Shown one piece after another: positions 1 through 64,000 of a stretch of 64,000 nt of DNA. Below the pieces are notes generated by a model. The model made no database searches, was not told the DNA's origin, and worked only from the letters and a program-made list of their open reading frames with translations. How positions within the stretch are numbered: position 1 is the stretch's first letter; every line of letters begins with the position of its first letter. Source of the DNA: Capsicum annuum (taxonomy: Eukaryota > Streptophyta > Magnoliopsida > Solanales > Solanaceae); NCBI RefSeq assembly GCF_002878395.1, contig NC_061115.1, positions 211,106,093-211,170,092 on the forward strand. Reading direction: 5' to 3'. The position numbers and the translations under genes are program-made.

Positions 1-882
1 TGTAAAATAAAATAACTTTCATAATAAAAATCAAGTTTTGGGCACAAGGACGAAAGAATTGTCCTTGTTCATAACCCCGCATACCTTGAATGATGAACTA
101 GATGCACAAGCTTGATTTTGAGACTCTATTGACACTCTTGAATGAAGATTCTTGAAACTCTTGATCTAAGGATCTTAAATCTTGAATCAACTTGGAGAAA
201 GGATGGTGGAATCTTGAGTTTTTTGGAGATGAATGTTGAAGCCTAGGGTTTTGGATGAGAGTAATTTTGATGAAACTTAGCATATAATGCTTCTAAAAAT
301 ATTTAATCTTGTGTTTTGGATGGATTGAGGGTTGGGGAAAAGTCCAAAATACCCTCCTTTAATGTCTGAATGAAACTGGAAAAATGAACTGGTGACCCAA
401 TTTTTGGCCTTGGCGTGACATGCCATAATCGTGCCAAGCCACTGGAAAATGCCAACTGGGAACTGGGCAGGCTCCGCGATGTGGGGTCATCACGGTGCCC
501 CTTTGGAATGCCATTTTGGCACATGGCGCGATGCGTCATTATCTTGCTGGACCTCTGGAAATCGACCAACAAAAAATTGGCCCTCTCCATGATGTGCCAA
601 TATCGTGGAGGGCTACTGGAAAATGACAGTTAGGAAATAACACTGCTCCGCGACGCGCTAAGGGTCCAAATGTTTTATGACTGGAACTTATAATGGCCAT
701 GACTTCGTACACGATTTTTGAATTGAGGCGAATCTTATATCGTTGGAAACCTTATTCAATTTCCTACATCATGTAAAGGTCAAATCTAAAGAATTCCACT
801 TAATTAAGCATCAATTATTCTAATATCTAACCTTGACATTTTTCTAGATGAGTTTAGGCTAGGAAAATCGCGGGGTATTACA
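1..882 (-). mobile_element. Partial Ty3-gypsy LTR (subfamily B), window-truncated
   Basis: This is the last part (on the plus strand) of a long LTR running off the left edge of the window. It ends at 882 in the sequence GGGGTATTACA, the terminus shared by the gypsy LTRs elsewhere in the window. The GC-richer block at about 400-660, with repeats around GCCACTGGAAAA, matches the block at 25560-25860 in the LTR at 23677-26050, so I place both in one subfamily. It interrupts a LINE reading frame at 883, so it inserted after the LINE. The short open frames on both strands here are not genes. The target duplication cannot be tested because the other end is outside the window. Confidence 0.75.
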
Positions 883-1965
883 GTCCAACCTACTCCAATA
901 TAATTAGAGACATCCTCATTAATCTCTATACTTCCTTGAATCATAGACCCAAGATACTTAAAACTATTCTTTTTACAAATATCTTGGGAATCCAACCTCA
1001 CCACTTCTTTGTTCTCCTGCCTCAAGTCACTAAACTTGCACTCCAAATACTCCATCTTGGACCTACTCAACCTGAACCCCTTAGATTCCAGGGTTTACCT
1101 CTATACCTCCAATTTTTCACTCATACCCCCCTCCTATCTCATCAATCAACACTACATCATCCTCAAATAACATACACCAAGGCACCTCACCTTGAATACT
1201 CTGCGTCAACATGTCCATCACCAATGCAAATAGAAACGGTCTAAGAGTCGAACCCTGATACAACCCTATCTCAACCAAAAAATAATCTAAGTCTCCTCCC
1301 GCTGTTCTCACCCGAGTCTTCTCTCCATCGTACATGTACTTAATAACTCTGATATATGCCATCGAGACCCTTCTTACCTCCATGCATCTCCAAAAAACCT
1401 CCTTAGGGACTTTGACATAAGCCTTCTCCAGGTTAATGAACACTATATGCAAATCCTCTTTCTTTCCCTATACTGTTCCACCAATCTCCTCACAAGGTGG
1501 ATTACTTCTGTCGTCGAGTGACTAGGCATAAAACAAAACTAATTCTCTGAAATGGACACGATCCTTCTTAATCTCTGCTCAACCACCCTCTCCCAAATCT
1601 TCATAGTATGACTCAACAACTTAATACCCCTATAGTTGTTGCAACTCTGAATGTCACCCTTATTTTTATATAATGGAATCATCATAATCCATCTCCAGGC
1701 CTCAGGCTTTCTCGCAGTCTTAAAAATATCATTAAATAAATCAGTTAACCACCTTAAGCCTTCCCCACCCATAAACTTCCAAAAATCTACCAGAATCTTG
1801 TCGGGCCCCGTCACCCTACCCCTCCGCATCCTACAAATAGCCTCCCTGACCTCCTCTACCTTAAAAAGTCTACAGTGGTTGTAATCATGGCTCTTCTCTG
1901 AGTTCTTCAGCTCCCCTAACTCAATGCCTCTGTCCCCCTCCTTGTTCAAAATTCTATGGACTCAG
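883..1965 (-). pseudogene. RTE-clade LINE reverse transcriptase fragment
   Basis: Minus-strand frames 1949-1539 and 1452-1117 and the start of 1070-804 read as consecutive pieces of one plant RTE LINE reverse transcriptase. The fingers region shows KVEEVREAICRMRRGRVTGPD followed by LYKNKGDIQSCNNYRGI. The palm shows [12 protein letters not shown] and [17 protein letters not shown]. The catalytic block reads [13 protein letters not shown] where the family has F-A-D-D, so both aspartates remain but the alanine is Glu. The third piece has EYLECKFSD and KYLGSMIQG, the conserved stretch after the palm. At least two frameshifts separate the pieces. The 5' part (endonuclease) is absent, and the 3' end is cut at 883 by the gypsy LTR. 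It is a dead fragment. Confidence 0.85.
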
Positions 1966-4534
1966 GTATCAATATATCATCATCAATTAACATAAAAGAA
2001 TAACATAAATCAAGTACTCATAATGATAAATGTAAATCCATAAAGATAACTATCTCATTAATATGTTCTATCTACCCATTGTTAACTAACCAGTACTTAT
2101 TATTGCATTGCTAATTCACTAGTCATCATCTTGAAAAATACCACTATCATTATTTAAACACTTATTAACCTATATTCGTGAATCATTATTAACTAGTGAT
2201 CTCTTATCACTAACCTCTTTTATTATCTAACCTCATTAATACATAAATCTTCGTTTAACAACTAAACAGCATCATAAACTTAGTCATTAGTAATAACTAA
2301 TATTCACCTATGCTAAACTGGACAACATCATTAACCATGAATCAACTATCGCTAGGTACCATAATTCAACTAAGAAAGGTTCATTAACTAGGTCATGAGA
2401 CTCCAAGTCATCAAGTGCTATAGTGATCTAATAGGCAACTAATTACCACGTAGCTTAACCCTTAATTAGGAAGAACAGTCATAAGATTTCATCATATATA
2501 GAATCACATCAAGTATTGATAAAATAATCATGAATATACTGAATTTATGCATTCAATCATCAGTATTGAATCAGTGGAACAATAAGCATCATATTGAACC
2601 TTCCTCCATCCCATACCAGAGAGAAGTGTATATGCACATACATATAAATTCATAAACTGTAACTACATCCTTTACAAGGATAAACACTTTCTAGATATCC
2701 AACCAATATCTTAACATGGTCTTCGGCCCAACAATACATTCAGAATAATCAAAATAACATAATCACGGCCTTCGGCCCATATACATATCCGGAAGTCATA
2801 TCTGTAATCATATTTATAAGGTATGGAATATCTCTAATCATCTCCCATCTAGGAGGTATCTCGTATAAATGAGTTATGATCTCAATAAGCATATAATCAT
2901 ATCTCACATAAGATATCCCATATCAATAGGTCTCATATTATGACTATAAGGAATATCACCTCTCTTGTTCAGTCGTTATATCTAAGAGGAATATCGTTTA
3001 TATAAGTCATATATCGTATCTAAGAGGAAATAAGGTCTCTAAAGGCCCAATATCGCATCTACAAGGAATTAACATCTCTATATGTCATTAATCATAATTC
3101 GATAAAATTCATCACAATTTATTAATTCACCAAGTAAATCTCGTAAATAAGGCTCATTAGTCTTAACTAGGCCGAACATCCACAATAATTCCACAAGGGC
3201 TTATACAATTCTTGGTCTAAGTGGGGCAGATGAATCCGCTTCTAATTCTCAATTTCCATATTTAGGCAATCTACGCCCCTAAATTAGGCTAAGGTATCTA
3301 GTTCATTTTTAGATGTCAAGTAAGCCAAAACCAACCCTAAGATAGGAACTTCTTCTAAAAACATGAGCATTTAAGTCAACTCTACCCAAATTACGATTTC
3401 AAGACCACTAAATTAGCCCATCTAAGGTTAATCATACTAACAATGATTTCAACACTTTAACCCCATCCCAAATCTAGAATCATATCATATTCATGCTACA
3501 AATTAGTCCAATCTTGGGAGAAGGCAATAGGATTCTAAAAGGTCATAAGCATTCCACCTTATGGGTTCAAAACCCTCATCTAATTCTCAAAACATTAATA
3601 TTCAATACCAAGTCATTATATGAATAATCAAACCTCACATTCACATTTACACACAATATATATCACACATCATCTATAGAGAAGAGTAGACAGAAGCCTA
3701 CCTCGAGGCCAAACCGCAAAACCTCAAATCATTCTCCAAGCGCCCATAAGGCCGAACCGCAAAACCTCAAATCATTATCCAAGCACCCATATTCACTTCA
3801 CAATTCCAAAATAACATCACACTATCAAAATAGAAATATACTCATTAATACGAGTCTAACGATATCCATATTGACTACTTTTGGTTTGGGATCAAAATGG
3901 ACCCCCGGGACGAGTTCCCAGAAAAGAAGGGCAAAATGAAAACTTTACTTCAAAAATGTGTTCCTCATATTTTTAGAAACCTACATCTGAAAAATCCAAG
4001 TCAAATCGAGTCAAAAATGAGGTTCAAATCGCAGAAAAATCATTTTTGAGCTTTACCGAGTAAAATCTTTGAAATCCAGATTAAAATCAAGAATCGAAGT
4101 TATTTTGAAGGTTAAATTGAAGGAAAACTAGTAATTCTAAGATAAAAATACTATTCAAGTGAAAAGTAGTGAAATTGGGATTTAAAATCAAGCCCTAAGA
4201 TTTTTGGAATTTTGAAAAATTAATCAAGAAATTTTTAAGAAAAGGATGAATTCTTACCGTAAATTTATAATAGAAACAAGAAATAAATGTTAATCTAACT
4301 TTCCAAACTTTCACTATAACCACATACTTTTATATTTGTCCTAAATAAGCTGAATATCCTTAAAACGCGTGCAGTAACTAAAATTGTAACTGAAAGACAA
4401 TACTAGAAAGGAAGCCAAAGGATTTACAAAAATCAAAATATTTAAAAAACTACTTCACTACAAAGATTTCTACAACGAGTTAATAACACCATTTAATAAA
4501 AGAACTTGCAAGCGATAACTAAACTAAAAACTAT
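1966..4534. repeat. Unassigned AT-rich repeat-like DNA
   Basis: No supportable gene lies here. The stretch is AT-rich with long runs resembling the interior of an old LTR: short degenerate reiterations built on TCTAAGAGGAATATC (about 2820-3080), two GGCCTTCGGCCC blocks (about 2720 and 2765), and a GC-richer patch around GACCCCCGGGACGAG (about 3900). I could not find matching TG...CA ends, target duplications or a second copy in the window, so it is left unclassified. A degraded gypsy LTR in minus orientation is my best guess. Confidence 0.3.
3706..3791. repeat. 43-bp tandem duplication
   Basis: Two adjacent copies of a 43-bp unit beginning AGGCC(A/G)AACCGCAAAACC, at 3706-3748 and 3749-3791, differ at only a few positions. 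It lies inside the unassigned AT-rich region. Confidence 0.8.
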
Positions 4535-4612
4535 CTAGTCGTTGTACAACAACAATTACCACGACTCAGTCCCAAATAAATTAGGTTCGACTATATATAT
4601 CCTAATCTCTTT
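4535..4612 (-). mobile_element. Probable LINE/SINE 3' tail remnant
   Basis: Read on the minus strand, this carries a stretch like ATATAGTCGAACC, then TTTGGGACTGAG, then TTGTTGTTGTACAAC. It resembles the 3' end of plant RTE LINEs and dependent SINEs, which end in TTG repeats. It sits just past the end of the WRKY coding sequence. Identification is from remembered consensus only. Confidence 0.4.
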
Positions 4613-4648
4613 TCTTACTCTTCTATAAGATCTCTTCTCATATGTGAT

Positions 4649-4732
4649 GACATCATATCTTGAATAAGTCCATGATCTTCATTCAAAGAGGCATCATAGC
4701 TTGAATAAGTCCATAATCCTCATTCAAAGAGG
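4649..4732 (-). repeat. 41-bp tandem duplication at the WRKY C-terminus
   Basis: The sequence CTTGAATAAGTCCAT.AT and its surroundings occur twice, starting at 4659 and 4700, an offset of 41 bp. Because 41 is not a multiple of three, the duplication changes the reading frame at the WRKY C-terminus. The first-read copy runs into a stop after AMMPL. Confidence 0.85.
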
Positions 4733-4897
4733 AAAAAGAGCTCCTGAACCTTCTTTCTTGTAGTGAATTATTAGTTGAAAATAAGGAAGAGGAATCACCA
4801 TAACAAGTTCTTCCTCGACTATCACCACCACCTATGACTCCATCGTAGTTGGTGGTTACCGTCTGAACGCCGACATACCCCTTAGGCGTTACGGTGC

Positions 4898-5156
4898 CAA
4901 GGGCAGATCTAGCATTGCGGGTACGGGTTCCCAGGAACCCCAAACATTTTTGTATACGTTGTAATTATATTAAAAATCTATTAAATATATAAGAATGATA
5001 AGTGAGGAACCATTAACAAAGTTGTTAGTTGGCTTAATGGTTCAAAAGGGGCTTGAAGAAATGTCTCACATGCTATACCCAAGTTTGAATCTCCTTGCGA
5101 CGACTATTTTTTATTTTATTGGAACCCCCAAACATAAAATTTTGGATCCGCCTCTG
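4898..5156 (-). mobile_element. hAT-type MITE in WRKY exon 3
   Basis: A 259-bp non-coding element with imperfect terminal inverted repeats: CAAGGGCAGATCTAG at the left, and CAGAGGCGGATCCAA on the opposite strand at the right. It is flanked by an 8-bp target duplication, TACGGTGC (4890-4897) and TACGGGGC (5157-5164), matching at 7 of 8 positions. Eight-base duplications and CAG-type ends are typical of hAT elements. Removing the element and one duplication leaves the WRKY frame continuous, so it hit a coding exon. The AT-rich core has no transposase. Confidence 0.85.
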
Positions 5157-5277
5157 TACGGGGCAGTGATGCGTGTGTGTACCTTCATTAGTTTTAACAA
5201 CGATTGAAGTATCTTGAATTGACCTTTCCATTCTCTTCTTCACAGTACATGATGTTGTTGTGCAACGATAGTAGTTC

Positions 5278-6166
5278 CTGCATGCACAAGACATTTTATG
5301 CATATATCTCACACTTGCGTTATAAGACTACTTACTGACGAAAGGAAAAAAGAAATATTCATAAGCAAGATGCTTTGAGCATCAAACAATCCTTTTATAC
5401 ACTTTGTCCATCTCATGAGACAAGGAATTTGAAAAACGTCGACTCTTTGCATGTATGGTAAAGTGTCCGTAGAATTTATAATTTTAAACCCTTTTTACAT
5501 ATTCTTGTAACTATATATTAGATCATGTTATTATTAAAGATAAAAAAAATTAAAGGAAAAGAATGTGCTATATTTTTAATAAAAATATAAAGGAAAGAAA
5601 GTAATATAAAATGTGAGAGATATAGAGAAAGTAGCAAGTTCTTTGTAGAACTTTATTTTATCTACACTGTCGGTGTAAGAAAAAAATATTATATCATCTC
5701 AATATTTTTATCTATTGTAGAAGCTGCTAACCTTATATAGTTATACTTTAATGTCACGTGTATATATCCTTTAGATGACCTGATGACTTTTAGTTTACTA
5801 GGTTATAAATTAAAACATGTACATGCATAATAAATGGAGTTCTTAAAACAAATGCAAATTTGGACAAAAATTGCTGAGCTCAGCGCAGCTCGTACCTTAG
5901 TCTCTAGATCCGGAACTGTGGATATATGAGAACAATGTATGTAACTTAACCTCATTTTCTTTTCAAATAAATCTCTTGCTTAGAGCCTAAGACTTAAGCA
6001 AATAATGTGGCATTTCTTGTTTGCCGTGTAGGTGTGAAATATGCATATGACTTTTCTCTTATTCTTTTCATTCACACACCTTTGTGAGTCTTGCAATGTG
6101 TGAATCTAGATTTAATTGGATCTCAATGTGAATATCGGGTGAAAAACAATATGTAAATACACATAC
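5278..6166 (-). other. WRKY copy 1, intron 2 (PR-type)
   Basis: An 889-bp intron between exons 2 and 3 with both consensus ends kept: donor GTATGT at 6166-6161 and acceptor GCAG ending at 5278. It splits an Arg codon as AG|G, the characteristic position in most plant WRKY domains. The sequence is AT-rich; I see no inserted element in it beyond a 12-bp palindrome GCTGAGCTCAGC near 5873. Confidence 0.8.
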
Positions 6167-6310
6167 CTTCGAAAGGGGCTGTTTTAAACTGCTTTTTGGC
6201 GATATTTCCTCCATCTATAACCATCATCCAAGTGATCAATTTCACTCTTTGTCATGAATGCAAATCTTGGCTCTCTTTTACCCTTTTGGTTCTTCCTTTT
6301 AGGTTTTAAC
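6167..6310 (-). pseudogene. WRKY transcription factor copy 1, exon 2 (broken)
   Basis: A 144-nt minus-strand exon beginning after TTTTCTTAG at 6311 and ending at the GTATGT donor. It encodes [18 protein letters not shown], then [18 protein letters not shown], the N-terminal half of a WRKY domain with its basic, nuclear-localisation-like lead. Three lesions are visible in the most conserved stretch. The heptad is WRKYRQK instead of WRKYGQK (Gly to Arg). The next conserved Lys is a TAA stop (KAV*NS). The Pro before the final Arg is Arg. In WRKY proteins the heptad contacts the W-box major groove, so these changes abolish normal function. The phase (first base G completing a CAG codon with exon 1) fits the exon 1 ends at 19389 and 37009. 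Confidence 0.9.
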
Positions 6311-6428
6311 CTAAGAAAACAAAAAATTCATATCACATTTTGCCGAAAGGGAAAACTTCAAATAAAAGAAACTACTAAAGGGGAAACACCCAAAAACAAT
6401 TCAAGTAATCAGATGATGATGTACATAT
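6311..6428 (-). other. WRKY copy 1, intron 1, exon-2-proximal part
   Basis: A short AT-rich intron segment between exon 2 and the copia insertion. It ends with the CATAT target sequence (6424-6428), which recurs at 18624-18628 after the copia element. The rest of the intron lies at 18629-19388. Confidence 0.75.
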
Positions 6429-6583
6429 TGATAAGTGACAATTATTTAAATTATTTTAGATTACTATTGCACCTAAGAGGGTAACTACAGTTAATAGTTT
6501 AGCTTTATCTTCTCATTTATAGATGTACAACTATATATATCATTGTATTGTAAACCATATTCGTCAAGAAATATATTGTTTGA
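6429..6583 (+). repeat. Copia 5' LTR
   Basis: A 155-bp LTR starting TGATAAGTGACAATTA. It ends AATATATTGTTTGA, where the 3' copy has TTTCA, so the terminal CA has mutated to GA. The two copies are similar along their whole length, with a scatter of substitutions and small indels. Confidence 0.92.
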
Positions 6584-6620
6584 TGGTATCAAATGTCTAG
6601 ATTTTCTCTGCTATTGAATC

Positions 6621-7650
6621 ATGACTTCCAATAACTCTACTCAATCAGTTTCTTCTACATCGGCCTCCTTCACTGAAGCTTCCTCCCTTCTTCCGTCCTC
6701 TTCCTCTGCAGTTTTTGTCTCTAACATTAAAAATTTGGTTTGCACTATTCTTGACTATACAAAATTATATTTTTTGGAGGGAACTTTTCCTACCGGTTTT
6801 CAAAGGTCATGGTGTTTACGGATTTATTGATGGAAGTTTCCCTTGTCCTGAGCCTACTACTCTGAGGGATGATCGTACCTCTGTCCCTAATCCTTCCTTT
6901 AAAAAATGGATTCAACTTGATTCCGTTGTTCCTTCATGGATTCAAGCAACTATTTCTCAAGAGATACTTCAACCAATAATCAAACCTAATCATTCGCTCA
7001 CTTCTAGAGATGCATGGCTTCAAATTGAGTGTTTATCCTGCGATCAAGTTAGTTCTCGAACACTTCAACTCAAAGTTCAATTTCATAATCTTAAGAAAGG
7101 TAATCTCTCTATTAATGAATATGTCCATCTCGCGTGAAGTCCATAGTTGATGCCTTGACCTCTATTGGAAATCCTATATCTGATTTTGATCTTGTTCTCC
7201 AAATACTCTCTGGCTTAACTTCTGAATATATGTCTGTGAGCACCTCTATCTCCACTCATGTTCCTCCTCTTTCTTTTTTTGAGGCACTCTCCTTACTTTT
7301 TCTCCATGAATCTCAATTGACCAGTTTCTCAAATTCGTCTACGGATAATGCTACCACTACTTTTATGGCCAAGCAACAATTTTCTTCCTCTTATGGTCGG
7401 GGACGTGGTTTCCATTCCAATGGCGGTTGTATTTGTGGTCATCAAAATCAAGGGAATGGCAGATCCTTCACTAGGCTGCCTCCATAGTTCACTCCTCGTC
7501 CTCATCTTTCTTCTATCCTAGGTCCTCCTCCCTTTCCCTATTCAGCTTCTTACATTCCATCTCAACCCATAAATGTAGCTATTTACTACCAAATTTTCTA
7601 TCAACCAAATCATAGTGCTCGTGATTGTCCATCTCTGCATTCTAAGGCCT
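6621..7650 (+). pseudogene. Copia gag (broken)
   Basis: The frame from 6621 (MTSNNSTQSV) shifts near 6800 into the frame 6715-7137 and again into 7134-7487. Typical copia gag features are visible: the SFKKWIQLDSVVPSWIQ block, SREAW-like SRDAWLQIE and NLKKGNLSINEYV. A Gly-rich stretch follows. The zinc knuckle, usually C-X2-C-X4-H-X4-C, is degenerate at about 7580-7640 (YYQIFYQPNHSARDCPS), with the first two cysteines replaced. In the intact family this protein forms the cytoplasmic virus-like particle. Two frameshifts and the stop at 7485 make it non-functional. Confidence 0.85.
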
Positions 7651-7652
7651 TT

Positions 7653-8250
7653 ATGTCAGATGTTAGTTCTAATTACTCAGCATCTACACCTGGTGGTGCT
7701 TCGTGGTATGTTGATACTAGAGCCTCTTCTCACATGACTTCTAATGCTTCCTATTTATCCTCTATTACTCCATACAATAGCTCAGATCATGTAGTTGTGG
7801 GTAATGGAACTCAAATCCCTATCTCCTACATTGGACATGGTACTCTCGCTTCCTCTGATAATCTTTTTATGCTTAAAGATATTTTAGTTCTTCCTTATCT
7901 TTCTACTAATTTATTGTGTGTTCGTAAATTTGTTATGGACAATAATTATTCCATGGATTTTTATCTTTAGGGTTTTTCCATTAAGGAACTCATGACGAAG
8001 AAGCCCCTACTCCGGTGCAATAGTTCTGGACCACTCTATGCAATTTCTTCTCATTGCGGTGATTCTGTTGCAACTTTTCATTCTACTCTTGTTATTTCTT
8101 AGGTCTCTCTAAACCTTTGGCATTGTCTTCTAGGACTTCCAAGCTCTTCTATTTTAGCTAGTTTAGTTAAGGACAATAAATTACCTTGTTCTTCATTCAA
8201 AAGTTTAGAGTATATATGTACCGCTTGTCAACTTGGCAAGCACCAAAAGT
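7653..8250 (+). pseudogene. Copia protease and GAG-pre-integrase region (broken)
   Basis: The frame 7653-7970 carries the protease entry WYVDTRASSHMT, where the family has D-[ST]-G-A; the glycine is Arg, which should inactivate the aspartic protease. After a stop at 7968 the pre-integrase domain follows at about 8110-8250, with LWHCLLGLPSSS (normally LWHxRLGHPS) and the CTACQLGKHQKLSF zinc-binding end. The usual His is lost from LGHPS. Stops interrupt the segment at 7968 and 8101. Confidence 0.82.
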
Positions 8251-9236
8251 TGTCATTTATGGATTCTTGCTCTTTTTATTCATCTCTATTTGAATTCATT
8301 CATAGTGATAGTTGGACTTCCCCTATTGCATATTTTACTAGTTTTCGATATTATCTTCCATTCCATGATGATTTCACAAAGTTTTCATGGGTATTTCCTC
8401 TCAAGTGTAAATCCAATATTTTTTCTATGTTTAAGCAATTTTATGCCTATGTCTTGACCCAATTTTCTACAAAATTAAAGGCTCTTCAATATGATGGGTC
8501 TGCGGAGTTTTCTAAACTCCAGGCCTTTCATTCATTTCTTAATGATAATGGTGTTTTGCTTCGTATTTCTTTTCCTCACACTCATCAACAAAATGGTAAA
8601 GCTGAATGGATACATCACACAATTTTAAATATGGTCCATTCATTATTATTTCAAGCCTCTCTTCCCTCTCAATTTTGGGTTGAAGCGTTAAACATAGTTG
8701 TCCATCTTTTAAATATCCTCCCGTTGTCTAAACTTCAATTTAAAATGCCATTTGAAGCTCTCTTTGCAAAGGTTCCTAGCTACCATCATCTATGTTCTTT
8801 TAGTTGTTTATGTTATCCCAATTTACATGAATATTCTTCTTACAAGTTGAGTCCTCATTCAAAACATTGTGTTTTTCTTCATTATCCTTCCAACTACAAA
8901 GGATATATATGTTTGGATCCTACAACTAACAAAGTATTTATCTCTAGGCATGTTCGGTTCAACAAGGATTTCTTTCTTTATCCTTATCTTCTGGCCTCAA
9001 CTTCATCGCAAGTTAGCCCTTCTAGTCTATTTAAACTTCCCTTTTTGATTGATATTTCTCCTCCTTTATTTTCAATGGTGTCTCCTAATTTCCAGGATAT
9101 TAACTTTCAAAGGAGTGCACCATTTTTATCTCCTATTAATGCTGAAAATTCTTATCCTATATCTCATCACCATCTCAAATTCATTCTAATTTCACTCCAC
9201 CTACTGGACACCAAACTCCAATCTCCACATCAATAG
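8250..9236 (+). pseudogene. Copia integrase (largely open)
   Basis: A 328-residue open frame covers the integrase catalytic core. Recognisable blocks are IHSDSWTSP, DDFTKFSWVFPLK, LQYDGSAEF and PHTHQQNGKAEWIHHTI, containing the D, D and E positions of the DD35E triad. The C-terminal FHEYSSYKLSPHSKHCVFLHY-type region is seen as LSPHSKHCVFLHYPSNYKG. NGKAEWIHH replaces the usual NGxxERxHR. The frame ends at 9234 in the spacer before reverse transcriptase. It is the best-preserved gene of the element but lies in a polyprotein broken on both sides. Confidence 0.85.
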
Positions 9237-9429
9237 TTGGTCAACAAGACATCCCATATTCCTCTCCAAATGTTAGTCCTTACACTTCTTTACCTCTTAA
9301 TTCTACTTCTCCGGATCAATTACCAACCTTACCATCTTATTCAAAGATTCATCCCATGATTACCCATAAGAAAACAGGGTCTCTCAAGCCTTGAGTCCTT
9401 GCTTCTCTTCTTTCTCATTCCTCCACACT

Positions 9430-10293
9430 TCTATCTAAACCTTCATCTTTTACGGAAGCTTCTAAGTGTCCTAATTGGAGATGTGCTATGGCCGATGAAA
9501 ACATTTATTTTATGGCTCATCGCACCTGGACATTAGTTCCACCTCCTCCGCATGCCAATATTATTGATTGTCGTTGGTTATATTGTATAAAACAAAAATC
9601 TGAAGGTTCTCTGGAGTATTTTAAGGCTCTTCGTGTAGCCCGAGGCTACAAATAACAACAAAGACTAGACGATGATCAAACGTTTAGTCCAATGGTGAAA
9701 CTAGTCACTATTCACACTATTTTAGCCCTTGCTGCATCTAAGAAATGGCAAGTCCATAAATTAGACATTAAGAATGCCTTTTACATGGCAATCTTGATGA
9801 ATTAGTATCCATGAAGCAACCTACTGGCTTTGTTCATCCATAATTTCCTCATCATGTTTGTCGGTTGAACAAAGCCTTTTATGGCTTAAAACAAGCTCCT
9901 CGAGCATGGTTTCATAGGTTCACTTCCTTTATTTTAAGAAATGGATTTAAAAATAGCATGTCTAATCCATCTTTTTTCATTTACAAACATAATTCAGACA
10001 TGGCTATTCTTCTCTATGTTTTTGATTTTCTCCTTACTGCTTCTTCTAATTATTTACTGAAGTCTTTAATTCAAACTCTTAAATCTGCATTTTCCATGAA
10101 TTACTTAGGTTTAGTTACTTATTTTCTTGGTATTTCTATAGTTGCTCACAGTGGAGGTTATTTTCTTTGTCATTCCAAGTATGTAAAAGACCTTCTTATT
10201 CGTGCAAATTTGTTATCTTCAAAACCGGTTTCAACTTCTCTATCTCCTAAGTCTCTACTTCATTCTGAAGATTGTCCTCCTTTTTTTGATTGA
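9430..10293 (+). pseudogene. Copia reverse transcriptase (broken)
   Basis: Starts with WRCAMADEN-type sequence (normally W..AM..E) at about 9477 and continues to 10293. Visible blocks are TWTLVPPPP, VARGYK, TFSPMVKLVTI, HKLDIKNAF and LNKAFYGLKQAPRAWF. The catalytic Y-V-D-D motif reads YVFDF, so the first of the two essential aspartates is lost. Frame breaks occur near 9650 and 9790-9865. In the intact element the enzyme copies the transcript inside the particle. Confidence 0.87.
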
Positions 10294-10850
10294 ACACTTT
10301 ACAGAAGCCTTGTTGGTGGTTTCCAGTACTTAAATACTACCCGTCTAGACATTGCTTTTGTTGTTAATCAAGTGTCTCAATTTATGCATTCTTCTTTGGC
10401 CATTCATTATACTATCATCAAAAAAATTTTGTGATATTTGCAAGGTTCTGTGGATCATGGGTTATTTATTCTTGGTGGCTCTACTAACGGCTTACAATGT
10501 TACAGTGATGCGGACTAGGTTGGTTCCCTACCACTCATCGATCTACTTTAGCATACTGCATCTTTATTGGTCAAAATCTTATATCTTGGTCTTCTAAGAA
10601 ATAAAATGTTGTTTCTCGATCAAGTGCAGAGGTTGGATACACGGCAGTTGCTCAAGCAACTGCTGAAATAACATAGTACATTTGCTTCTACGTAAAATTC
10701 ATATTTCTCCTTCTTCTTCTATAATTTTTTGTGACAATATTAGCAGTATTTATCTAGCACTCAATCTTGTTCAGCACGATCGTCCAAGCATGTTAAAATT
10801 GATATTCACTTTGATCGTGAAAAGGTTGTCACAGGTGTTCTTTAGGTTCA
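10294..10850 (+). pseudogene. Copia RNase H, first part
   Basis: Contains the post-RT connection (YRSLVGGFQYLNTTRLDIAF-like, about 10300-10360) and RNase H pieces such as SSRSSAEVGYTAVAQATAE (about 10615-10670) and IFCDNISSIYLALN (10715-10760). Several stops and shifts break it. It is cut at 10850 inside the HIHFDREKVVTGVL stretch by the gypsy insertion. The sequence resumes at 18344 (QYVPTQDQLVDLLTK), so the original frame ran through. Confidence 0.82.
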
Positions 10851-13127
10851 TGTCACGACCTGAATCGAGGGCATAGTCGCGATGGACATCCCAAACCATA
10901 AAGGCCTGAGAGCCCTTCTCTAACTGGCAATCATACACTTAATAAATATACTGTAAGGACAATGCAGAAGAACATGACAAGACAGAAATATGGTCATTCT
11001 TTTATTTCAACTGAACAATACGAAAATGAGTTCATAAAACATTCAAAAACACCTGATGCTAGTCTACAAAATCTCTAACAGCTCAAAAACACTACTGTCC
11101 CAGTCGGACCATAAACCAAAATAAAATATCAATGTCAAATCAACAAAGCCTTCCAAAATAAGGGAGGCTCACCAACTGCAAACTTCGGACAATCCAATCT
11201 ACTACTTAGCTAAATCCTGGGACTGTGTCTCAAATCCTGAAATATAGGGGGTCATTAAAGATGTATTGGTATGCAGAGAAATCCAAAATAATGTATTTAT
11301 ATATAACATAAGTGAGAGCAATTGATAAAAATATTTTACATATAATTATGAAAACACATGGGCACGCTTTAAAGACTTTAAAACATTTCTTTGAATTCAC
11401 GACTCACTCTTTATCTTACTTCTGAGCTAGATGGTACACCCTATAATCTGCAATTCCACGGGCTATATGGAATCCTTCCTTGACTGGCGGCCAAGCCTCT
11501 AGTTTAAGTTTACTGCAAGGATTGTAGTATCAGTAAGGAGAGACACGTAAGACCACATGTATGCTGCCATGATCCCCAATCAAATCAATATGTCATGGTA
11601 GTGCACAATATCACAAAGCATAGCTCCTAACCATAATTCCAAATTGGGATGATATGAATCAAGGTACACAAGCCCACAAAGCATGGTACCATAACCCCGT
11701 GTCGACAAATCACGGTTTCTAGCGTTGAGTCTTTCAACTCAAACTTTATTTTGATAACCATCTAACTCTCTTTAAGACCATTTTTAACGTTTTTCAAATA
11801 TGCATCTTTCTATATTCAAAATCCAAAAATTAGAGTAAAATCTGTATTTTAGTCTGTTCTGAATCTGTTATGGCATTCATCTGTTTGGTATCGTCATACC
11901 AAGACTTGCAAGTCATATCTCTAAGCCTTAAAATATCATATTATAGTACTTTCATTCAAAACAAGATGTTTGGATCACCCAATCATTCAAATAGTACAAA
12001 AGAACTCATATTTCCAAAAACATATGTCAAACTATGCAAAAACTCTTTTTTTTCAACATTTCAATAAATGGTGGTCAATTTCTCAAGATAATCATTCAAT
12101 TCATTTGATTATAACATTCAGCCTTTGCAAACAAGAATATGCCTCTCTTCCATTCACAATCCACATAAAATTCATAATTGATAATAAAACTCTCCTTTCA
12201 TGCTTTAAGATATGCAATTGAGTAATCCAAGACTTGTCAATCAAGAAATAACACCATGAGAGAGGGAAATACGTTATTCATGCTCTCAATTCATATTTCA
12301 AAACTGAAAACACATATATACATATACATGAGTAAAACTTCAAGATTTAGGGAAGGCCTCAAGACCAAAATTCTCCCAATGCATACTTCTAAATATAATT
12401 CCAAACCCTTCATAAAATGTTATTAGAAATAATTTCATCATGACCATAAAGTTTAGAAAATTCCACGTACCTTATATTACTTAGTTTAAAGAGTAGAACT
12501 CAAATCTTGATTTATTTCTTAGAAATCTTGGACTAAGAGTTCGATTTTTGATCTTGAAGGAAACCCTATTTTCTATCTTGTTCTTGAGAGTGGAAAGGAT
12601 TGATATGTGTTTAAAACTAATAAAAGATGGATTATAACGCTTAATGCATGATTTAAATTAGTGTGAGAGGTTTCTGGGAAGGAAAAGAACCAAAACACCC
12701 CATTAAAAATGTTTCTTCTGAGCAACTCGGCCTCAACTTACGGTTTTCTTGACGGAACATCATTTGGGTGATGAATCATCACTCCAACCGTTAGTTCTTG
12801 GCCAGATAAAGATATCACTACCTGAGTTTTGAAAGAAATCTTGACGGGCCATCATTGTCTTGACGGTCCGTCAGTCTGACTGTTACAATTCGTCAGACTG
12901 ACACCACTCTAGAAAATGGGCATAACTTTTTACTCAGCTATCGGATTAAGGAGAAATGGGTGGCATTGGAAATAATACTCAATGAACTTTCATTTGATAT
13001 ATAGTAGGCCCTATAACTCATTATATATAAGAATTTATAGTTGATGGACGTTGACGCAAGTTTAGACGTTTACCAAAACTTAATCGAAAGAAGAGTTTTC
13101 AACTCGTCTTTGAGATAGGGGATTTTT

Positions 13128-15645
13128 TGTAAAACCCCGAGTCTGTACCCCAAACGCTACACGATCCTCATAATCCCGAAGGACCACAAGCTAACCCATG
13201 ACTGGTACCTACTGCAATAGCTAAATAATAATACTATAAAATATGTAGAAATTAGGCAAAAAATATGCCATAAGGTTCAATACTGTAATAAACTAAATAT
13301 AGTATAGTAATACCAAAACTGATACATCTGTCAGAAAATACTTTATCCTGGAAAGCCTTTAAACTATCTGAAATAGGGAGTTGATGGGACAGGTCCCCAA
13401 CTAACTCTGACTAATGAAATAGACTAAAATGTTAAAATAATAATCATGTCCTCGAACTATAAGGACTCACCACTAACTCTGACTGTTGAAGATCTAAACT
13501 GCTAAGGATACTCAGGAGCCCATGCGTATAAACCTATGATATAAGACATCATAGTGCAAAAGAAAAGTATTTGTCAGTACTTTGAATATACTGGTATGCT
13601 AAGTGAGGTAGGCTGAAATGCAAGGTTTCATATGCCTGAAAAATACTAACTGAATGACATGAATATAACTAAATGAAAGTACATGCATGAATACGTATAC
13701 TGTAACTGAGATCGCGATAACACTGGATACTGAGTCTGAATACTGATTTACTAAAATCTGAGATTACTGACAGTGTACTATTGATAATTGAATGACTATA
13801 TCTGATAGTCCTAATTCTGTGGAACTATACTGAGTTCCATATTGAATTGAGTGACTGTGTTTGATAGTCCTGAATTTGTAGAACTGAACTAAGTTCTATT
13901 CTGAGACTGGAACTAAAACTAAAACTGTGGGAGGTAGTCATCTAATTGACATGCCCCTCTTTGAACTGATTGGGGTCCAACCTGTAACCCCAGTTGGAAG
14001 GGAGTCAACACTGTGCCATGGGTAAGGATAAGCTGAGTCACCCTCATCTGGCAGGTGCTCTGAACGAGAATGGTGGTACCCTTAACTGGCAGATAGATCA
14101 CCTAATCAACCCTCAACTGGCAGGTTAATGTCTCAACCAACGCTAGCTATGTAGTTCTGGAACACAAGTACTGCTTCTAAGGATCACACCCTCTACTGGC
14201 AGGTAAGTCCCCATCCTTGGGTTCACTCAGTGCTGAATCCTACTCCCAACTAATAGACACTAGACTTATTACTAAACTGTTCTAAGCTGGACTGAACTAT
14301 TACTGATCATACTATTTAATTAAACTGAACTGAGTTCACTGAGTTTCGTTAACTGATGGAAACTACTGAATTCCGTTAACTAATTGAATTTACTGTGGTC
14401 TGAACTGAATATTGAACTGGATTAGACTTATACTGAGTCTACTGATTTTTTTCTGAGTTTTATAACTGACTGAGAGTACTACTGATTGTGACATGACTGA
14501 TATTATCCTATGACTAACCATGGCTGTAGGTAATCAGCTAAATTTTTGGATATTAAATACCTCCAGGACTCGATAGCATAAATTATAAGACATGGCACAA
14601 TCTTGAAACATGATAAATAACTACTCAATCATTATTCATTCATTCATTGGGGAATTCTAATGAACGTTTGCGTGACATGAACTTGAATACAGGCTAACAT
14701 GATATAATTTCATTATTTAATTCTCATGAACAACTCACCAAATACTTGGAAGGCATTGTATATGCGCATAGTACTAATCAACACATGAGTATCACAATTT
14801 CAAGGCTTTAACATGAATTCACATAATTCCATATGAATAATAGTTGTTTTTACATAAATCTTTCACTTAAGCATGGAATAGAAATCCAATCAATATTATA
14901 GTCATGAATACACTTGAATCAAAATCATGGAAAACATGAAATCTGGCTACTCGGAGTTTAAAAGAGTTTCTTGGACTCCAAGGGTGGAATGAACCCTTGG
15001 ATAAACACTTGACATACCTTGGTTTCTAAATTCTTGAAGATTAATAGTGAAATCCTGAGCCTTGAATTTGAAATTTAATCTTCTAGGATTTTGTTCTTAA
15101 GTGTTTTGAGAAAGAATGAATATAATTTGCTTATTGAGGGCTAAATCTCGTGTTATGGGGCTGAAAGACGTGGGAAAAAACCCTATTTCCCCTGAGGATG
15201 CAGCTTTTTAATGACTAAAAACTAAATCATCAACACATAGACCGATACGCCGAGTCATTGGCATCAACATGATAGCCAATGCATTACATCGAGTCTATGT
15301 CGGTTCACTGGAAATTGCCACTGGAAGCCAAGGAAAATATTGATCGATACGATGGCTGACACGCCGCATCAAGATCGCGTCGATACACTATTTTGGATTC
15401 CCAAACGTGGTTCAAACGAGGTTTGAAAAATCCGAAACTCATCCGGGAACACTACTAACCTTCCTGATCATGAATCAACCTAAAGATTTATATTTTAAAG
15501 TAATAGAGGTCGTGAAATAGAGTTACCAACTTACGAAGGCCAAAATGACACTAAGTTTGAATACTTAGCTAAAATTTTCTAAGTCTGGGACCCGTTAGCA
15601 AGCTTAAAAGACTGAGTTGAGCTTTGGATTTTGCAGGGTCTTACA
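13128..15645 (-). repeat. Tekay-like 3' LTR (subfamily A)
   Basis: A 2518-bp LTR from TGTAAAACCCCGAGTC to GCAGGGTCTTACA. It shares recognisable blocks with the LTRs at 21343 and 31066: CCACAAGCTAACCCATGACTG, GGTACCTACTG, the ATGATATAAGACATCATAG palindromic region, GTAACCCCAGTTGGAAGG, and the GATATTAAATACC(T/C)CCAGGACTCGAT block. A GC-richer array with GATACGCCGAGTCATTGG-type units lies at about 15240-15420. Confidence 0.88.
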
Positions 15646-15989
15646 ATATCTCCCCCTTGGGAACATTCATCCTCGAATGAGATTGATTAAACTGAGATAC
15701 TGATAAACTGAATTTAGACACTGAACATGCACAACTGAAGCTTGATTTTATGACTGAAATTATGTATACTGAATTATCATACTGAACATGCATATCTAAT
15801 TCATGATTACATAGCTGAACATGATTCATGAATGCATGACTAGGATTACTGATAAGCTAATCTTATATACTGGACATACATGTCTGATGCATGAGTACTT
15901 AACTGAAGTGATTCGTGAATGCATGACTGATTATGCAACATTAATTAATACCAAGTTGGTAGCTATATCTGAACATGAGACTGAGTAAT

Positions 15990-17065
15990 TCAAAGGAAAA
16001 CTATTACCTTGAGATAAGTCTGAGGTTGCAGAGAAAAGGTGAGGGTACTTGGTCCGCATGTCTGCTTCTTCTTCCAAGTAGCTCCCTCAATGAACTGATT
16101 CCACCAAAGAACTTTGACTAGAGGGACTTCTTTATTCCTCATTCTATGAGTCTGATAATCAAGGATTTTGACTTGGATCTCTTCATAAAAGAGGTTGCTT
16201 TGAATATCTATGCCCTCTATAGGAACTACGGCTGCTGGTTCACCTATGTATTTCTTAAGCAAGGAGACATGGAACATTGGAGGCACTAAAGCTAAGTCTA
16301 AAGGCAACTCAAGCTCGTAATCTACCTTTTCGAAATGGCTGAGAATTCGGTAAGAACCGACATATCAAGGACTGAGTTTCCCCTTCTTGCCAAACCTCTT
16401 CACTCTTTTCATAGGAGAGATTTTCAAATACATAAAATCACCAATCTCTAACTCAAGATCCTTTCTATATACATCTGTGTACATCAACGTACGATTTCTG
16501 TCAGCTCAGAGCTATCTTAAGCCTTTCCCCAATAAACTAAACTTTCTCTAAGGTATTAAATACCAAGTCAGTCCCCACCACCACGGCCTCACCCAATTCA
16601 AACCAACCAATGGGAGATATACACCTTCTCCCATAGAGCACCTCTAATAGAGTTATCTAACTGCTAGAACATTAGTTGTTGTTATACGCGAATTCAATCA
16701 AAGGCAAGTGGTCATCTTAACTACCTTTAAAGTCTATCGTACATGCTCATATCATATCTTCTAAAGTCTAAATGGTCCTTTCTGCTTGACCATCTATCTG
16801 AGGATGAAAGGCTGTATTGAGGTGAACTCAGATACCAAGACCTTTTTTGAATGCCTTCTAGAAATAAAAGGTGAACTCGGTACCTCTATCTGATATAATG
16901 GATAACAGAACATCGTGAAATCTGATGAACTCCCTGATATAGAGTTTGGCATAATCCTTGACTGAGTAAGAGGTATGGACTGGTAGGAAATGAGCTGATT
17001 TGGTCATTCTATCTACAATGACCCAGACTAAATCATGCTGACGACGACTATGAGGTAATCCCATT
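15990..17065 (-). pseudogene. Gypsy integrase C-terminus with chromodomain (broken)
   Basis: Minus-strand 17064-16858 encodes part of the integrase core (MTKSAHFLPVHTSYSVKDYA, IISDRGTEFT). The region 16840-16310 continues with stops, including the YIGPYRI- and KKGKLS-like junctions. The frame 16307-15990 carries PPMFHVSLLKKYIGEP and the chromodomain-like VKILDYQTHRMRNKEVPLV and KVLWWNQFIEGATW. A shift follows ATWKKK. A chromodomain behind integrase places the element among chromoviruses, probably Tekay/Del. In that group the domain is thought to guide insertion into heterochromatin. Confidence 0.85.
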
Positions 17066-17620
17066 CAGAATAAGACTATTCGGGATAAGGTTAGTGTGGC
17101 TTCGGTGGAGGATAAGATACGAGAGGTCCGTTTAAGATAGTTTGGACATGTGATGAGGAGGGGAACGGATGCTCCAGTTCATAGGTGTGTGAGGCTTGCT
17201 TTGGATGGTTTTAGGCGGGGCAGGGGTAGGCCGAAGAAATACTCGATAGAGGTGATTAGGCGGGACATGGAGAAATTACAACTTACTAAGGACATGACAC
17301 TAGATAGGAAGATCTGGAGAACGCGTATTAGGATAGAAGGCTAGTGACTTTTTCGGTAGGTAGGATAGGGCTTTACTTGGCCGGTGCAGTATTCTTGTTA
17401 TACTGCATTACGATTGCTTACTATTCTTTGCTTACTACTACTTATAGGTGGCATATTTATGTCATGTCATATTGTTTCATGCTTTGTGTACGTTTTTGAT
17501 GACTTATCTTATCTTGAGCCGGGGGTCTATCGGAAATAGCCTTGCTACATCTCCGGAGATAGTGGTATGGACTGCGTACATCTTACCCTCCCCAGACCTC
17601 ACTATGTGGGTTGTTGTTAT
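17066..17620 (+). mobile_element. RTE LINE 3' end fragment
   Basis: A plus-strand 5'-truncated LINE. The coding tail 17150-17344 reads [36 protein letters not shown] and DRKIWRTRI, the standard C-terminal end of plant RTE LINE polyproteins. The 3' untranslated region follows with GAGCCGGGGGTCTATCGGAA, then CTCCCCAGACCTCACTATG, and ends TGGGTTGTTGTTAT, the TTG tail of the family. It lies between the integrase end and the 5' LTR remnant of the Tekay-like element. A LINE insertion alone would not delete the missing 3-4 kb. Confidence 0.88.
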
Positions 17621-18193
17621 AATCTCCTAGGGTTTTTGTTCTTGAGTATTTTGAGAAAGAATGAATATAATTTGCTAATTGAGGGGTAAATCTCGTGTTA
17701 CAGGGGTTGAAGGACGTGGAAAAAAGATCCTATTACCTCTTAGGATGTGGCTTTTTAATGACTGAAAACTGAATTGCCGACGCCTAGACCGACGTGCCGA
17801 GTCATTGGGATCGACGTGATAGCCAACGCGCTGCGTCGATTTTGCGTTGGTTCACTAGAAATTTCCACTGGAAGCCAAGAAAAATATTGATCGACGCGAT
17901 TGTTGATGTACCGCATCGAGATCACGTTGATACACTATTTTGGATTCCCAAACATGGTTCAAATGAGGTCCAAAAAATTTGAAACTCGTCTGGAAACACC
18001 TACTGACCTTCCTTATCATGAATCAACCTAAAGATTAACATTTTAAGGTCATAGAGATTATAAAATAGAGTTGCCAACTTACGAAGGCCAAAATGACACT
18101 AAGTTTGAAGACTTAGCTAAAAATTTCTAATTCTGGGACCCCTTAGCAAGCTTTAAAGACTGAGTTGAGCTTAGGATTTTGCGGGTTCTTACA
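17621..18193 (-). repeat. Truncated 5' LTR of the Tekay-like element
   Basis: A 573-bp fragment matching the last part of the 3' LTR (about 15078-15645) at nearly every block: GAGAAAGAATGAATATAATT, CGACGCGATTGTTGATG-type GC units, GATCATGAATCAACCTAAAG and GGGTTCTTACA. The boundary on the left coincides with the LINE tail. Confidence 0.87.
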
Positions 18194-18338
18194 TTTTGTG
18201 ACCTCAATTCATATTAAAAAGTATTCTCACATTGTAGGATTGATCATCACACATATATCAACAAAGAATTATTGGGTTCGGGTCTAAACGCGTAGGAACG
18301 ACGATTTAAATTTTAGTCCGAAAGTGCGGGGTGTTACA

Positions 18339-18464
18339 GTTCAATATGTCCCTACTCAAGATCAACTTGTTGATTTATTAACCAAGGTACTTTCTTTACC
18401 AAGATTGTTGTTCCTACATGCAAAGCTCTGCATTCTTCCAGATTGTTCATCACTTGAGGGGGAG
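18339..18464 (+). pseudogene. Copia RNase H, last part
   Basis: Continues the frame interrupted at 10850: QYVPTQDQLVDLLTKVLSLP is the conserved end of copia RNase H (normally EDQLADIFTK). The polypurine tract GAGGGGGAG follows, adjoining the 3' LTR at 18465. Confidence 0.85.
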
Positions 18465-18623
18465 TGATAAGTGACAATCAATTATTTAAATTATTCTGGA
18501 TTGCTATTGTACTTAAGAGGATAACTACAGTTAGAAGTTTAGCCTTATCTTCTCATTTATTAATGTACAACTATATATATCATTGTATTGTAAACCATAT
18601 TCATCAAGAAATATATTATTTCA
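18465..18623 (+). repeat. Copia 3' LTR
   Basis: A 159-bp partner of the LTR at 6429, starting TGATAAGTGACAATCA and ending TTATTTCA, followed by the target duplication CATAT. It shares the ATGTACAACTATATATATC block with the 5' LTR. Confidence 0.92.
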
Positions 18624-18628
18624 CATAT

Positions 18629-19388
18629 GTTTAGAAACACTTTAATTCCCTTCGACGATATTTGTTAGTCAAAACTACAGTTGAATTTTCAGGTCGTCAT
18701 TGGACTAATAATTTTAAGTTCAGAAAGTAACTTTCTTTATATGGGAGAAAACTGAAATCAAGAAGGTAACTATTTGTGTTAATAACAAACAATTAGTAAA
18801 CTGACCATCTGAGAAACTAGCCTGTCAAAACTATTGAAGATATAAGTAAGGAAGATATGCTTTTTTTAATATTTTTTTAAAGTGTTTTGTATCAACGTTA
18901 TGTCAGAACAAGCAAAGATTTCAGTTCTAATCAAACTCCACCTTTCATCAAAATGATTTTTTATGTATTTGACCCTTACAAAAAAAAATATTAACATGTG
19001 TAAGACATGAGGATTGTTTTAGAAACATAAATATTATTGATGTAGCTATAAAAACTTCTCATTCAACATAAAATTATTAGATTCATAAATTTAGAAAAGA
19101 TATTTTTTAAAAAAAATGGAGGGGGTGGGGGAAACTAAATATGGGGTAACTTAAACAAAACAAACAATTGAGTGCGGAAAAAATTTTATAGTTAAACAGC
19201 AAAAATCTCATACTAATCTCAACAGTTCACCGTTCTATAGAAAATCCAGTTAGCTAACAGTTATTTAGTGACAAGTTAGCTAAGTATTACCTATAATTTT
19301 TATCATAGCTAATTTCATGTTTTCTAATAATCGATCAGACTAAAAGAAATATACATTTTATCCATAAAGAAGTAAAATTTTAGCTTGC
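18629..19388 (-). other. WRKY copy 1, intron 1, exon-1-proximal part
   Basis: AT-rich non-coding sequence between the copia element and exon 1. The exon-adjacent part (about 19345-19388) matches the corresponding intron of copy 2 (about 36968-37008). The donor, expected GTAAGT, reads GCAAGC at 19388-19383. No further element was recognised. Confidence 0.7.
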
Positions 19389-19513
19389 GATTTCTTATAC
19401 TTGTTTTGATGTTGCTCTCCATCTTGCTGGTTCACCTGTTTTGCTTATTGATAGTCATCAGCAGGTGATTCAGTTTATGATGAAGAAATCGATGATAAAT
19501 TTGGAGTCACTGC
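19389..19513 (-). pseudogene. WRKY transcription factor copy 1, exon 1, 3' part
   Basis: Minus-strand coding remnant with TPNLSSISSS, then TESPADDYQ, then a Gln/Lys-rich end QQDGEQHQNKYKK leading into exon 2 ([10 protein letters not shown]). The homologous segment in copy 2 (37009-37140) reads TLNLSSISSSSTELPTDDYQ. A frame break or stop is present before AKQVNQQ. Serine-rich and acidic segments before the basic lead of the domain are usual in group IIc proteins. The TRIM-like element ends at 19514 with flank ACTGC. Confidence 0.82.
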
Positions 19514-20885
19514 TGTTGGATTCGAAAGCGAGAGGGCGTCATGCGGAAGCTTAAAGTTTACAAACCAAACCATTGATAATTCAGATGACACAACCTAAAA
19601 TACTTAAAAAATATATAATATTATTATATGATTTGGCCATTGACCTACATATGAAAACCTAATATCGAAGAATCATTAAACCTATTGGGAGAAATATCCC
19701 CTAAACAAGACTCTTTAATGACTACATTGTGGATACTATTGCGTTAAGGTATGAAAAGAGGGATCTTCTATTTACAGAGTTTCAAAATCTTTCCTCCAAG
19801 AAAGAGGTTAGTCAAATATAGAAAAGAATTATATTTTTCTTTCAGGAAAAGTAAAAATAATTATGATATTACTTTTATTTTCCTTTCAACAAAAAGTAAA
19901 ACTTAAATTTGGTAAGAGAATTAGGGCAAAAACCCTAACAAATCTCCCCTTTTGGCTTGATGTTCTTCACTTGATCTGCCTTCTTCACATGCATGAACTT
20001 CGTTCTTCACATAATCTTCACCACTACTGCTTGTCATGGTTAAAAACAAGATTTAAAATATTATGACTAAAAGTGTATTAAAAATAATTATTTTATATTT
20101 ATTTTTAAAGATGCAGCAACAGAATTGTTGAAATATGCTTAAAACTTCTTCTTCACATGTAACTAAACAAAATTGTCATTATCACAAAACTAGTTGTAGC
20201 TTGATTGTGAAACCGCTTTGAACCTGTATTTAATATCGTTTCACCAAACCATTAGACCTTTGAACCATAGGCTCGGATACCACTTGTTATGTTCGAAATT
20301 GCTAGGGCGTCATGTGGAAAATTAAAGTTTGCAAATTAAGAGAATGATAATTCAGATGACAAATAAAAGTATAATAAAAAAATATATTATTGATATTATT
20401 TAGCCAATTGGCCTACACATGAAAACTAATATTAAAGAAAACACAAAACTATTGGGAGAAAATCTCTCCCAAAATAAGACTCTTAAACGACTACATTATG
20501 GATGTTATTGTGATATTGTATGAGAAGGGGGTATTTTATTTATAGAGTTTTAAAACCTTTCCACCAAGAAAGAGATTGGCCAAATATAGAAAAAAATTAT
20601 ATTTTCCTTTAAGGAAAGGTAAAAAGGGCTGTCCGGTGCACTAAAGCTATCACTATACACGGTATCTGGGGAAGGACCCCACCACAAGGGTGTACTGTAT
20701 GTAGTCTTACCTTGTATTTTTGTTAGAGGATGTTTATAAGGCTTGAACCCATGACCTCCTGGTCACTTGAAAGTAAGTTTACCAGTCACGGAAAAATATA
20801 AGTAATTATGTTATTACTTTTATTTTCCTTTCAAGAAAAAGTAAAACTTAAATTTGGTAAGAAAATCATGACAATAATTCTAATA
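19514..20885 (-). mobile_element. Small non-coding LTR element (TRIM/SMART-like) in WRKY exon 1
   Basis: Two LTR copies, 19514-19940 (427 bp) and 20285-20885 (601 bp including a SINE), surround only 344 bp of internal DNA. On the minus strand the 5' LTR end (CATAACA) is followed after 2 nt by TGGTATCCGAGCC (20282-20270), an initiator-Met tRNA primer site. The polypurine tract AAAAGGGGAGATT precedes the 3' LTR start TGTTAGGG at 19940. The flanks are ACTGC (19509-19513) and ACTGT (20886-20890), a 4-of-5 target duplication. There is no gag-pol, so it was mobilised in trans or is an internally deleted derivative. LTRs of about 430 bp are at the upper end for TRIMs. Confidence 0.85.
20626..20790 (+). 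mobile_element. tRNA-derived SINE (Au-like)
   Basis: An insertion of about 165 bp present in one LTR copy of the small element and absent from the other. It starts GGGCTGTCCGGTGCACTAAA and carries GGCTTGAACCCATGACC, a B-box-like RNA polymerase III promoter element, then CTCCTGGTCACTTG. The sequence resembles the widespread plant Au SINE from memory. Flanking GGTAAAAA and GGAAAAAT may be the remnant of the target duplication. Confidence 0.72.
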
Positions 20886-21222
20886 ACTGTAACATTAATC
20901 ATGTGATTAGATATTGATCAATCTTGAATTGTAGAAGTAGTAATCATAGGTTGATGAGGGGGTTCATGATGAGGTGGCAACATTAGCAAATCGAAACTAG
21001 AACTACTAGTTGTTGTTGTGAAATTATTATCAAAGTATGTGGATTATCAATAGTAGTAGTACCAAACATAGTTTCTAATAAAAAGTTTAATGAATAATCT
21101 TTTTCAATATCAAAGTTGTTGCTCATCATGTTTGGATTGTTGACAAATGTACTTCAATTTCCATTTCTATTTCCATTTTCAATTGAAGAGTACTCTAATT
21201 ATAGATTATTTTCTTTCTCCAT
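20886..21222 (-). pseudogene. WRKY transcription factor copy 1, exon 1, 5' part
   Basis: The likely start codon is at 21222-21220 (MEKENNL). Minus-strand frames then give SSIENGNRNGN, NPNMMSNNFDIEKDYSLNF, FGTTTIDN and, after a frameshift near 21045, SSSSFDLLMLPPHHEPPHQP. The last stretch is repeated in copy 2 (SDLLMFPPHHEPLHYP). Stops occur at codon 8, at about codon 23, and after TTSTIQD. It is the N-terminal regulatory part of the WRKY protein. Its 3' continuation is displaced to 19513 by the small LTR element; across the junction the sequence matches copy 2 once a single target duplication is counted. Confidence 0.82.
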
Positions 21223-21342
21223 GGACTTGATGTAGTAGTAGTAGATTTTAGACAGAGGGGTGGCAGGTGTGGAGCTACAGCCATCAAAGGGTGGTCGGAT
21301 TAACAACCTTCATTGGAAAAAAAAATTGGGTATATAGGTTAA

Positions 21343-23676
21343 TGTAACGCCATGAGTCTGTACACTAAACGCTACACGGTGCTTACAACCCCGAAGAACC
21401 ATAAGCTAACCTATGACTGGTACCTACTGTGAGAACTGAATAATAATAATACTGCAACAATAATATTACTAAAATAAATAAAATAATTAGGCTGAAGTCG
21501 CCATATGGTTCACAACTGGAAACAAATACTGAATACTGAAAATTGAATATCTATCTGAAAGTCTCTCACTGTCTGAATATGGAGTTGATGGGACAAGTCC
21601 CCAACTAAATCCGTCTACTGAATATGCAGAACTACTGAAATACAAAAAGATAACATCATCCTCGAACTATGAAGACTCTTCACTAAATCTATTGTTGATA
21701 CTCTGGGCTGCTAAGTGCGGTCAGGAGCCCGTGCATCTAAACCCATGATATAAGACATCATAGCATAAGACAAAAGTATATATTAGTAATTTGAATATAG
21801 TAGTATGCTAAGTGAGGTAGGATGATATGCATGGGTTCATATGAATAGACAACAACTAGCTGAGTAATATGAACGTAACTAAATGAGAGTACATGCATGA
21901 ATATATAAACTGTAAATGAGATTATGTTAACACTGGATACTAAATTCTGAATACTAATTAACTAATATATGAGTTTACTGATACTATAGTACTGATAATG
22001 AGTGATTATATCTGACAATCCTGATTCTATAAAACTGAACTGAGCTCTATATTGAGACCAAAATTGAAACTGTGAGAGGAAGTTATCTAACCGACATGCC
22101 CCTCTCAAATTGGATATGGGTTCAACCTGTAACCCCAGTTGGAAGGGTGTCAATATCGTGACACGGGTAAAGATAAGTTATGAGTTAACCGTCTCTGACA
22201 GGAAGCACTTTTGTCAACCCTCGCTGGCAGGAAAACTCATGTGACATGTATCAACCTTAGTCTAAAAGGAAGATATCTCAACTTACACTGGCAATGTAGT
22301 TCTATAACACAGGGATTGCTACTAAGGGTCAAACCCTATGCTGATAGGAATGCCCCCATCCCTAGGTCCGCTCGGTGCTGATTCCTACTTCCAACTAAAT
22401 AGACACTAAACTAATTTCTAAACTGTACTAGACTTCATTGAACTGTTACTGATCGTACTTTCTAATTGAACTAAACTAAGTACACTGAGTTCTTAACTGA
22501 TTACTGAACCAACACTGGGACTGATTATAGAGTATTACTATTCATGACTCTACTGAGACTGTTCTGTAACTAATGTAGCTCTAGGTAAACAGCTAGATTT
22601 TTGGATATTGAATACCCCCAGGATTCGATAATATGAAAAGTAAAATACTGCATGACTTTAGTGGCATAATAGTAATTGCTTACTAATAATGCATTCATTT
22701 AGACATTTTTGTCAACCACTTTATATACATGAGCTTGTGCATGAACGAAATCACATAATAACATGCCATACTTGCACAAGTCAATTCACATAAGCATTTT
22801 GAAAAACACTTGGAGAGAATTGGTATTTCACATATCAATAAACATGTAATACTATCATGGATACTACATTCAACTTGTAATTCAAGAGTTCAACATGAAG
22901 TTCACGTAATTCAATCCACAATTAACTAGTTTTCATGAAGCTTGTGATAAATCATGGAATGGAAAACTTATTTAACACCATAATCAAGATTACAATCAAT
23001 CCAACATGAAATCTATGAGATCAATTAACTTTCAGTTAAAAAGAGTTTCTTTAACTCCAAGGGTGGAAGAAAACCCTTGGATGAACACTTCAGATACCTT
23101 GGTACTTGAATTTGCTAAGACTGATGGTGTGTTCTTGAAGCTTAAATTTGAAATTAAATCCCCTAGGGTTTATTCTTGAGAGAAATTTGAGAGAAAGTGA
23201 ATGTTTTTTCCCTAGGAATGACTTAATCTCGTATTTTTGGGGATGAATAGGGGTTCAAAATGACCCAATTATCCCTCACAATGTGGGCTTTTAATGATTG
23301 AATTTGTGCCCAGTGATGCACGGACCGATGTGCCATATTGATGGCATCAACACGATGACCAACGCGCCACATCGATTTTGCGTTGGTTTACTGAAAATTG
23401 GCACTGCAAGCTGCGATAGGCGACATGGCGCATCGAGATCGCGTTGATCCAACATGATTCAAATGATGTTTGAAAAATCCAAAACTTGTCTGAGAACACC
23501 TACTAACATACCTGATCATGAATCAACCTAAAAATCGACACTTTAATGTCTTCAGGGTCGGGAAAAAGGATCGCCTACTTATAAGGCTAAAAATAATCCT
23601 AAGTGTAAGCACTTAGCTGAAATTTCTAAGTATGGGACCCCTTATCAAGCTCTAAGGGCTGAGTTAAGCTTAGAAT
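21343..23676 (-). repeat. Tekay-like 3' LTR, subfamily A (missing its outermost bases)
   Basis: Starts TGTAACGCCATGAGTCTG and closely matches the LTR at 31066-33395 along its length; CAACAATAATATTACT and GACATTTTTGTCAACCACTT occur in both. It stops at AAGCTTAGAAT, about 16-20 bp before the TTTTGGGGTCTTACA end seen at 33395. The subfamily B LTR begins at the very next base. Confidence 0.85.
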
Positions 23677-26050
23677 TGTAACGACCCGAGACTTCTCTCT
23701 AGTCATTACATGGTTCTTAAAGTCTCAAGGGACCACAAGCTAACCCATGAACTGGTACCTGCTATGAGCACTGGATAATAAAATCATAAATATGGAAGAA
23801 TAACTGAAATGCGATAAGGTTTTAATATCTGAATTCAAAACTGAAATATAAATCTAGGAAAGACAATTGTCTGAATCGGAGAAAATAATGATAAACTAAA
23901 TAACTAACTAACTGTAGTGTCTGAAAAACCACTAGATCTGAATAACTGAGAGTTGATGGGATAGGCCCCAACTAACTCTAACTATCTAATTAAACTAAAA
24001 CCGTGAAGTAAATACTCTGTCCTCGGATGATGAGGACTCACCGCTGCTACTGTACTTTTGATAATCAGAGAATCTAGGTGCGATCCGGGACCTGAGCATC
24101 AGCACCTATGATATGAGACATCATAGCGCAAAAGAAAAGTATGCGATCAGCACTTTAAATGTACAAGTATGCTAAATGAGGAAGGCTAACATGCAAGGTT
24201 TCATGAATAGGAGTAATGATCTATCTGACTATACATGTAAAGCATGGAATACTGAATAGAGAATATGAAATCTGTAGATACTGAACATGCATGAAAGTCT
24301 ATAAAATACTAAAAATACGTGAAAATCTGTAGACACTGAAGATGCATGGCCAGGCATATAACATGGACTGAGTAAAATCTGTATTTTGAAATACTAAAAA
24401 ATATACTGATATTTGTGCGCCTTGATCAAAGAACACTAAGACTGAATAACTGGGACTCTAACTGAAATTGTATCTGAGACTGTGGGAGGTATCTTATAAC
24501 CGATATTCCCCAATTTGAGCTAATCGGGGTCCAACCTGTAACCCCAATTGGAAGGGTGTTAATACAGTGCCACGGGTACTAACGCTGGTTGTGTGGATCC
24601 ACTAAATTGATAAAATGTCTAAAGGCCTAAGGGTGTCAAGCTTGAACTGACAGGTGATCCCTGCGAGATAGTCAGGCCTAATTTTATGGGTGACTACTCA
24701 TATCCTACACTGGCTATGTAGTTTTTGAGTATAAGGACTACTAATAACAACTCTGCCTATCTGACGGGCAAGCCGCCATCCCTACACTCGCTTGGTAATA
24801 AGTCCTACTCCCAATTAAACTAAGATACTAGATTGTTCTGAGTTCGATGACTGATAGCTGACTATTCTGATAATGCTCATAGTATAATCCGGAGACTATT
24901 TTGTAATGTATTGTGACTAGACTGATAAAAAAGGTATGGTTTTGGGGTATTCAATACCCCCAGGACTCAAAACAATAATAGTAGCATGACACTCAAACAT
25001 TTAAGGACATAGCATGAAGGCTTTCATAAACATTTACTCTTGTAGGCATTTTATTAAACACTTGTAGTCCATGGTTCAAAACAAACATAGGAATGTTCTA
25101 AAATATATAGAAATAGCATGAATCTGACATAATAGAGCTAAATTATAGTTTTTTTCAATAAATAATAATATTAAAACATGGGGAATTAAATAATAACAAT
25201 AATTTCAGGGTAACATGGTATAAAATCAATAGTACATAGAGATTCATGGATGAAATCATAATTTAAAATCAAATAAACTTGAAAAGGAGATGGATTTGTA
25301 ATTAAAATGGATACTTGGACTCCATGGATGAAAAGGACCCATGGATGAATTTCTTGGAGTTCTTGGTGAGTTCTTGAGGATTTGACTTGAAATTGAGAGC
25401 TAGGGTTTCTTGTTCTTGAAAAGGGGGATCTTTAATTTTTGAAGGAGAATTGAATAATGATGACTACTTAGGGTGTTTAGGGGTTAAATTTCATGTTTTA
25501 GGTTAATTAGGGCTGTGAAAAAAGACCCAAATACCCTTAAATGAATTTTAAAATAGAAGCTGAAAACTTACCGTCCTAATTTTTGGCCTTGGCGCAACAT
25601 GCCGCTATCACGCCAAGCCACTGGAAAAGGGACAACTAGCAACTGAGGGAATGGCGTAACGCATAGGAATTGCGGTGCTCTTTTGATTTTGAAATTCACC
25701 CTTGGCGCAACACATCATTATCACGACAGGACACTGGAAAAAGGACAATTGGGATTTTGGCTAACGGCACAATGCGGGGGTTTCGCGGAGCTTCACTAAA
25801 AATTGAAAATCATCATTTATGTTGGCTACGTGATGCACTAAGGGTCAATTTGATGGTGTTTAACGACTGAAACTTAAAATTGTCATAACTTCTTACCCGG
25901 TCAGCGAATTTAGGTGAATTTTATATCGTTGGAAAGCTAATCAAATTTCCTACGCAACGGTAGGCTCTAAACTGAAAAATGGTGAGTGTTTCAAAAAATT
26001 TATAGAAAAATATTCATGTATAGGGACTTAGATTATTGCGGGGTCTTACA
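23677..26050 (-). repeat. Extra LTR, subfamily B, joined to the 3' LTR
   Basis: A 2374-bp LTR from TGTAACGACCCGAG to GCGGGGTCTTACA. It differs from the subfamily A LTR on its left and resembles the LTR fragment at 1-882, including the GCCACTGGAAAA array at about 25560-25860. Its right end abuts the polypurine tract of the element. Flanks AGAAT and ATATC do not match, so it is not a simple solo-LTR insertion. Confidence 0.83.
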
Positions 26051-26349
26051 ATATCTCCCCCTTGAGAACATTCATTGTCGAATGAGACTAACTAAGCTGA
26101 GAATACTGATAGACTAAACTTGATTACTGAGCATGCATAACTGAAGCATGATTCATGGCTGAAACTACTGATATACTAAATATTTATACTGAAAATGCAT
26201 GACTGAAGCATGACTGAATTCTAAGAACATGACATATGACTTGGCTATTTCGTGAGGGTATACATGATATAAGAATGTTATGCAACTGAAATGATATCTA
26301 ACTCATATAGGAAATCTAAATATGGAACTGAGGAAATTCAAGGATAATT

Positions 26350-27800
26350 GTTACCTTGAGCTGAATATGTGTTTGAAGAGAAGAGGTGAGGATACTTGGT
26401 TCGCATATCTGCTTTTGCTTCCCAAGTAGCTCCCTCAGCAGACTGATTCCACGAAAGAACTTTAACTAGAGGGACTTCTTTGTTCCTCAATCTAGGAATC
26501 TGACGATTAAGGATTTCGACTGGAATCTCTTCATAAGAGAGGTTGTTCTGAACATCTATACCCTCTATAGTGACTACAGCTGTTGGGTCACCTATTCATT
26601 TCTTTAGCATAGAGACATGAAACACTCGATGGACTGAAGCTAAATCTGAAGGCAACCTAAGCTCATAAGCTACCTTTTCAAAACGGTTGAGAATTCAGTA
26701 AGGATCGACATATCGGGGACTGAGCTTCCCCTTCTTGCCAAACCTCTTCACTCTTTTTATAGGAGAGATTTTCAAATATATAAAATCCCCAAACACAAAC
26801 TCAAGATCTTTCCTTTGCATATATGCATACCATTTCTGATGGCTCTGAGCTACCTTAAGTCTTTCCCTGATCAACTGAACTTTTTATAAGGTATCAAATA
26901 CCAAGTCAGGCCCTACCACTGTGGACTCACCCATTTCAAACCAACTAATGGGAGATCTATATCTCCTCTTATAGTGTGCCTCAAATAGAGCCATCTGAAT
27001 GTTGGAATGGTAACTGTTATTATACACAAACTTAATCAAGGGCTAGTGGTCATCCCAACTACCCTTAAAGTCAATGGAACACGCTATTAACATATCTTTC
27101 AAGGTCTAAATGGTCCTTTCTGCTTGACCATCTTCCTGAGAGTGGAAGACCGTACTGAGGTGAACTTAGGTACCAAGAATGAGAGGTGAATTGCATACCT
27201 CTATTTGAAATGAAGGACAACAAAACTCCCTGTAATATAACCAACTCTCTAACATAGAGCTTGGAATAATCCTTGACTAAATAGGAAGTATAGACTGGTA
27301 AGAAATGAGCTGATTTGGTCATCCTGTCTATAATGATCCAAATTGAATCAAGTTGATGACGAGTATGGGGAAAACCCATCACAAAATCCATGTTCACCTC
27401 CTCTTACTTCCAAGTGGGGAATACTGAACTCTTTCATAGACCCACTAGGCTTCTGATGTTCGATCTTAACCTTCTGTCATATCGAGCATTCCTACAAACT
27501 CTGCAATGTCTCTCTTCATCCCACTCTACTAATAGACTTCCCGTAAGTTGTGGTACATGTTGGTGGCCCCTGGATGAATCGAGTAGCACACACCATGTGC
27601 TTCTATAAGAATTCACTATTTCAAGTCATCTACACCTGGCACACATAGCCGACTCTGGCAACACAATACACCATCTCCCCTTTAGGAGAAAACCTTTACT
27701 TTCTGATCTCTAATTGACTCTTTCAAATTAGCTAGACTGGGATCTCTGTCCTATTTCTCCTTTACTTCAAAAACTAGAGATGATTATGAACTATTTTTAA
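26350..27800 (-). pseudogene. Gypsy integrase with chromodomain (broken)
   Basis: On the minus strand the zinc-binding part is recognisable near 27600-27480 (YSIHPGATNMYHNL, SGMKRDIAEFV). The catalytic core at 27397-27071 shows DFVMGFPHTRHQLDSIWIII, DRMTKSAHFLPVYTSY and ISNRGMQFTS, where the conserved Asp of SDRG is Asn. Beyond a shift the C-terminal region follows: KRFGKKGKLS-type sequence near 26730 and a chromodomain with KEVPLVKVLSWNQSAEGATW (about 26490-26430), ending near KYPHLF. Multiple stops interrupt it. The integrase would insert the DNA copy, and the chromodomain binds chromatin. Confidence 0.85.
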
Positions 27801-28585
27801 CCCATACACTACCCTCTGCTGAATCGACTAAGCGAACACCTAGCCAGGCACGCTGATGAACTTCCTAAGAAAACTTCTTCTTACCATCCTCCATGTGAGC
27901 AAGACATCCTACTGAGAACATTAGCCACTATATTGGCCTTGACCGAATAATATAGAACACTTATTTCATAATCTTTCAACAACTCTAACCACCTCCTATG
28001 ACACAGGTTTAGGTATTTTTAAGAAAATACTTACCGTAGTATCTTATGGATTGTGAACACATCAATATGCACCCCATACAAATAGTTCCTCTAAATATTT
28101 AAGGCAAATAGTTCTTTTCATAGGGATTAAGTTGTCTAGAGTCATAGGCTATGACCTTACCTCTCTAAATCAAAACATATCCTAAACCAACTCTAGAAGC
28201 ATCACAGTATATCACAAACCTGTCTGAACCATCTGGTAGAGTCAAAACTGAACCTATAGTAAGTCGAGTCTTCAACTCCTAAAAACTCTTTTCACAAGAA
28301 TCTGACCACTGAAATTTGACTTTCTTCTGAGTCAGTCTGGACATAGGGGATGCAATAGATGAAAATCCTTTAACAAACTATCGGTAATAGCCGGCCAAGC
28401 CCAAGAAAATCTTGATATCTGATGGAGAGATGGGTCTGGGCCAGTTTCTTACTGCTTTAGTCTTTTAGGATTAACTCTAATGTCATCACTGGAAATGATA
28501 TGACCAAGGAATGCTACTAACCTTAGCCAATATTCATATTTACTGAATTTAGCAAACAACTAATGGGCTTTAAGGGTCTATAACG
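27801..28585 (-). pseudogene. Gypsy RT connection and RNase H (broken)
   Basis: Minus-strand remnants include GHIISSDDIRVNP-like sequence (about 28500-28470), [10 protein letters not shown] (28450-28420), SLGLAGYYR-like and KKVKFQWSDSCEK (about 28330-28290). An RNase H stretch with DRFVIYCDASRVGLGYVL (28230-28170) and AYDSRQLNPYEKN (28150-28110) follows. Stops break it into short frames. RNase H removes the RNA strand of the hybrid during reverse transcription. Confidence 0.78.
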
Positions 28586-29160
28586 TTATTCTGAGATGGT
28601 CTGTATGATTACGTTCACTACGGGAGAAACAAGAATGTTATCAATAAAGACTATGATAAATATGTCCAAGTACTGCTTGAACACACGGTTCATCAAGTCC
28701 ATGAAAACTGTTGGGGCATTGGTAAGACCAAATGAAATAACTAGGAATTTGAAGTGACCATATCGAGTTTTAAAAGCTATTTTTGAAATGTCACATTCTC
28801 TGACTCTGAGCTGATGATAACCTGATCTAAGGTCTATCTTATAATAGTAACTGGAACCCTGAAGTTGGTCAAAAAAGTCATCTATTCTAGGAAGTGGATA
28901 CTTATTCTTGACCATGACTTTATTTAGTTGACGGTTGTCAATACACATTCTGAGAGAACTATCTTTCTTACGCACAAATAGAACTGGTCTACCCCAAGGG
29001 GATACGCTGGGTTTGAAGAATCCCTTACCTAGGAGATCCTTCTACTGTTCCTTTAATTCTTTGAGTTCTAGAACTATTCTGTATAGTGGAATAGAAATAG
29101 GTTGAGTATTAGGAAGAAGGTCTATTCTGAAGTCGATTTCCCTCTCGGGAGGAACTCCGA
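28586..29160 (-). pseudogene. Gypsy reverse transcriptase (catalytic residue lost)
   Basis: Minus-strand frame 28975-28586 contains [72 protein letters not shown] and VFIDNILV. The catalytic Y/F-x-D-D block is FIDN, with the second Asp replaced by Asn. The preceding stretch (29160-28976) contains the FGVPPEREIDF-like and PIS-like leader and GVSPWG(R)P-type sequence, out of frame. The next 3' block continues in another frame. Confidence 0.88.
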
Positions 29161-29665
29161 AAAGAACTTTGAAAAAAATATCTGGAAATTCACATGCTAC
29201 TGGAACTGAATTAAGAGTGGGAGTATTGGAACTATAATCCTTAACTCAAAAAAGTTGATAAACACATATCTTAGATATCATTTTCCTTGCCCTTAGGTAA
29301 GAAATAAGTTGACCCCTAAGTGTTGAGGTACTACCCCTCCATTCTATGATGGGTTCATTCAGAAACTGAAAATGGACAACTCTATTTTTGCAGTCAACTA
29401 AAGCATAACATGAATGAAACCAATCCATGTCGAAAATGACATCAAAATTTGTCATCACTAATTCTATTAAGTCTGCCAAAGTGACTTTCTGAGATACCAT
29501 AATCGGACAGTTTCTGTATACTCGTCGAGCTATGATAGATTTACCCATTAGGGTAGAGACTGAGAAAGGCTCTGCTAGAATTTTGGGACTGACTCCAAAG
29601 TCAATATCTATATAAGGAGTTACAAAGGACAAAGAAGCTCCTGGATCTAGCTATCAGGAGAACTT
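29161..29665 (-). pseudogene. Gypsy aspartic protease region (broken)
   Basis: Just upstream of the frame 29632-29246 the minus strand reads LDPGASLSFVTPY, the aspartic protease entry as used in this lineage (D-P-G-A-S). The frame continues FGVSPKILAEPFSVSTLMGK, RRVYRNCPIMVSQKV and DMDWFHSCYALVDCKNR, the normal I-L-G-M-D-W block being IFDMDW. A homologous block is found in the plus-strand element at 47285-47450. A stop lies directly upstream of the LDPGA motif, separating it from gag. Confidence 0.83.
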
Positions 29666-29689
29666 TCATAATCCTGTCAGGATTGAAGT

Positions 29690-30842
29690 GCATAGAGTCT
29701 ATTTGGGTGTTGCCCACTGATGGCACTGGAAGCGGCACCCTACAAATTTGGGAGATCGGACTGAGCTGAGGGACGATTATGCTGACTCTATGAACTCATC
29801 TAAGATTAATTTTTAATCCTATGGCCTGGCTTTCCACATCTGAAATATACATCGATGTCATCTCTGTAGACATCCTGATGGTTTTTGCCATTTTCTGGAA
29901 AAGAGGATTTGTTCAGGCACTGCTAACACTACCCTGGTGTTTAGTGCCTAATGCCCTATCTCTATTGTCATCTCTGAATTTTGGAACTAAAGTACTGGCT
30001 AAGGATGAAGCTGGAACTAAAGATTTCAGGAAGAACTAAGAACGATTACCACCCTTTAACTTAGGCTGAGAGAAGTTGAAGCTACCTATTCTAGCTCTCT
30101 TATTCTCCCTCTCCTTCTCCTTATTCTTAGCCTCTTCTATCTTCTGAAAAAAGACTTTGACCCTGGATATATCCATCTCCTTAATTAACATTACGGTCGT
30201 ACACTACTTAACCACACTATTAGACACACCAGACACAAACTTACTCATCTTAGACCTGTTGTCTGGTGCCACATGGGCAGCGTATCTAGCTAACTGAGTA
30301 AACTTGAGAGAATACTGGTGTACCATCATATTCCCCTACTTCAGATTAATAAACTCCAAAACCTTATCTTTCCTCAACTTCAGTGGAAAGAACCTATCAA
30401 GGAAAGCAGTGGCAAACTCCTTCCATTCTATGGGCCCAGCATCTGCGGCCCTCTCTGCTTTCCACTGCTTGAACCAAAAGTGAGCCACATCCTGTAACTA
30501 ATACGTGGCCAACTCAGCACTCTCACTATTAGTCAGCCCCATAATATCCGTTACTTTATACACCTGATCAAGGAATTCCTGTAGGTCCTCATCTGAGTTA
30601 GACTCGATAAATAATAGAGGGTTTATTTAGGTGAAGTCTCAAATCCTAGCTGCAGTAGTATTGTCCATTGGGTTTGCCAGAATGGCAGCTGGGCATTTAT
30701 TCTGGGTTGCTACTGAATTGGCTAGAGTAGCAAATGCGGCCCTAAATTTAGCATGGGAGACATGCTCGTTTAGATGATCTGCCTGAACGTACTGAGGCAC
30801 TGGCAGATTTCCTATTCGTCTTCCGTTCTTCTTGGGAGGCAT
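29690..30842 (-). pseudogene. Gypsy gag (broken)
   Basis: The start codon at 30842 begins MPPKKNGRRIGNLPVPQYVQ, a usual gag start for this lineage, open to 30639. Further pieces follow in shifted frames: the EESDLFIKPLLFIESNS-like loop, DPQEFLDQ-type sequence near 30560, and WKAERAAD-like sequence near 30450. A zinc knuckle at about 29845-29815 (YFRCGKPGH) has lost its first cysteine to Tyr. The 5' leader between the start codon and the primer site is about 220 bp. gag forms the particle coat. Confidence 0.8.
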
Positions 30843-31065
30843 GTTCTGTAAATGGAAGTAAGGAAAGGATTAGACTTAGATTTTAACTTGAGCTTATGCT
30901 CACTCGCATGACATGAATACTGAAAGGAGGGAAACTTTTCCTAAAACATCTCATAGTCTCTGGCCCATAAGTTTGGCGCGCTACACACCCATGTACAAGA
31001 TTCTACTAGACGTGGCTTTTAGACTTTCTAAGAATCTGTTAAACCTTAGGCTTTGATAACAAGTT

Positions 31066-33395
31066 TGTAACTCCTTGAGTCTTTCCCTCTGACACCACAC
31101 GGTGCTTATGACCCTGAAAGACAACAAGCTAACCCATAACTGGTACCTGTTATGCGCGCTGAATAATAATAACACTACAACAATAATATTACTGAAACAA
31201 ATGAAAAAAATTTAGGTTGAAGTCTCCATAAGGTTCACAACTAGAAACAAATACTGAATACTGATAAATAAATACTGAAAACTAAATATCTATCAGAAAT
31301 ACTCTAGTCTGAAAGCCTCTAACTGTCTGAATATTGAGTTGACGGGATAAGTCCCCAACTAACATCGTATACTAAATATGTTGAACTACTAAAATACTGA
31401 AAGATAAAATTATTCTCAAACTATGAGGACTCACCACTAAATCTGTTATTGATACTCTAGGTTGCTAAGTGCGGTCAAGAGCCCATGCATCTGAACTTAT
31501 GATATAAGACATCATAGCGCAAGAGAAAAGTATGTGTCAGTACTTTGAATGTACTACTATGCTAAGTGAGGTAGACTGATATGCATGGGATTATATGCGT
31601 GGAGAACAACTAGCTGAGTAACATGGACATAACTGAATGAGAGTACATGCATGAATAAATAAACTGTAAGTGAGATCATGTTAACATTGGATACTGAATT
31701 TTGAATACTAATTAACTGATATATGAGTTTATTGATATGGTAGTGTTGATAACTGAGTAACTGTATCTGACAGTCCTGATTCTGTTGAACTGAACTGAGT
31801 TCTATTCTGAGACCAAAACTGAAATTATGGGACGTAGTTATCTAACAGACATGCCCCACTCTAATTGGATGGGGTCCAACCTATAACCCCAGTTAGAAGG
31901 ATACTCATGTGAGATGTATCAACCCTAGTCTGGAAGGAAGATATATCAACCTATGCTGGCAACGTAGTTCTGTAATACAGGGATTGCTACTAAGAGTCAA
32001 ACCCTATGCTGGCAGGAATGCCCCCATCCCTAGGTTCGCTCAGTGTTGATTCCAACTCTCAACTAAATAGACACTGAACTGATTTATAAACTGTATTAGG
32101 CTTGACTGAACTATTACTGATCATACCACATAACTGAACAGAACTGAGTTCACTGAGTTCTAAACTGATTATTGAACTAAGACAGGGATTGATTACAGAG
32201 TATTACTATTCATGACACTATTGACATGGTTCTATAACTAATGTAGCTCTAGATAAACAGCTAAATTTTTGGATATTGAATACCCCCAAGACTCGATTAA
32301 ATGAAAAGTAAAATACTGTATGACTTTAGTGGCAAAATAGTACTTGCTTACTAATAATGCATTCATTTAGACATTTTTGTCAACCACTTAATATACATGA
32401 GCTTGTGCATGAATGAAATCACATAATAACATGCATACTTGCACTAGTCAATTCACATAAGCATTTTGACAAACACTTGGGGAGAATGGGTATTTCACAT
32501 ATCAATAAACATGTAATACTATCATGGATACTACATTCAACTTATAATTCAAGAGTTCAACATGAAGTTCACATAATTCAATCCATAATTAACTAGTTTT
32601 CATGAAACTTGTGATAAATCATAGAATTGAAAACTCATTTAACACCATAATCAAGATTACATTCAATCCAACATGAAATCTATGAGATCAATTAACTTGT
32701 AGTTTAAAAGAGTTTCTTGAACTTCAAGGGTGGAACGAAACCCTTGGATGAACACTTCACATACCTTGGTACTTTAATTTGTTAAGACTGATGGTTTGTT
32801 CTTGAAGTTTGAATTTGAAATTAAATCCCCTAGGGTTTATTCTTGAGAGAAATTTGAGAGAAAGTGAATGTTTTTGCCCTAAGAATGACTTAAGCTCATG
32901 TTTTTGGGGATGAATAGGGGTAGAAAAAGACCCAATTATCCCTTAGGATGTGGGCTTTTAATGACTGAAATTGTGACCAGTGATGCGTGGACCGATGCAC
33001 CACGTCAATGGCATCAACACGATGACCAATGTGTTGCATCGAGTTCACGTTGGTTTACTGTAAATTGGCACTGCAAGCTGAAAAAAATATTTATCAATGC
33101 TAGAGGCGACACGGCGCATTGAGATCGCGTTGATCCACTGGTTTGGACTTCTAAACGTGATTCAAACGATGCCTAAAAAATCTGAAACTTGTCTGAGAAT
33201 ACCTACTGACATACCTGATCATGAATCAACCTAAAAATCAATACTTTAAGGTCTTTAGGATCGGGAAAAATGATTGTCCACTTATGAGGCTAAAAATACT
33301 CCTAGGTGTAAACACCTAGCTGAAATTTCTAAGTATGGGACCCCTTATCTAGATCTAAGGGCTGAGTTAAGCTTAGAATTTTTTGGGGTCTTACA
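31066..33395 (-). repeat. Tekay-like 5' LTR, subfamily A
   Basis: A 2330-bp LTR from TGTAACTCCTTGAGTC to TTTTGGGGTCTTACA, followed by target duplication GTTAA. It is the true partner of 21343-23676; I estimate by eye that they differ at roughly one base in ten, so the insertion is old. The GC-richer array with GATGACCAATG and TTCACGTTGG-type units lies at about 32980-33130. Confidence 0.88.
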
Positions 33396-34233
33396 GTTAA
33401 ATATAGATATTTATGGTTATATACATGTTATTGAACAATCTTGATAATTTAGAGAAGCGCAGACAAACGGTCAAGGGTGTGCAATTCCGCCCAAGGGATG
33501 TGGGTTAGAACCTAGCCTCGGATCAATCTACTTATTTTTTAAAAAAAAAAAATAAATGAAAAATTATTATGCTCTAAAAAGAAAACACGAAGTTCTGTTT
33601 TCATCCATTAAATAAGGGCTTTGACTTTTCCTTTTACCTTTAAATAAGGACTTTTCCTTTAAAATTAAAAAATAATAGATTGACTAGGACATTAAACAAA
33701 ACCTAGGTTCCCTTCTTTTAACTCTCGAATTCTACAGACTCTAGCCCTTCACCTTCTTTTTTTCTTTGTTAGAACAATTAAAATTCTTTACCCCTCTTGC
33801 TATTTTTGATATTAATTAATCAATAATTTGGTGATAAGGCTTTCAAGTTTTAACGAGCTATCATTACAATTTTTTTCAACAGTTATTGAAGTGTGAATTT
33901 TAAAAAGTTTTTTTAAATTCCTCTTACCCGTTAGTTTTGTTTTTTTTCCTGGACTTGCTTTTCTGCATTTTTTGGTTTTAGACAAAGTAAATTTAATATT
34001 CTAGTCTCATCTAGTAGATAACTTGCTAGTTAATATTATCTGGGGGAATCGGGCAATGTTTTAAGTATTCATGATTTTTTTTATTATTTTTTGAAATTGA
34101 ATAATAAGTGTGATGCGTGTGACTTTTATTTCCATTTGAGGTTTCAATGAGCTTGGAGAGGTATTTTTGTAAATTTTAAAAAATAAGTTCAATGTCACAA
34201 AATTAATCACGCCGAGATAAAGATTTTGATCAA
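33396..34233 (+). other. 5' non-coding part of the split hAT element
   Basis: No gene was found. The sequence continues the hAT 5' region after the gypsy insertion. It holds a patch at about 33465-33530 with GATGTGGGTTAGAACCTAGCC, similar to a B-box (GGGTTCGAACC) but without an A-box I can recognise. A poly-A run of 12 follows at about 33540, and an AT-rich leader runs to the transposase start. Confidence 0.55.
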
Positions 34234-36580
34234 ATGGAAATACCATCTCACTATTCTCAGAGACAAAAATTTGATGTAAATGATCTAAAGGCTGACCCCA
34301 CTGAAAGACCTTCGATTTTGAGTTATCCTCCGAACATTCGTGATGAGATAAGAAGGGAATACATTCTAAAACATCCTTGCCAACCTAGAGATCATAAGTT
34401 TCCTCAAACAGACTTTCTTAGAACTCCACGCCATTCTGTTTCTAAATAGTTTAATGAATATTCTAATTGGTTAGAATATAATTTAAGTTCAAATACAGCT
34501 TATTGTTTGTCTTATTATTTATTTCAAGGCAAAATCATTCATCATGGTGGAGGTAATACATTTTCAACGAAAGGATTTAGAAATTGACACAAAAAAAGAT
34601 TGAGTTGCAACACAAATTACTCCCCCAAATAGAATTCATAATTAATAAAAAAGAAAGTATGAAGATCTTATGAGGGAAGAACGGTCTATTGAGGCTAAGT
34701 TTTACAAGTTAGACGAGAAAAGTAAGAATGAATATTGGGTTCAATTAAATGCTTCAATCAATGTGGTCCAATTTCTTCTAAATCAAGGTTTAGCACTCCG
34801 TGGTCATGATGAAAGTGAATCATCCTTGAACAAAGTTAATTTTCTTGAAGCACTTTCTTGAGTTGCGGATAAATGTGATGACATTAAACCTTATGTGTTA
34901 GAAAAAACTCCAAAAAATAGTAAAATGATTTCTCATGATATTCAGAAAGATAGTGTGACTGTGTGTAAGATTGAAACAATCAAGGCTATAATAAAGGATT
35001 TAGATGGTGAATACTTTTATTTGTTGGTTAATGAATCAAGAGACATATCACGTAAAGAGAAGATGGTTGTTTCTTTACGATATGTTGATAAAAAGGGATT
35101 TGTGATGAAAGCCTTCATTGGAATTGTTCATGTTAAGGATACTAGTGTTTTATCTCTAAAGAAAGCAATTGTCGATGTACTTTCTCACCTTCTTTAAATT
35201 TAGCTTATATATGAGGGCAATGTTATGAATGGATAAGCAATATGCAAGGTGAGTTAGGTGGTCTTAAAACATTATTTAGACAAGAAAGTAGATCGGCTCA
35301 CTCAGTTCATTATTTTGCTTATCAACTTCAATTGACTCTAGTTGTGGTTTCTAAATGGTGTGTTCAAGTAGGAGAACTTGTATTATTGATTTCAAATATT
35401 TTAAACATGTTGGGGAATTCCTTTAAACATTTGGATAAATTCATGAATCTCAAAAAGAAAAACTCCAAGAGGCATTAGATATGGGTGAACTAGAAATGGG
35501 TAGAGGTTTGAATTAAGAACTTGGTCTTATTAAAGCTGGTGACACACATTGGGGATCTCACTACAAGTCTTTTGGAAACTTTATTAGCAACTTTGCCTCC
35601 ATTGCTGATGTACTTGATTCTCTTGTTGAAAATACAAGTACTTCGGAAGAAAAAGTTAGTGCATCAAAATTTCTCAAAAGTTGTCAAACTTTTGAGACTA
35701 TTTTCTTGTTCCATTTGATGACTGATATTTTAGGAATCATAAGTGATCTTAATGTGTCATTACAGAAAATAGGAACAGGATATTTCTAATGTCATGATTC
35801 TTGTAAAAATAGCAAAGAGAAGATTGCAAGCATTAAGAGATAATGAATGGGATCCTCTTTTAAAATAGAATGTTGGTTGGGATTTGCTCAAAGAAAAGGT
35901 AGAGACATTGTGTATCAAGAATAATATTCCATTACCCAATTATGATGAACCATATGCTAACTCTAGGAGATCACAACGTAAATTAGTTGATTATACTACT
36001 TTGCACCATTATCGTGTGGATATATTTTATAAAATTATTGATTAGAAGCTACAAGAACTTATTGACCGCTTCAATAAGGTGACAATTGATTTGCTTAATG
36101 GTGTAGCTTGCCTGAATCCAATTGATTCATTTTTTAGTTTTGACATCAAAACGATATTGGTGATGGATAAATTATATCTTGATGACTTTGATGAGTTCAA
36201 CATGAAGGCTCTTGAGAATCAACTTATTAATTATATTATTGATGTTCGTGATACTGATAAAATATTCTCTAATTTAGGTGGACCTAAGGAACTTTCAAAA
36301 GAGGTGGTTGAGACAAAGAAGCATTTAAGCTATTCTCTTGTATTTCTTTTAGTGAAGTTTGCTTTGCTTCTACCCTTGCCACTGCATAGTTGAAAGAACA
36401 TTTTTACCAATGAATTATACCAAGAATGATTTGTGAAATCGAATGCATAATGAATTCTTAGATGGTTTCATAGTGCCTTATGTAGAAAAAGGAGTATTTA
36501 AGAATATTTCTAATGAGTTTATTATAAAAACATTTCAAGGGATGAAGCGCCGTCAAATGCACTTGCAATAGATCTTCTAG
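34234..36580 (+). pseudogene. hAT transposase, ZMYM1/TTF type (broken)
   Basis: Starts MEIPSHYSQRQKFDVNDLKA at 34234. The TTF-like zinc-finger region reads HPCQPRDHKFPQTDF then SNWLEYNL and AYCLSYYLF. The DUF4371-type block reads YWVQLNASINVVQFLLNQG, ALRGHDESESS, KTPKNSKMISHDIQKD and YFYLLVNESRDISRKEKMVV. The C-terminal part has WDLLKEK-like sequence and a dimerisation-type stretch VKFALLLPLPLHS at about 36350-36390, then the frame breaks. At least eight stops or shifts are present. In intact relatives the protein cuts and pastes the element by a DDE reaction. Confidence 0.85.
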
Positions 36581-36747
36581 TCAAGCTTTTGTTAATAGAA
36601 TTTGCTTTGTTGACTTTTTTATATTATATGCTTCAACTTGCTATCCAATATTTTTTTATGATTAATTTGGTTCAAAGATTCTTCTTCTTCTTCAATATAC
36701 GGTATTACGGTTTACAATATACTTTATGACCTGCTTCTTTTTTTAAA

Positions 36748-36787
36748 AGTACGAACACCCTTAACCAAAATTCTAGCTCCGCCATTG
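36748..36787 (-). repeat. Right terminal inverted repeat of the split hAT element
   Basis: On the minus strand this begins CAATGGCGGAGCTAGAATTT followed by TGGTTAAGGGTGTTCG. This form is common to terminal repeats of Solanaceae hAT elements of this class. Confidence 0.65.
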
Positions 36788-37008
36788 TGTTTATATTAGT
36801 GTTGTGTATAGGAGTTGGAGGTTGACTGTAAAAAATGCCGATGGAAGATTATTAGTAGTCTTTAAGTGAAAAATAAATGTACTCCCTTAGATCACTATCG
36901 ACTTGAGATACAGAGTAAAAACTAATAAATGATATGAGATAATTTTATTATATTACTCTTTAAGTATAATTTACATTTTGTTCATAAAAAAGCAAAATGT
37001 TAACTTAT
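36788..37008 (-). other. WRKY copy 2, intron 1 fragment
   Basis: Non-coding DNA downstream (minus strand) of the copy 2 exon 1. Its exon-proximal 40 bp resemble intron 1 of copy 1. The splice donor reads ATAAGT instead of GTAAGT at 37008-37003, so splicing would fail. It is cut at 36787 by the hAT terminal repeat. Confidence 0.7.
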
Positions 37009-37246
37009 TGTTTCTTATACTTGTCTTGATCTTGCTCTCCATCCCACTGGTTCTCTTTTTTTGCTTTTTGATAATCATCAGTAGGTAATTCAGTTGATGA
37101 TGAAGAAATCGATGATAAATTTAGAGTGACTGGAACACTAATGAACTAATCAGATATTGATGAATCTTGAAGTGTAGAAGTAGTAATAATAGGATAATGA
37201 AGGGGTTCATGATGAGGTGGAAACATTAGCAAATCTGAAATGGAAA
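37009..37246 (-). pseudogene. WRKY transcription factor copy 2, partial exon 1
   Basis: The minus strand encodes SDLLMFPPHHEPLHYPIITT, STLQDSSISD, a stop, then FISVPVTLNLSSISSSSTEL, PTDDYQKAKKENQWDGEQDQ and DKYKKQ. It aligns along its whole length with both parts of copy 1 exon 1 and lacks the small LTR element found there. The last codon (CA plus the first G of exon 2) fits the exon 2 sequence [10 protein letters not shown]. The 5' half is missing because the subfamily C LTR begins at 37247. No exon 2 or exon 3 of this copy is present. Confidence 0.85.
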
Positions 37247-37782
37247 TGTCAAGACCCACCGAGGCCATGGCGGCAACGGGCATCCCAAACCACGAAGGCC
37301 CGAGAGATCCCTTAGCATACTATCATAAGCATAATTCATACATAAATCAAAGTGCAGAAGATATAATGACATTTATGGGAAACTCATAATCAAACTGTGT
37401 CAGCAAGTTGAGACAATACAGATACTCAAATCTCGTCTACGAAGCATCTACTGGTTACTAACTATCTAGGCCGGGATAAGGCCCCCGGCTAGATCATAAA
37501 ATGAAAGAAGTCAACATATGATCAAATGCCTTCCGAAAGATGGATGGCTCACCAACTCTGTCATTATCCCAAATGTTCTACTTATGTAACGGACCACGGA
37601 ACTGTTCCTTAGAACCTGTATTATAAGGGTCAACACTTGAAAAGTATTTGGTATGCATAACAATTCAACAATAACATATATTTTATGTAAAATAAGTGAG
37701 AGCATTATGAAAATAATTTATCATAATATAGGCAAAAAAAACACATGGGCATAATATAAAGAGCTTCAATTATATTCGTTGG
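37247..37782 (-). mobile_element. Truncated gypsy LTR (subfamily C)
   Basis: Begins TGTCAAGACCCACCGAGG and matches the LTR at 10851 (ACGGGCATCCCAAACCA, GAAGGCC, GTGCAGAAGA, and AAACACATGGGCA near its end). It stops at about 37782, where hAT-type sequence begins; the rest is absent from the window. It inserted into exon 1 of WRKY copy 2. Confidence 0.8.
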
Positions 37783-39910
37783 CAGCCCAATGGCCAACTA
37801 ACTGATTTTTCCATTATTTAAAAAAAAATCAAAAATTTCCTACAAATACCCCACTTCAAAAATCATTTTTCACACAACTCACAATCTCAGTTATTCTAAT
37901 TATCTTCTAAATTTCTCAATTTTATTTTTTAATTTTGCAATTACAAATATCAAGTGGAAGTTTTCTAAAGTCTCAACTTTCGGATACTTCAAAAATTTGG
38001 TATTGCCGTTCCATCTCTTACTTTTAATTTTTAATTAGTGTATTATTTGTTGAATATTTATTTTTATTATTTTATGTATTTTGAATATTTATTAGTTTAA
38101 TTTGTAATATGGATAAATTAAGAAACATTGATAAAAGTGTTAAAAAACTGTCCCAGAAGTGGTAGTGATAGTAAAACATAAATTGGTGCCGATTTCGGTA
38201 GAGGTAGTTCAAATACTAGATATACATTTGTGCCTCCGGTACCAAATAAAACCTTTTGAGAATGAAATAGGTATAGGTGCTCACGATATGAATTATTTAG
38301 AATCTCAGAAAAATTATGGTATAGAAGAAGAGAATGAAGTAGACGCGGTTGATTTAAATACAGATGATGATAATATCGGTGAGACAGCTGAAGTCGGTAA
38401 TGATAATGTTAGATCTGAATCAATTAATCTTCCTCCCCGTCCTCCCTGTACCCCTGTATGATCTCATAGAAGAACTAGTTTTGCATGTAATTTTTTGCGA
38501 AAATAGTAAGAGAAACTAAGGTCCAATGCAAAATTTGTGAATTAGTATATAAGCATAAAACCAGAGGCAATAAAGGTGGTACGGGTTCGTTGATGAGACA
38601 TTTAAGAGAAAAAGACTCAGTAGAGCTAAGTCTTACACAAGGTGGTGAGGCTATTAGTGGGCCAACACAAATTAAATTAAATCCAACAATCGGTCAATTA
38701 GTTAAAAATTATAATAAAATGAAGGGCCGAGAAGAAATAGCCAAAATGATAGTTGTGGGTTGCTTGCCTTTCTCTTTTGCTTCTTCGGATATTTTTATTC
38801 ATTATATTCAAGCAATTTATAATCTCATGTTTACAAGTATTCCTAGAAGTACTTGTTGGTTCGATATTTTTAGACTCCATGTACAATATGTTTATTAGTT
38901 ATCTGCATTATTAAAAATTATTTCATGTAAAGTTGCTCTAACTTCTGATCTTGGTTGTGCTATTAATAAAAATAATTATTTAACAATTACTTGTCATTGA
39001 ATAAATAGTAATTTTGTTATGCAAAAACGTATTCTAGCATTTTTGTATGATGAAGATCGTAGATACACTGAAAAATTTATTTCTGAATTTATTTCTAAAG
39101 TTGCAACATATTATGATATTGAAAGAAAAGTTTTATGTATATCTTTTGATAATGCATCTAACAACAAGACTGTTGTTGAATTGTTAAAGTTGAACTTTCT
39201 CCACCGTTACTCAAAATTTTTCATATTAAGTGTGCTTGTCATATATATGTGTTAATCGTAAGAGATGGTCTTGAATTTTTTGAGCTTTATATTCAAAAGA
39301 TAAGACTTGTTGTTGGCTTTATTCAAGGAAATCATCGAAAAACTAGAATAAAAGAATTTAAAGCTAATGTGAACAAAATGAACTTAGACCGATATTAATG
39401 CCTGAAGAATGTGATACTAGATGGAATGCAACTTATAATTATTTACGAGATTTTCTTACTTATAAGGTTCCTATTACAATGACTTTTAATCAATACTCTA
39501 ATTCTTTTCCTGAGTGTATGCTACATGATTCTGATTAGCTTGCAATTGCTGATCTTGTTAAATATTTGAAAAAAATTTTGTAGCTACGATTGAATTTTCT
39601 AGTGCTTATTATCCTAATATTTGTAATATTTTAGTTTATTTAGTCAAAATTTCTTGTTTGCTTAAAGAATATAAGAATAAAGAGGATTACAAAGAAGCTG
39701 TTATTGATATGATTGCTAAATTTAAAAAATATTTTTATTCGCTTCCCCAACTTTACTTGATTGTTGCAATAATAAATCCATGTATTAAATATAATACTGT
39801 TCGAATTTAGTTCTATTATTTATAATGCTTTAGAGATAAAACCAGAAGAAGAACCTTCTGTATTTACGACTATGAGTGATCCGAACAGCTACATGAAAGT
39901 ATTATATAAC
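37783..39910 (+). mobile_element. Ac-like hAT element 1 (truncated at both ends)
   Basis: It aligns with the hAT element at 60485 onward from its 5' leader (ATCATTTTTCACACAA, GGTATTG(C/T)CGTTCCATCTCT) through most of the transposase. The 5' terminal repeat is missing. The 3' part is cut at 39910 by the start of the Tat/Ogre-like LTR, in sequence matching 62871-62890 of the second copy. Confidence 0.8.
38109..39910 (+). pseudogene. Ac-like hAT transposase 1 (broken)
   Basis: The start ATGGATAAATTAAGAAAC at 38109 (MDKLRN) is shared with the copy at 61052. Pieces in order: an acidic N-terminal region (GIEEENEVDAVDLNTDDDN); a BED-type zinc finger around CKICELVYKHKTRG and LMRHLREKD; REEIAKMIVVGCLPFSFASS; FIHYIQAIYNLMF; MQKRILAFLYDEDRRYTEKF; and LCISFDNASNNKT, which carries a catalytic Asp. 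The hATC end is missing because of the LTR at 39911. Stops and shifts occur at 38142, 38459, 38896 and elsewhere. Confidence 0.83.
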
Positions 39911-42900
39911 TGTTTTATCCTTTTTTGAATTTTATATTGGAAGAAAGTGATTTTGACCTTTTCAAACTATTCAAGAAAATTCTGAAATAATTTTTAAAAT
40001 ATGTACAGAGTCGCCACTTGATTTTTATAGAAAATATTAAGAAAACTTAAAGGAATTTCAAAGATTTAAAAACAGAATATATCTTTGAAATTAGAGAAAC
40101 TGAATAAAGGTTCAATTAACGCCCTAAGAAGGTTTAAGGCACTTAGGAGCGTCCGTATAAAAACAGTTCACCAAAAGATCGTTTTAACTACCTCAAAAAA
40201 AAGAGTGACTAATCATACGAAAATGTCGATTTTTTATGAAAACATCGAGCTTGATTGAGCAATTTTGAAAAAAAAAATGGACTTATTTCATTCAATTTCA
40301 AATAATCTATTTTTTAGGCTAAAATAATTGGCTTGAAAAGAAAATTTTTTGAGCAAAAATTTCATTTTTAGTGATATAATTTTAAGGTAAATCAATTTCT
40401 TTTTAAGGGAAGGGTCACTTTTAAAGGAAACTCTATTAAATTAAAATCTTGACTTTAATAAAGAAAATAGATTTTAAGGAGAAATACTAAACCAAAATAA
40501 ATAAGGAACATTCAATGATAATGGGAGAAAAATTATTTTTAGAAGAAAGAAAATTTATTTTGTTTAATTTTTTAGGAAAAAAAATTTATTTAGCCTAAAC
40601 GAGGTTAATTAATACATGAACAAAAAGAGAGTCGTCTTGATTCTAAAGCTTGTTTTTAAGAAGATTAACATAAAATATTTTTTTATTTTTTATTTATTTA
40701 AAAGAATAAAGTTGATAGAAAAAATTCAAAAAATTAACAAAAAGAAAATGAAGATAAATAAAAGTAGCAACATCTAAGGGGATTTATCTAGATTAATTAA
40801 TTAAAGTGTGTAAATAAATACAAATAAATAAGCTAAAACAGAAACTAAAGAGAAAAGAGTTAAGATTGGGCCTTTTCCAAATCTGGCCATGTTGGCCTAT
40901 TCTTTTTGGACTTTTGATCCATTTCGGCAGTGTATACCCAGCTGTATACTGACTGTATATCAGTCTTGCTGTAACTGCGTTTTTGTATATCTAGTGTATA
41001 CATGACCATATATTGGTTGTATATGCATATATTTTAGTATTCCACCTGTATACGAACTTCACCTCCATGTTTTCCCTGTATATCCACTGTATACTACTGT
41101 ATATTGGTGTATACAGCCTTGTTTCTTGTCTTTTAGTCCATTTTTGGGACCTTGTTGGCGTGGAGTTTTGACTCGGAGGAATGGGACTTGGTCCCATAGA
41201 TTCAAAGGGGGAGAATGGAGTCCAATGGACTCAATGAAATCACATGCGTCAAGGAAAATACAAAAAATTAGTACAAGTTCAAAATAATTCATCGAAAATG
41301 GAACAACGAAAGAAACGAGTCACTAAAAGTTTCATCCATATAATTCATTCACCAAAGCATATAGTATGTGAATTATTACAAAACTAGGAAAATAGGTATT
41401 TCAAGCACCAAAGCTGATACCATGAGAACTGAAACAAAACCAGGAGAATAGGTATAGTTCAACGGATAGGCTAACACAATTCAAACATCCAGGAAAATGG
41501 CCAAGTCAAGAATACCAAATGGAACGTACATACTTGTCCTTTACCTTTAGGGAAATTTTTAAGATGACAAGGAGAAATTAGAGTGAGGTACCATGAATTA
41601 TTGTCAGAGAGTTCCAACAGATAATTTTTCTTATCACAACTAGTTCTTAAGAAATTATACAAAGGAGTTTATTCCTAGATTTGAACAAAACAATTCAGCC
41701 AAGGGAACACTTTTGAACCAAATTTATGGGAAGAATGTATGAAGGAATGCACAAGTTTAATTTTTATAATTTTATTTATTTATTTATTAAAGAAAAAGAA
41801 ACCATACCCAAAGACATGTCGAACAAGCGTACAGATAATATCTCGATTTGAGTAGATAGAAGTGAGGAGCACTTTGAAAATATTATTTCCAGTTTGAAGT
41901 TTCGAAGTATCCCGAACACACGTGATACATAATTTAGGCAAAAACTGATTTTCTAGGAAGTGAACAAATTGTTTCCCCCATTCTTGGGAGCAATTAAAAG
42001 AATGTGCAGCAATCTATTTCAGGAAAAAAAAATGCGTTCAATTAAAAGCAAAAGGAAACAAACTTACATAATGCCATTTTTTCCCTGGAAATCAAGTTCA
42101 TGATAATTTTGTTTAGGGAATCAAGGCCTTCATAGGCTTCGATGTTTATGAAATGTGCAAGAACAAATATTGCTACTATCACATAGAAAACTCGAAAAAA
42201 AAAAAAAAAAAACACCCTGAACCTCGCCTAATCAACCCTTCCGTCTCAACGCAAAAAATTGTAGCGAACAATTAGAGCATTCACATCTCCCTCTCACTAT
42301 ACAAGATAGACTAAGTCCCAAATTGTAAGCCTACACCAAAGATAAAAGAAAGCAAGCAAAATCACCTCCTTTGAACAAGTGCAAAATCATGAAGAAGGTT
42401 ATTTTTCCACCAAACCTTCTAACATGGTAGCTGGATATGAAAACATGAAATAAAACCTTAATATGGTTAATTTTTATCTTTTTGGGGGCAGCCAATTGAA
42501 ACAGAAGAGCCTGTCATGACGGAGCTTTCACCACCGGACTTTTGATCCTACTTGTAGGAGATCAATTTTTTGTCGTGATAGAGTTGTTTGAATCAATTTC
42601 TTCTGGAATTCTTGATTACGTGGGATTAAGGGAATGCTACTCCAAAATCCCCAATTTTCCCCCAAAATTCCTTTTTTCTGCCTTCTTCCCCTCAATGTCT
42701 ATTTATAGGGGAAATGTTATTTTCATCACCAAAATAGGGAAAACATATCCATAAAATTTGGATTTGAATTGACATCTTCTGATTTGGATTAGATTTTGGT
42801 GCTAGAGACACACAATCTTGAGCCAAAAGTCAACAATGATGGATCTAGGTTTGAGAATTGCAGAGATAAGATGGAGAGAGAGAGGTTTTTGTGATTTAAG

Positions 42901-43249
42901 GGTTCGTTGTTGTTAGGTGTTCATCGATGGGTTGGGTCGATGAAAACTGGAATCGGGTTTGGTTATTGTTCGTATTGCAGCTGCTGTTGAAATTTAGAGT
43001 TGTTTGTTGCTGGGATTTTGTCGTTGGAATAGGTGGGGGTATCGAGTGTTCACGGGAATCGGGTTATCGATGTTCAGTTGTTGTTATTCATACCTGTCCT
43101 TGTTCTTTTACGTTTGTATTGTACCCCATCTGTGCGTAATATTGTTTGAAGCTGCTGATGTTAACGTTGTTTATTGACTGTGTTGTTGTCGATCATTTGT
43201 TGTATAGGTAAAAAGGAAAAGGTAGAGAAATGGGTCGAATCTTGGGTTG
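39911..43249 (-). mobile_element. Tat/Ogre-like gypsy 3' LTR, R-U5 and part of U3
   Basis: The plus-strand start TGTTTTATCC is the LTR 3' end in minus orientation and matches the copy at 58646. Conserved blocks are TTTCAAACTATTCAAG, GGTTTAAGGCACTTAGG, ACTATATAC/TGTATAC repeats at about 40930-41110, and a tract near 41200 (G5 here, G18 in the other copy). On the minus strand CCCCTATAAATAGACATTG (about 42695-42713) supplies a TATA box, so roughly 2.7 kb of the LTR is R-U5. A solo LTR interrupts at 43250. The LTR end abuts hAT element 1 at 39910. The small open frames here are not genes. Confidence 0.75.
42695..42713 (-). promoter_or_regulatory. Probable LTR TATA box
   Basis: Minus-strand CCCCTATAAATAGACATTG has the plant TATA consensus CTATAAATA. 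It lies in the position expected for the U3/R boundary of the Tat/Ogre-like LTR. Confidence 0.6.
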
Positions 43250-45694
43250 TGTAACGCCCCATACTTTTTTCTAGCTTAAGTTCGCTCCTAGAATGTCAAG
43301 AATTAGCTTCAAAAATAAATATCATTTTATTCGTATGGAATTTTTAAGATTTTGACTTTTTTTGTGTGTGAAAAATTGAATTAGCTTTCCATCAATATAA
43401 AATTCACCTAAATCCGACAACTGGGTGAGAAGTTATGGCGATTTTAAGTTTCAGTCGTTAAACACCGTCATTCAGGCCAGTAGCGCGTCGCGGAGTGTCT
43501 TAAAATAGAAATTGTCAGTTTTCAGTATTACTTCGTGATATTGGCGCGTCGCGCCATATACCCAATTCATAATTGTCAATTTCAGTGTACCAACGCGATT
43601 ACACAACGTCGCGGTGCGCTTTCAGTTCGTAACCAAAGTGACAATGCGATTTTACCGCATCGCACAACCATGTAATTTCCCAGTCGTCATTTCCAATGGC
43701 CTGGTGCGATAGTGGCGCGTCGCGCCAGGGGTCCAGATCGATAAAATTACACGAAAAATTAAAGTTGCGCCCAGGGTTAAAATAGTCTTTTTCCATGATT
43801 TTATTCCGCCCAGATGTGGAATTTAAGCCCTAAAAATGTGAAACCCCTTCATTATTCACTTTTTGCCAAAATCAAAAGGTAGTCTCTGTTTAGGACACAA
43901 ACTCTAGCTCTCAAGAATCAAGGTCAATCTTAAGAATCTCTCCAAGAACTCCAAGAATCTCACAAATTAAGGTATGTTAGATGTTTATTCATGGATCCTT
44001 ACCTTCCATGGAGCCAAAGAATCCCTTTTTAAAATACAAGATTTATGATTTATGATTTCTATGTTTGAATTAGATTGAATTTATGTTCACGATGTTATTT
44101 GAGTTTTAATCCATGATTTAGATTACAAGTTCCAAGAACTGATTCTAGTATGTGTTAAATTACATAGTATTTATGATAAACCCTTCAATTTGCAAGTTGA
44201 TTATTGTAACCATGTTAACCCTAGGTGTTTATGATTTAATGAACCAAGCATGCTTCCCATGTATTTGATAAATTGTCTATGAGAATGAAATAATGCCATT
44301 ATAGCATGCTAACATATATTTCCCCATTCATGTACAAGTTAATGCATTACAAGTGTTTGATGAAATGTCTCTTTGAATGAATTATGACCAAGTAAACATT
44401 GTTATGTTATTCAAGATTATGCTTTGCTTTACTTTTCATATTATCGAGTCTTGGGGGTATTTTATACCCGACAACTAAGCTGTTTACCTAGAGCCTATGT
44501 AGTTACGAATAGCATCGATCATGTCACAATTAGTACATCTTTCAGTTAGTTATAGAACTCAGTCAGTCACAAAACTTAGGAAAACTCAGAAATCTCAATA
44601 TCAGCCCATCCCAGTTCAGTATACTCAGTCAGTGTCATTCAGTTGAGAGTAGGAACTAGCACCGAACAAGTGTAGAGGTGACGACTTTTCTCGTCAGGTA
44701 CGCGGAGTCGTTAGTAGCAGTCTCACACGACTTTTCCCTCCCAGGGGCCACCCGTCAGATTAGGCTTGACTTTCTGTTCAGGTCACCCGTCAGATAGGCT
44801 TGACCACAACAGTTGTCTTTACCCGTGGCACGGTACTAGCACCCTTCCAATTGGGGTTACAGGTTGGACCCCACTCAATTTACTCAGGGGCATATCGATT
44901 AAGTGAGAACTCCCACAGTTTCAGTTTCAGTTTCAGTTTCGGTCTCAGTCGTCAGAATAGAACTCAGTTCAGTTCTATAGTATCAGGACTGTCAGATATA
45001 GTCACTCAGTTATCAGTAATTCAGATTATTAGTGATCTCAGATTATCAGTATATTCAGTTATCAGTTATTAGATTCAATACCAGTATACACAGTTACAGT
45101 ATGCACAATATACTAAGTATTTATAGATCCCCCATGTATGTTAATCCAGCTCTTGCATGTCATTCAGTTAGTTATTGTCCATGCATATAAACCCGTGTAT
45201 TTAGCATTACCTCATTTAGCATACCATTATATTCTCGCGTACTAATCGCATACCCGTTTCTTACACTATGATGTTTTATATCATAGGTTCGGACGCTCAC
45301 GTTCCTAACCACGCTTGGCCAGATTCAGCCAGCAGTAGCAGATTTAATAGTGAGTCCTCATCGATCGAGGATATGCTTTTATTTTAGTACTTCAGCTTAA
45401 CAGTATTTTAGTAGATAGAGTTAGTTGGGGGATTGTCTCATCAACTGCACTTTCAGACAGATTCATTTAGTGGCTTTTCAGACTAGATTTTCAGATAGTA
45501 TTCAGTTTTACAAATGTTATAGTTTATTAGTATTTCAGATGTTTTAAACCTTATGACATTTTAGCCCATTTTTCTGCATCTATTTTAGTATTATTTTTCA
45601 ATGCTCATAGCAGATATCATTCATGGGTTAGCTTGTGGTCCTTCGGGGTTGTAAGCACCGTGTGATGACTAGGGGGTAGTCTCGGGTCGTTACA
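43250..45694 (+). mobile_element. Tekay-type LTR, probably solo
   Basis: A 2445-bp LTR from TGTAACGCCCCATACTTTT to CTCGGGTCGTTACA. It shares many blocks with other LTRs here in opposite orientation, for example GGTTACAGGTTGGACCCC and TTAGCTTGTGGTCCTTCGGG. A block of palindromic GC units occupies 43480-43730. Flanks GGTTG and GTCTG do not form a clear target duplication. No primer site follows; downstream sequence resembles the Tat/Ogre U3. Its identity to the LTR at 52896 is clearly lower than expected for a recent pair, so I treat it as a separate insertion, though an old 5' LTR of the element 46002-55399 cannot be excluded. Confidence 0.7.
43480..43730 (+). repeat. Array of palindromic GC-rich units in the LTR
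   Basis: About five units spaced 55-65 bp apart in an otherwise AT-rich LTR. Two contain the 13-bp near-palindrome GGCGCGTCGCGCC (43543-43555 and 43714-43726). Others are AGCGCGTCGCGG (43482), CAACGTCGCGGTGCGC (about 43603) and GCGATTTTACCGCATCGC (about 43648). AATTGTCA or CAGT-type spacers separate them. Confidence 0.8.
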
Positions 45695-46001
45695 GTCTGC
45701 TGGAGTATTGTAGTTGGAGCTGTTGGACCTTTTATGGAGTGGGCTAACAGAGAAGGGAGTTTGGTAAATTTTGTAAGGGTAGAATATTTGGCCTAGGGTC
45801 AAATCTGAAATGGGAAATGGGCTGGTTTGGGGGTATTTTTAATCTAGTCGATTTTATTTTAAAATCTAGCCAAATTTAAAATTAATCTATCAATTATATC
45901 ATAATTGTGGTGTAATTAATCACAATTAGGGCCAAACTTGATGAATCGACTAAATTGAATCAAAATTCAAAACAAATTAACAATCGATTTAATCCCAAGT
46001 T
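45695..46001 (-). other. Probable remainder of the Tat/Ogre-like U3
   Basis: No gene. The GTTG/CTGCTG-rich text at its left resembles 42900-43249, and the rest is AT-rich. It ends at about 46001, where the untranslated leader of the Tekay element begins (CATAGAGTCTTGATCATAGG, as in the minus element near 31000). Assignment is tentative. Confidence 0.45.
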
Positions 46002-46156
46002 TCTCATAGAGTCTTGATCATAGGTGTGAAGCACACCACATTTATGAGCAAGAGGCTACGGGATGTTTTTAGGAAATCATCTTTTTCTTTCATAGTCTAT
46101 CGTGCTTATAGTATCTCTATCTACTTTTTACTTTTTCTCTTACGTGACAGTTGAAT

Positions 46157-47160
46157 ATGCCTTCTCGTCAAGCTAACACCCGTAGAAATGATAACTAGCC
46201 ATCCCAGCCTACTGGCCCTCTGAATGAGAATTTATCCCGTGCTGAATTTTAGACTGCCTTTTAGGCGTTAGTCCAAGCTGTGACTGCTAATATTCAGGGC
46301 AACCATCAGGCGACAGTCCCACTTTAGTAGAATGAGGATTTAGCAGCAACCAGAATCCGAGACTTTATAAAAACAAATCTGTAAGAATTCTTCGGGTCAA
46401 AAGTAGGTGAGGACCCATAACTTTATTTAGATAAGGTGAAGAAGATCACCCAGATTATGCATGTTTCTGAAGAGGAGAGTGTAGATTTAGCATCCTATAG
46501 ATTGAAGTATGTAGAATATGATTGGGCAGTTATGTAGAAGAATGGCAGATGAAAATGCAGCTTCTATGAGTTAGAAGGTGTTTCGGGATGCGTTTCTAGA
46601 CAGGTTCTTTTCGTATAAAATAAGGAAATGGCCAGACAAAGTATGGAAGGTGAAAATCATTCGCAGTTTTAGAATTATTCATCTATGCCAATGCCATGTT
46701 CAGCTAGTTCTCCTCCCCCCCCCAGAGCTAGCCAAGAGCATTAGGGTAAGACTTATATGTCCACATCTCAGAATAGTGTGAGTAGAAAGCCCAGTTACCC
46801 TTCATGTGCTAAGTGTGGCAAGAATCATCTTGGTGAGTGCTTGTTGGGTCTGAAAGGTCTTTATGGATATGGTAAGTTGGGACATGGAATCAAAAAGTAT
46901 CTGCATGTTAAGAAGGGATGCTCGTCCCCAGACTCAGGCTACTATCGCACCATCCCCTCTAGGTCACCGAGTCCCTCCTCAGGGCGCATCATCCAGTATC
47001 GATGGAAGTCAGTGCCATAATCAATTTTATGCTTTACCATCCTATCAAGAGCAGGAGGATTCACCAAATGTTTTTACTGGTATGCTTCGTGTCTTTTATC
47101 TTGATGTTTATGTGCTGTTAGACCCTGGTCAAATTTCTCTTATGTGACCCCATTAGTTGA
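46157..47160 (+). pseudogene. Gypsy gag (broken, many CAG-to-TAG stops)
   Basis: The start codon at 46157 gives MPSRQANTRRND, then a stop where the family has Gln. In the first 130 codons there are five TAG and two TAA codons, most at positions where Gln is expected (EF*TAF*ALVQ, VPL**NED, DP*LYLD). Conserved gag blocks follow: IRDFIKTN, EEESVDLASYRLK and KVFRDAFLDRFF. A zinc-knuckle-like stretch appears at about 46800-46910 (CAKCGKNHLGECL, then YGYGKLGHGIKKY), the second with both Cys lost. The pattern suggests decay by deamination of methylated CHG sites. Confidence 0.85.
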
Positions 47161-47471
47161 GGCAAATTTTGAAATAGGTCCTGAAAAGATCCCTAAGCCA
47201 TTCTTAGTTTCTAGCCCAGTAGGTGAGTAAGTTGTTGCCACATAGAACTATAGAAAGTGTCCTATCACTATCCTTTATAAAATCATGTTAGCAGATTTAA
47301 TAGAGCTAGATATGGTTAACTTTGACCTTATTCTTGGTATGGATTGGCTCCATTCTTGTTATGCATCCATAGATTGTCACACCCGAATGGTGAAGTTTCA
47401 GTTTCCAGATGAGCCAGTCTTTGAGTGGGAAGGTAATTTGGTGTCTTCCAAGAGTCATTTCAGATCCTACC
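47161..47471 (+). pseudogene. Gypsy protease, 5' part
   Basis: Follows a frame break after LLDPGQISLM (normally LLDPGASLSF), the protease entry at about 47115-47145. The frame 47285-47471 reads LADLIELDMVNFDLILGMDW, LHSCYASIDCHTRMVKFQFP and DEPVFEWEGN, closely matching the minus-strand element at 29500-29330. It is cut at 47472 by the hAT element; the sequence resumes at 49655. Confidence 0.83.
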
Positions 47472-47510
47472 TAGGGGTGACAATTTCAGCCCATATTTGT
47501 GAAAAGAGTT

Positions 47511-47884
47511 CATTTAACTCATATTTAGTGAATTGGATCACTTATATTTCAAATGGGTAAATATGGACTTCAACTCATTTTAAAAGTTCATACAAATATG
47601 AACAAAATGGGTAAAATATGGGTACCCATTTAAACACAAAGCTCACCCACCTATGCTTAAAGTTTTAGTTTTTTTTTCTTTTCTAGTTTTTTTTGTCCAT
47701 TTAACTCATATTTAGTGAATTGGACCACTTATATTTCAAATGGGTAAATATGGACTTCAACTCATTTTAAAAGTTCATACAAATATGAACAAAATAGGTA
47801 AAATATGGGTACCCATTTAAACACAGAGATCACCCACCTATGCTTAAAGTTTCAGTTTTTTTTCTTTTCTAGTTTCTTTTCTTC
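47511..47884 (+). repeat. 187-bp direct tandem duplication
   Basis: Two adjacent near-identical copies at 47511-47697 and 47698-47884, each starting CATTTAACTCATATTTAGTG and containing AAATATGGGTACCCATTTAA. They differ at only a handful of positions, so this duplication is much younger than the host retroelement. Confidence 0.88.
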
Positions 47885-48643
47885 TTTCTTTCTTTCTTTC
47901 TTTCTTTCTTTTTTCCTTTATTTTACTTTTTTTATTTTTCATTTTTTTATTTTTTTATTTTTTTACTCATTCCTTATAATTTCTTTTTTCATCTATTTTT
48001 TTATTTTTATTTCTTTTTTCTTTGTATTCTTTTTTTTTTTTGCTTTCCGCTTTCTCATTCTTATTTCATCATTCGTATTCGCTTGAGACCTACATGGGTT
48101 AATAAATATAATCTTCTAGTTATCCCATTTAGCCTATATAATTCATAACATCTCTTATCAATTAAATATAATTCATAGTCTCACTCTTTTATTATTATTT
48201 TTTCTATCTTTTATTTCTCTTTCTTGTTTTTCTTTTTCTTTCTTTTTTCCTTTAATTTACTATTTTTTTCTTTCTTTTTTCCTTTAGTTTACTTTTTTTT
48301 CTTTTTCATTTTTTCCACTTATTTTTTACTCGTTCCTTACACTTTTTTTCTGTCTTCTTTTTCATCATTTTTTTCTTTTTCAATTTTATTTCTTTTCATT
48401 CTTTTTTTTTGTATTTTTGTTTCCCCTTTTTCATTCTTGGTTCGTCCTTTTTGTCATTTTTCTTATTTTTTTATATTCTTTTCCTCATTTTTTTTGTCAT
48501 TGCATTTTATATTTTTTTACTGTAAATTTATTTGTATTATACTATATATTTCAAATAAATTTATTATTTGTATTTGAATAGTTTAGTTATCAATATGTGC
48601 AATTTATCATTTGTATTTATATACCAATAAGTATATGAAGTAA

Positions 48644-48832
48644 AATCAACATGGGTTGTGGTGCAGTGGATGGAGCTGCTCCACCCTTAAACAGAGGTCG
48701 AGGGTACGACCCTGGTTACGGAGAAAACTCTATTGGGAGCACTGCCACCTTAATGGGCCCTGCAACGCCCGATCCGAATTAGTCGGAGATCCAATGCAAG
48801 CACCGAACACCAGATGAAAAATCAAAAAAATA
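48644..48832 (+). mobile_element. tRNA-derived SINE (Solanaceae type)
   Basis: About 189 bp starting near ACATGGGTTGTGGTGCAGTG (A-box-like TGGTGCAGTGGA) with a B-box-like GGTCGAGGGTACGACCC at about 48702. The tail carries CTGCAACGCCCGATCCGAAT and ends A-rich. Target duplications TATATGAAGTAA (48632-48643) and TATATGAATTAA (48833-48844) match at 11 of 12. It resembles SINEs common in nightshade genomes (from memory). It is a transposon, not a tRNA gene. Confidence 0.82.
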
Positions 48833-49654
48833 TATATGAATTAATTGTATTTTCTTGAGACTAAAATATATATGGTTGAGGATCCATATAGTCCTCGAAT
48901 TATAAATGTTGGGCGAATATAAATCAATATGCGCTTATGGTATTTTCGTTATCAAAAAAAAAATTAAAAATAGAAAAAAAATAAAAAAGTAGAAAGAGAG
49001 GTAGAAGTTAGAGATAGAAGAGAGAAAAAATCACAAATAAAGAATTGAAGAAAAAATACAAAAAAAATCAAAAATAAAAACTAATGAAAAGGAAGAAAAG
49101 GAAAAAGAAAAAAGATGATAGTAAAAACAAATATACTGAGTGGTTACGATATTTTAGTCATCATCCATAATTTATACTCGACTTAATCATGTTCTTCAAA
49201 AATAAAAAAAATATAAAACATAAAATACAACCAAAAAAATGAGAAAAAAGTAAAAACAAAAAAATAAAAAAGAGAAAAAAAGGAGACTAAAAAGAAAAAG
49301 AAAAAAGAAAGAGAAACAAAGGGTAGAGGGTAGAGATAGAAGAGAGAGAGAAAAAATGACAAAAAAATAAAAAGAAAACTAGAGGCTACATATAGAAGAG
49401 AGACAAAAAAAATTAAAAAGAAAAAATTAAAAAAAAAAAAAGAAATGGAAAAAAAGTCAAGTTGATATGATATAGAAGTTTTAAGTTTTTGACTTAGGAG
49501 TTAAAGTGGGTTGAAACCATTTTTACCCAATCCACATTTGACCAAATCCATATTTACCCATATTTATATGGACGGATTGCAATCCAAACTATTTTTGCTC
49601 GATCCATATTTACCCCATCCAAATTCAATTCAATCCGCCCGTTTGCCACCCCTA

Positions 49655-50700
49655 ATCATACCTTAAAGCCAGAAAGTTGATCTCAAAAGGGTGTATCTAT
49701 CATCTAGTTCAGGTCAAAGATACTAAGTCTGAGACCCTAACAGTTTAGTCAGTCAGTGTAGTCAATGAGTTTCCTGATGTTTTTTCTAAAAATTTGCCAG
49801 GGATACCTCCCAATAGGGAAATAGAATTCGGTATGGACCTTCTTCCAAGTACTCAGCCCATCTTTATTCCTCCTTGTCATATGGCCCTAGTCGAGCTTAA
49901 AGAGTTAAAAGAGCATCTTAAAGACCTCTTAGATAAAGGTTTTATAAGGCCCAGTGTCTCTCCATGGGGTGCTCCCATCCTATTCGTGCGAAAGAAAGAT
50001 GGTTCTTTGCGAATGTGCATCGACTATCATCAATTGAATAAAGTCACAGTAAAAAACAAATACCTCTTCCTAGAATTGATGAATTATTTAACCAGCTCCA
50101 ACGTGCAAGTTTCTTCAAGATAGGCCTTAGATTCGGCTATCATCAGCTTAGAGTAAGGGAATGTGATATCCCAAATACAACTTTTAGAACTCGTTATGGT
50201 CATTTTATGTTTCTAGTCATATCCTTCGGACTAATAAATGCCTTAGTAGTTTTCATGGACTTGATGAACCGAGTGTTCAAATAGTATTTGGACATATTTG
50301 TCATAGTATTTATAGATGATATTCTTGTCTATTCTTGTAGTGAGGATGATCATGCAAACCACCTTAGAATTGTGTTTCAAACTCTTAGAGACCACCAGTT
50401 GTTCGCCAAATTCAGCAAATGTGAATTTTGGCTAAGATCAGTAGCTTTCCTCGGTCATATTATTTCTAGTGATGGTATTAGAGTTGATCCTCAAAAGACA
50501 GAAACAGTAAGAAACTGGCCTAGACCTATTTCTCCGTCAGACATTAGAAGTTTCTAAGGTTTAGCTGGCTATTACAGATGTTTTGTTGGGGGGTTTTCTT
50601 CTATTGCATCCCCTATGTATAGATTGACCCAAAAGAAAGTTAAGTTCCAGTGGTTAGATTCCTGTGAGAAGATTTTTAAGGAGTTAAAGACTTGACTCAC
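49655..50700 (+). pseudogene. Gypsy reverse transcriptase (broken, catalytic motif kept)
   Basis: After the hAT element the sequence resumes with the end of the protease and linker ([20 protein letters not shown] at about 49765-49815). The frame 49794-50123 reads [40 protein letters not shown] and then a shift. Following blocks are [15 protein letters not shown], the stop at 50281, and 50288-50557 with [20 protein letters not shown] (catalytic FIDD intact), [20 protein letters not shown] and [15 protein letters not shown], ending in a stop. It lies upstream of RNase H in the usual order. Confidence 0.88.
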
Positions 50701-51250
50701 CTCAGCCTCAGTTTTAGCACTACCTGATAGTACAGATGGGTTCTCTGTCTATTCTGATGCCTGTAGAATTGGTTAGGGTTATGTTTTGATGCAGAGAGGT
50801 AAGGTTATACCCTATGCCTCTAGACAACTTAAGCCTCATGAAAAAAACTACCCTACCCATGATCTTAAGTTAGTTGTTGTTGTGTTTGCATTAAAATTTG
50901 GAGGCACTATATTTATGGGGTGCATGTTGATGTTTTTACGGATCACAAAAGCTTACAGCATGTATTTACTCGAAGGGAGTTAAATCTTTGCCAGAGAAGG
51001 TGGTTAGAATTATTGAAGAATTATGACATGAGTGTATTTTATCAATCGGGCAAGGCCAATATAGTGGCAGACATCCTTAGTATATTGTCTATGGGTAGTG
51101 TTGCTCAGGTGGAGAATGATAAGAGAGAACTAGTTCAGGAAGTTCATCAGTTAGCTAGATTGGGTGTAAGGTTGGTTAACTCATCTAAAGAGAATATTTG
51201 GGTTCAGAGTATTTCAGAATCTTCTCTAGTGTCTGAAGTGAAATAGAAGC
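50701..51250 (+). pseudogene. Gypsy RNase H (broken)
   Basis: Contains [19 protein letters not shown] (about 50735-50800), [20 protein letters not shown] and, after a frameshift near 50910, [40 protein letters not shown] and NIVADILSI. These include the expected Asp positions of RNase H. In the typical sequence ANVVADALSR precedes the integrase linker. A stop at 51244 ends it. Confidence 0.85.
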
Positions 51251-51285
51251 AGGATAAGGATCTTTGTTTGGTCAAACTGAAAGGG

Positions 51286-52671
51286 TCAACTAAAGACCAA
51301 AAGGTAGAGGTTTTCTTCTAATGGAGAGATGGTGTGTTGAGATACCAGAGTAGATTTTGTGTTCCATATGTTGATAATTTGAGGGAGCGGATCATGGCAG
51401 AAGAGCATTGTGCACGTTACTCCATTCATCCAGGAGACACCAAGATGTACCACGATCTGTGGGAAGTCTATTGGTGGAGTGGTATGAAGAAAGATATAGA
51501 AAATTTTATAGCCAAGTGTGTGACTTGTCAACAGGTTAAGGTTGAGAACCAGAGACTTGGTGGCACTTTGCAGGAGTTTGGAATAACCACTTGGAAGTGG
51601 GAAGAGGTGAATATGGACTTTGTGAATGGATTACTCCATTCACATCGTCAACATGGTTCGATTTGGGTTATAGTAGATAGATTGACTAAGTCAGATCATT
51701 TCTTTCTAGTCCACATATCCTACACAACTGAAGATTATGCTAAGTTGTACATCAGAGAGTTGGTTAAATTGCATGGAGTTTCGTTGTCCATCATCTCAGA
51801 GAGGGGTACTCAGTTTACCTCTTAGTTTTAGAAATCCTTTCAGAAAGGTCTTGGTACCCAAGTTCATCTAAGCTCCGCTTTTCATCCACAGATAGATGGT
51901 CAGACAGAGAGGACCATTCAGACCTTAGAAGATAGGTTGAGGTCATGTGTTATATATTTCAAAGGCAGTTGGGATGACCACATGTCGTTGATCGAGTTTT
52001 GCTATACTAACAGTTACCATTCTATTATTCAAATGGCCCCATTTGAAGCTCTTTATGGGCGGATATGTAGATCACCATTCGATTGGCTCGAAGTGGGTGA
52101 GACTGCTTTGATTGGGCCAGATATGGTGTTTGAGGCCATAGATAAAGCTCAGTTGATTTGAGAGAGATTAAAAACAGCTCAAAGTCGCCAGAAATCTTAT
52201 GCAAACATAAGAAGGAGAGATCTTGAGTTTGAAGTAGATGATCTTGTGTATTCGAAGGTTTCACCCATGAAAGGGGTGAAGAGGTTTGGCAAAAAAGGAA
52301 AGCTTAGTCCCCAATATGTAGGCCCCTATAGGATTTTGAGTCATGTTGGGAAGGTAGCATATGTTCTTGAGATACTCGCAGACTTGTCATCAGTTCATCA
52401 AGTGTTCTATGTGTCCTTATTGAAGAAATGCCTAGAAGATTCAGCTATTCTAGTCCCTCTAGAAAATACAGATATTCAGAATAAACTCTCATACGAATAA
52501 GTTCCAGTAGAGATTCTTAATCATCAGATTCATAGACTAAGGAACAAAGAAGTTCCCTTTGTCAAGGTTCTGTGCCGACATCAGTCCGTTGAGGGTGCTA
52601 CTTATGAAGCAGAAGCAGACATGCGTACCAAGTATCCTCACCTTTTCTCCATGAACTCAGATTTAACCTAA
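51286..52671 (+). pseudogene. Gypsy integrase with chromodomain (few breaks)
   Basis: The zinc-binding domain in the frame 51334-51825 shows H and C positions (EEHCARYSIHPGDTKMYHDL, IAKCVTCQQVK). The core follows: NMDFVNGLLHSHRQHGSIWV, IVDRLTKSDHF and SIISERGTQFTS, in which the conserved D of SDRG is Glu. A stop at 51823 is followed by AFHPQIDGQTERTIQTLEDR, PFEALYGRICRSPFDW, KRFGKKGKLSPQYVGPYRIL and VFYVSLLKKCLED. After a stop at 52498 the chromodomain reads VEILNHQIHRLRNKEVPFVK and VEGATYEAEADM, ending KYPHLF before TAA at 52669. Only about four stops break the whole domain. Confidence 0.9.
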
Positions 52672-52881
52672 GGTAACAGTCTTTTTTAATTCAACATTTT
52701 TCCCATATCAGATTCAGCCATATATTAATCTTTATGTAAATTCATGCACTCGCAGATTAGTTAGGTATCTCAGCATGTTTTAGATTCAGTCATGCAGTTA
52801 GTTCAGTTAAGCATGTCAGCATCTAGCCTCAGTTCCACAGTATTTTCAGCTTAACTAGCCATATTCGAGGGCGAATGTTCC

Positions 52882-52895
52882 TAAGGGGGACATAA
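52882..52895 (+). promoter_or_regulatory. Polypurine tract of the plus-strand Tekay element
   Basis: TAAGGGGGACATAA lies immediately before the 3' LTR start TGTAATACCC. It is the expected primer site for plus-strand DNA synthesis. Confidence 0.85.
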
Positions 52896-55399
52896 TGTAA
52901 TACCCTATACTTTTCCAAGCTCAGTTTAGCTCCTAGAATATCAAGGATTAGATTTGAAAATGAATAACTCTTGATACATGTAGAATTTTCAAGTTCTAGA
53001 CCCACCAATGTGTAGATAATTGGCTCAAATTTCCAACAATACCAATTTTGCCTCAATCCATTACTCGGTTGAGAAGTTATGGCATTTTTAGTGAAGACAG
53101 TGTCTCAAAATGAGTAGCACCGCATCGCAGTGACATGCAAAATGACAATTATCCGATTCCAATGAAGCACCATGATTGATCGCATCGCGGTGAAGTCGCA
53201 GTTCCCATTTGTCAATTTTTAGTAGCTCACTGCGTAGCCCCACATCCCGGTGATGGACCAAATGGGATTCGTCTTTTTCCACTAAGACACTGATATAAGC
53301 CCACGTTGCGCCAAAGGGTAAAATTGCGTTCATTATTTTTCCAGAATGGCAACACAATTATCACCGCGTCGCGCCTGTCCCAAAATCGGCTTCCAGTTTT
53401 TCGAAATTAATTTTAAGAGGGTAGTTTGGTCATTTCCTCGACCCCAAATTTGTGAAAAATATGGGATTAAACCTATTTTGAGCATTATATGCTCCTATTT
53501 CATTAAATTTCTCTCCAAGAAAATCCTAGAACTCAAAACTTAATCCCCAAGAAATCCAAATTCCAACATCCTTCTTCCAAATTAACCCAAGATTCAAGAT
53601 TTACAATTTAAGATAATCAAGAATCCATCTTCAAGAGCACAATTAGGAATCTAAAATCAAGTGTTCTCATCAATTGCATCAATTAAGATATGTGGGGGTT
53701 TTCAACAAGGATAATCCTTTCATCCTTGTTCCCAAAATAAGTTTTGAAGTTGATTTTTATATAAATTTACATGAGATTCAAATTAGGGTTCAGACCCAAT
53801 ATTGTTATTTGAAAGATTATGAGATTACAAATAATTTAGATGTTGAATTGCATGTTTACTCTCGTATTTTCATGCGTATGATATAAATTTCCAGATTTTG
53901 AGTTTCATTACGAATATTTTCATTATCAAGCATGAACTTTATGATGATTTAACATGAAATTGAGGCATGGGTTATCAATCCCAAGTTGATTATTGCTATT
54001 TTAAGAATGATTATTCTTTTAAGTATCTCATGATATGTTTATAAACAGTTTTGTATAAAGATTTAATCTTTTGATCTTTAGCTAAGATATGAAAGCCACT
54101 TTACAGCTTAAATTCAGTTTTGAATGAATAGATAAACAGTTAGCTTTCAGTATGAAATATTATGACTTTTAAAAGTGGATTTCCTACAAAATGAGTAAAC
54201 AAATTGAAGGGAGTAGTATTTAGCACCGAGTTGAGTATGTTCCCATACCTCAGAAATATGAGCCAACGTAGGATTCAGATTTATCAGATTATTCTCATTT
54301 CTATATGGATAACAGATACAGAAGTGATCACTTAGATTAGGTCATACTCCCTAGCAAGAGTATAACATTTCTCCCCAACGTGAGGTTTTCCCATAAGGGA
54401 ACTAGACATTGGACTCCATGATAGCTCACATGGTTTATGTCGGTTAGAAGAACCTCCCTGCAGAAAGAGTAACCCTAACAGTAAGGACTTGTATATTAGT
54501 TTTTTTAAAAAAAAAAAGTATTTTCCTACAACTTACAAAAAAGAGTAAAGAATAATAGAAAATTAAGTGTAAAGGCTCACATATTTATTCAGATATTGCT
54601 ATACATGTGACATCAGCTATGAGGTTTCAGATTTAAGATTTAAGATTTAAGATTTTAGATTTACAGATATAAAGTGAGTCCTTTCTACACTATGACAACA
54701 TGATTTAAAGACGGAATACAAGTACAGCTTTTAGAAACTAAATGTTTTGACTTATTAGATCTATGCAACATGGTTTGCTATTCATAATTATGATTTTTAG
54801 TTTTCAGATATTCCAACCTATGTGAGTCCTCTATATTTAACGTGCATTCTTTTACAAATTTATAATGATATTGAGATATTGATTCACTTATGTATTCACC
54901 CCTATATACTCAGTACAATCCAGAAGTACTGCTCCACATATATGTCTGTGCAACATTGTCTCATAATGTAGGTTCAAGTGCTCAATTTTAGCAGTGTGAG
55001 TGATTTCGAGCATCTCCATCTACATTCTGATAGTTGGTGAGTCTTCATGATTCGAGGAACCATTTATCCAGATTTTCAATTTTCATAGTACTTTATTAGT
55101 CATTTTCAGCTGAGTTTAAGTTAGTTAGGGGCCTGTCCCAACGGCTCTCTAGTTTCTTAGTAAGTAGAGGCTTGTCGGACTACTAGCTATTATATTCAGA
55201 CTTTCAGTATTAGTTATCCAGACAGTATATTCAGTTGATCTCAGACAGTTTTGATATAATTCAGTATTTTAGCATTTCTACGTAATTAAATTACTTTAAT
55301 GAGTTATAGACTTCGTAGCAGGCTTACAGGGTTAGTTTGAGACTATTCGTAGTCTTGAGCACCGTGTGACATCTCGGAACTAGGTTTTGGGGCATTACA
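52896..55399 (+). repeat. Tekay-like 3' LTR
   Basis: A 2504-bp LTR from TGTAATACCCTATACTTTT to TTTTGGGGCATTACA. It holds a GC-unit array at about 53110-53370 (GTAGCACCGCATCGCAGTGA, TTGATCGCATCGCGGTGA, ATCACCGCGTCGCGCC) just upstream of the likely transcription start. A T-rich R-U5 region follows. It aligns only moderately with the LTR at 43250. The flank after it is GCTTT, inside the gag-like gene of the Tat/Ogre element. Confidence 0.87.
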
Positions 55400-58163
55400 G
55401 CTTTGAATAGATTTCTTGGTAGGTATCTTCAAACCTTTTGAAGTCATATTTGTAAATGTTCACATCATTGGTGATGTTCATACCTAGATCAACCTGGTCA
55501 CAATAGAGAATAGTTTTTGGTCCCCACAAATTATTTAGCTGATCATTGTGGATCATGTTACAAATCCTAGTCGTTAGAGAAAAACACTCATTAGTGGTAT
55601 GGCCACGTTGATTTGGATGATAATGATATCTCTTATGAGCATCTTCAGGAAACCAGCCAAATTCTTTCATTTGATCAGAGTGGAGGACTCTCATATATCA
55701 TAGGATTTGATAGACTATCGAGCATGTCATGATCTGGGGGCTCCACAAGTATCATCTAAAGTGAGCTCTGAGGGTGATCTTTTCACTTCCCCACCTGATC
55801 CTAGTTGTCCAAACGACATTCCCTTTAATCTTAGTCCAGTGGCCCTCTCTTAATTTCGAAGGTGAAACTTGCTCAAACTTCTTCTTTTTTCTATGGGATC
55901 AACTGCATGACTTCAGCAATTTCCTTATCGGCCTGATTGCCCCTCATATCAATCTCTTGATCTCTTCTTTTTGTATTTTCTTGACTTAGTCTAACTCCAC
56001 TATTTGTATTTTCAATTGTGTGGTCCTTGAATCCATGACAAATCTTCCTTAAAGAATAGGAATACATTTCAAAAGAAAGTAACAGAAATGATGAGGACTT
56101 TCTAAAAGACTTAGAGACCTAGAATGTTTTAGGTGGACATTGAATAGTGGGCGTATATTTTGTCCTGGAGGGTTTCTAAAACTTTATTGAGGAGTAGATC
56201 AATTTACCTTTGATTCAAGCAACGCACATAAAAACATAAAACAGTTATACCATAGAAAAAATTATATTGCAGAATAATAGGATAATAAACGTATCTTAAT
56301 TGGGTGACCCTTTTGAGCCAAGGGTTGGCCTAGTGAATTTAAAGGAAGTATATGTCTTTTAAAATCAATTCATTATCCCCCACAATATCTATAAGAATAT
56401 AAAAGGGGCATAAAAGCCTACAAAGTTACAAAAAAAGGGATACAATCTTTAGGGGAAAGGAGAATAAAATGAGAAAAGAACAAGATCCCACGTAAGGGAT
56501 AAAAATAGAAATCACTAGTGTCTAGATGATCCTTTGTCGGCCTTTGCCCTCTTAGCTTAATCCACCTCATGACATATGTGATACCTGTTGATGATCAGGT
56601 GACTCCCTCATAAATTTTCTTTATTCTCGTAGGTTATTCTCCCTATGCTAACAATTTGGGAAACCATGCAATCATCCAAATAAAGAAAACATTGTCTAGC
56701 ATCATCAACCTCTTGGTTGGATCACTTTAACTCTTCTCTCAACTGGTGTATAGTTGAGGCATCCTCCATATACATCTGCTGGTGCGTGATCATATTTTTT
56801 TAAAATTCGTCCTGAAGCGTGTGGAGCCAAATCTGATGTTTTGATTCTACATCAACGATTTGTGTAGGCACATTCAGACGCCAAACCAATATTCTGTAGA
56901 GATTCTTCTTCAACCACTCTTTATACATATCACTAACCTAGGGTTCATACTCGATACAAAAAGTTTCCTCAGTCTTTCTTCTTCTCCACCCTTTTACCAT
57001 GTAGTCTTTGAGCGGGGTTTCTCCATATTTATACTCGGTGATGAATCTAACCATATGGGTGGTTTGTGGTGTTTATTGCTTAATTTTGAATTGTCTAAGG
57101 ACTCTGTCTGGATTATAAGGACGAGTTCTTCTAAGACCGAGAAGCACTATAAAAAGTCATTTATCCCCACGAGTAATGTATTTCCCTGACGAAGATATCT
57201 GATGGACCACTGGACATTGTTATCTCTCAATTCTTCGAAAACCTTAAACCCAAATTCTGGAGATGTTTTTCTCTTAAACCTGTGTAGAGACAACTAAATG
57301 TCATGCGAGGATAAGAGATCTACCTTTGTTCAAGAATCTAACTGCTCTACTCTAGGATTTTTCAGTAAGTGTTTCGTCATCCACCATAGCAAAATAAGGT
57401 TACAACCTTGAAAGAAACAGTGTTTGGCATGACACTTCCCCAAAGCCTGATATATTTCAATGATGATTATGGGAGCTAAAGTGTGGAATACTTTAGTGGT
57501 TCTGTAATCCACTCCATAGAAAAGGGCATGTGTCTCCATAACGACGCTTGGATGAATGGTGTCATTTTCTCCCTGTGGGAACACCATAGTTCCAAGTAAG
57601 CTTACCGCGGAAGCAAATGCTCTTTTCTCCTTCCACTTTGACTCCGATACGAACTTATGCCCAAATTTTTCAAAAGCATTAAATCTTCCAAACCAATGGT
57701 ATAGCTTACGACAAGAGATGTTTGCTCCGTCATGTTCTCCCAATGAGGTATCATCTTCTATTGAAAAGACATCCTTGATCTTTTGAAGATTTTATACGAT
57801 CGGGACTAAAATACTTTTATCAGGCGCACTCTCCCTTTTGATGAACATATCGATTCTTTCATAACAAGTTACCACTTCTTCGATTGTGGGAGTCAATTCA
57901 ACTTCTTCGAAGCAGACCACCATGTTGTCACCATCCCAAAAATTTGTTAGCACTTAGATAATTTCTGGCCAAGCATCCATTTCCATAAGTGAAGGTAGGT
58001 GCCCGATATGTGTCCTAACAATCTTTTTATCTTTTGCGTTCATGTGATTCCACCAAACTTTAAGACAGTCAGGGGATTTAGTAACCATTTTGAACTTTCT
58101 GAAAAGGACCGGTTGCGCCATTCCTACATAGAAACAAAAAAAGTAAGTTTTTCCCCTACCCAA
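55400..58163 (-). pseudogene. Tat/Ogre-like gag-region gene (broken)
   Basis: On the minus strand three frames read in order. The first, 58163-57954, has LKVWWNHMNAKDKKIV and HIGHLPSLMEM. The second, 57743-57330, has SKWKEKRAFASAVSLLGTMV, DYRTTKVFHTLAPIIIIEIY, QALGKCHAKHCFFQGCNLIL and WWMTKHLLKNP. The third, 55694-55400, has a knuckle-like HYHPNQRGHTTNECFSLTTR. These match the order and style of gag proteins of plant Tat/Ogre gypsy elements, from memory. The middle (57300-55700) is full of stops. The gene is cut at 55400 by the Tekay LTR; protease, RT and integrase of this element are not in the window. Confidence 0.7.
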
Positions 58164-58619
58164 AAAGATAATGGATTGGATTAATTAACATATACTCCTT
58201 CAACACAAAAATATGATTCGTCTGTGATTGACTCGTGGTCAATAGACGCAGGACATGTTTTCTAATGGGCCTAATACACTCTTGGGTATTGGGTTTCGCT
58301 CTATCCTAGGTATCTTGAGTGGGCTTTTTTACCAAGTTTCCAAGTGGACAACTTGGGTTTGAAAATACGAACAACTATCGGATGTCTAACGTACCAATAA
58401 ACTGTCATTATTTCAACATTTTATTTTAAATTGATAAATAAGGGCCGCGGCAATCGTAAAACCCCAAACAGTTTATATTTTGTGAATGAGGAAGTACGCC
58501 ATGAAATGCAACAGTTAAAATTTTGCAAAAATTTAAACACATAAGCAAACAAACAGTTTAAATATTACAAACTCAAATAGTTAGTCAAAGGTCTATTCAC
58601 ATCTTTGGTTAGAACCTAG

Positions 58620-58645
58620 AAAATCCCCAGCAGAGTTGTTATTTC
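58620..58645 (-). promoter_or_regulatory. Primer-binding site of the Tat/Ogre-like element
   Basis: Right after the LTR end the minus strand reads ACAACTCTGCTGGGGATTTT. The form GCGACTCTGCTGGGGA is, from memory, the tRNA-Arg type primer site of Tat/Ogre elements. The position and orientation agree with the gag-like gene. Confidence 0.65.
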
Positions 58646-60484
58646 TGTTTTATCCTTTTCAGAATTTTATATTGAAAGAAAATGGTTTTGACTTTTTCAA
58701 ACTATTCAAGTAAATTCTGAAATAATTTTAAAAAAATTTGCATAATCACCACTTGAATTTTATAGAAAATTTTAAGAAAACTTAAAAGAATTTCAAAGAT
58801 TCAAAAAAAAAAATCTTTAAAATTATAGAAACTGAGTAAGAGTTCAATTAATACCCTAAGAAGGTTTATAAGACACTTAGGCAGTTCACCAAAAGATCGT
58901 TTTTAACTAACTCAAAAAAAAGGTGACTAACTTTACGAAAATGTTGATTTTTAAAGAAAACATCAAGCTTGATTGAGAAATTTTGAAAAAAATGGATTTA
59001 TTTTATTCAAATCCAAATAATCTATATTTTAGGCTAAAAGAATTGGTTTTGAAAGGAAATTTTTTATCAAAAAATTCGTTTTCTGTAATATAATTTTAAG
59101 GCAAATCAATTTCTCTTTAAGGGAAAGGATCACTTTTAAAGGAAACTCTATTTAATTAAATTCTTGACTTTAATTAAAAAAAAATTAGATTTTAAGGAGA
59201 AATACTAAACCAAAATAAATAAGGAACATGCAATCGATCATGGAAAAATTTATTTTTAGAAGAAATAAAATTTATTTCTTTTTATGTTATTAAGAAAAAA
59301 AAAATATATAGCCTAAACGAGGTAAAATTAATACATGAACAAAAAGAGAATCGTCATGATTCTAAAGCATGTTTTTAAGAAGATTAACATAAGATATATT
59401 TTTTATTTTTTATTTATTTAAAAGGATAAAATGGATAGAAAAAAATTCAAATAAGAAACGAGAAGAAAATGTAGATAAATAAAAATAGCAAAATTTAAGG
59501 GGGTTTATCTAGATTAATTAATTAAGGTGTACAAATAAATAAGCTAAAATGGACACTAAAGAGAAAAGTTTTAAGATTGGGCCCTTTTCAAATCTGGCCA
59601 ACTTTTGGACATATTATTTATGGACTTTTGATCCAATGCTACAGTAAATACCCAGCTGTATACTTACCGTATATCACTACTGTTGGTGCCACATTTTTGT
59701 ATATCCGGTGAATACGTGACCATATATTGATCATATATGCATATATATTTTAGTCTTTTACCAGTATACCGGCTTCACCTCCACGTTTTTTCACTGTATA
59801 TGCCTTGTATACTACTGTGTATTGTTGTATACAGCCTTGTTTCTTGTCTTTTGGTCCATTTTCGGGACCTTAGCATGGAGTTTTGACTCGGGGGAATGGG
59901 ACTTGATGCAAAGGGGGGGGGGGGGGGGGGATGGAGTCCAATGAACTCGGTGAAATCACATGCGTCAAGGAAAATACACAAAATTAGTACAAGTTCAAAA
60001 TAATTCATCCAAAATGAAAGAACAAAAGAAAATGAATGATGAGTCACTCAAAGCTTCATCCATATAATTCATTCACCAAATCATATAGTATGAGAATTGA
60101 AACAAAACTAGAAAAATAGTTTCAAACACCAATGTAGATATCATGAGAACTGAAACAAAACCAAGAAAATATGTATGGTTGAACGGATAGGCTAACACAA
60201 TTCAAACTTCCAGGAAAATTGCCAAGTCAAGAATACCAAATGGAACGTACATGCTTGTTCTTTACCATTAGGGAAATTTTTAAGATGACGGAGAGAAATT
60301 ACAGCGAGGTACCATGAATTATGGTGAGAGTTCCAACAGATAATTTTCTTATCACAATTAGTTCTTAAGAAATTATACAAAGGAGTTTATTCCTAGATTT
60401 GAACAAAACAATTCAGCCAAGGGAACACTTTTGAACCAAATTTATGGGAAGAATGTATGAATGAATGCACAAGTTTAATTTTTA
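58646..60484 (-). mobile_element. Tat/Ogre-like gypsy 5' LTR (partial)
   Basis: Aligns with 39911-41760 over its whole length, including TTTCAAACTATTCAAG, the GTATAC-rich block (about 59640-59840), and AAGAAATTATACAAAGGAGT. I estimate 85-90% identity by eye. It is interrupted at about 60485 by hAT element 2 and should continue beyond the window. A run of 18 G lies at 59913-59930. Small open frames here are shadows of repeat sequence. Confidence 0.8.
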
Positions 60485-63400
60485 GCCTGTCAAACGGGCC
60501 GGATCCGGCCCGAACTGGTCCATTTAATGAAACCAGCCCTATTTGACCCGGCCAGGTAAGACCAAGAGCTTTACGGCCGGGTCCCAGGCCTTTTTTTTTT
60601 TTTTTTTTTTGGGTCAAACTAGTCGTTGGTCCAACGACTATATAGCTGTTTTTTGATCCAAACAAAAAGTTTGGGCCCATTAATTAAAAAAAATTACTTT
60701 TAAAATTATTTTTTAATCCCAAAAAATTTTCTATAAATACTCTACATCTTCAAATCATTTTTCACACAATTTTTAATTCTCTCAAATCTCATTCTCTCTC
60801 AAAACGCAATTCTCAATTCTCAATTCTCAAATATTCTATAAATTTAATTTCCTCAAGTGCTTACTTTAATTTTTTAATTTTGCGATTACAAAGTACGAGT
60901 GGAAGTTTCTAAAGTCGCAACTTTCAGATACTTTCAGAATTTGGTATTGTCGTTCCATCTCTTACGTTAAATTTTTATTTAGTATATTAATTGTTGAATA
61001 TTTAATTCTATTATATTTGTGTATTTTAAATTTTTTTAATTTAATTTATATTATGGATAAATTAAGAAACCTCGCTACTAAAGGTGTTAAAATTTTTTAT
61101 CCCAGAAGCGGTAGTGGTAGTAAAAAATGAATTACTAGAGGTAGAGATAGTTCAAGTAGTAGATATACCCGTGTGCCTCCAAAACCGCTGAGTCAACCAT
61201 TTGAGGAAGAAGTAGGTGTACCTTTAGGTGTAGGTGCTCACGATATGGATTATGTAGAAGCTCAGGAAAATTACGGTATAGAAGAAGAAAATGAAGTAAA
61301 TGCAATTAATTTAGACAAAGATGATAAAAATATTGGTGAAACACTTGCAGTAGGAAATGCTAATGTTAGATCTGAATCGGTTAGTCTCCATTCCCGTCCT
61401 CTCCGTGCCCCAAGAGCTCGTAAAATAACTAGTATTGCATGACAATTTTTTGAATGTATATCAGATACTGAGGTGCAATGCAATATTTGTCAACAAATAT
61501 ATAAGCATAAAAGTGGAGGCAAGCAAGGGGGTACGGATACGTTAATGAGACATATAGGTGATGCTCACGAAAGAGAGTTAAATATTGCACGAGGTGGTGG
61601 GGATGTTGGTGGGCCAACGCAAACTAGAATGGACCCAGCAACCGGTTAGGTAACGAAAAAGTATAATAAATTGAGGGATCGGGAAGAAATAGCTAAAATG
61701 GTAGCTGTAGGTTGTTTGCCTTTTAGTTTTCCTTCTTCTGATGCCTTTATTCATTATATTCAAGCAATTTATAATCCTATGTTTAATAGCGTTCCTAAAA
61801 GTACTTGTCGATCTGATATTTTTAGACTTCATTCACAATATTATTTTTATTTATTAACATTGTTAAAAAATATTCAATGTAGATTGTCCTTAACTTCTGA
61901 TCTTGATCGTGCTGTAAATAAAACTGATTATTTAACCGTTACTCGTCACTAGATGGATAGTAATTTTCTGATGCAAAAATGTATTCTTGCTTTTTTATAT
62001 GATGAAGATCGTAAACATACTGGAGATTTTATTGCTGATTCTATTATTAAAGTTGTCAGATTTTATGGTATCAAAAATAAAATCTTATGTATTGCTTTTG
62101 ATAATGCTTCTAACAACAAGACTACTATAAAAAAATAAAAATCTAAGCTATCTCCGTCGTTGCCTGAAATTTTTCATATTAAGTGTGCATGTCATAAATA
62201 TAATTTAATTGTAAAAGATGGTCTTGAGTTTTTTGACCTTTATATTAAAAAAAATTTGTCTTGCTTGTTGGTTTTATTCAAGGATAATTGAAGAAGAAAA
62301 AAATTAGAGAATTTAAAGTTAAATTTCAAGAAAATGGACGTGCACCAATATTGATGTCTGAGGAAATTGATATTAGATAGAATTCTACGTATGATTTTTT
62401 AAAAACTTGTTATAAATATAGAGTTCCTATTACACTAGCTTTTAACCGACATTGCGATTCATTTGCTGATTCTGCTGATTGCATGCTGCATAATTCTGAT
62501 TGGATTGTAATTAATGATCTTGTTAAGTTTTTAGAAAATTTTTATGTAGCTATGGTTGAATTTTCTGGTGCTTATTATCCTACTATTTGTAACATTTTAG
62601 CATTTATAGCCGATATTTTTGATTTGCTCAAAGAATATAAAAATAAAGACGGTTATAAAGAAGTTGTTGGTGCCATGTTTACTAAATTAAAAAAATATTT
62701 TTTCCTGATTCCCCCTATTTATTTGGTTGGTGCTATGCTAAATCCGTGCATGAAATATAATACTATGTGCCACTTTAGTACTATTATTTATGCTAACTTA
62801 GAAATAAATACTAATAATGATTCTGAACAAGTACAACCTGATTTGTGGACGGCTATGGGTGATGCGAATGAATATATAGAAAAATTATATAATCACTATG
62901 CTGATTTATTTGATTTAACCGTACCTATAAATATCACTCCAACTCTCGTTCCTCATCCTCCCGAGGCCATCATCTTCTAAAAGGCCGGCACATAGTGATT
63001 TTTCTGATTCTTTTTATGATTTACCTTGTTGGAACAGTGTTGATGACAGAGCTTACACATCAACTTATCGAGAAGAACTGAAATATTATCTCCAGTCACC
63101 GCCAGAGGATCGCAGACGATGGATCAACACGTTAGATTGATGGAGGAGTGATGAAATACAATATCCTGTTCTTTCAAGATTAGCTAGAGATATCTTGAAT
63201 GTTCCAATGTCAACCGTTGCATCAAAGAGCACCTTTAGTCAGGGACGACAACAGCTTGGGGACAACCGACGCTCCTTGGGAAACAATGCAATGAATGTTC
63301 TAGTTTGCCTAGAGATTGAATTAGAGAGGAAAGAAGAAACCAAGGAATGGAACCGGAGTCGAACGACGAACAAAAACTTGAAGAAATTATGTCTTCACGG

Positions 63401-63640
63401 GAGAACTCAGCAGAATCAAGTCCAATGCATTTTTTCCCCCCGTTGACTTTGACTATCCTTTGAAAGTTCCCGTTAATATTAACATTAATGAGTTGGAAAA
63501 ATGATGCACAATTTTTAGATTTTTCATTCATGTAAATTATAAATTTTGGATCATATCGCAATCAATAAAATTCAACATTCATTCACTCCTTAGTCCTTAC
63601 TTTGTAATATTTTTCATTTAATGATTTAAATTGAATTTCT
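60485..63640 (+). mobile_element. Ac-like hAT element 2
   Basis: The left end TAGCCTGTCAAACGGGCC interrupts the LTR: the other LTR copy continues TTTTTATAATTTTATTT at 41760. A 16-bp perfect palindrome GGGCCGGATCCGGCCC lies at 60498-60513. The GC-rich subterminal region contains several further GGCC motifs, and a T20 run at about 60591-60610. The transposase gene follows. The right terminal repeat was not found, and the LTR does not resume in the window, so the right boundary is a guess. Confidence 0.78.
61052..63449 (+). pseudogene. Ac-like hAT transposase 2 (broken but nearly full length)
   Basis: Starts MDKLRN at 61052; after a stop near 61130 the acidic N-terminal region (EEEVGVPLGVGAHDMDYVEA) is open. 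A BED zinc finger follows at about 61475-61565 (VQCNICQQIYKHKSGG, LMRHIGDAH: C-X2-C and H-X4-H). Next are EEIAKMVAVGCLPFSFPSSD, YLTVTRH*MDSNFLMQKCIL and LCIAFDNASNNKT with a catalytic Asp. The frame 62483-62980 reads LVKFLENFYVAMVEFSGAYY and KKYFFLIPPIYLVGAMLNPC. The hATC dimerisation end at 63195-63300 is PMSTVASKSTFSQGRQQLGD then LVCLE. About six stops or shifts are present. It would act by cut-and-paste transposition if intact. Confidence 0.87.
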
Positions 63641-63805
63641 ACTTTAAATTAAAAACTTACTTCTAATATATTATTAATTTACTACCAAGTATTATTAATT
63701 TATCATATTAAGTAGCATATGTTGTATATTTGTTTATATATCTTCTATAGATGTGTATATTTAATGTATACATGTGTATATGTTCTATAAATTGTATATA
63801 TATTG

Positions 63806-63843
<38 letters not shown>

Positions 63844-64000
63844 TGTAGTATATCATTTTCTTAAAGTAATACATATATATTGAATGGTGCGTATATGTGT
63901 GTATATATATTCTATAGGCGTGTATCTTTAACGTATACATGTGTATATGTTTCATAAATTAGTATATAACTATATATAACTATATATATATATATATATA
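63641..64000. repeat. TA-rich microsatellite and minisatellite
   Basis: Holds (TA)n and (TG)n runs and two copies, about 160 bp apart, of a unit starting TTCTATAG(A/G)(T/C)GTGTAT and ending TACATGTGTATATGTT (about 63751-63800 and 63908-63955). It runs to the window end. No gene is present. Confidence 0.75.

Follow-up and report, generated by a model that had tools for sequence, protein, structure and literature searches.

The window, a 64,000-nucleotide stretch of the Capsicum annuum contig C5, contains on its minus strand a three-exon WRKY gene that spans 16.6 kb (4615–21222) and is interrupted by several transposons (Table 1). The exon borders given in the original prediction all hold, and the relic agrees with them almost to the base. 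A 41-bp tandem duplication in exon 3, at 4651–4732, was absent from that account. In total, the lesions of this copy comprise six in-frame stops, a frameshift, a heptapeptide altered to WRKYRQK, a donor changed to GC and insertions in two exons. Exon 2 translates into 47 protein letters, and the translation of exon 3 reads RNYYRCTTTSCTVKKRMERSIQDTSIVVKTNEGTHTHHCPV, is broken by a MITE and resumes with VTPKGYVGV.... As had been proposed, exons 2 and 3 are joined at the PR intron with AG before and G after the site. The letters at this junction are ...CGAAG/GTATGT ... GCAG/GAACTAC, and its position is identical in copy A, a related copy elsewhere on C5. Exon 1 had been thought to end in CA. This is not the case at the coordinate proposed, where 19390–19389 are TC and the donor is GC, but copy A does have CA/GTAAGT. 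A CA end at 19387–19386 was rejected, since it costs one extra codon relative to the aligned relatives, whereas reading the end without a gap, with GC as the donor, matches copy A.

The three insertions that had been named were found with their target repeats. The small LTR element that splits exon 1 is flanked by ACAGT and GCAGT, and a PBS-like site, TGGTATCC, lies downstream of its 5' LTR. This LTR contains an insert that we take to be SINE-like. Intron 1 is enlarged by a 12-kb copia element with RVT_2, Pol_BBD, gag_pre-integrs and SH3_retrovirus domains, which has CATAT on either side (6424–6428 and 18624–18628). The MITE that splits exon 3 has 8-bp target repeats and is presumably hAT-like, judged by its ends. 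The region is rich in LTR elements.

Table 1. Features of the WRKY relics and of their inserts (window positions)
Feature	Position	Strand	Remarks
Exon 1, 5' part, with left target repeat ACAGT (20890–20886)	20886–21222	−	Three in-frame stops, 1-base deletion
Small LTR element in exon 1	19514–20885	−	LTRs 20885–20286 and 19940–19514; recurs at the matching site in seven other copies
Insert in 5' LTR of the exon-1 element (borders approximate)	20640–20810	−	Alignment gap
Exon 1, 3' part, with right target repeat GCAGT	19389–19513	−	Two in-frame stops; donor GC, not GT
Copia element in intron 1, 12.2 kb	6429–18623	+	LTRs 6429–6583 and 18465–18623; more repeats inside
Exon 2	6167–6310	−	WRKYRQK replacing WRKYGQK; one in-frame stop
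PR intron (intron 2), 889 bp	5278–6166	−	Donor GT (6166) and acceptor AG (5278) both kept
Exon 3, 5' part	5157–5277	−	Zinc-finger half CX4C...HXH
MITE in exon 3	4898–5156	−	8-bp target repeats GCCCCGTA/GCACCGTA
Exon 3, 3' part, with second MITE target repeat (4897–4890)	4615–4897	−	Frame-shifting 41-bp tandem duplication
Stretch giving C. annuum T459_15180	4686–5303	−	Start falsely placed in intron 2; MITE mostly dropped as a false intron
Second WRKY relic, limited to the 3' part of exon 1	37009–37244	−	Site of the LTR element empty; AT in place of GT at the donor; one in-frame stop

Exons 2 and 3, when joined, encode one WRKY domain that scores 75 bits against Pfam, where the cut-off is 21 bits; the separate pieces score 25.6 bits (exon 2) and 39.9 bits (exon 3). 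The zinc finger CX4CX23HXH is present in the exon 3 translation. The group IIc heptapeptide WRKYGQK, which is present in copy A, reads WRKYRQK in the window relic, and this is read as decay of a former group IIc member, not as a sign that it is no kin of the group. As the original prediction had it, the segments are one broken group IIc WRKY gene with its three exons in order. A tblastn search of the window with the C. chinense protein P0001 gave eight pieces at 39.3–108 bits, seven in this relic and one in the second relic, for which tblastn found no exon 2 or exon 3 in the window. Three further pieces, at 22.7–23.1 bits, were noise. The best score in 50 first-order resampled windows was 26.2 bits, which excludes chance similarity as the source of the eight pieces.

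P0001 is also the best protein match of the relic (72% identity, 100% query coverage, E 1.5e-137), and proteins like it agree with the relic in exon order, WRKY domain, zinc finger and C-terminal motif. The nearest relatives are proteins from Capsicum and other Solanaceae, named WRKY23 or WRKY48 by their sources or lacking a name. The original prediction expected the exon segments to match a WRKY28/71-like protein; the seven pieces do match a single relative, but it is WRKY48/23-like. In one tree, the window copy and the Capsicum copies A and B form a clade (support 100/99); in a second tree, it groups with rows from C. chinense, potato and Datura (96/100). Five rows with WRKY28/71 names (P0127, P0137, P0140, P0158 and P0204), which are short models, one with a very long branch, form a separate clade with the WRKY57 rows in this second tree (95/97). 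The window copy thus shares with WRKY28/71-like proteins the group IIc type and the single WRKY domain but differs from them in its clade, and the WRKY28/71 assignment is ruled out by the tree with these five rows. It lies among the Solanaceae 48-like rows and apart from both the 28/71/57 clade and the 75 clade. Rows named 48 or 23 that come from other plant families form an unresolved fork and not a single clade. Compared with the WRKY48/23-like Solanaceae proteins, the window copy has the same exon order and domains, and it alone has the lesions described above.

The relic had been described as a single gene stretched by three insertions. At least 11 related copies, nearly all broken, lie on the same strand of C5. 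Ten were found by tblastn on the minus strand within 270 kb (C5:210,900,500–211,170,092), and the eleventh, copy A, lies 172 kb away (C5:211,342,064–211,344,561). The window copy and seven others, u2–u8, share the exon-1 element with its SINE-like insert at a single site, and a gap of about 160 bases is found at one shared place in the 5' LTRs of all eight. The second relic and copy A have empty sites for the element. An LTR tree was made from the six element-bearing copies, out of eight, that have both LTRs on one stretch. The six 5' LTRs grouped together (100/100), as did the six 3' LTRs (100/100), and this split indicates one insertion with duplication afterwards. The element is therefore older than the duplication of its bearers, and the inserts are not three events in one isolated gene. 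A lone WRKY gene broken in place, which would account for segments ordered on one strand with matching splice sites, is very improbable with ten copies in 270 kb and an exon-1 insertion common to eight; the shared insertion refutes it as a full account, and it holds for the copia element and the MITE only. These two are private to the window copy among the testable copies: copy A is 84.6% identical over 494 columns straight through the copia site, and the MITE is missing from copy A and from u1, u3, u5, u6 and u7.

The seven copies u2–u8 have lost the same 79 bp where exon 1 ends, a deletion from which the window copy is free. A larger deletion that removes exon 2 is common to the four of the seven that retain exon 3, and the window copy retains exon 2. 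Copy u3 is continuous with u5, u6 and u7 over both deletion joints and, over the first joint, also with u2, u4 and u8. When Capsicum proteins were searched for short pieces of exon 1, five candidates came up, none at E 0.001.

LTR-driven retroduplication has multiplied NLR genes in pepper, as outlined in PMC5664825, and the WRKY array resembles that case in its host, its lineage-specific copies and its LTR-rich setting. Capture and multiplication of a gene piece by a retrotransposon is nevertheless hardly credible here. Both introns are kept in the window copy, at the positions seen in copy A, every copy found lies on one strand in one cluster, and u3 and u6 form a single 5.5-kb alignment that extends about 2.3 kb beyond exon 3. 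Intron-less copies within one LTR pair were not seen in the C5 stretch read, which also counts against retroduplication. The retained introns rule out a retrocopy, and thus a processed pseudogene. With introns kept, disabling lesions and a related copy elsewhere, the window copy is very probably a duplicated, unprocessed pseudogene that derives from a group IIc WRKY48/23-like gene of Capsicum and belongs to a tandem array on C5.

The shared exon-1 insertion and the one-insertion LTR tree indicate that the insertion came first and that the disrupted unit was then multiplied. A WRKY48-like gene would have duplicated in the Capsicum lineage, and exon 1 of one copy would have been hit at the target CCAGT by the small LTR element, with the SINE-like insert entering the 5' LTR of this element later. 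This disrupted copy would then have multiplied in tandem to at least eight copies, perhaps by unequal crossing-over. The 79-bp deletion shared by seven of them and the exon-2 deletion shared by the four with exon 3 may have followed. The window copy, then or meanwhile, would have acquired the copia element, the MITE, its own stops and the 41-bp duplication, although the order of these private lesions is tentative. The disrupted copies are probably all unable to produce a working WRKY protein. The array is a new and well-resolved example of tandem duplication with transposon-driven decay, which is a known process. Like other duplicated plant pseudogenes with nested transposons, the array has kept introns, tandem copies, private lesions and inserts with target repeats. 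It differs in that one exonic LTR insertion was inherited by eight copies, so that the disrupted unit itself multiplied.

The shared exonic insertion, the shared deletions and the private inserts make this order of events readable without a clock. The LTR pair of the exon-1 element has K of 0.22 in the window copy and 0.327–0.378 in the other five copies. Intron 1 is 84.6% identical between the window copy and copy A, whose split must predate the insertion. The LTR and intron clocks conflict, which makes dates and interval lengths unsafe. We therefore did not rely on the absolute ages obtained with 1.3e-8 substitutions per site per year, a rate given in PMC5664825: 3.8 My for the copia element and, for the exon-1 element, 8.5 My from the window pair versus 12.6–14.5 My from the five other pairs. 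For comparison, PMC5664825 gives 1.1–1.7 My for species splits within Capsicum.

It is conceivable, though unlikely, that the LTR-bearing copy was still in use for a time and multiplied in the pepper lineage meanwhile, the copies dying later by their own lesions. Such a gene might have encoded a protein of exon 1 and the zinc finger without the WRKY motif, or the element might have been spliced out. In the majority sequence of the LTR-bearing copies, the frame is open over 108 exon-1 codons (seven copies) and over exon 3 (five copies), and among comparable copies only the window copy has its three stops in the first part of exon 1. Between the 5' and 3' LTR clades, the inner branches measure 0.09 and 0.098, which suggests that some time passed before duplication, and exon 1 has slightly fewer nonsynonymous changes than expected. 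Against this, the conflict of the two clocks speaks, in-frame splicing of the element is hypothetical, and the changes in both exons after duplication fit neutrality.

These changes number 133 nonsynonymous and 38 synonymous with both exons pooled, a nonsynonymous share of 0.778 versus 0.775 expected from the local non-coding spectrum, and thus fit neutral drift, as would follow the loss of purifying selection. Exon 1 leans low (72 and 28; 0.72 versus 0.79 expected, p 0.086) and exon 3 leans high (61 and 10; 0.86 versus 0.755 expected, p 0.05), both p values ignoring relatedness. Positive selection on exon 3 is not claimed. The dN/dS of exon 1 against the majority sequence is 0.36–1.47 in eight copies and below 1 in six of these, among them the badly aligned u7; selection on exon 1 was not accepted from these values and the share of 0.72. 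Total changes are below the flank prediction in exon 3 (75 versus 136.5) and exon 1 (106 versus 163.8), a shortfall that may reflect constraint or else flanks that change faster and are poorly aligned.

The array is a fossil record of the growth and death of a regulator family in a transposon-rich crop genome. No description of it was found among the titles and abstract openings listed. One of its copies may bear a CaWRKY name from the pepper WRKY papers (PMC6546733, PMC5171846, PMC10379288, PMC6645504); a candidate is CaWRKY58, which PMC6645504 assigns to subgroup 2c and which has the zinc finger but lacks the WRKY core. Copy A has a whole WRKY domain with WRKYGQK but two stops in its last part, within the final 30 codons, which makes the state of WRKY48-like function in C. 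annuum a testable question.

Automated annotation had been expected to miss the relic. It was not missed wholly: exon 3 was caught as T459_15180 (131 aa), of which no mention was found in the literature searched. This model agrees letter for letter with the window at 130 of its 131 residues, in two blocks (residues 1–56 at 5303–5136 and 58–131 at 4907–4686), and represents exon 3 of the relic with a false start. Short annotated pepper WRKY models of this kind can be fragments of dead genes and ought to be left out of counts of the family.

Translations of the segments and the raw sequence confirmed the exon borders of the original prediction, and the kind of feature was also right: a WRKY group IIc pseudogene on the minus strand with three inserts. 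Its WRKY domain scored 75 bits (Pfam) and matched 13 distinct PDB sequences, and eight real WRKY pieces in the window scored 39.3-108 bits compared with at most 26.2 bits in 50 resampled windows. In the window copy, exon 1 carries five in-frame stops, three in its first part and two in its second, as well as a one-base deletion; a sixth in-frame stop lies in exon 2, where WRKYGQK has become WRKYRQK, and the intron 1 donor is GC instead of GT. Exon 3 contains the MITE and a 41-bp tandem duplication, which shifts the frame. Exon 1 had been said to end in CA, but the letters at that position are TC. In copy A, a related copy on the same contig (C5), exon 1 does end in CA, with GTAAGT following. 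Therefore, the Gln codon at the exon 1/2 junction is probably ancestral and was lost in the window copy.

The proposed WRKY28/71 subfamily was wrong. Protein matches were taken from the best 120 of 1194 hits at E 0.001 (1470 candidates). With X at stops, the product best matched the C. chinense 'putative WRKY transcription factor 23' P0001 (E 1.5e-137, with 72% identity across the full query), followed by C. chacoense P0002 (67% over 92%) and by P0003-P0010 (55-61%). Of these last, three carry the name WRKY48 and the others are hypothetical or unnamed. A 23-row tree including proteins named WRKY28, 71, 57 and 75 placed the window copy with C. chinense, potato and Datura rows (branch support 96/100), away from a separate clade of 28/71 and 57 rows (95/97). 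The 28/71 models are short, and the branch of one is very long; 48- and 23-named rows from other families formed an unresolved fork. In a 29-row tree, a Solanaceae 48-like group contained a clade of the window copy with Capsicum copies A and B (100/99), the window copy branching first. Copy B was represented by P0002, which lacks half the domain, and by the first part of P0022, a fused C. chinense model. Because it is annotated as a fused and a half-domain protein, copy B may be broken too.

The original prediction was incomplete as to history, since the window copy belongs to a tandem array and its exon-1 element was duplicated with it. A PF03106 profile search of the 3.21-Gb assembly gave 151 matches; among those listed, eight, representing seven copies, lie on the C5 minus strand at 210.90-211.35 Mb. 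The window itself occupies C5:211,106,093-211,170,092. Twenty-six stretches of genome were taken for comparison. Between 210,900,500 and the window end (269.6 kb, contiguous), tblastn found ten copies, all on the minus strand: u1-u8, the window copy and relic 2. Each of u2 and u4 was counted as a single copy because the 5' LTR lies beside one of its parts and the 3' LTR beside the other. Copy A is 92-98% identical to P0001 by piece and its WRKY domain is whole; in this assembly it has two in-frame stops in the last 30 codons, which P0001 lacks. Copy A is 172 kb from the window; of that interval the comparison covered a 9.9-kb stretch round A, and eleven copies is therefore a lower bound.

Features of the window and related WRKY copies on C5 (window positions unless marked C5)
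Feature	Position	Strand	Remarks
Window copy	21222-4615	minus	three exons
Exon-1 element	20885-19514		target repeats ACAGT/GCAGT
Copia in intron 1	6429-18623		CATAT on both sides
Copia-type Pfam domains	7488-10290		
SH3_Tf2-1 piece (Pfam)	15993-16364		inside copia; taken as Gypsy-type
T459_15180 residues 1-56	5303-5136	minus	
T459_15180 residues 58-131	4907-4686	minus	
Relic 2	37244-37009	minus	exon 1 part only, without LTR element
LTR-like repeats, one family (self-comparison)	13126-14357, 21343-22501, 31064-33395, 44772-45663		one inside copia, one just upstream of WRKY exon 1
RVT_1 (reverse-transcriptase) piece	1117-1961	minus	probably a LINE relic
hAT-type transposase pieces	34862-38898, 62381-63446	plus	DUF4371, BED finger, hAT dimerisation domain
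u1		minus	exon 3 only
u2, u4		minus	exon 1 only, in two parts with 6.5 and 13.9 kb between them
u3, u5, u6, u7		minus	exon 1 split by element, and exon 3
u8		minus	exon 1 only
Copy A	C5:211,342,064-211,344,561 (L009:2565-5062)		

In u2-u8 and the window copy, the exon-1 element occupies the same site. It has LTRs of ~427 bp, and all eight 5' LTRs contain a SINE-like insert (about 160-170 bp). In a tree of the six of eight element-bearing copies with both LTRs on one stretch, all 5' LTRs were separate from all 3' LTRs (100/100 each). These sequence relationships show one insertion followed by duplication. Copy A and relic 2 lack the element. In self-comparison, 36968-37240 matched exon 1 and the beginning of intron 1 (84-87%); relic 2 is the 3' part of exon 1 as far as the donor, which reads AT instead of GT, and contains one stop. 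Its alignment with the window copy has no gap through the element site, which is thus an empty site. The two differ at 13/76, 9/76 and 9/75 first, second and third codon positions, and tblastn found no exon 2 or 3 of relic 2 within the window. In a short DNA tree covering exon 1's 3' part, A grouped with relic 2, opposite the eight LTR-bearing copies (90/93).

Compared with the window copy, u3 lacks 79 bp at the exon 1 end including the donor (joint 19439|19360) and intron 1 to intron 2 including exon 2 (joint 18961|5744), both joints having 4-bp overlaps. Copies u5, u6 and u7 align with u3 over both joints without a break; for u2, u4 and u8 this holds over the first only, because no exon 3 was found for them. 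The MITE (259 bp; 8-bp target repeats, one mismatch) is missing from A, u1, u3, u5, u6 and u7. Copia is missing from copy A; in the u3-type copies its site is deleted and its absence uninformative. The K2P distance from the window copy to the other copies was 0.132-0.153 in the element; for intron 2 and exon 3 together it was 0.092-0.110. The case is new and well resolved, although its kind is already known.

Copia LTRs are 91% identical over 155 columns (K2P 0.098). At 1.3e-8 per site per year, the pepper LTR rate in the accessible text of PMC5664825, this would give 3.8 My, older than the species splits of 1.1-1.7 My in the same text. Further repeats within copia, seen in self-comparison, point to other inserts there. 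The LTR pairs of the exon-1 element disagree among copies (0.22 versus 0.33-0.38) and conflict with the intron distance to A, and we therefore give an order and no dates.

Exon 3 changes in five copies, counted against their own majority sequence with expectations from the flanking spectrum, were 61 nonsynonymous, 10 synonymous and 4 stops (expected 96.8, 31.4 and 8.3). For exon 1 (108 codons, seven copies; u7 excluded because its first half is foreign), they were 72, 28 and 6 (expected 123.6, 32.7 and 7.5). The combined nonsynonymous share was 0.778 against 0.775 expected. Change in the two exons together is neutral, though the two exons deviate in opposite directions and each has a lower total than the flanks predict. 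Counted dN/dS was 0.36-1.47 in exon 1 (below 1 in six of eight) and 0.35-4.58 in exon 3. Among the window copy and u2-u8, exon 3 is short of synonymous changes (10 versus 31), unlike exon 1 (28 versus 33).

The annotated C. annuum protein T459_15180 (P0232, 131 aa) agrees with the window at 130 of 131 residues in two blocks. This false model of the window copy's exon 3 starts inside intron 2 and skips most of the MITE as an intron; no mention of the protein was found in the literature searched. The accessible part of PMC6645504 places only one WRKY gene, CaWRKY25 (Group 1), on chromosome 5, which is likely C5. It lists CaWRKY1, CaWRKY12 and CaWRKY58 as having deficient domains, and the accessible part of PMC6546733 names CaWRKY01 and CaWRKY12 as incomplete. 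CaWRKY58, described as without the WRKY core and with the zinc finger kept (PMC6645504, same part), would have the same composition as the u3-type copies.
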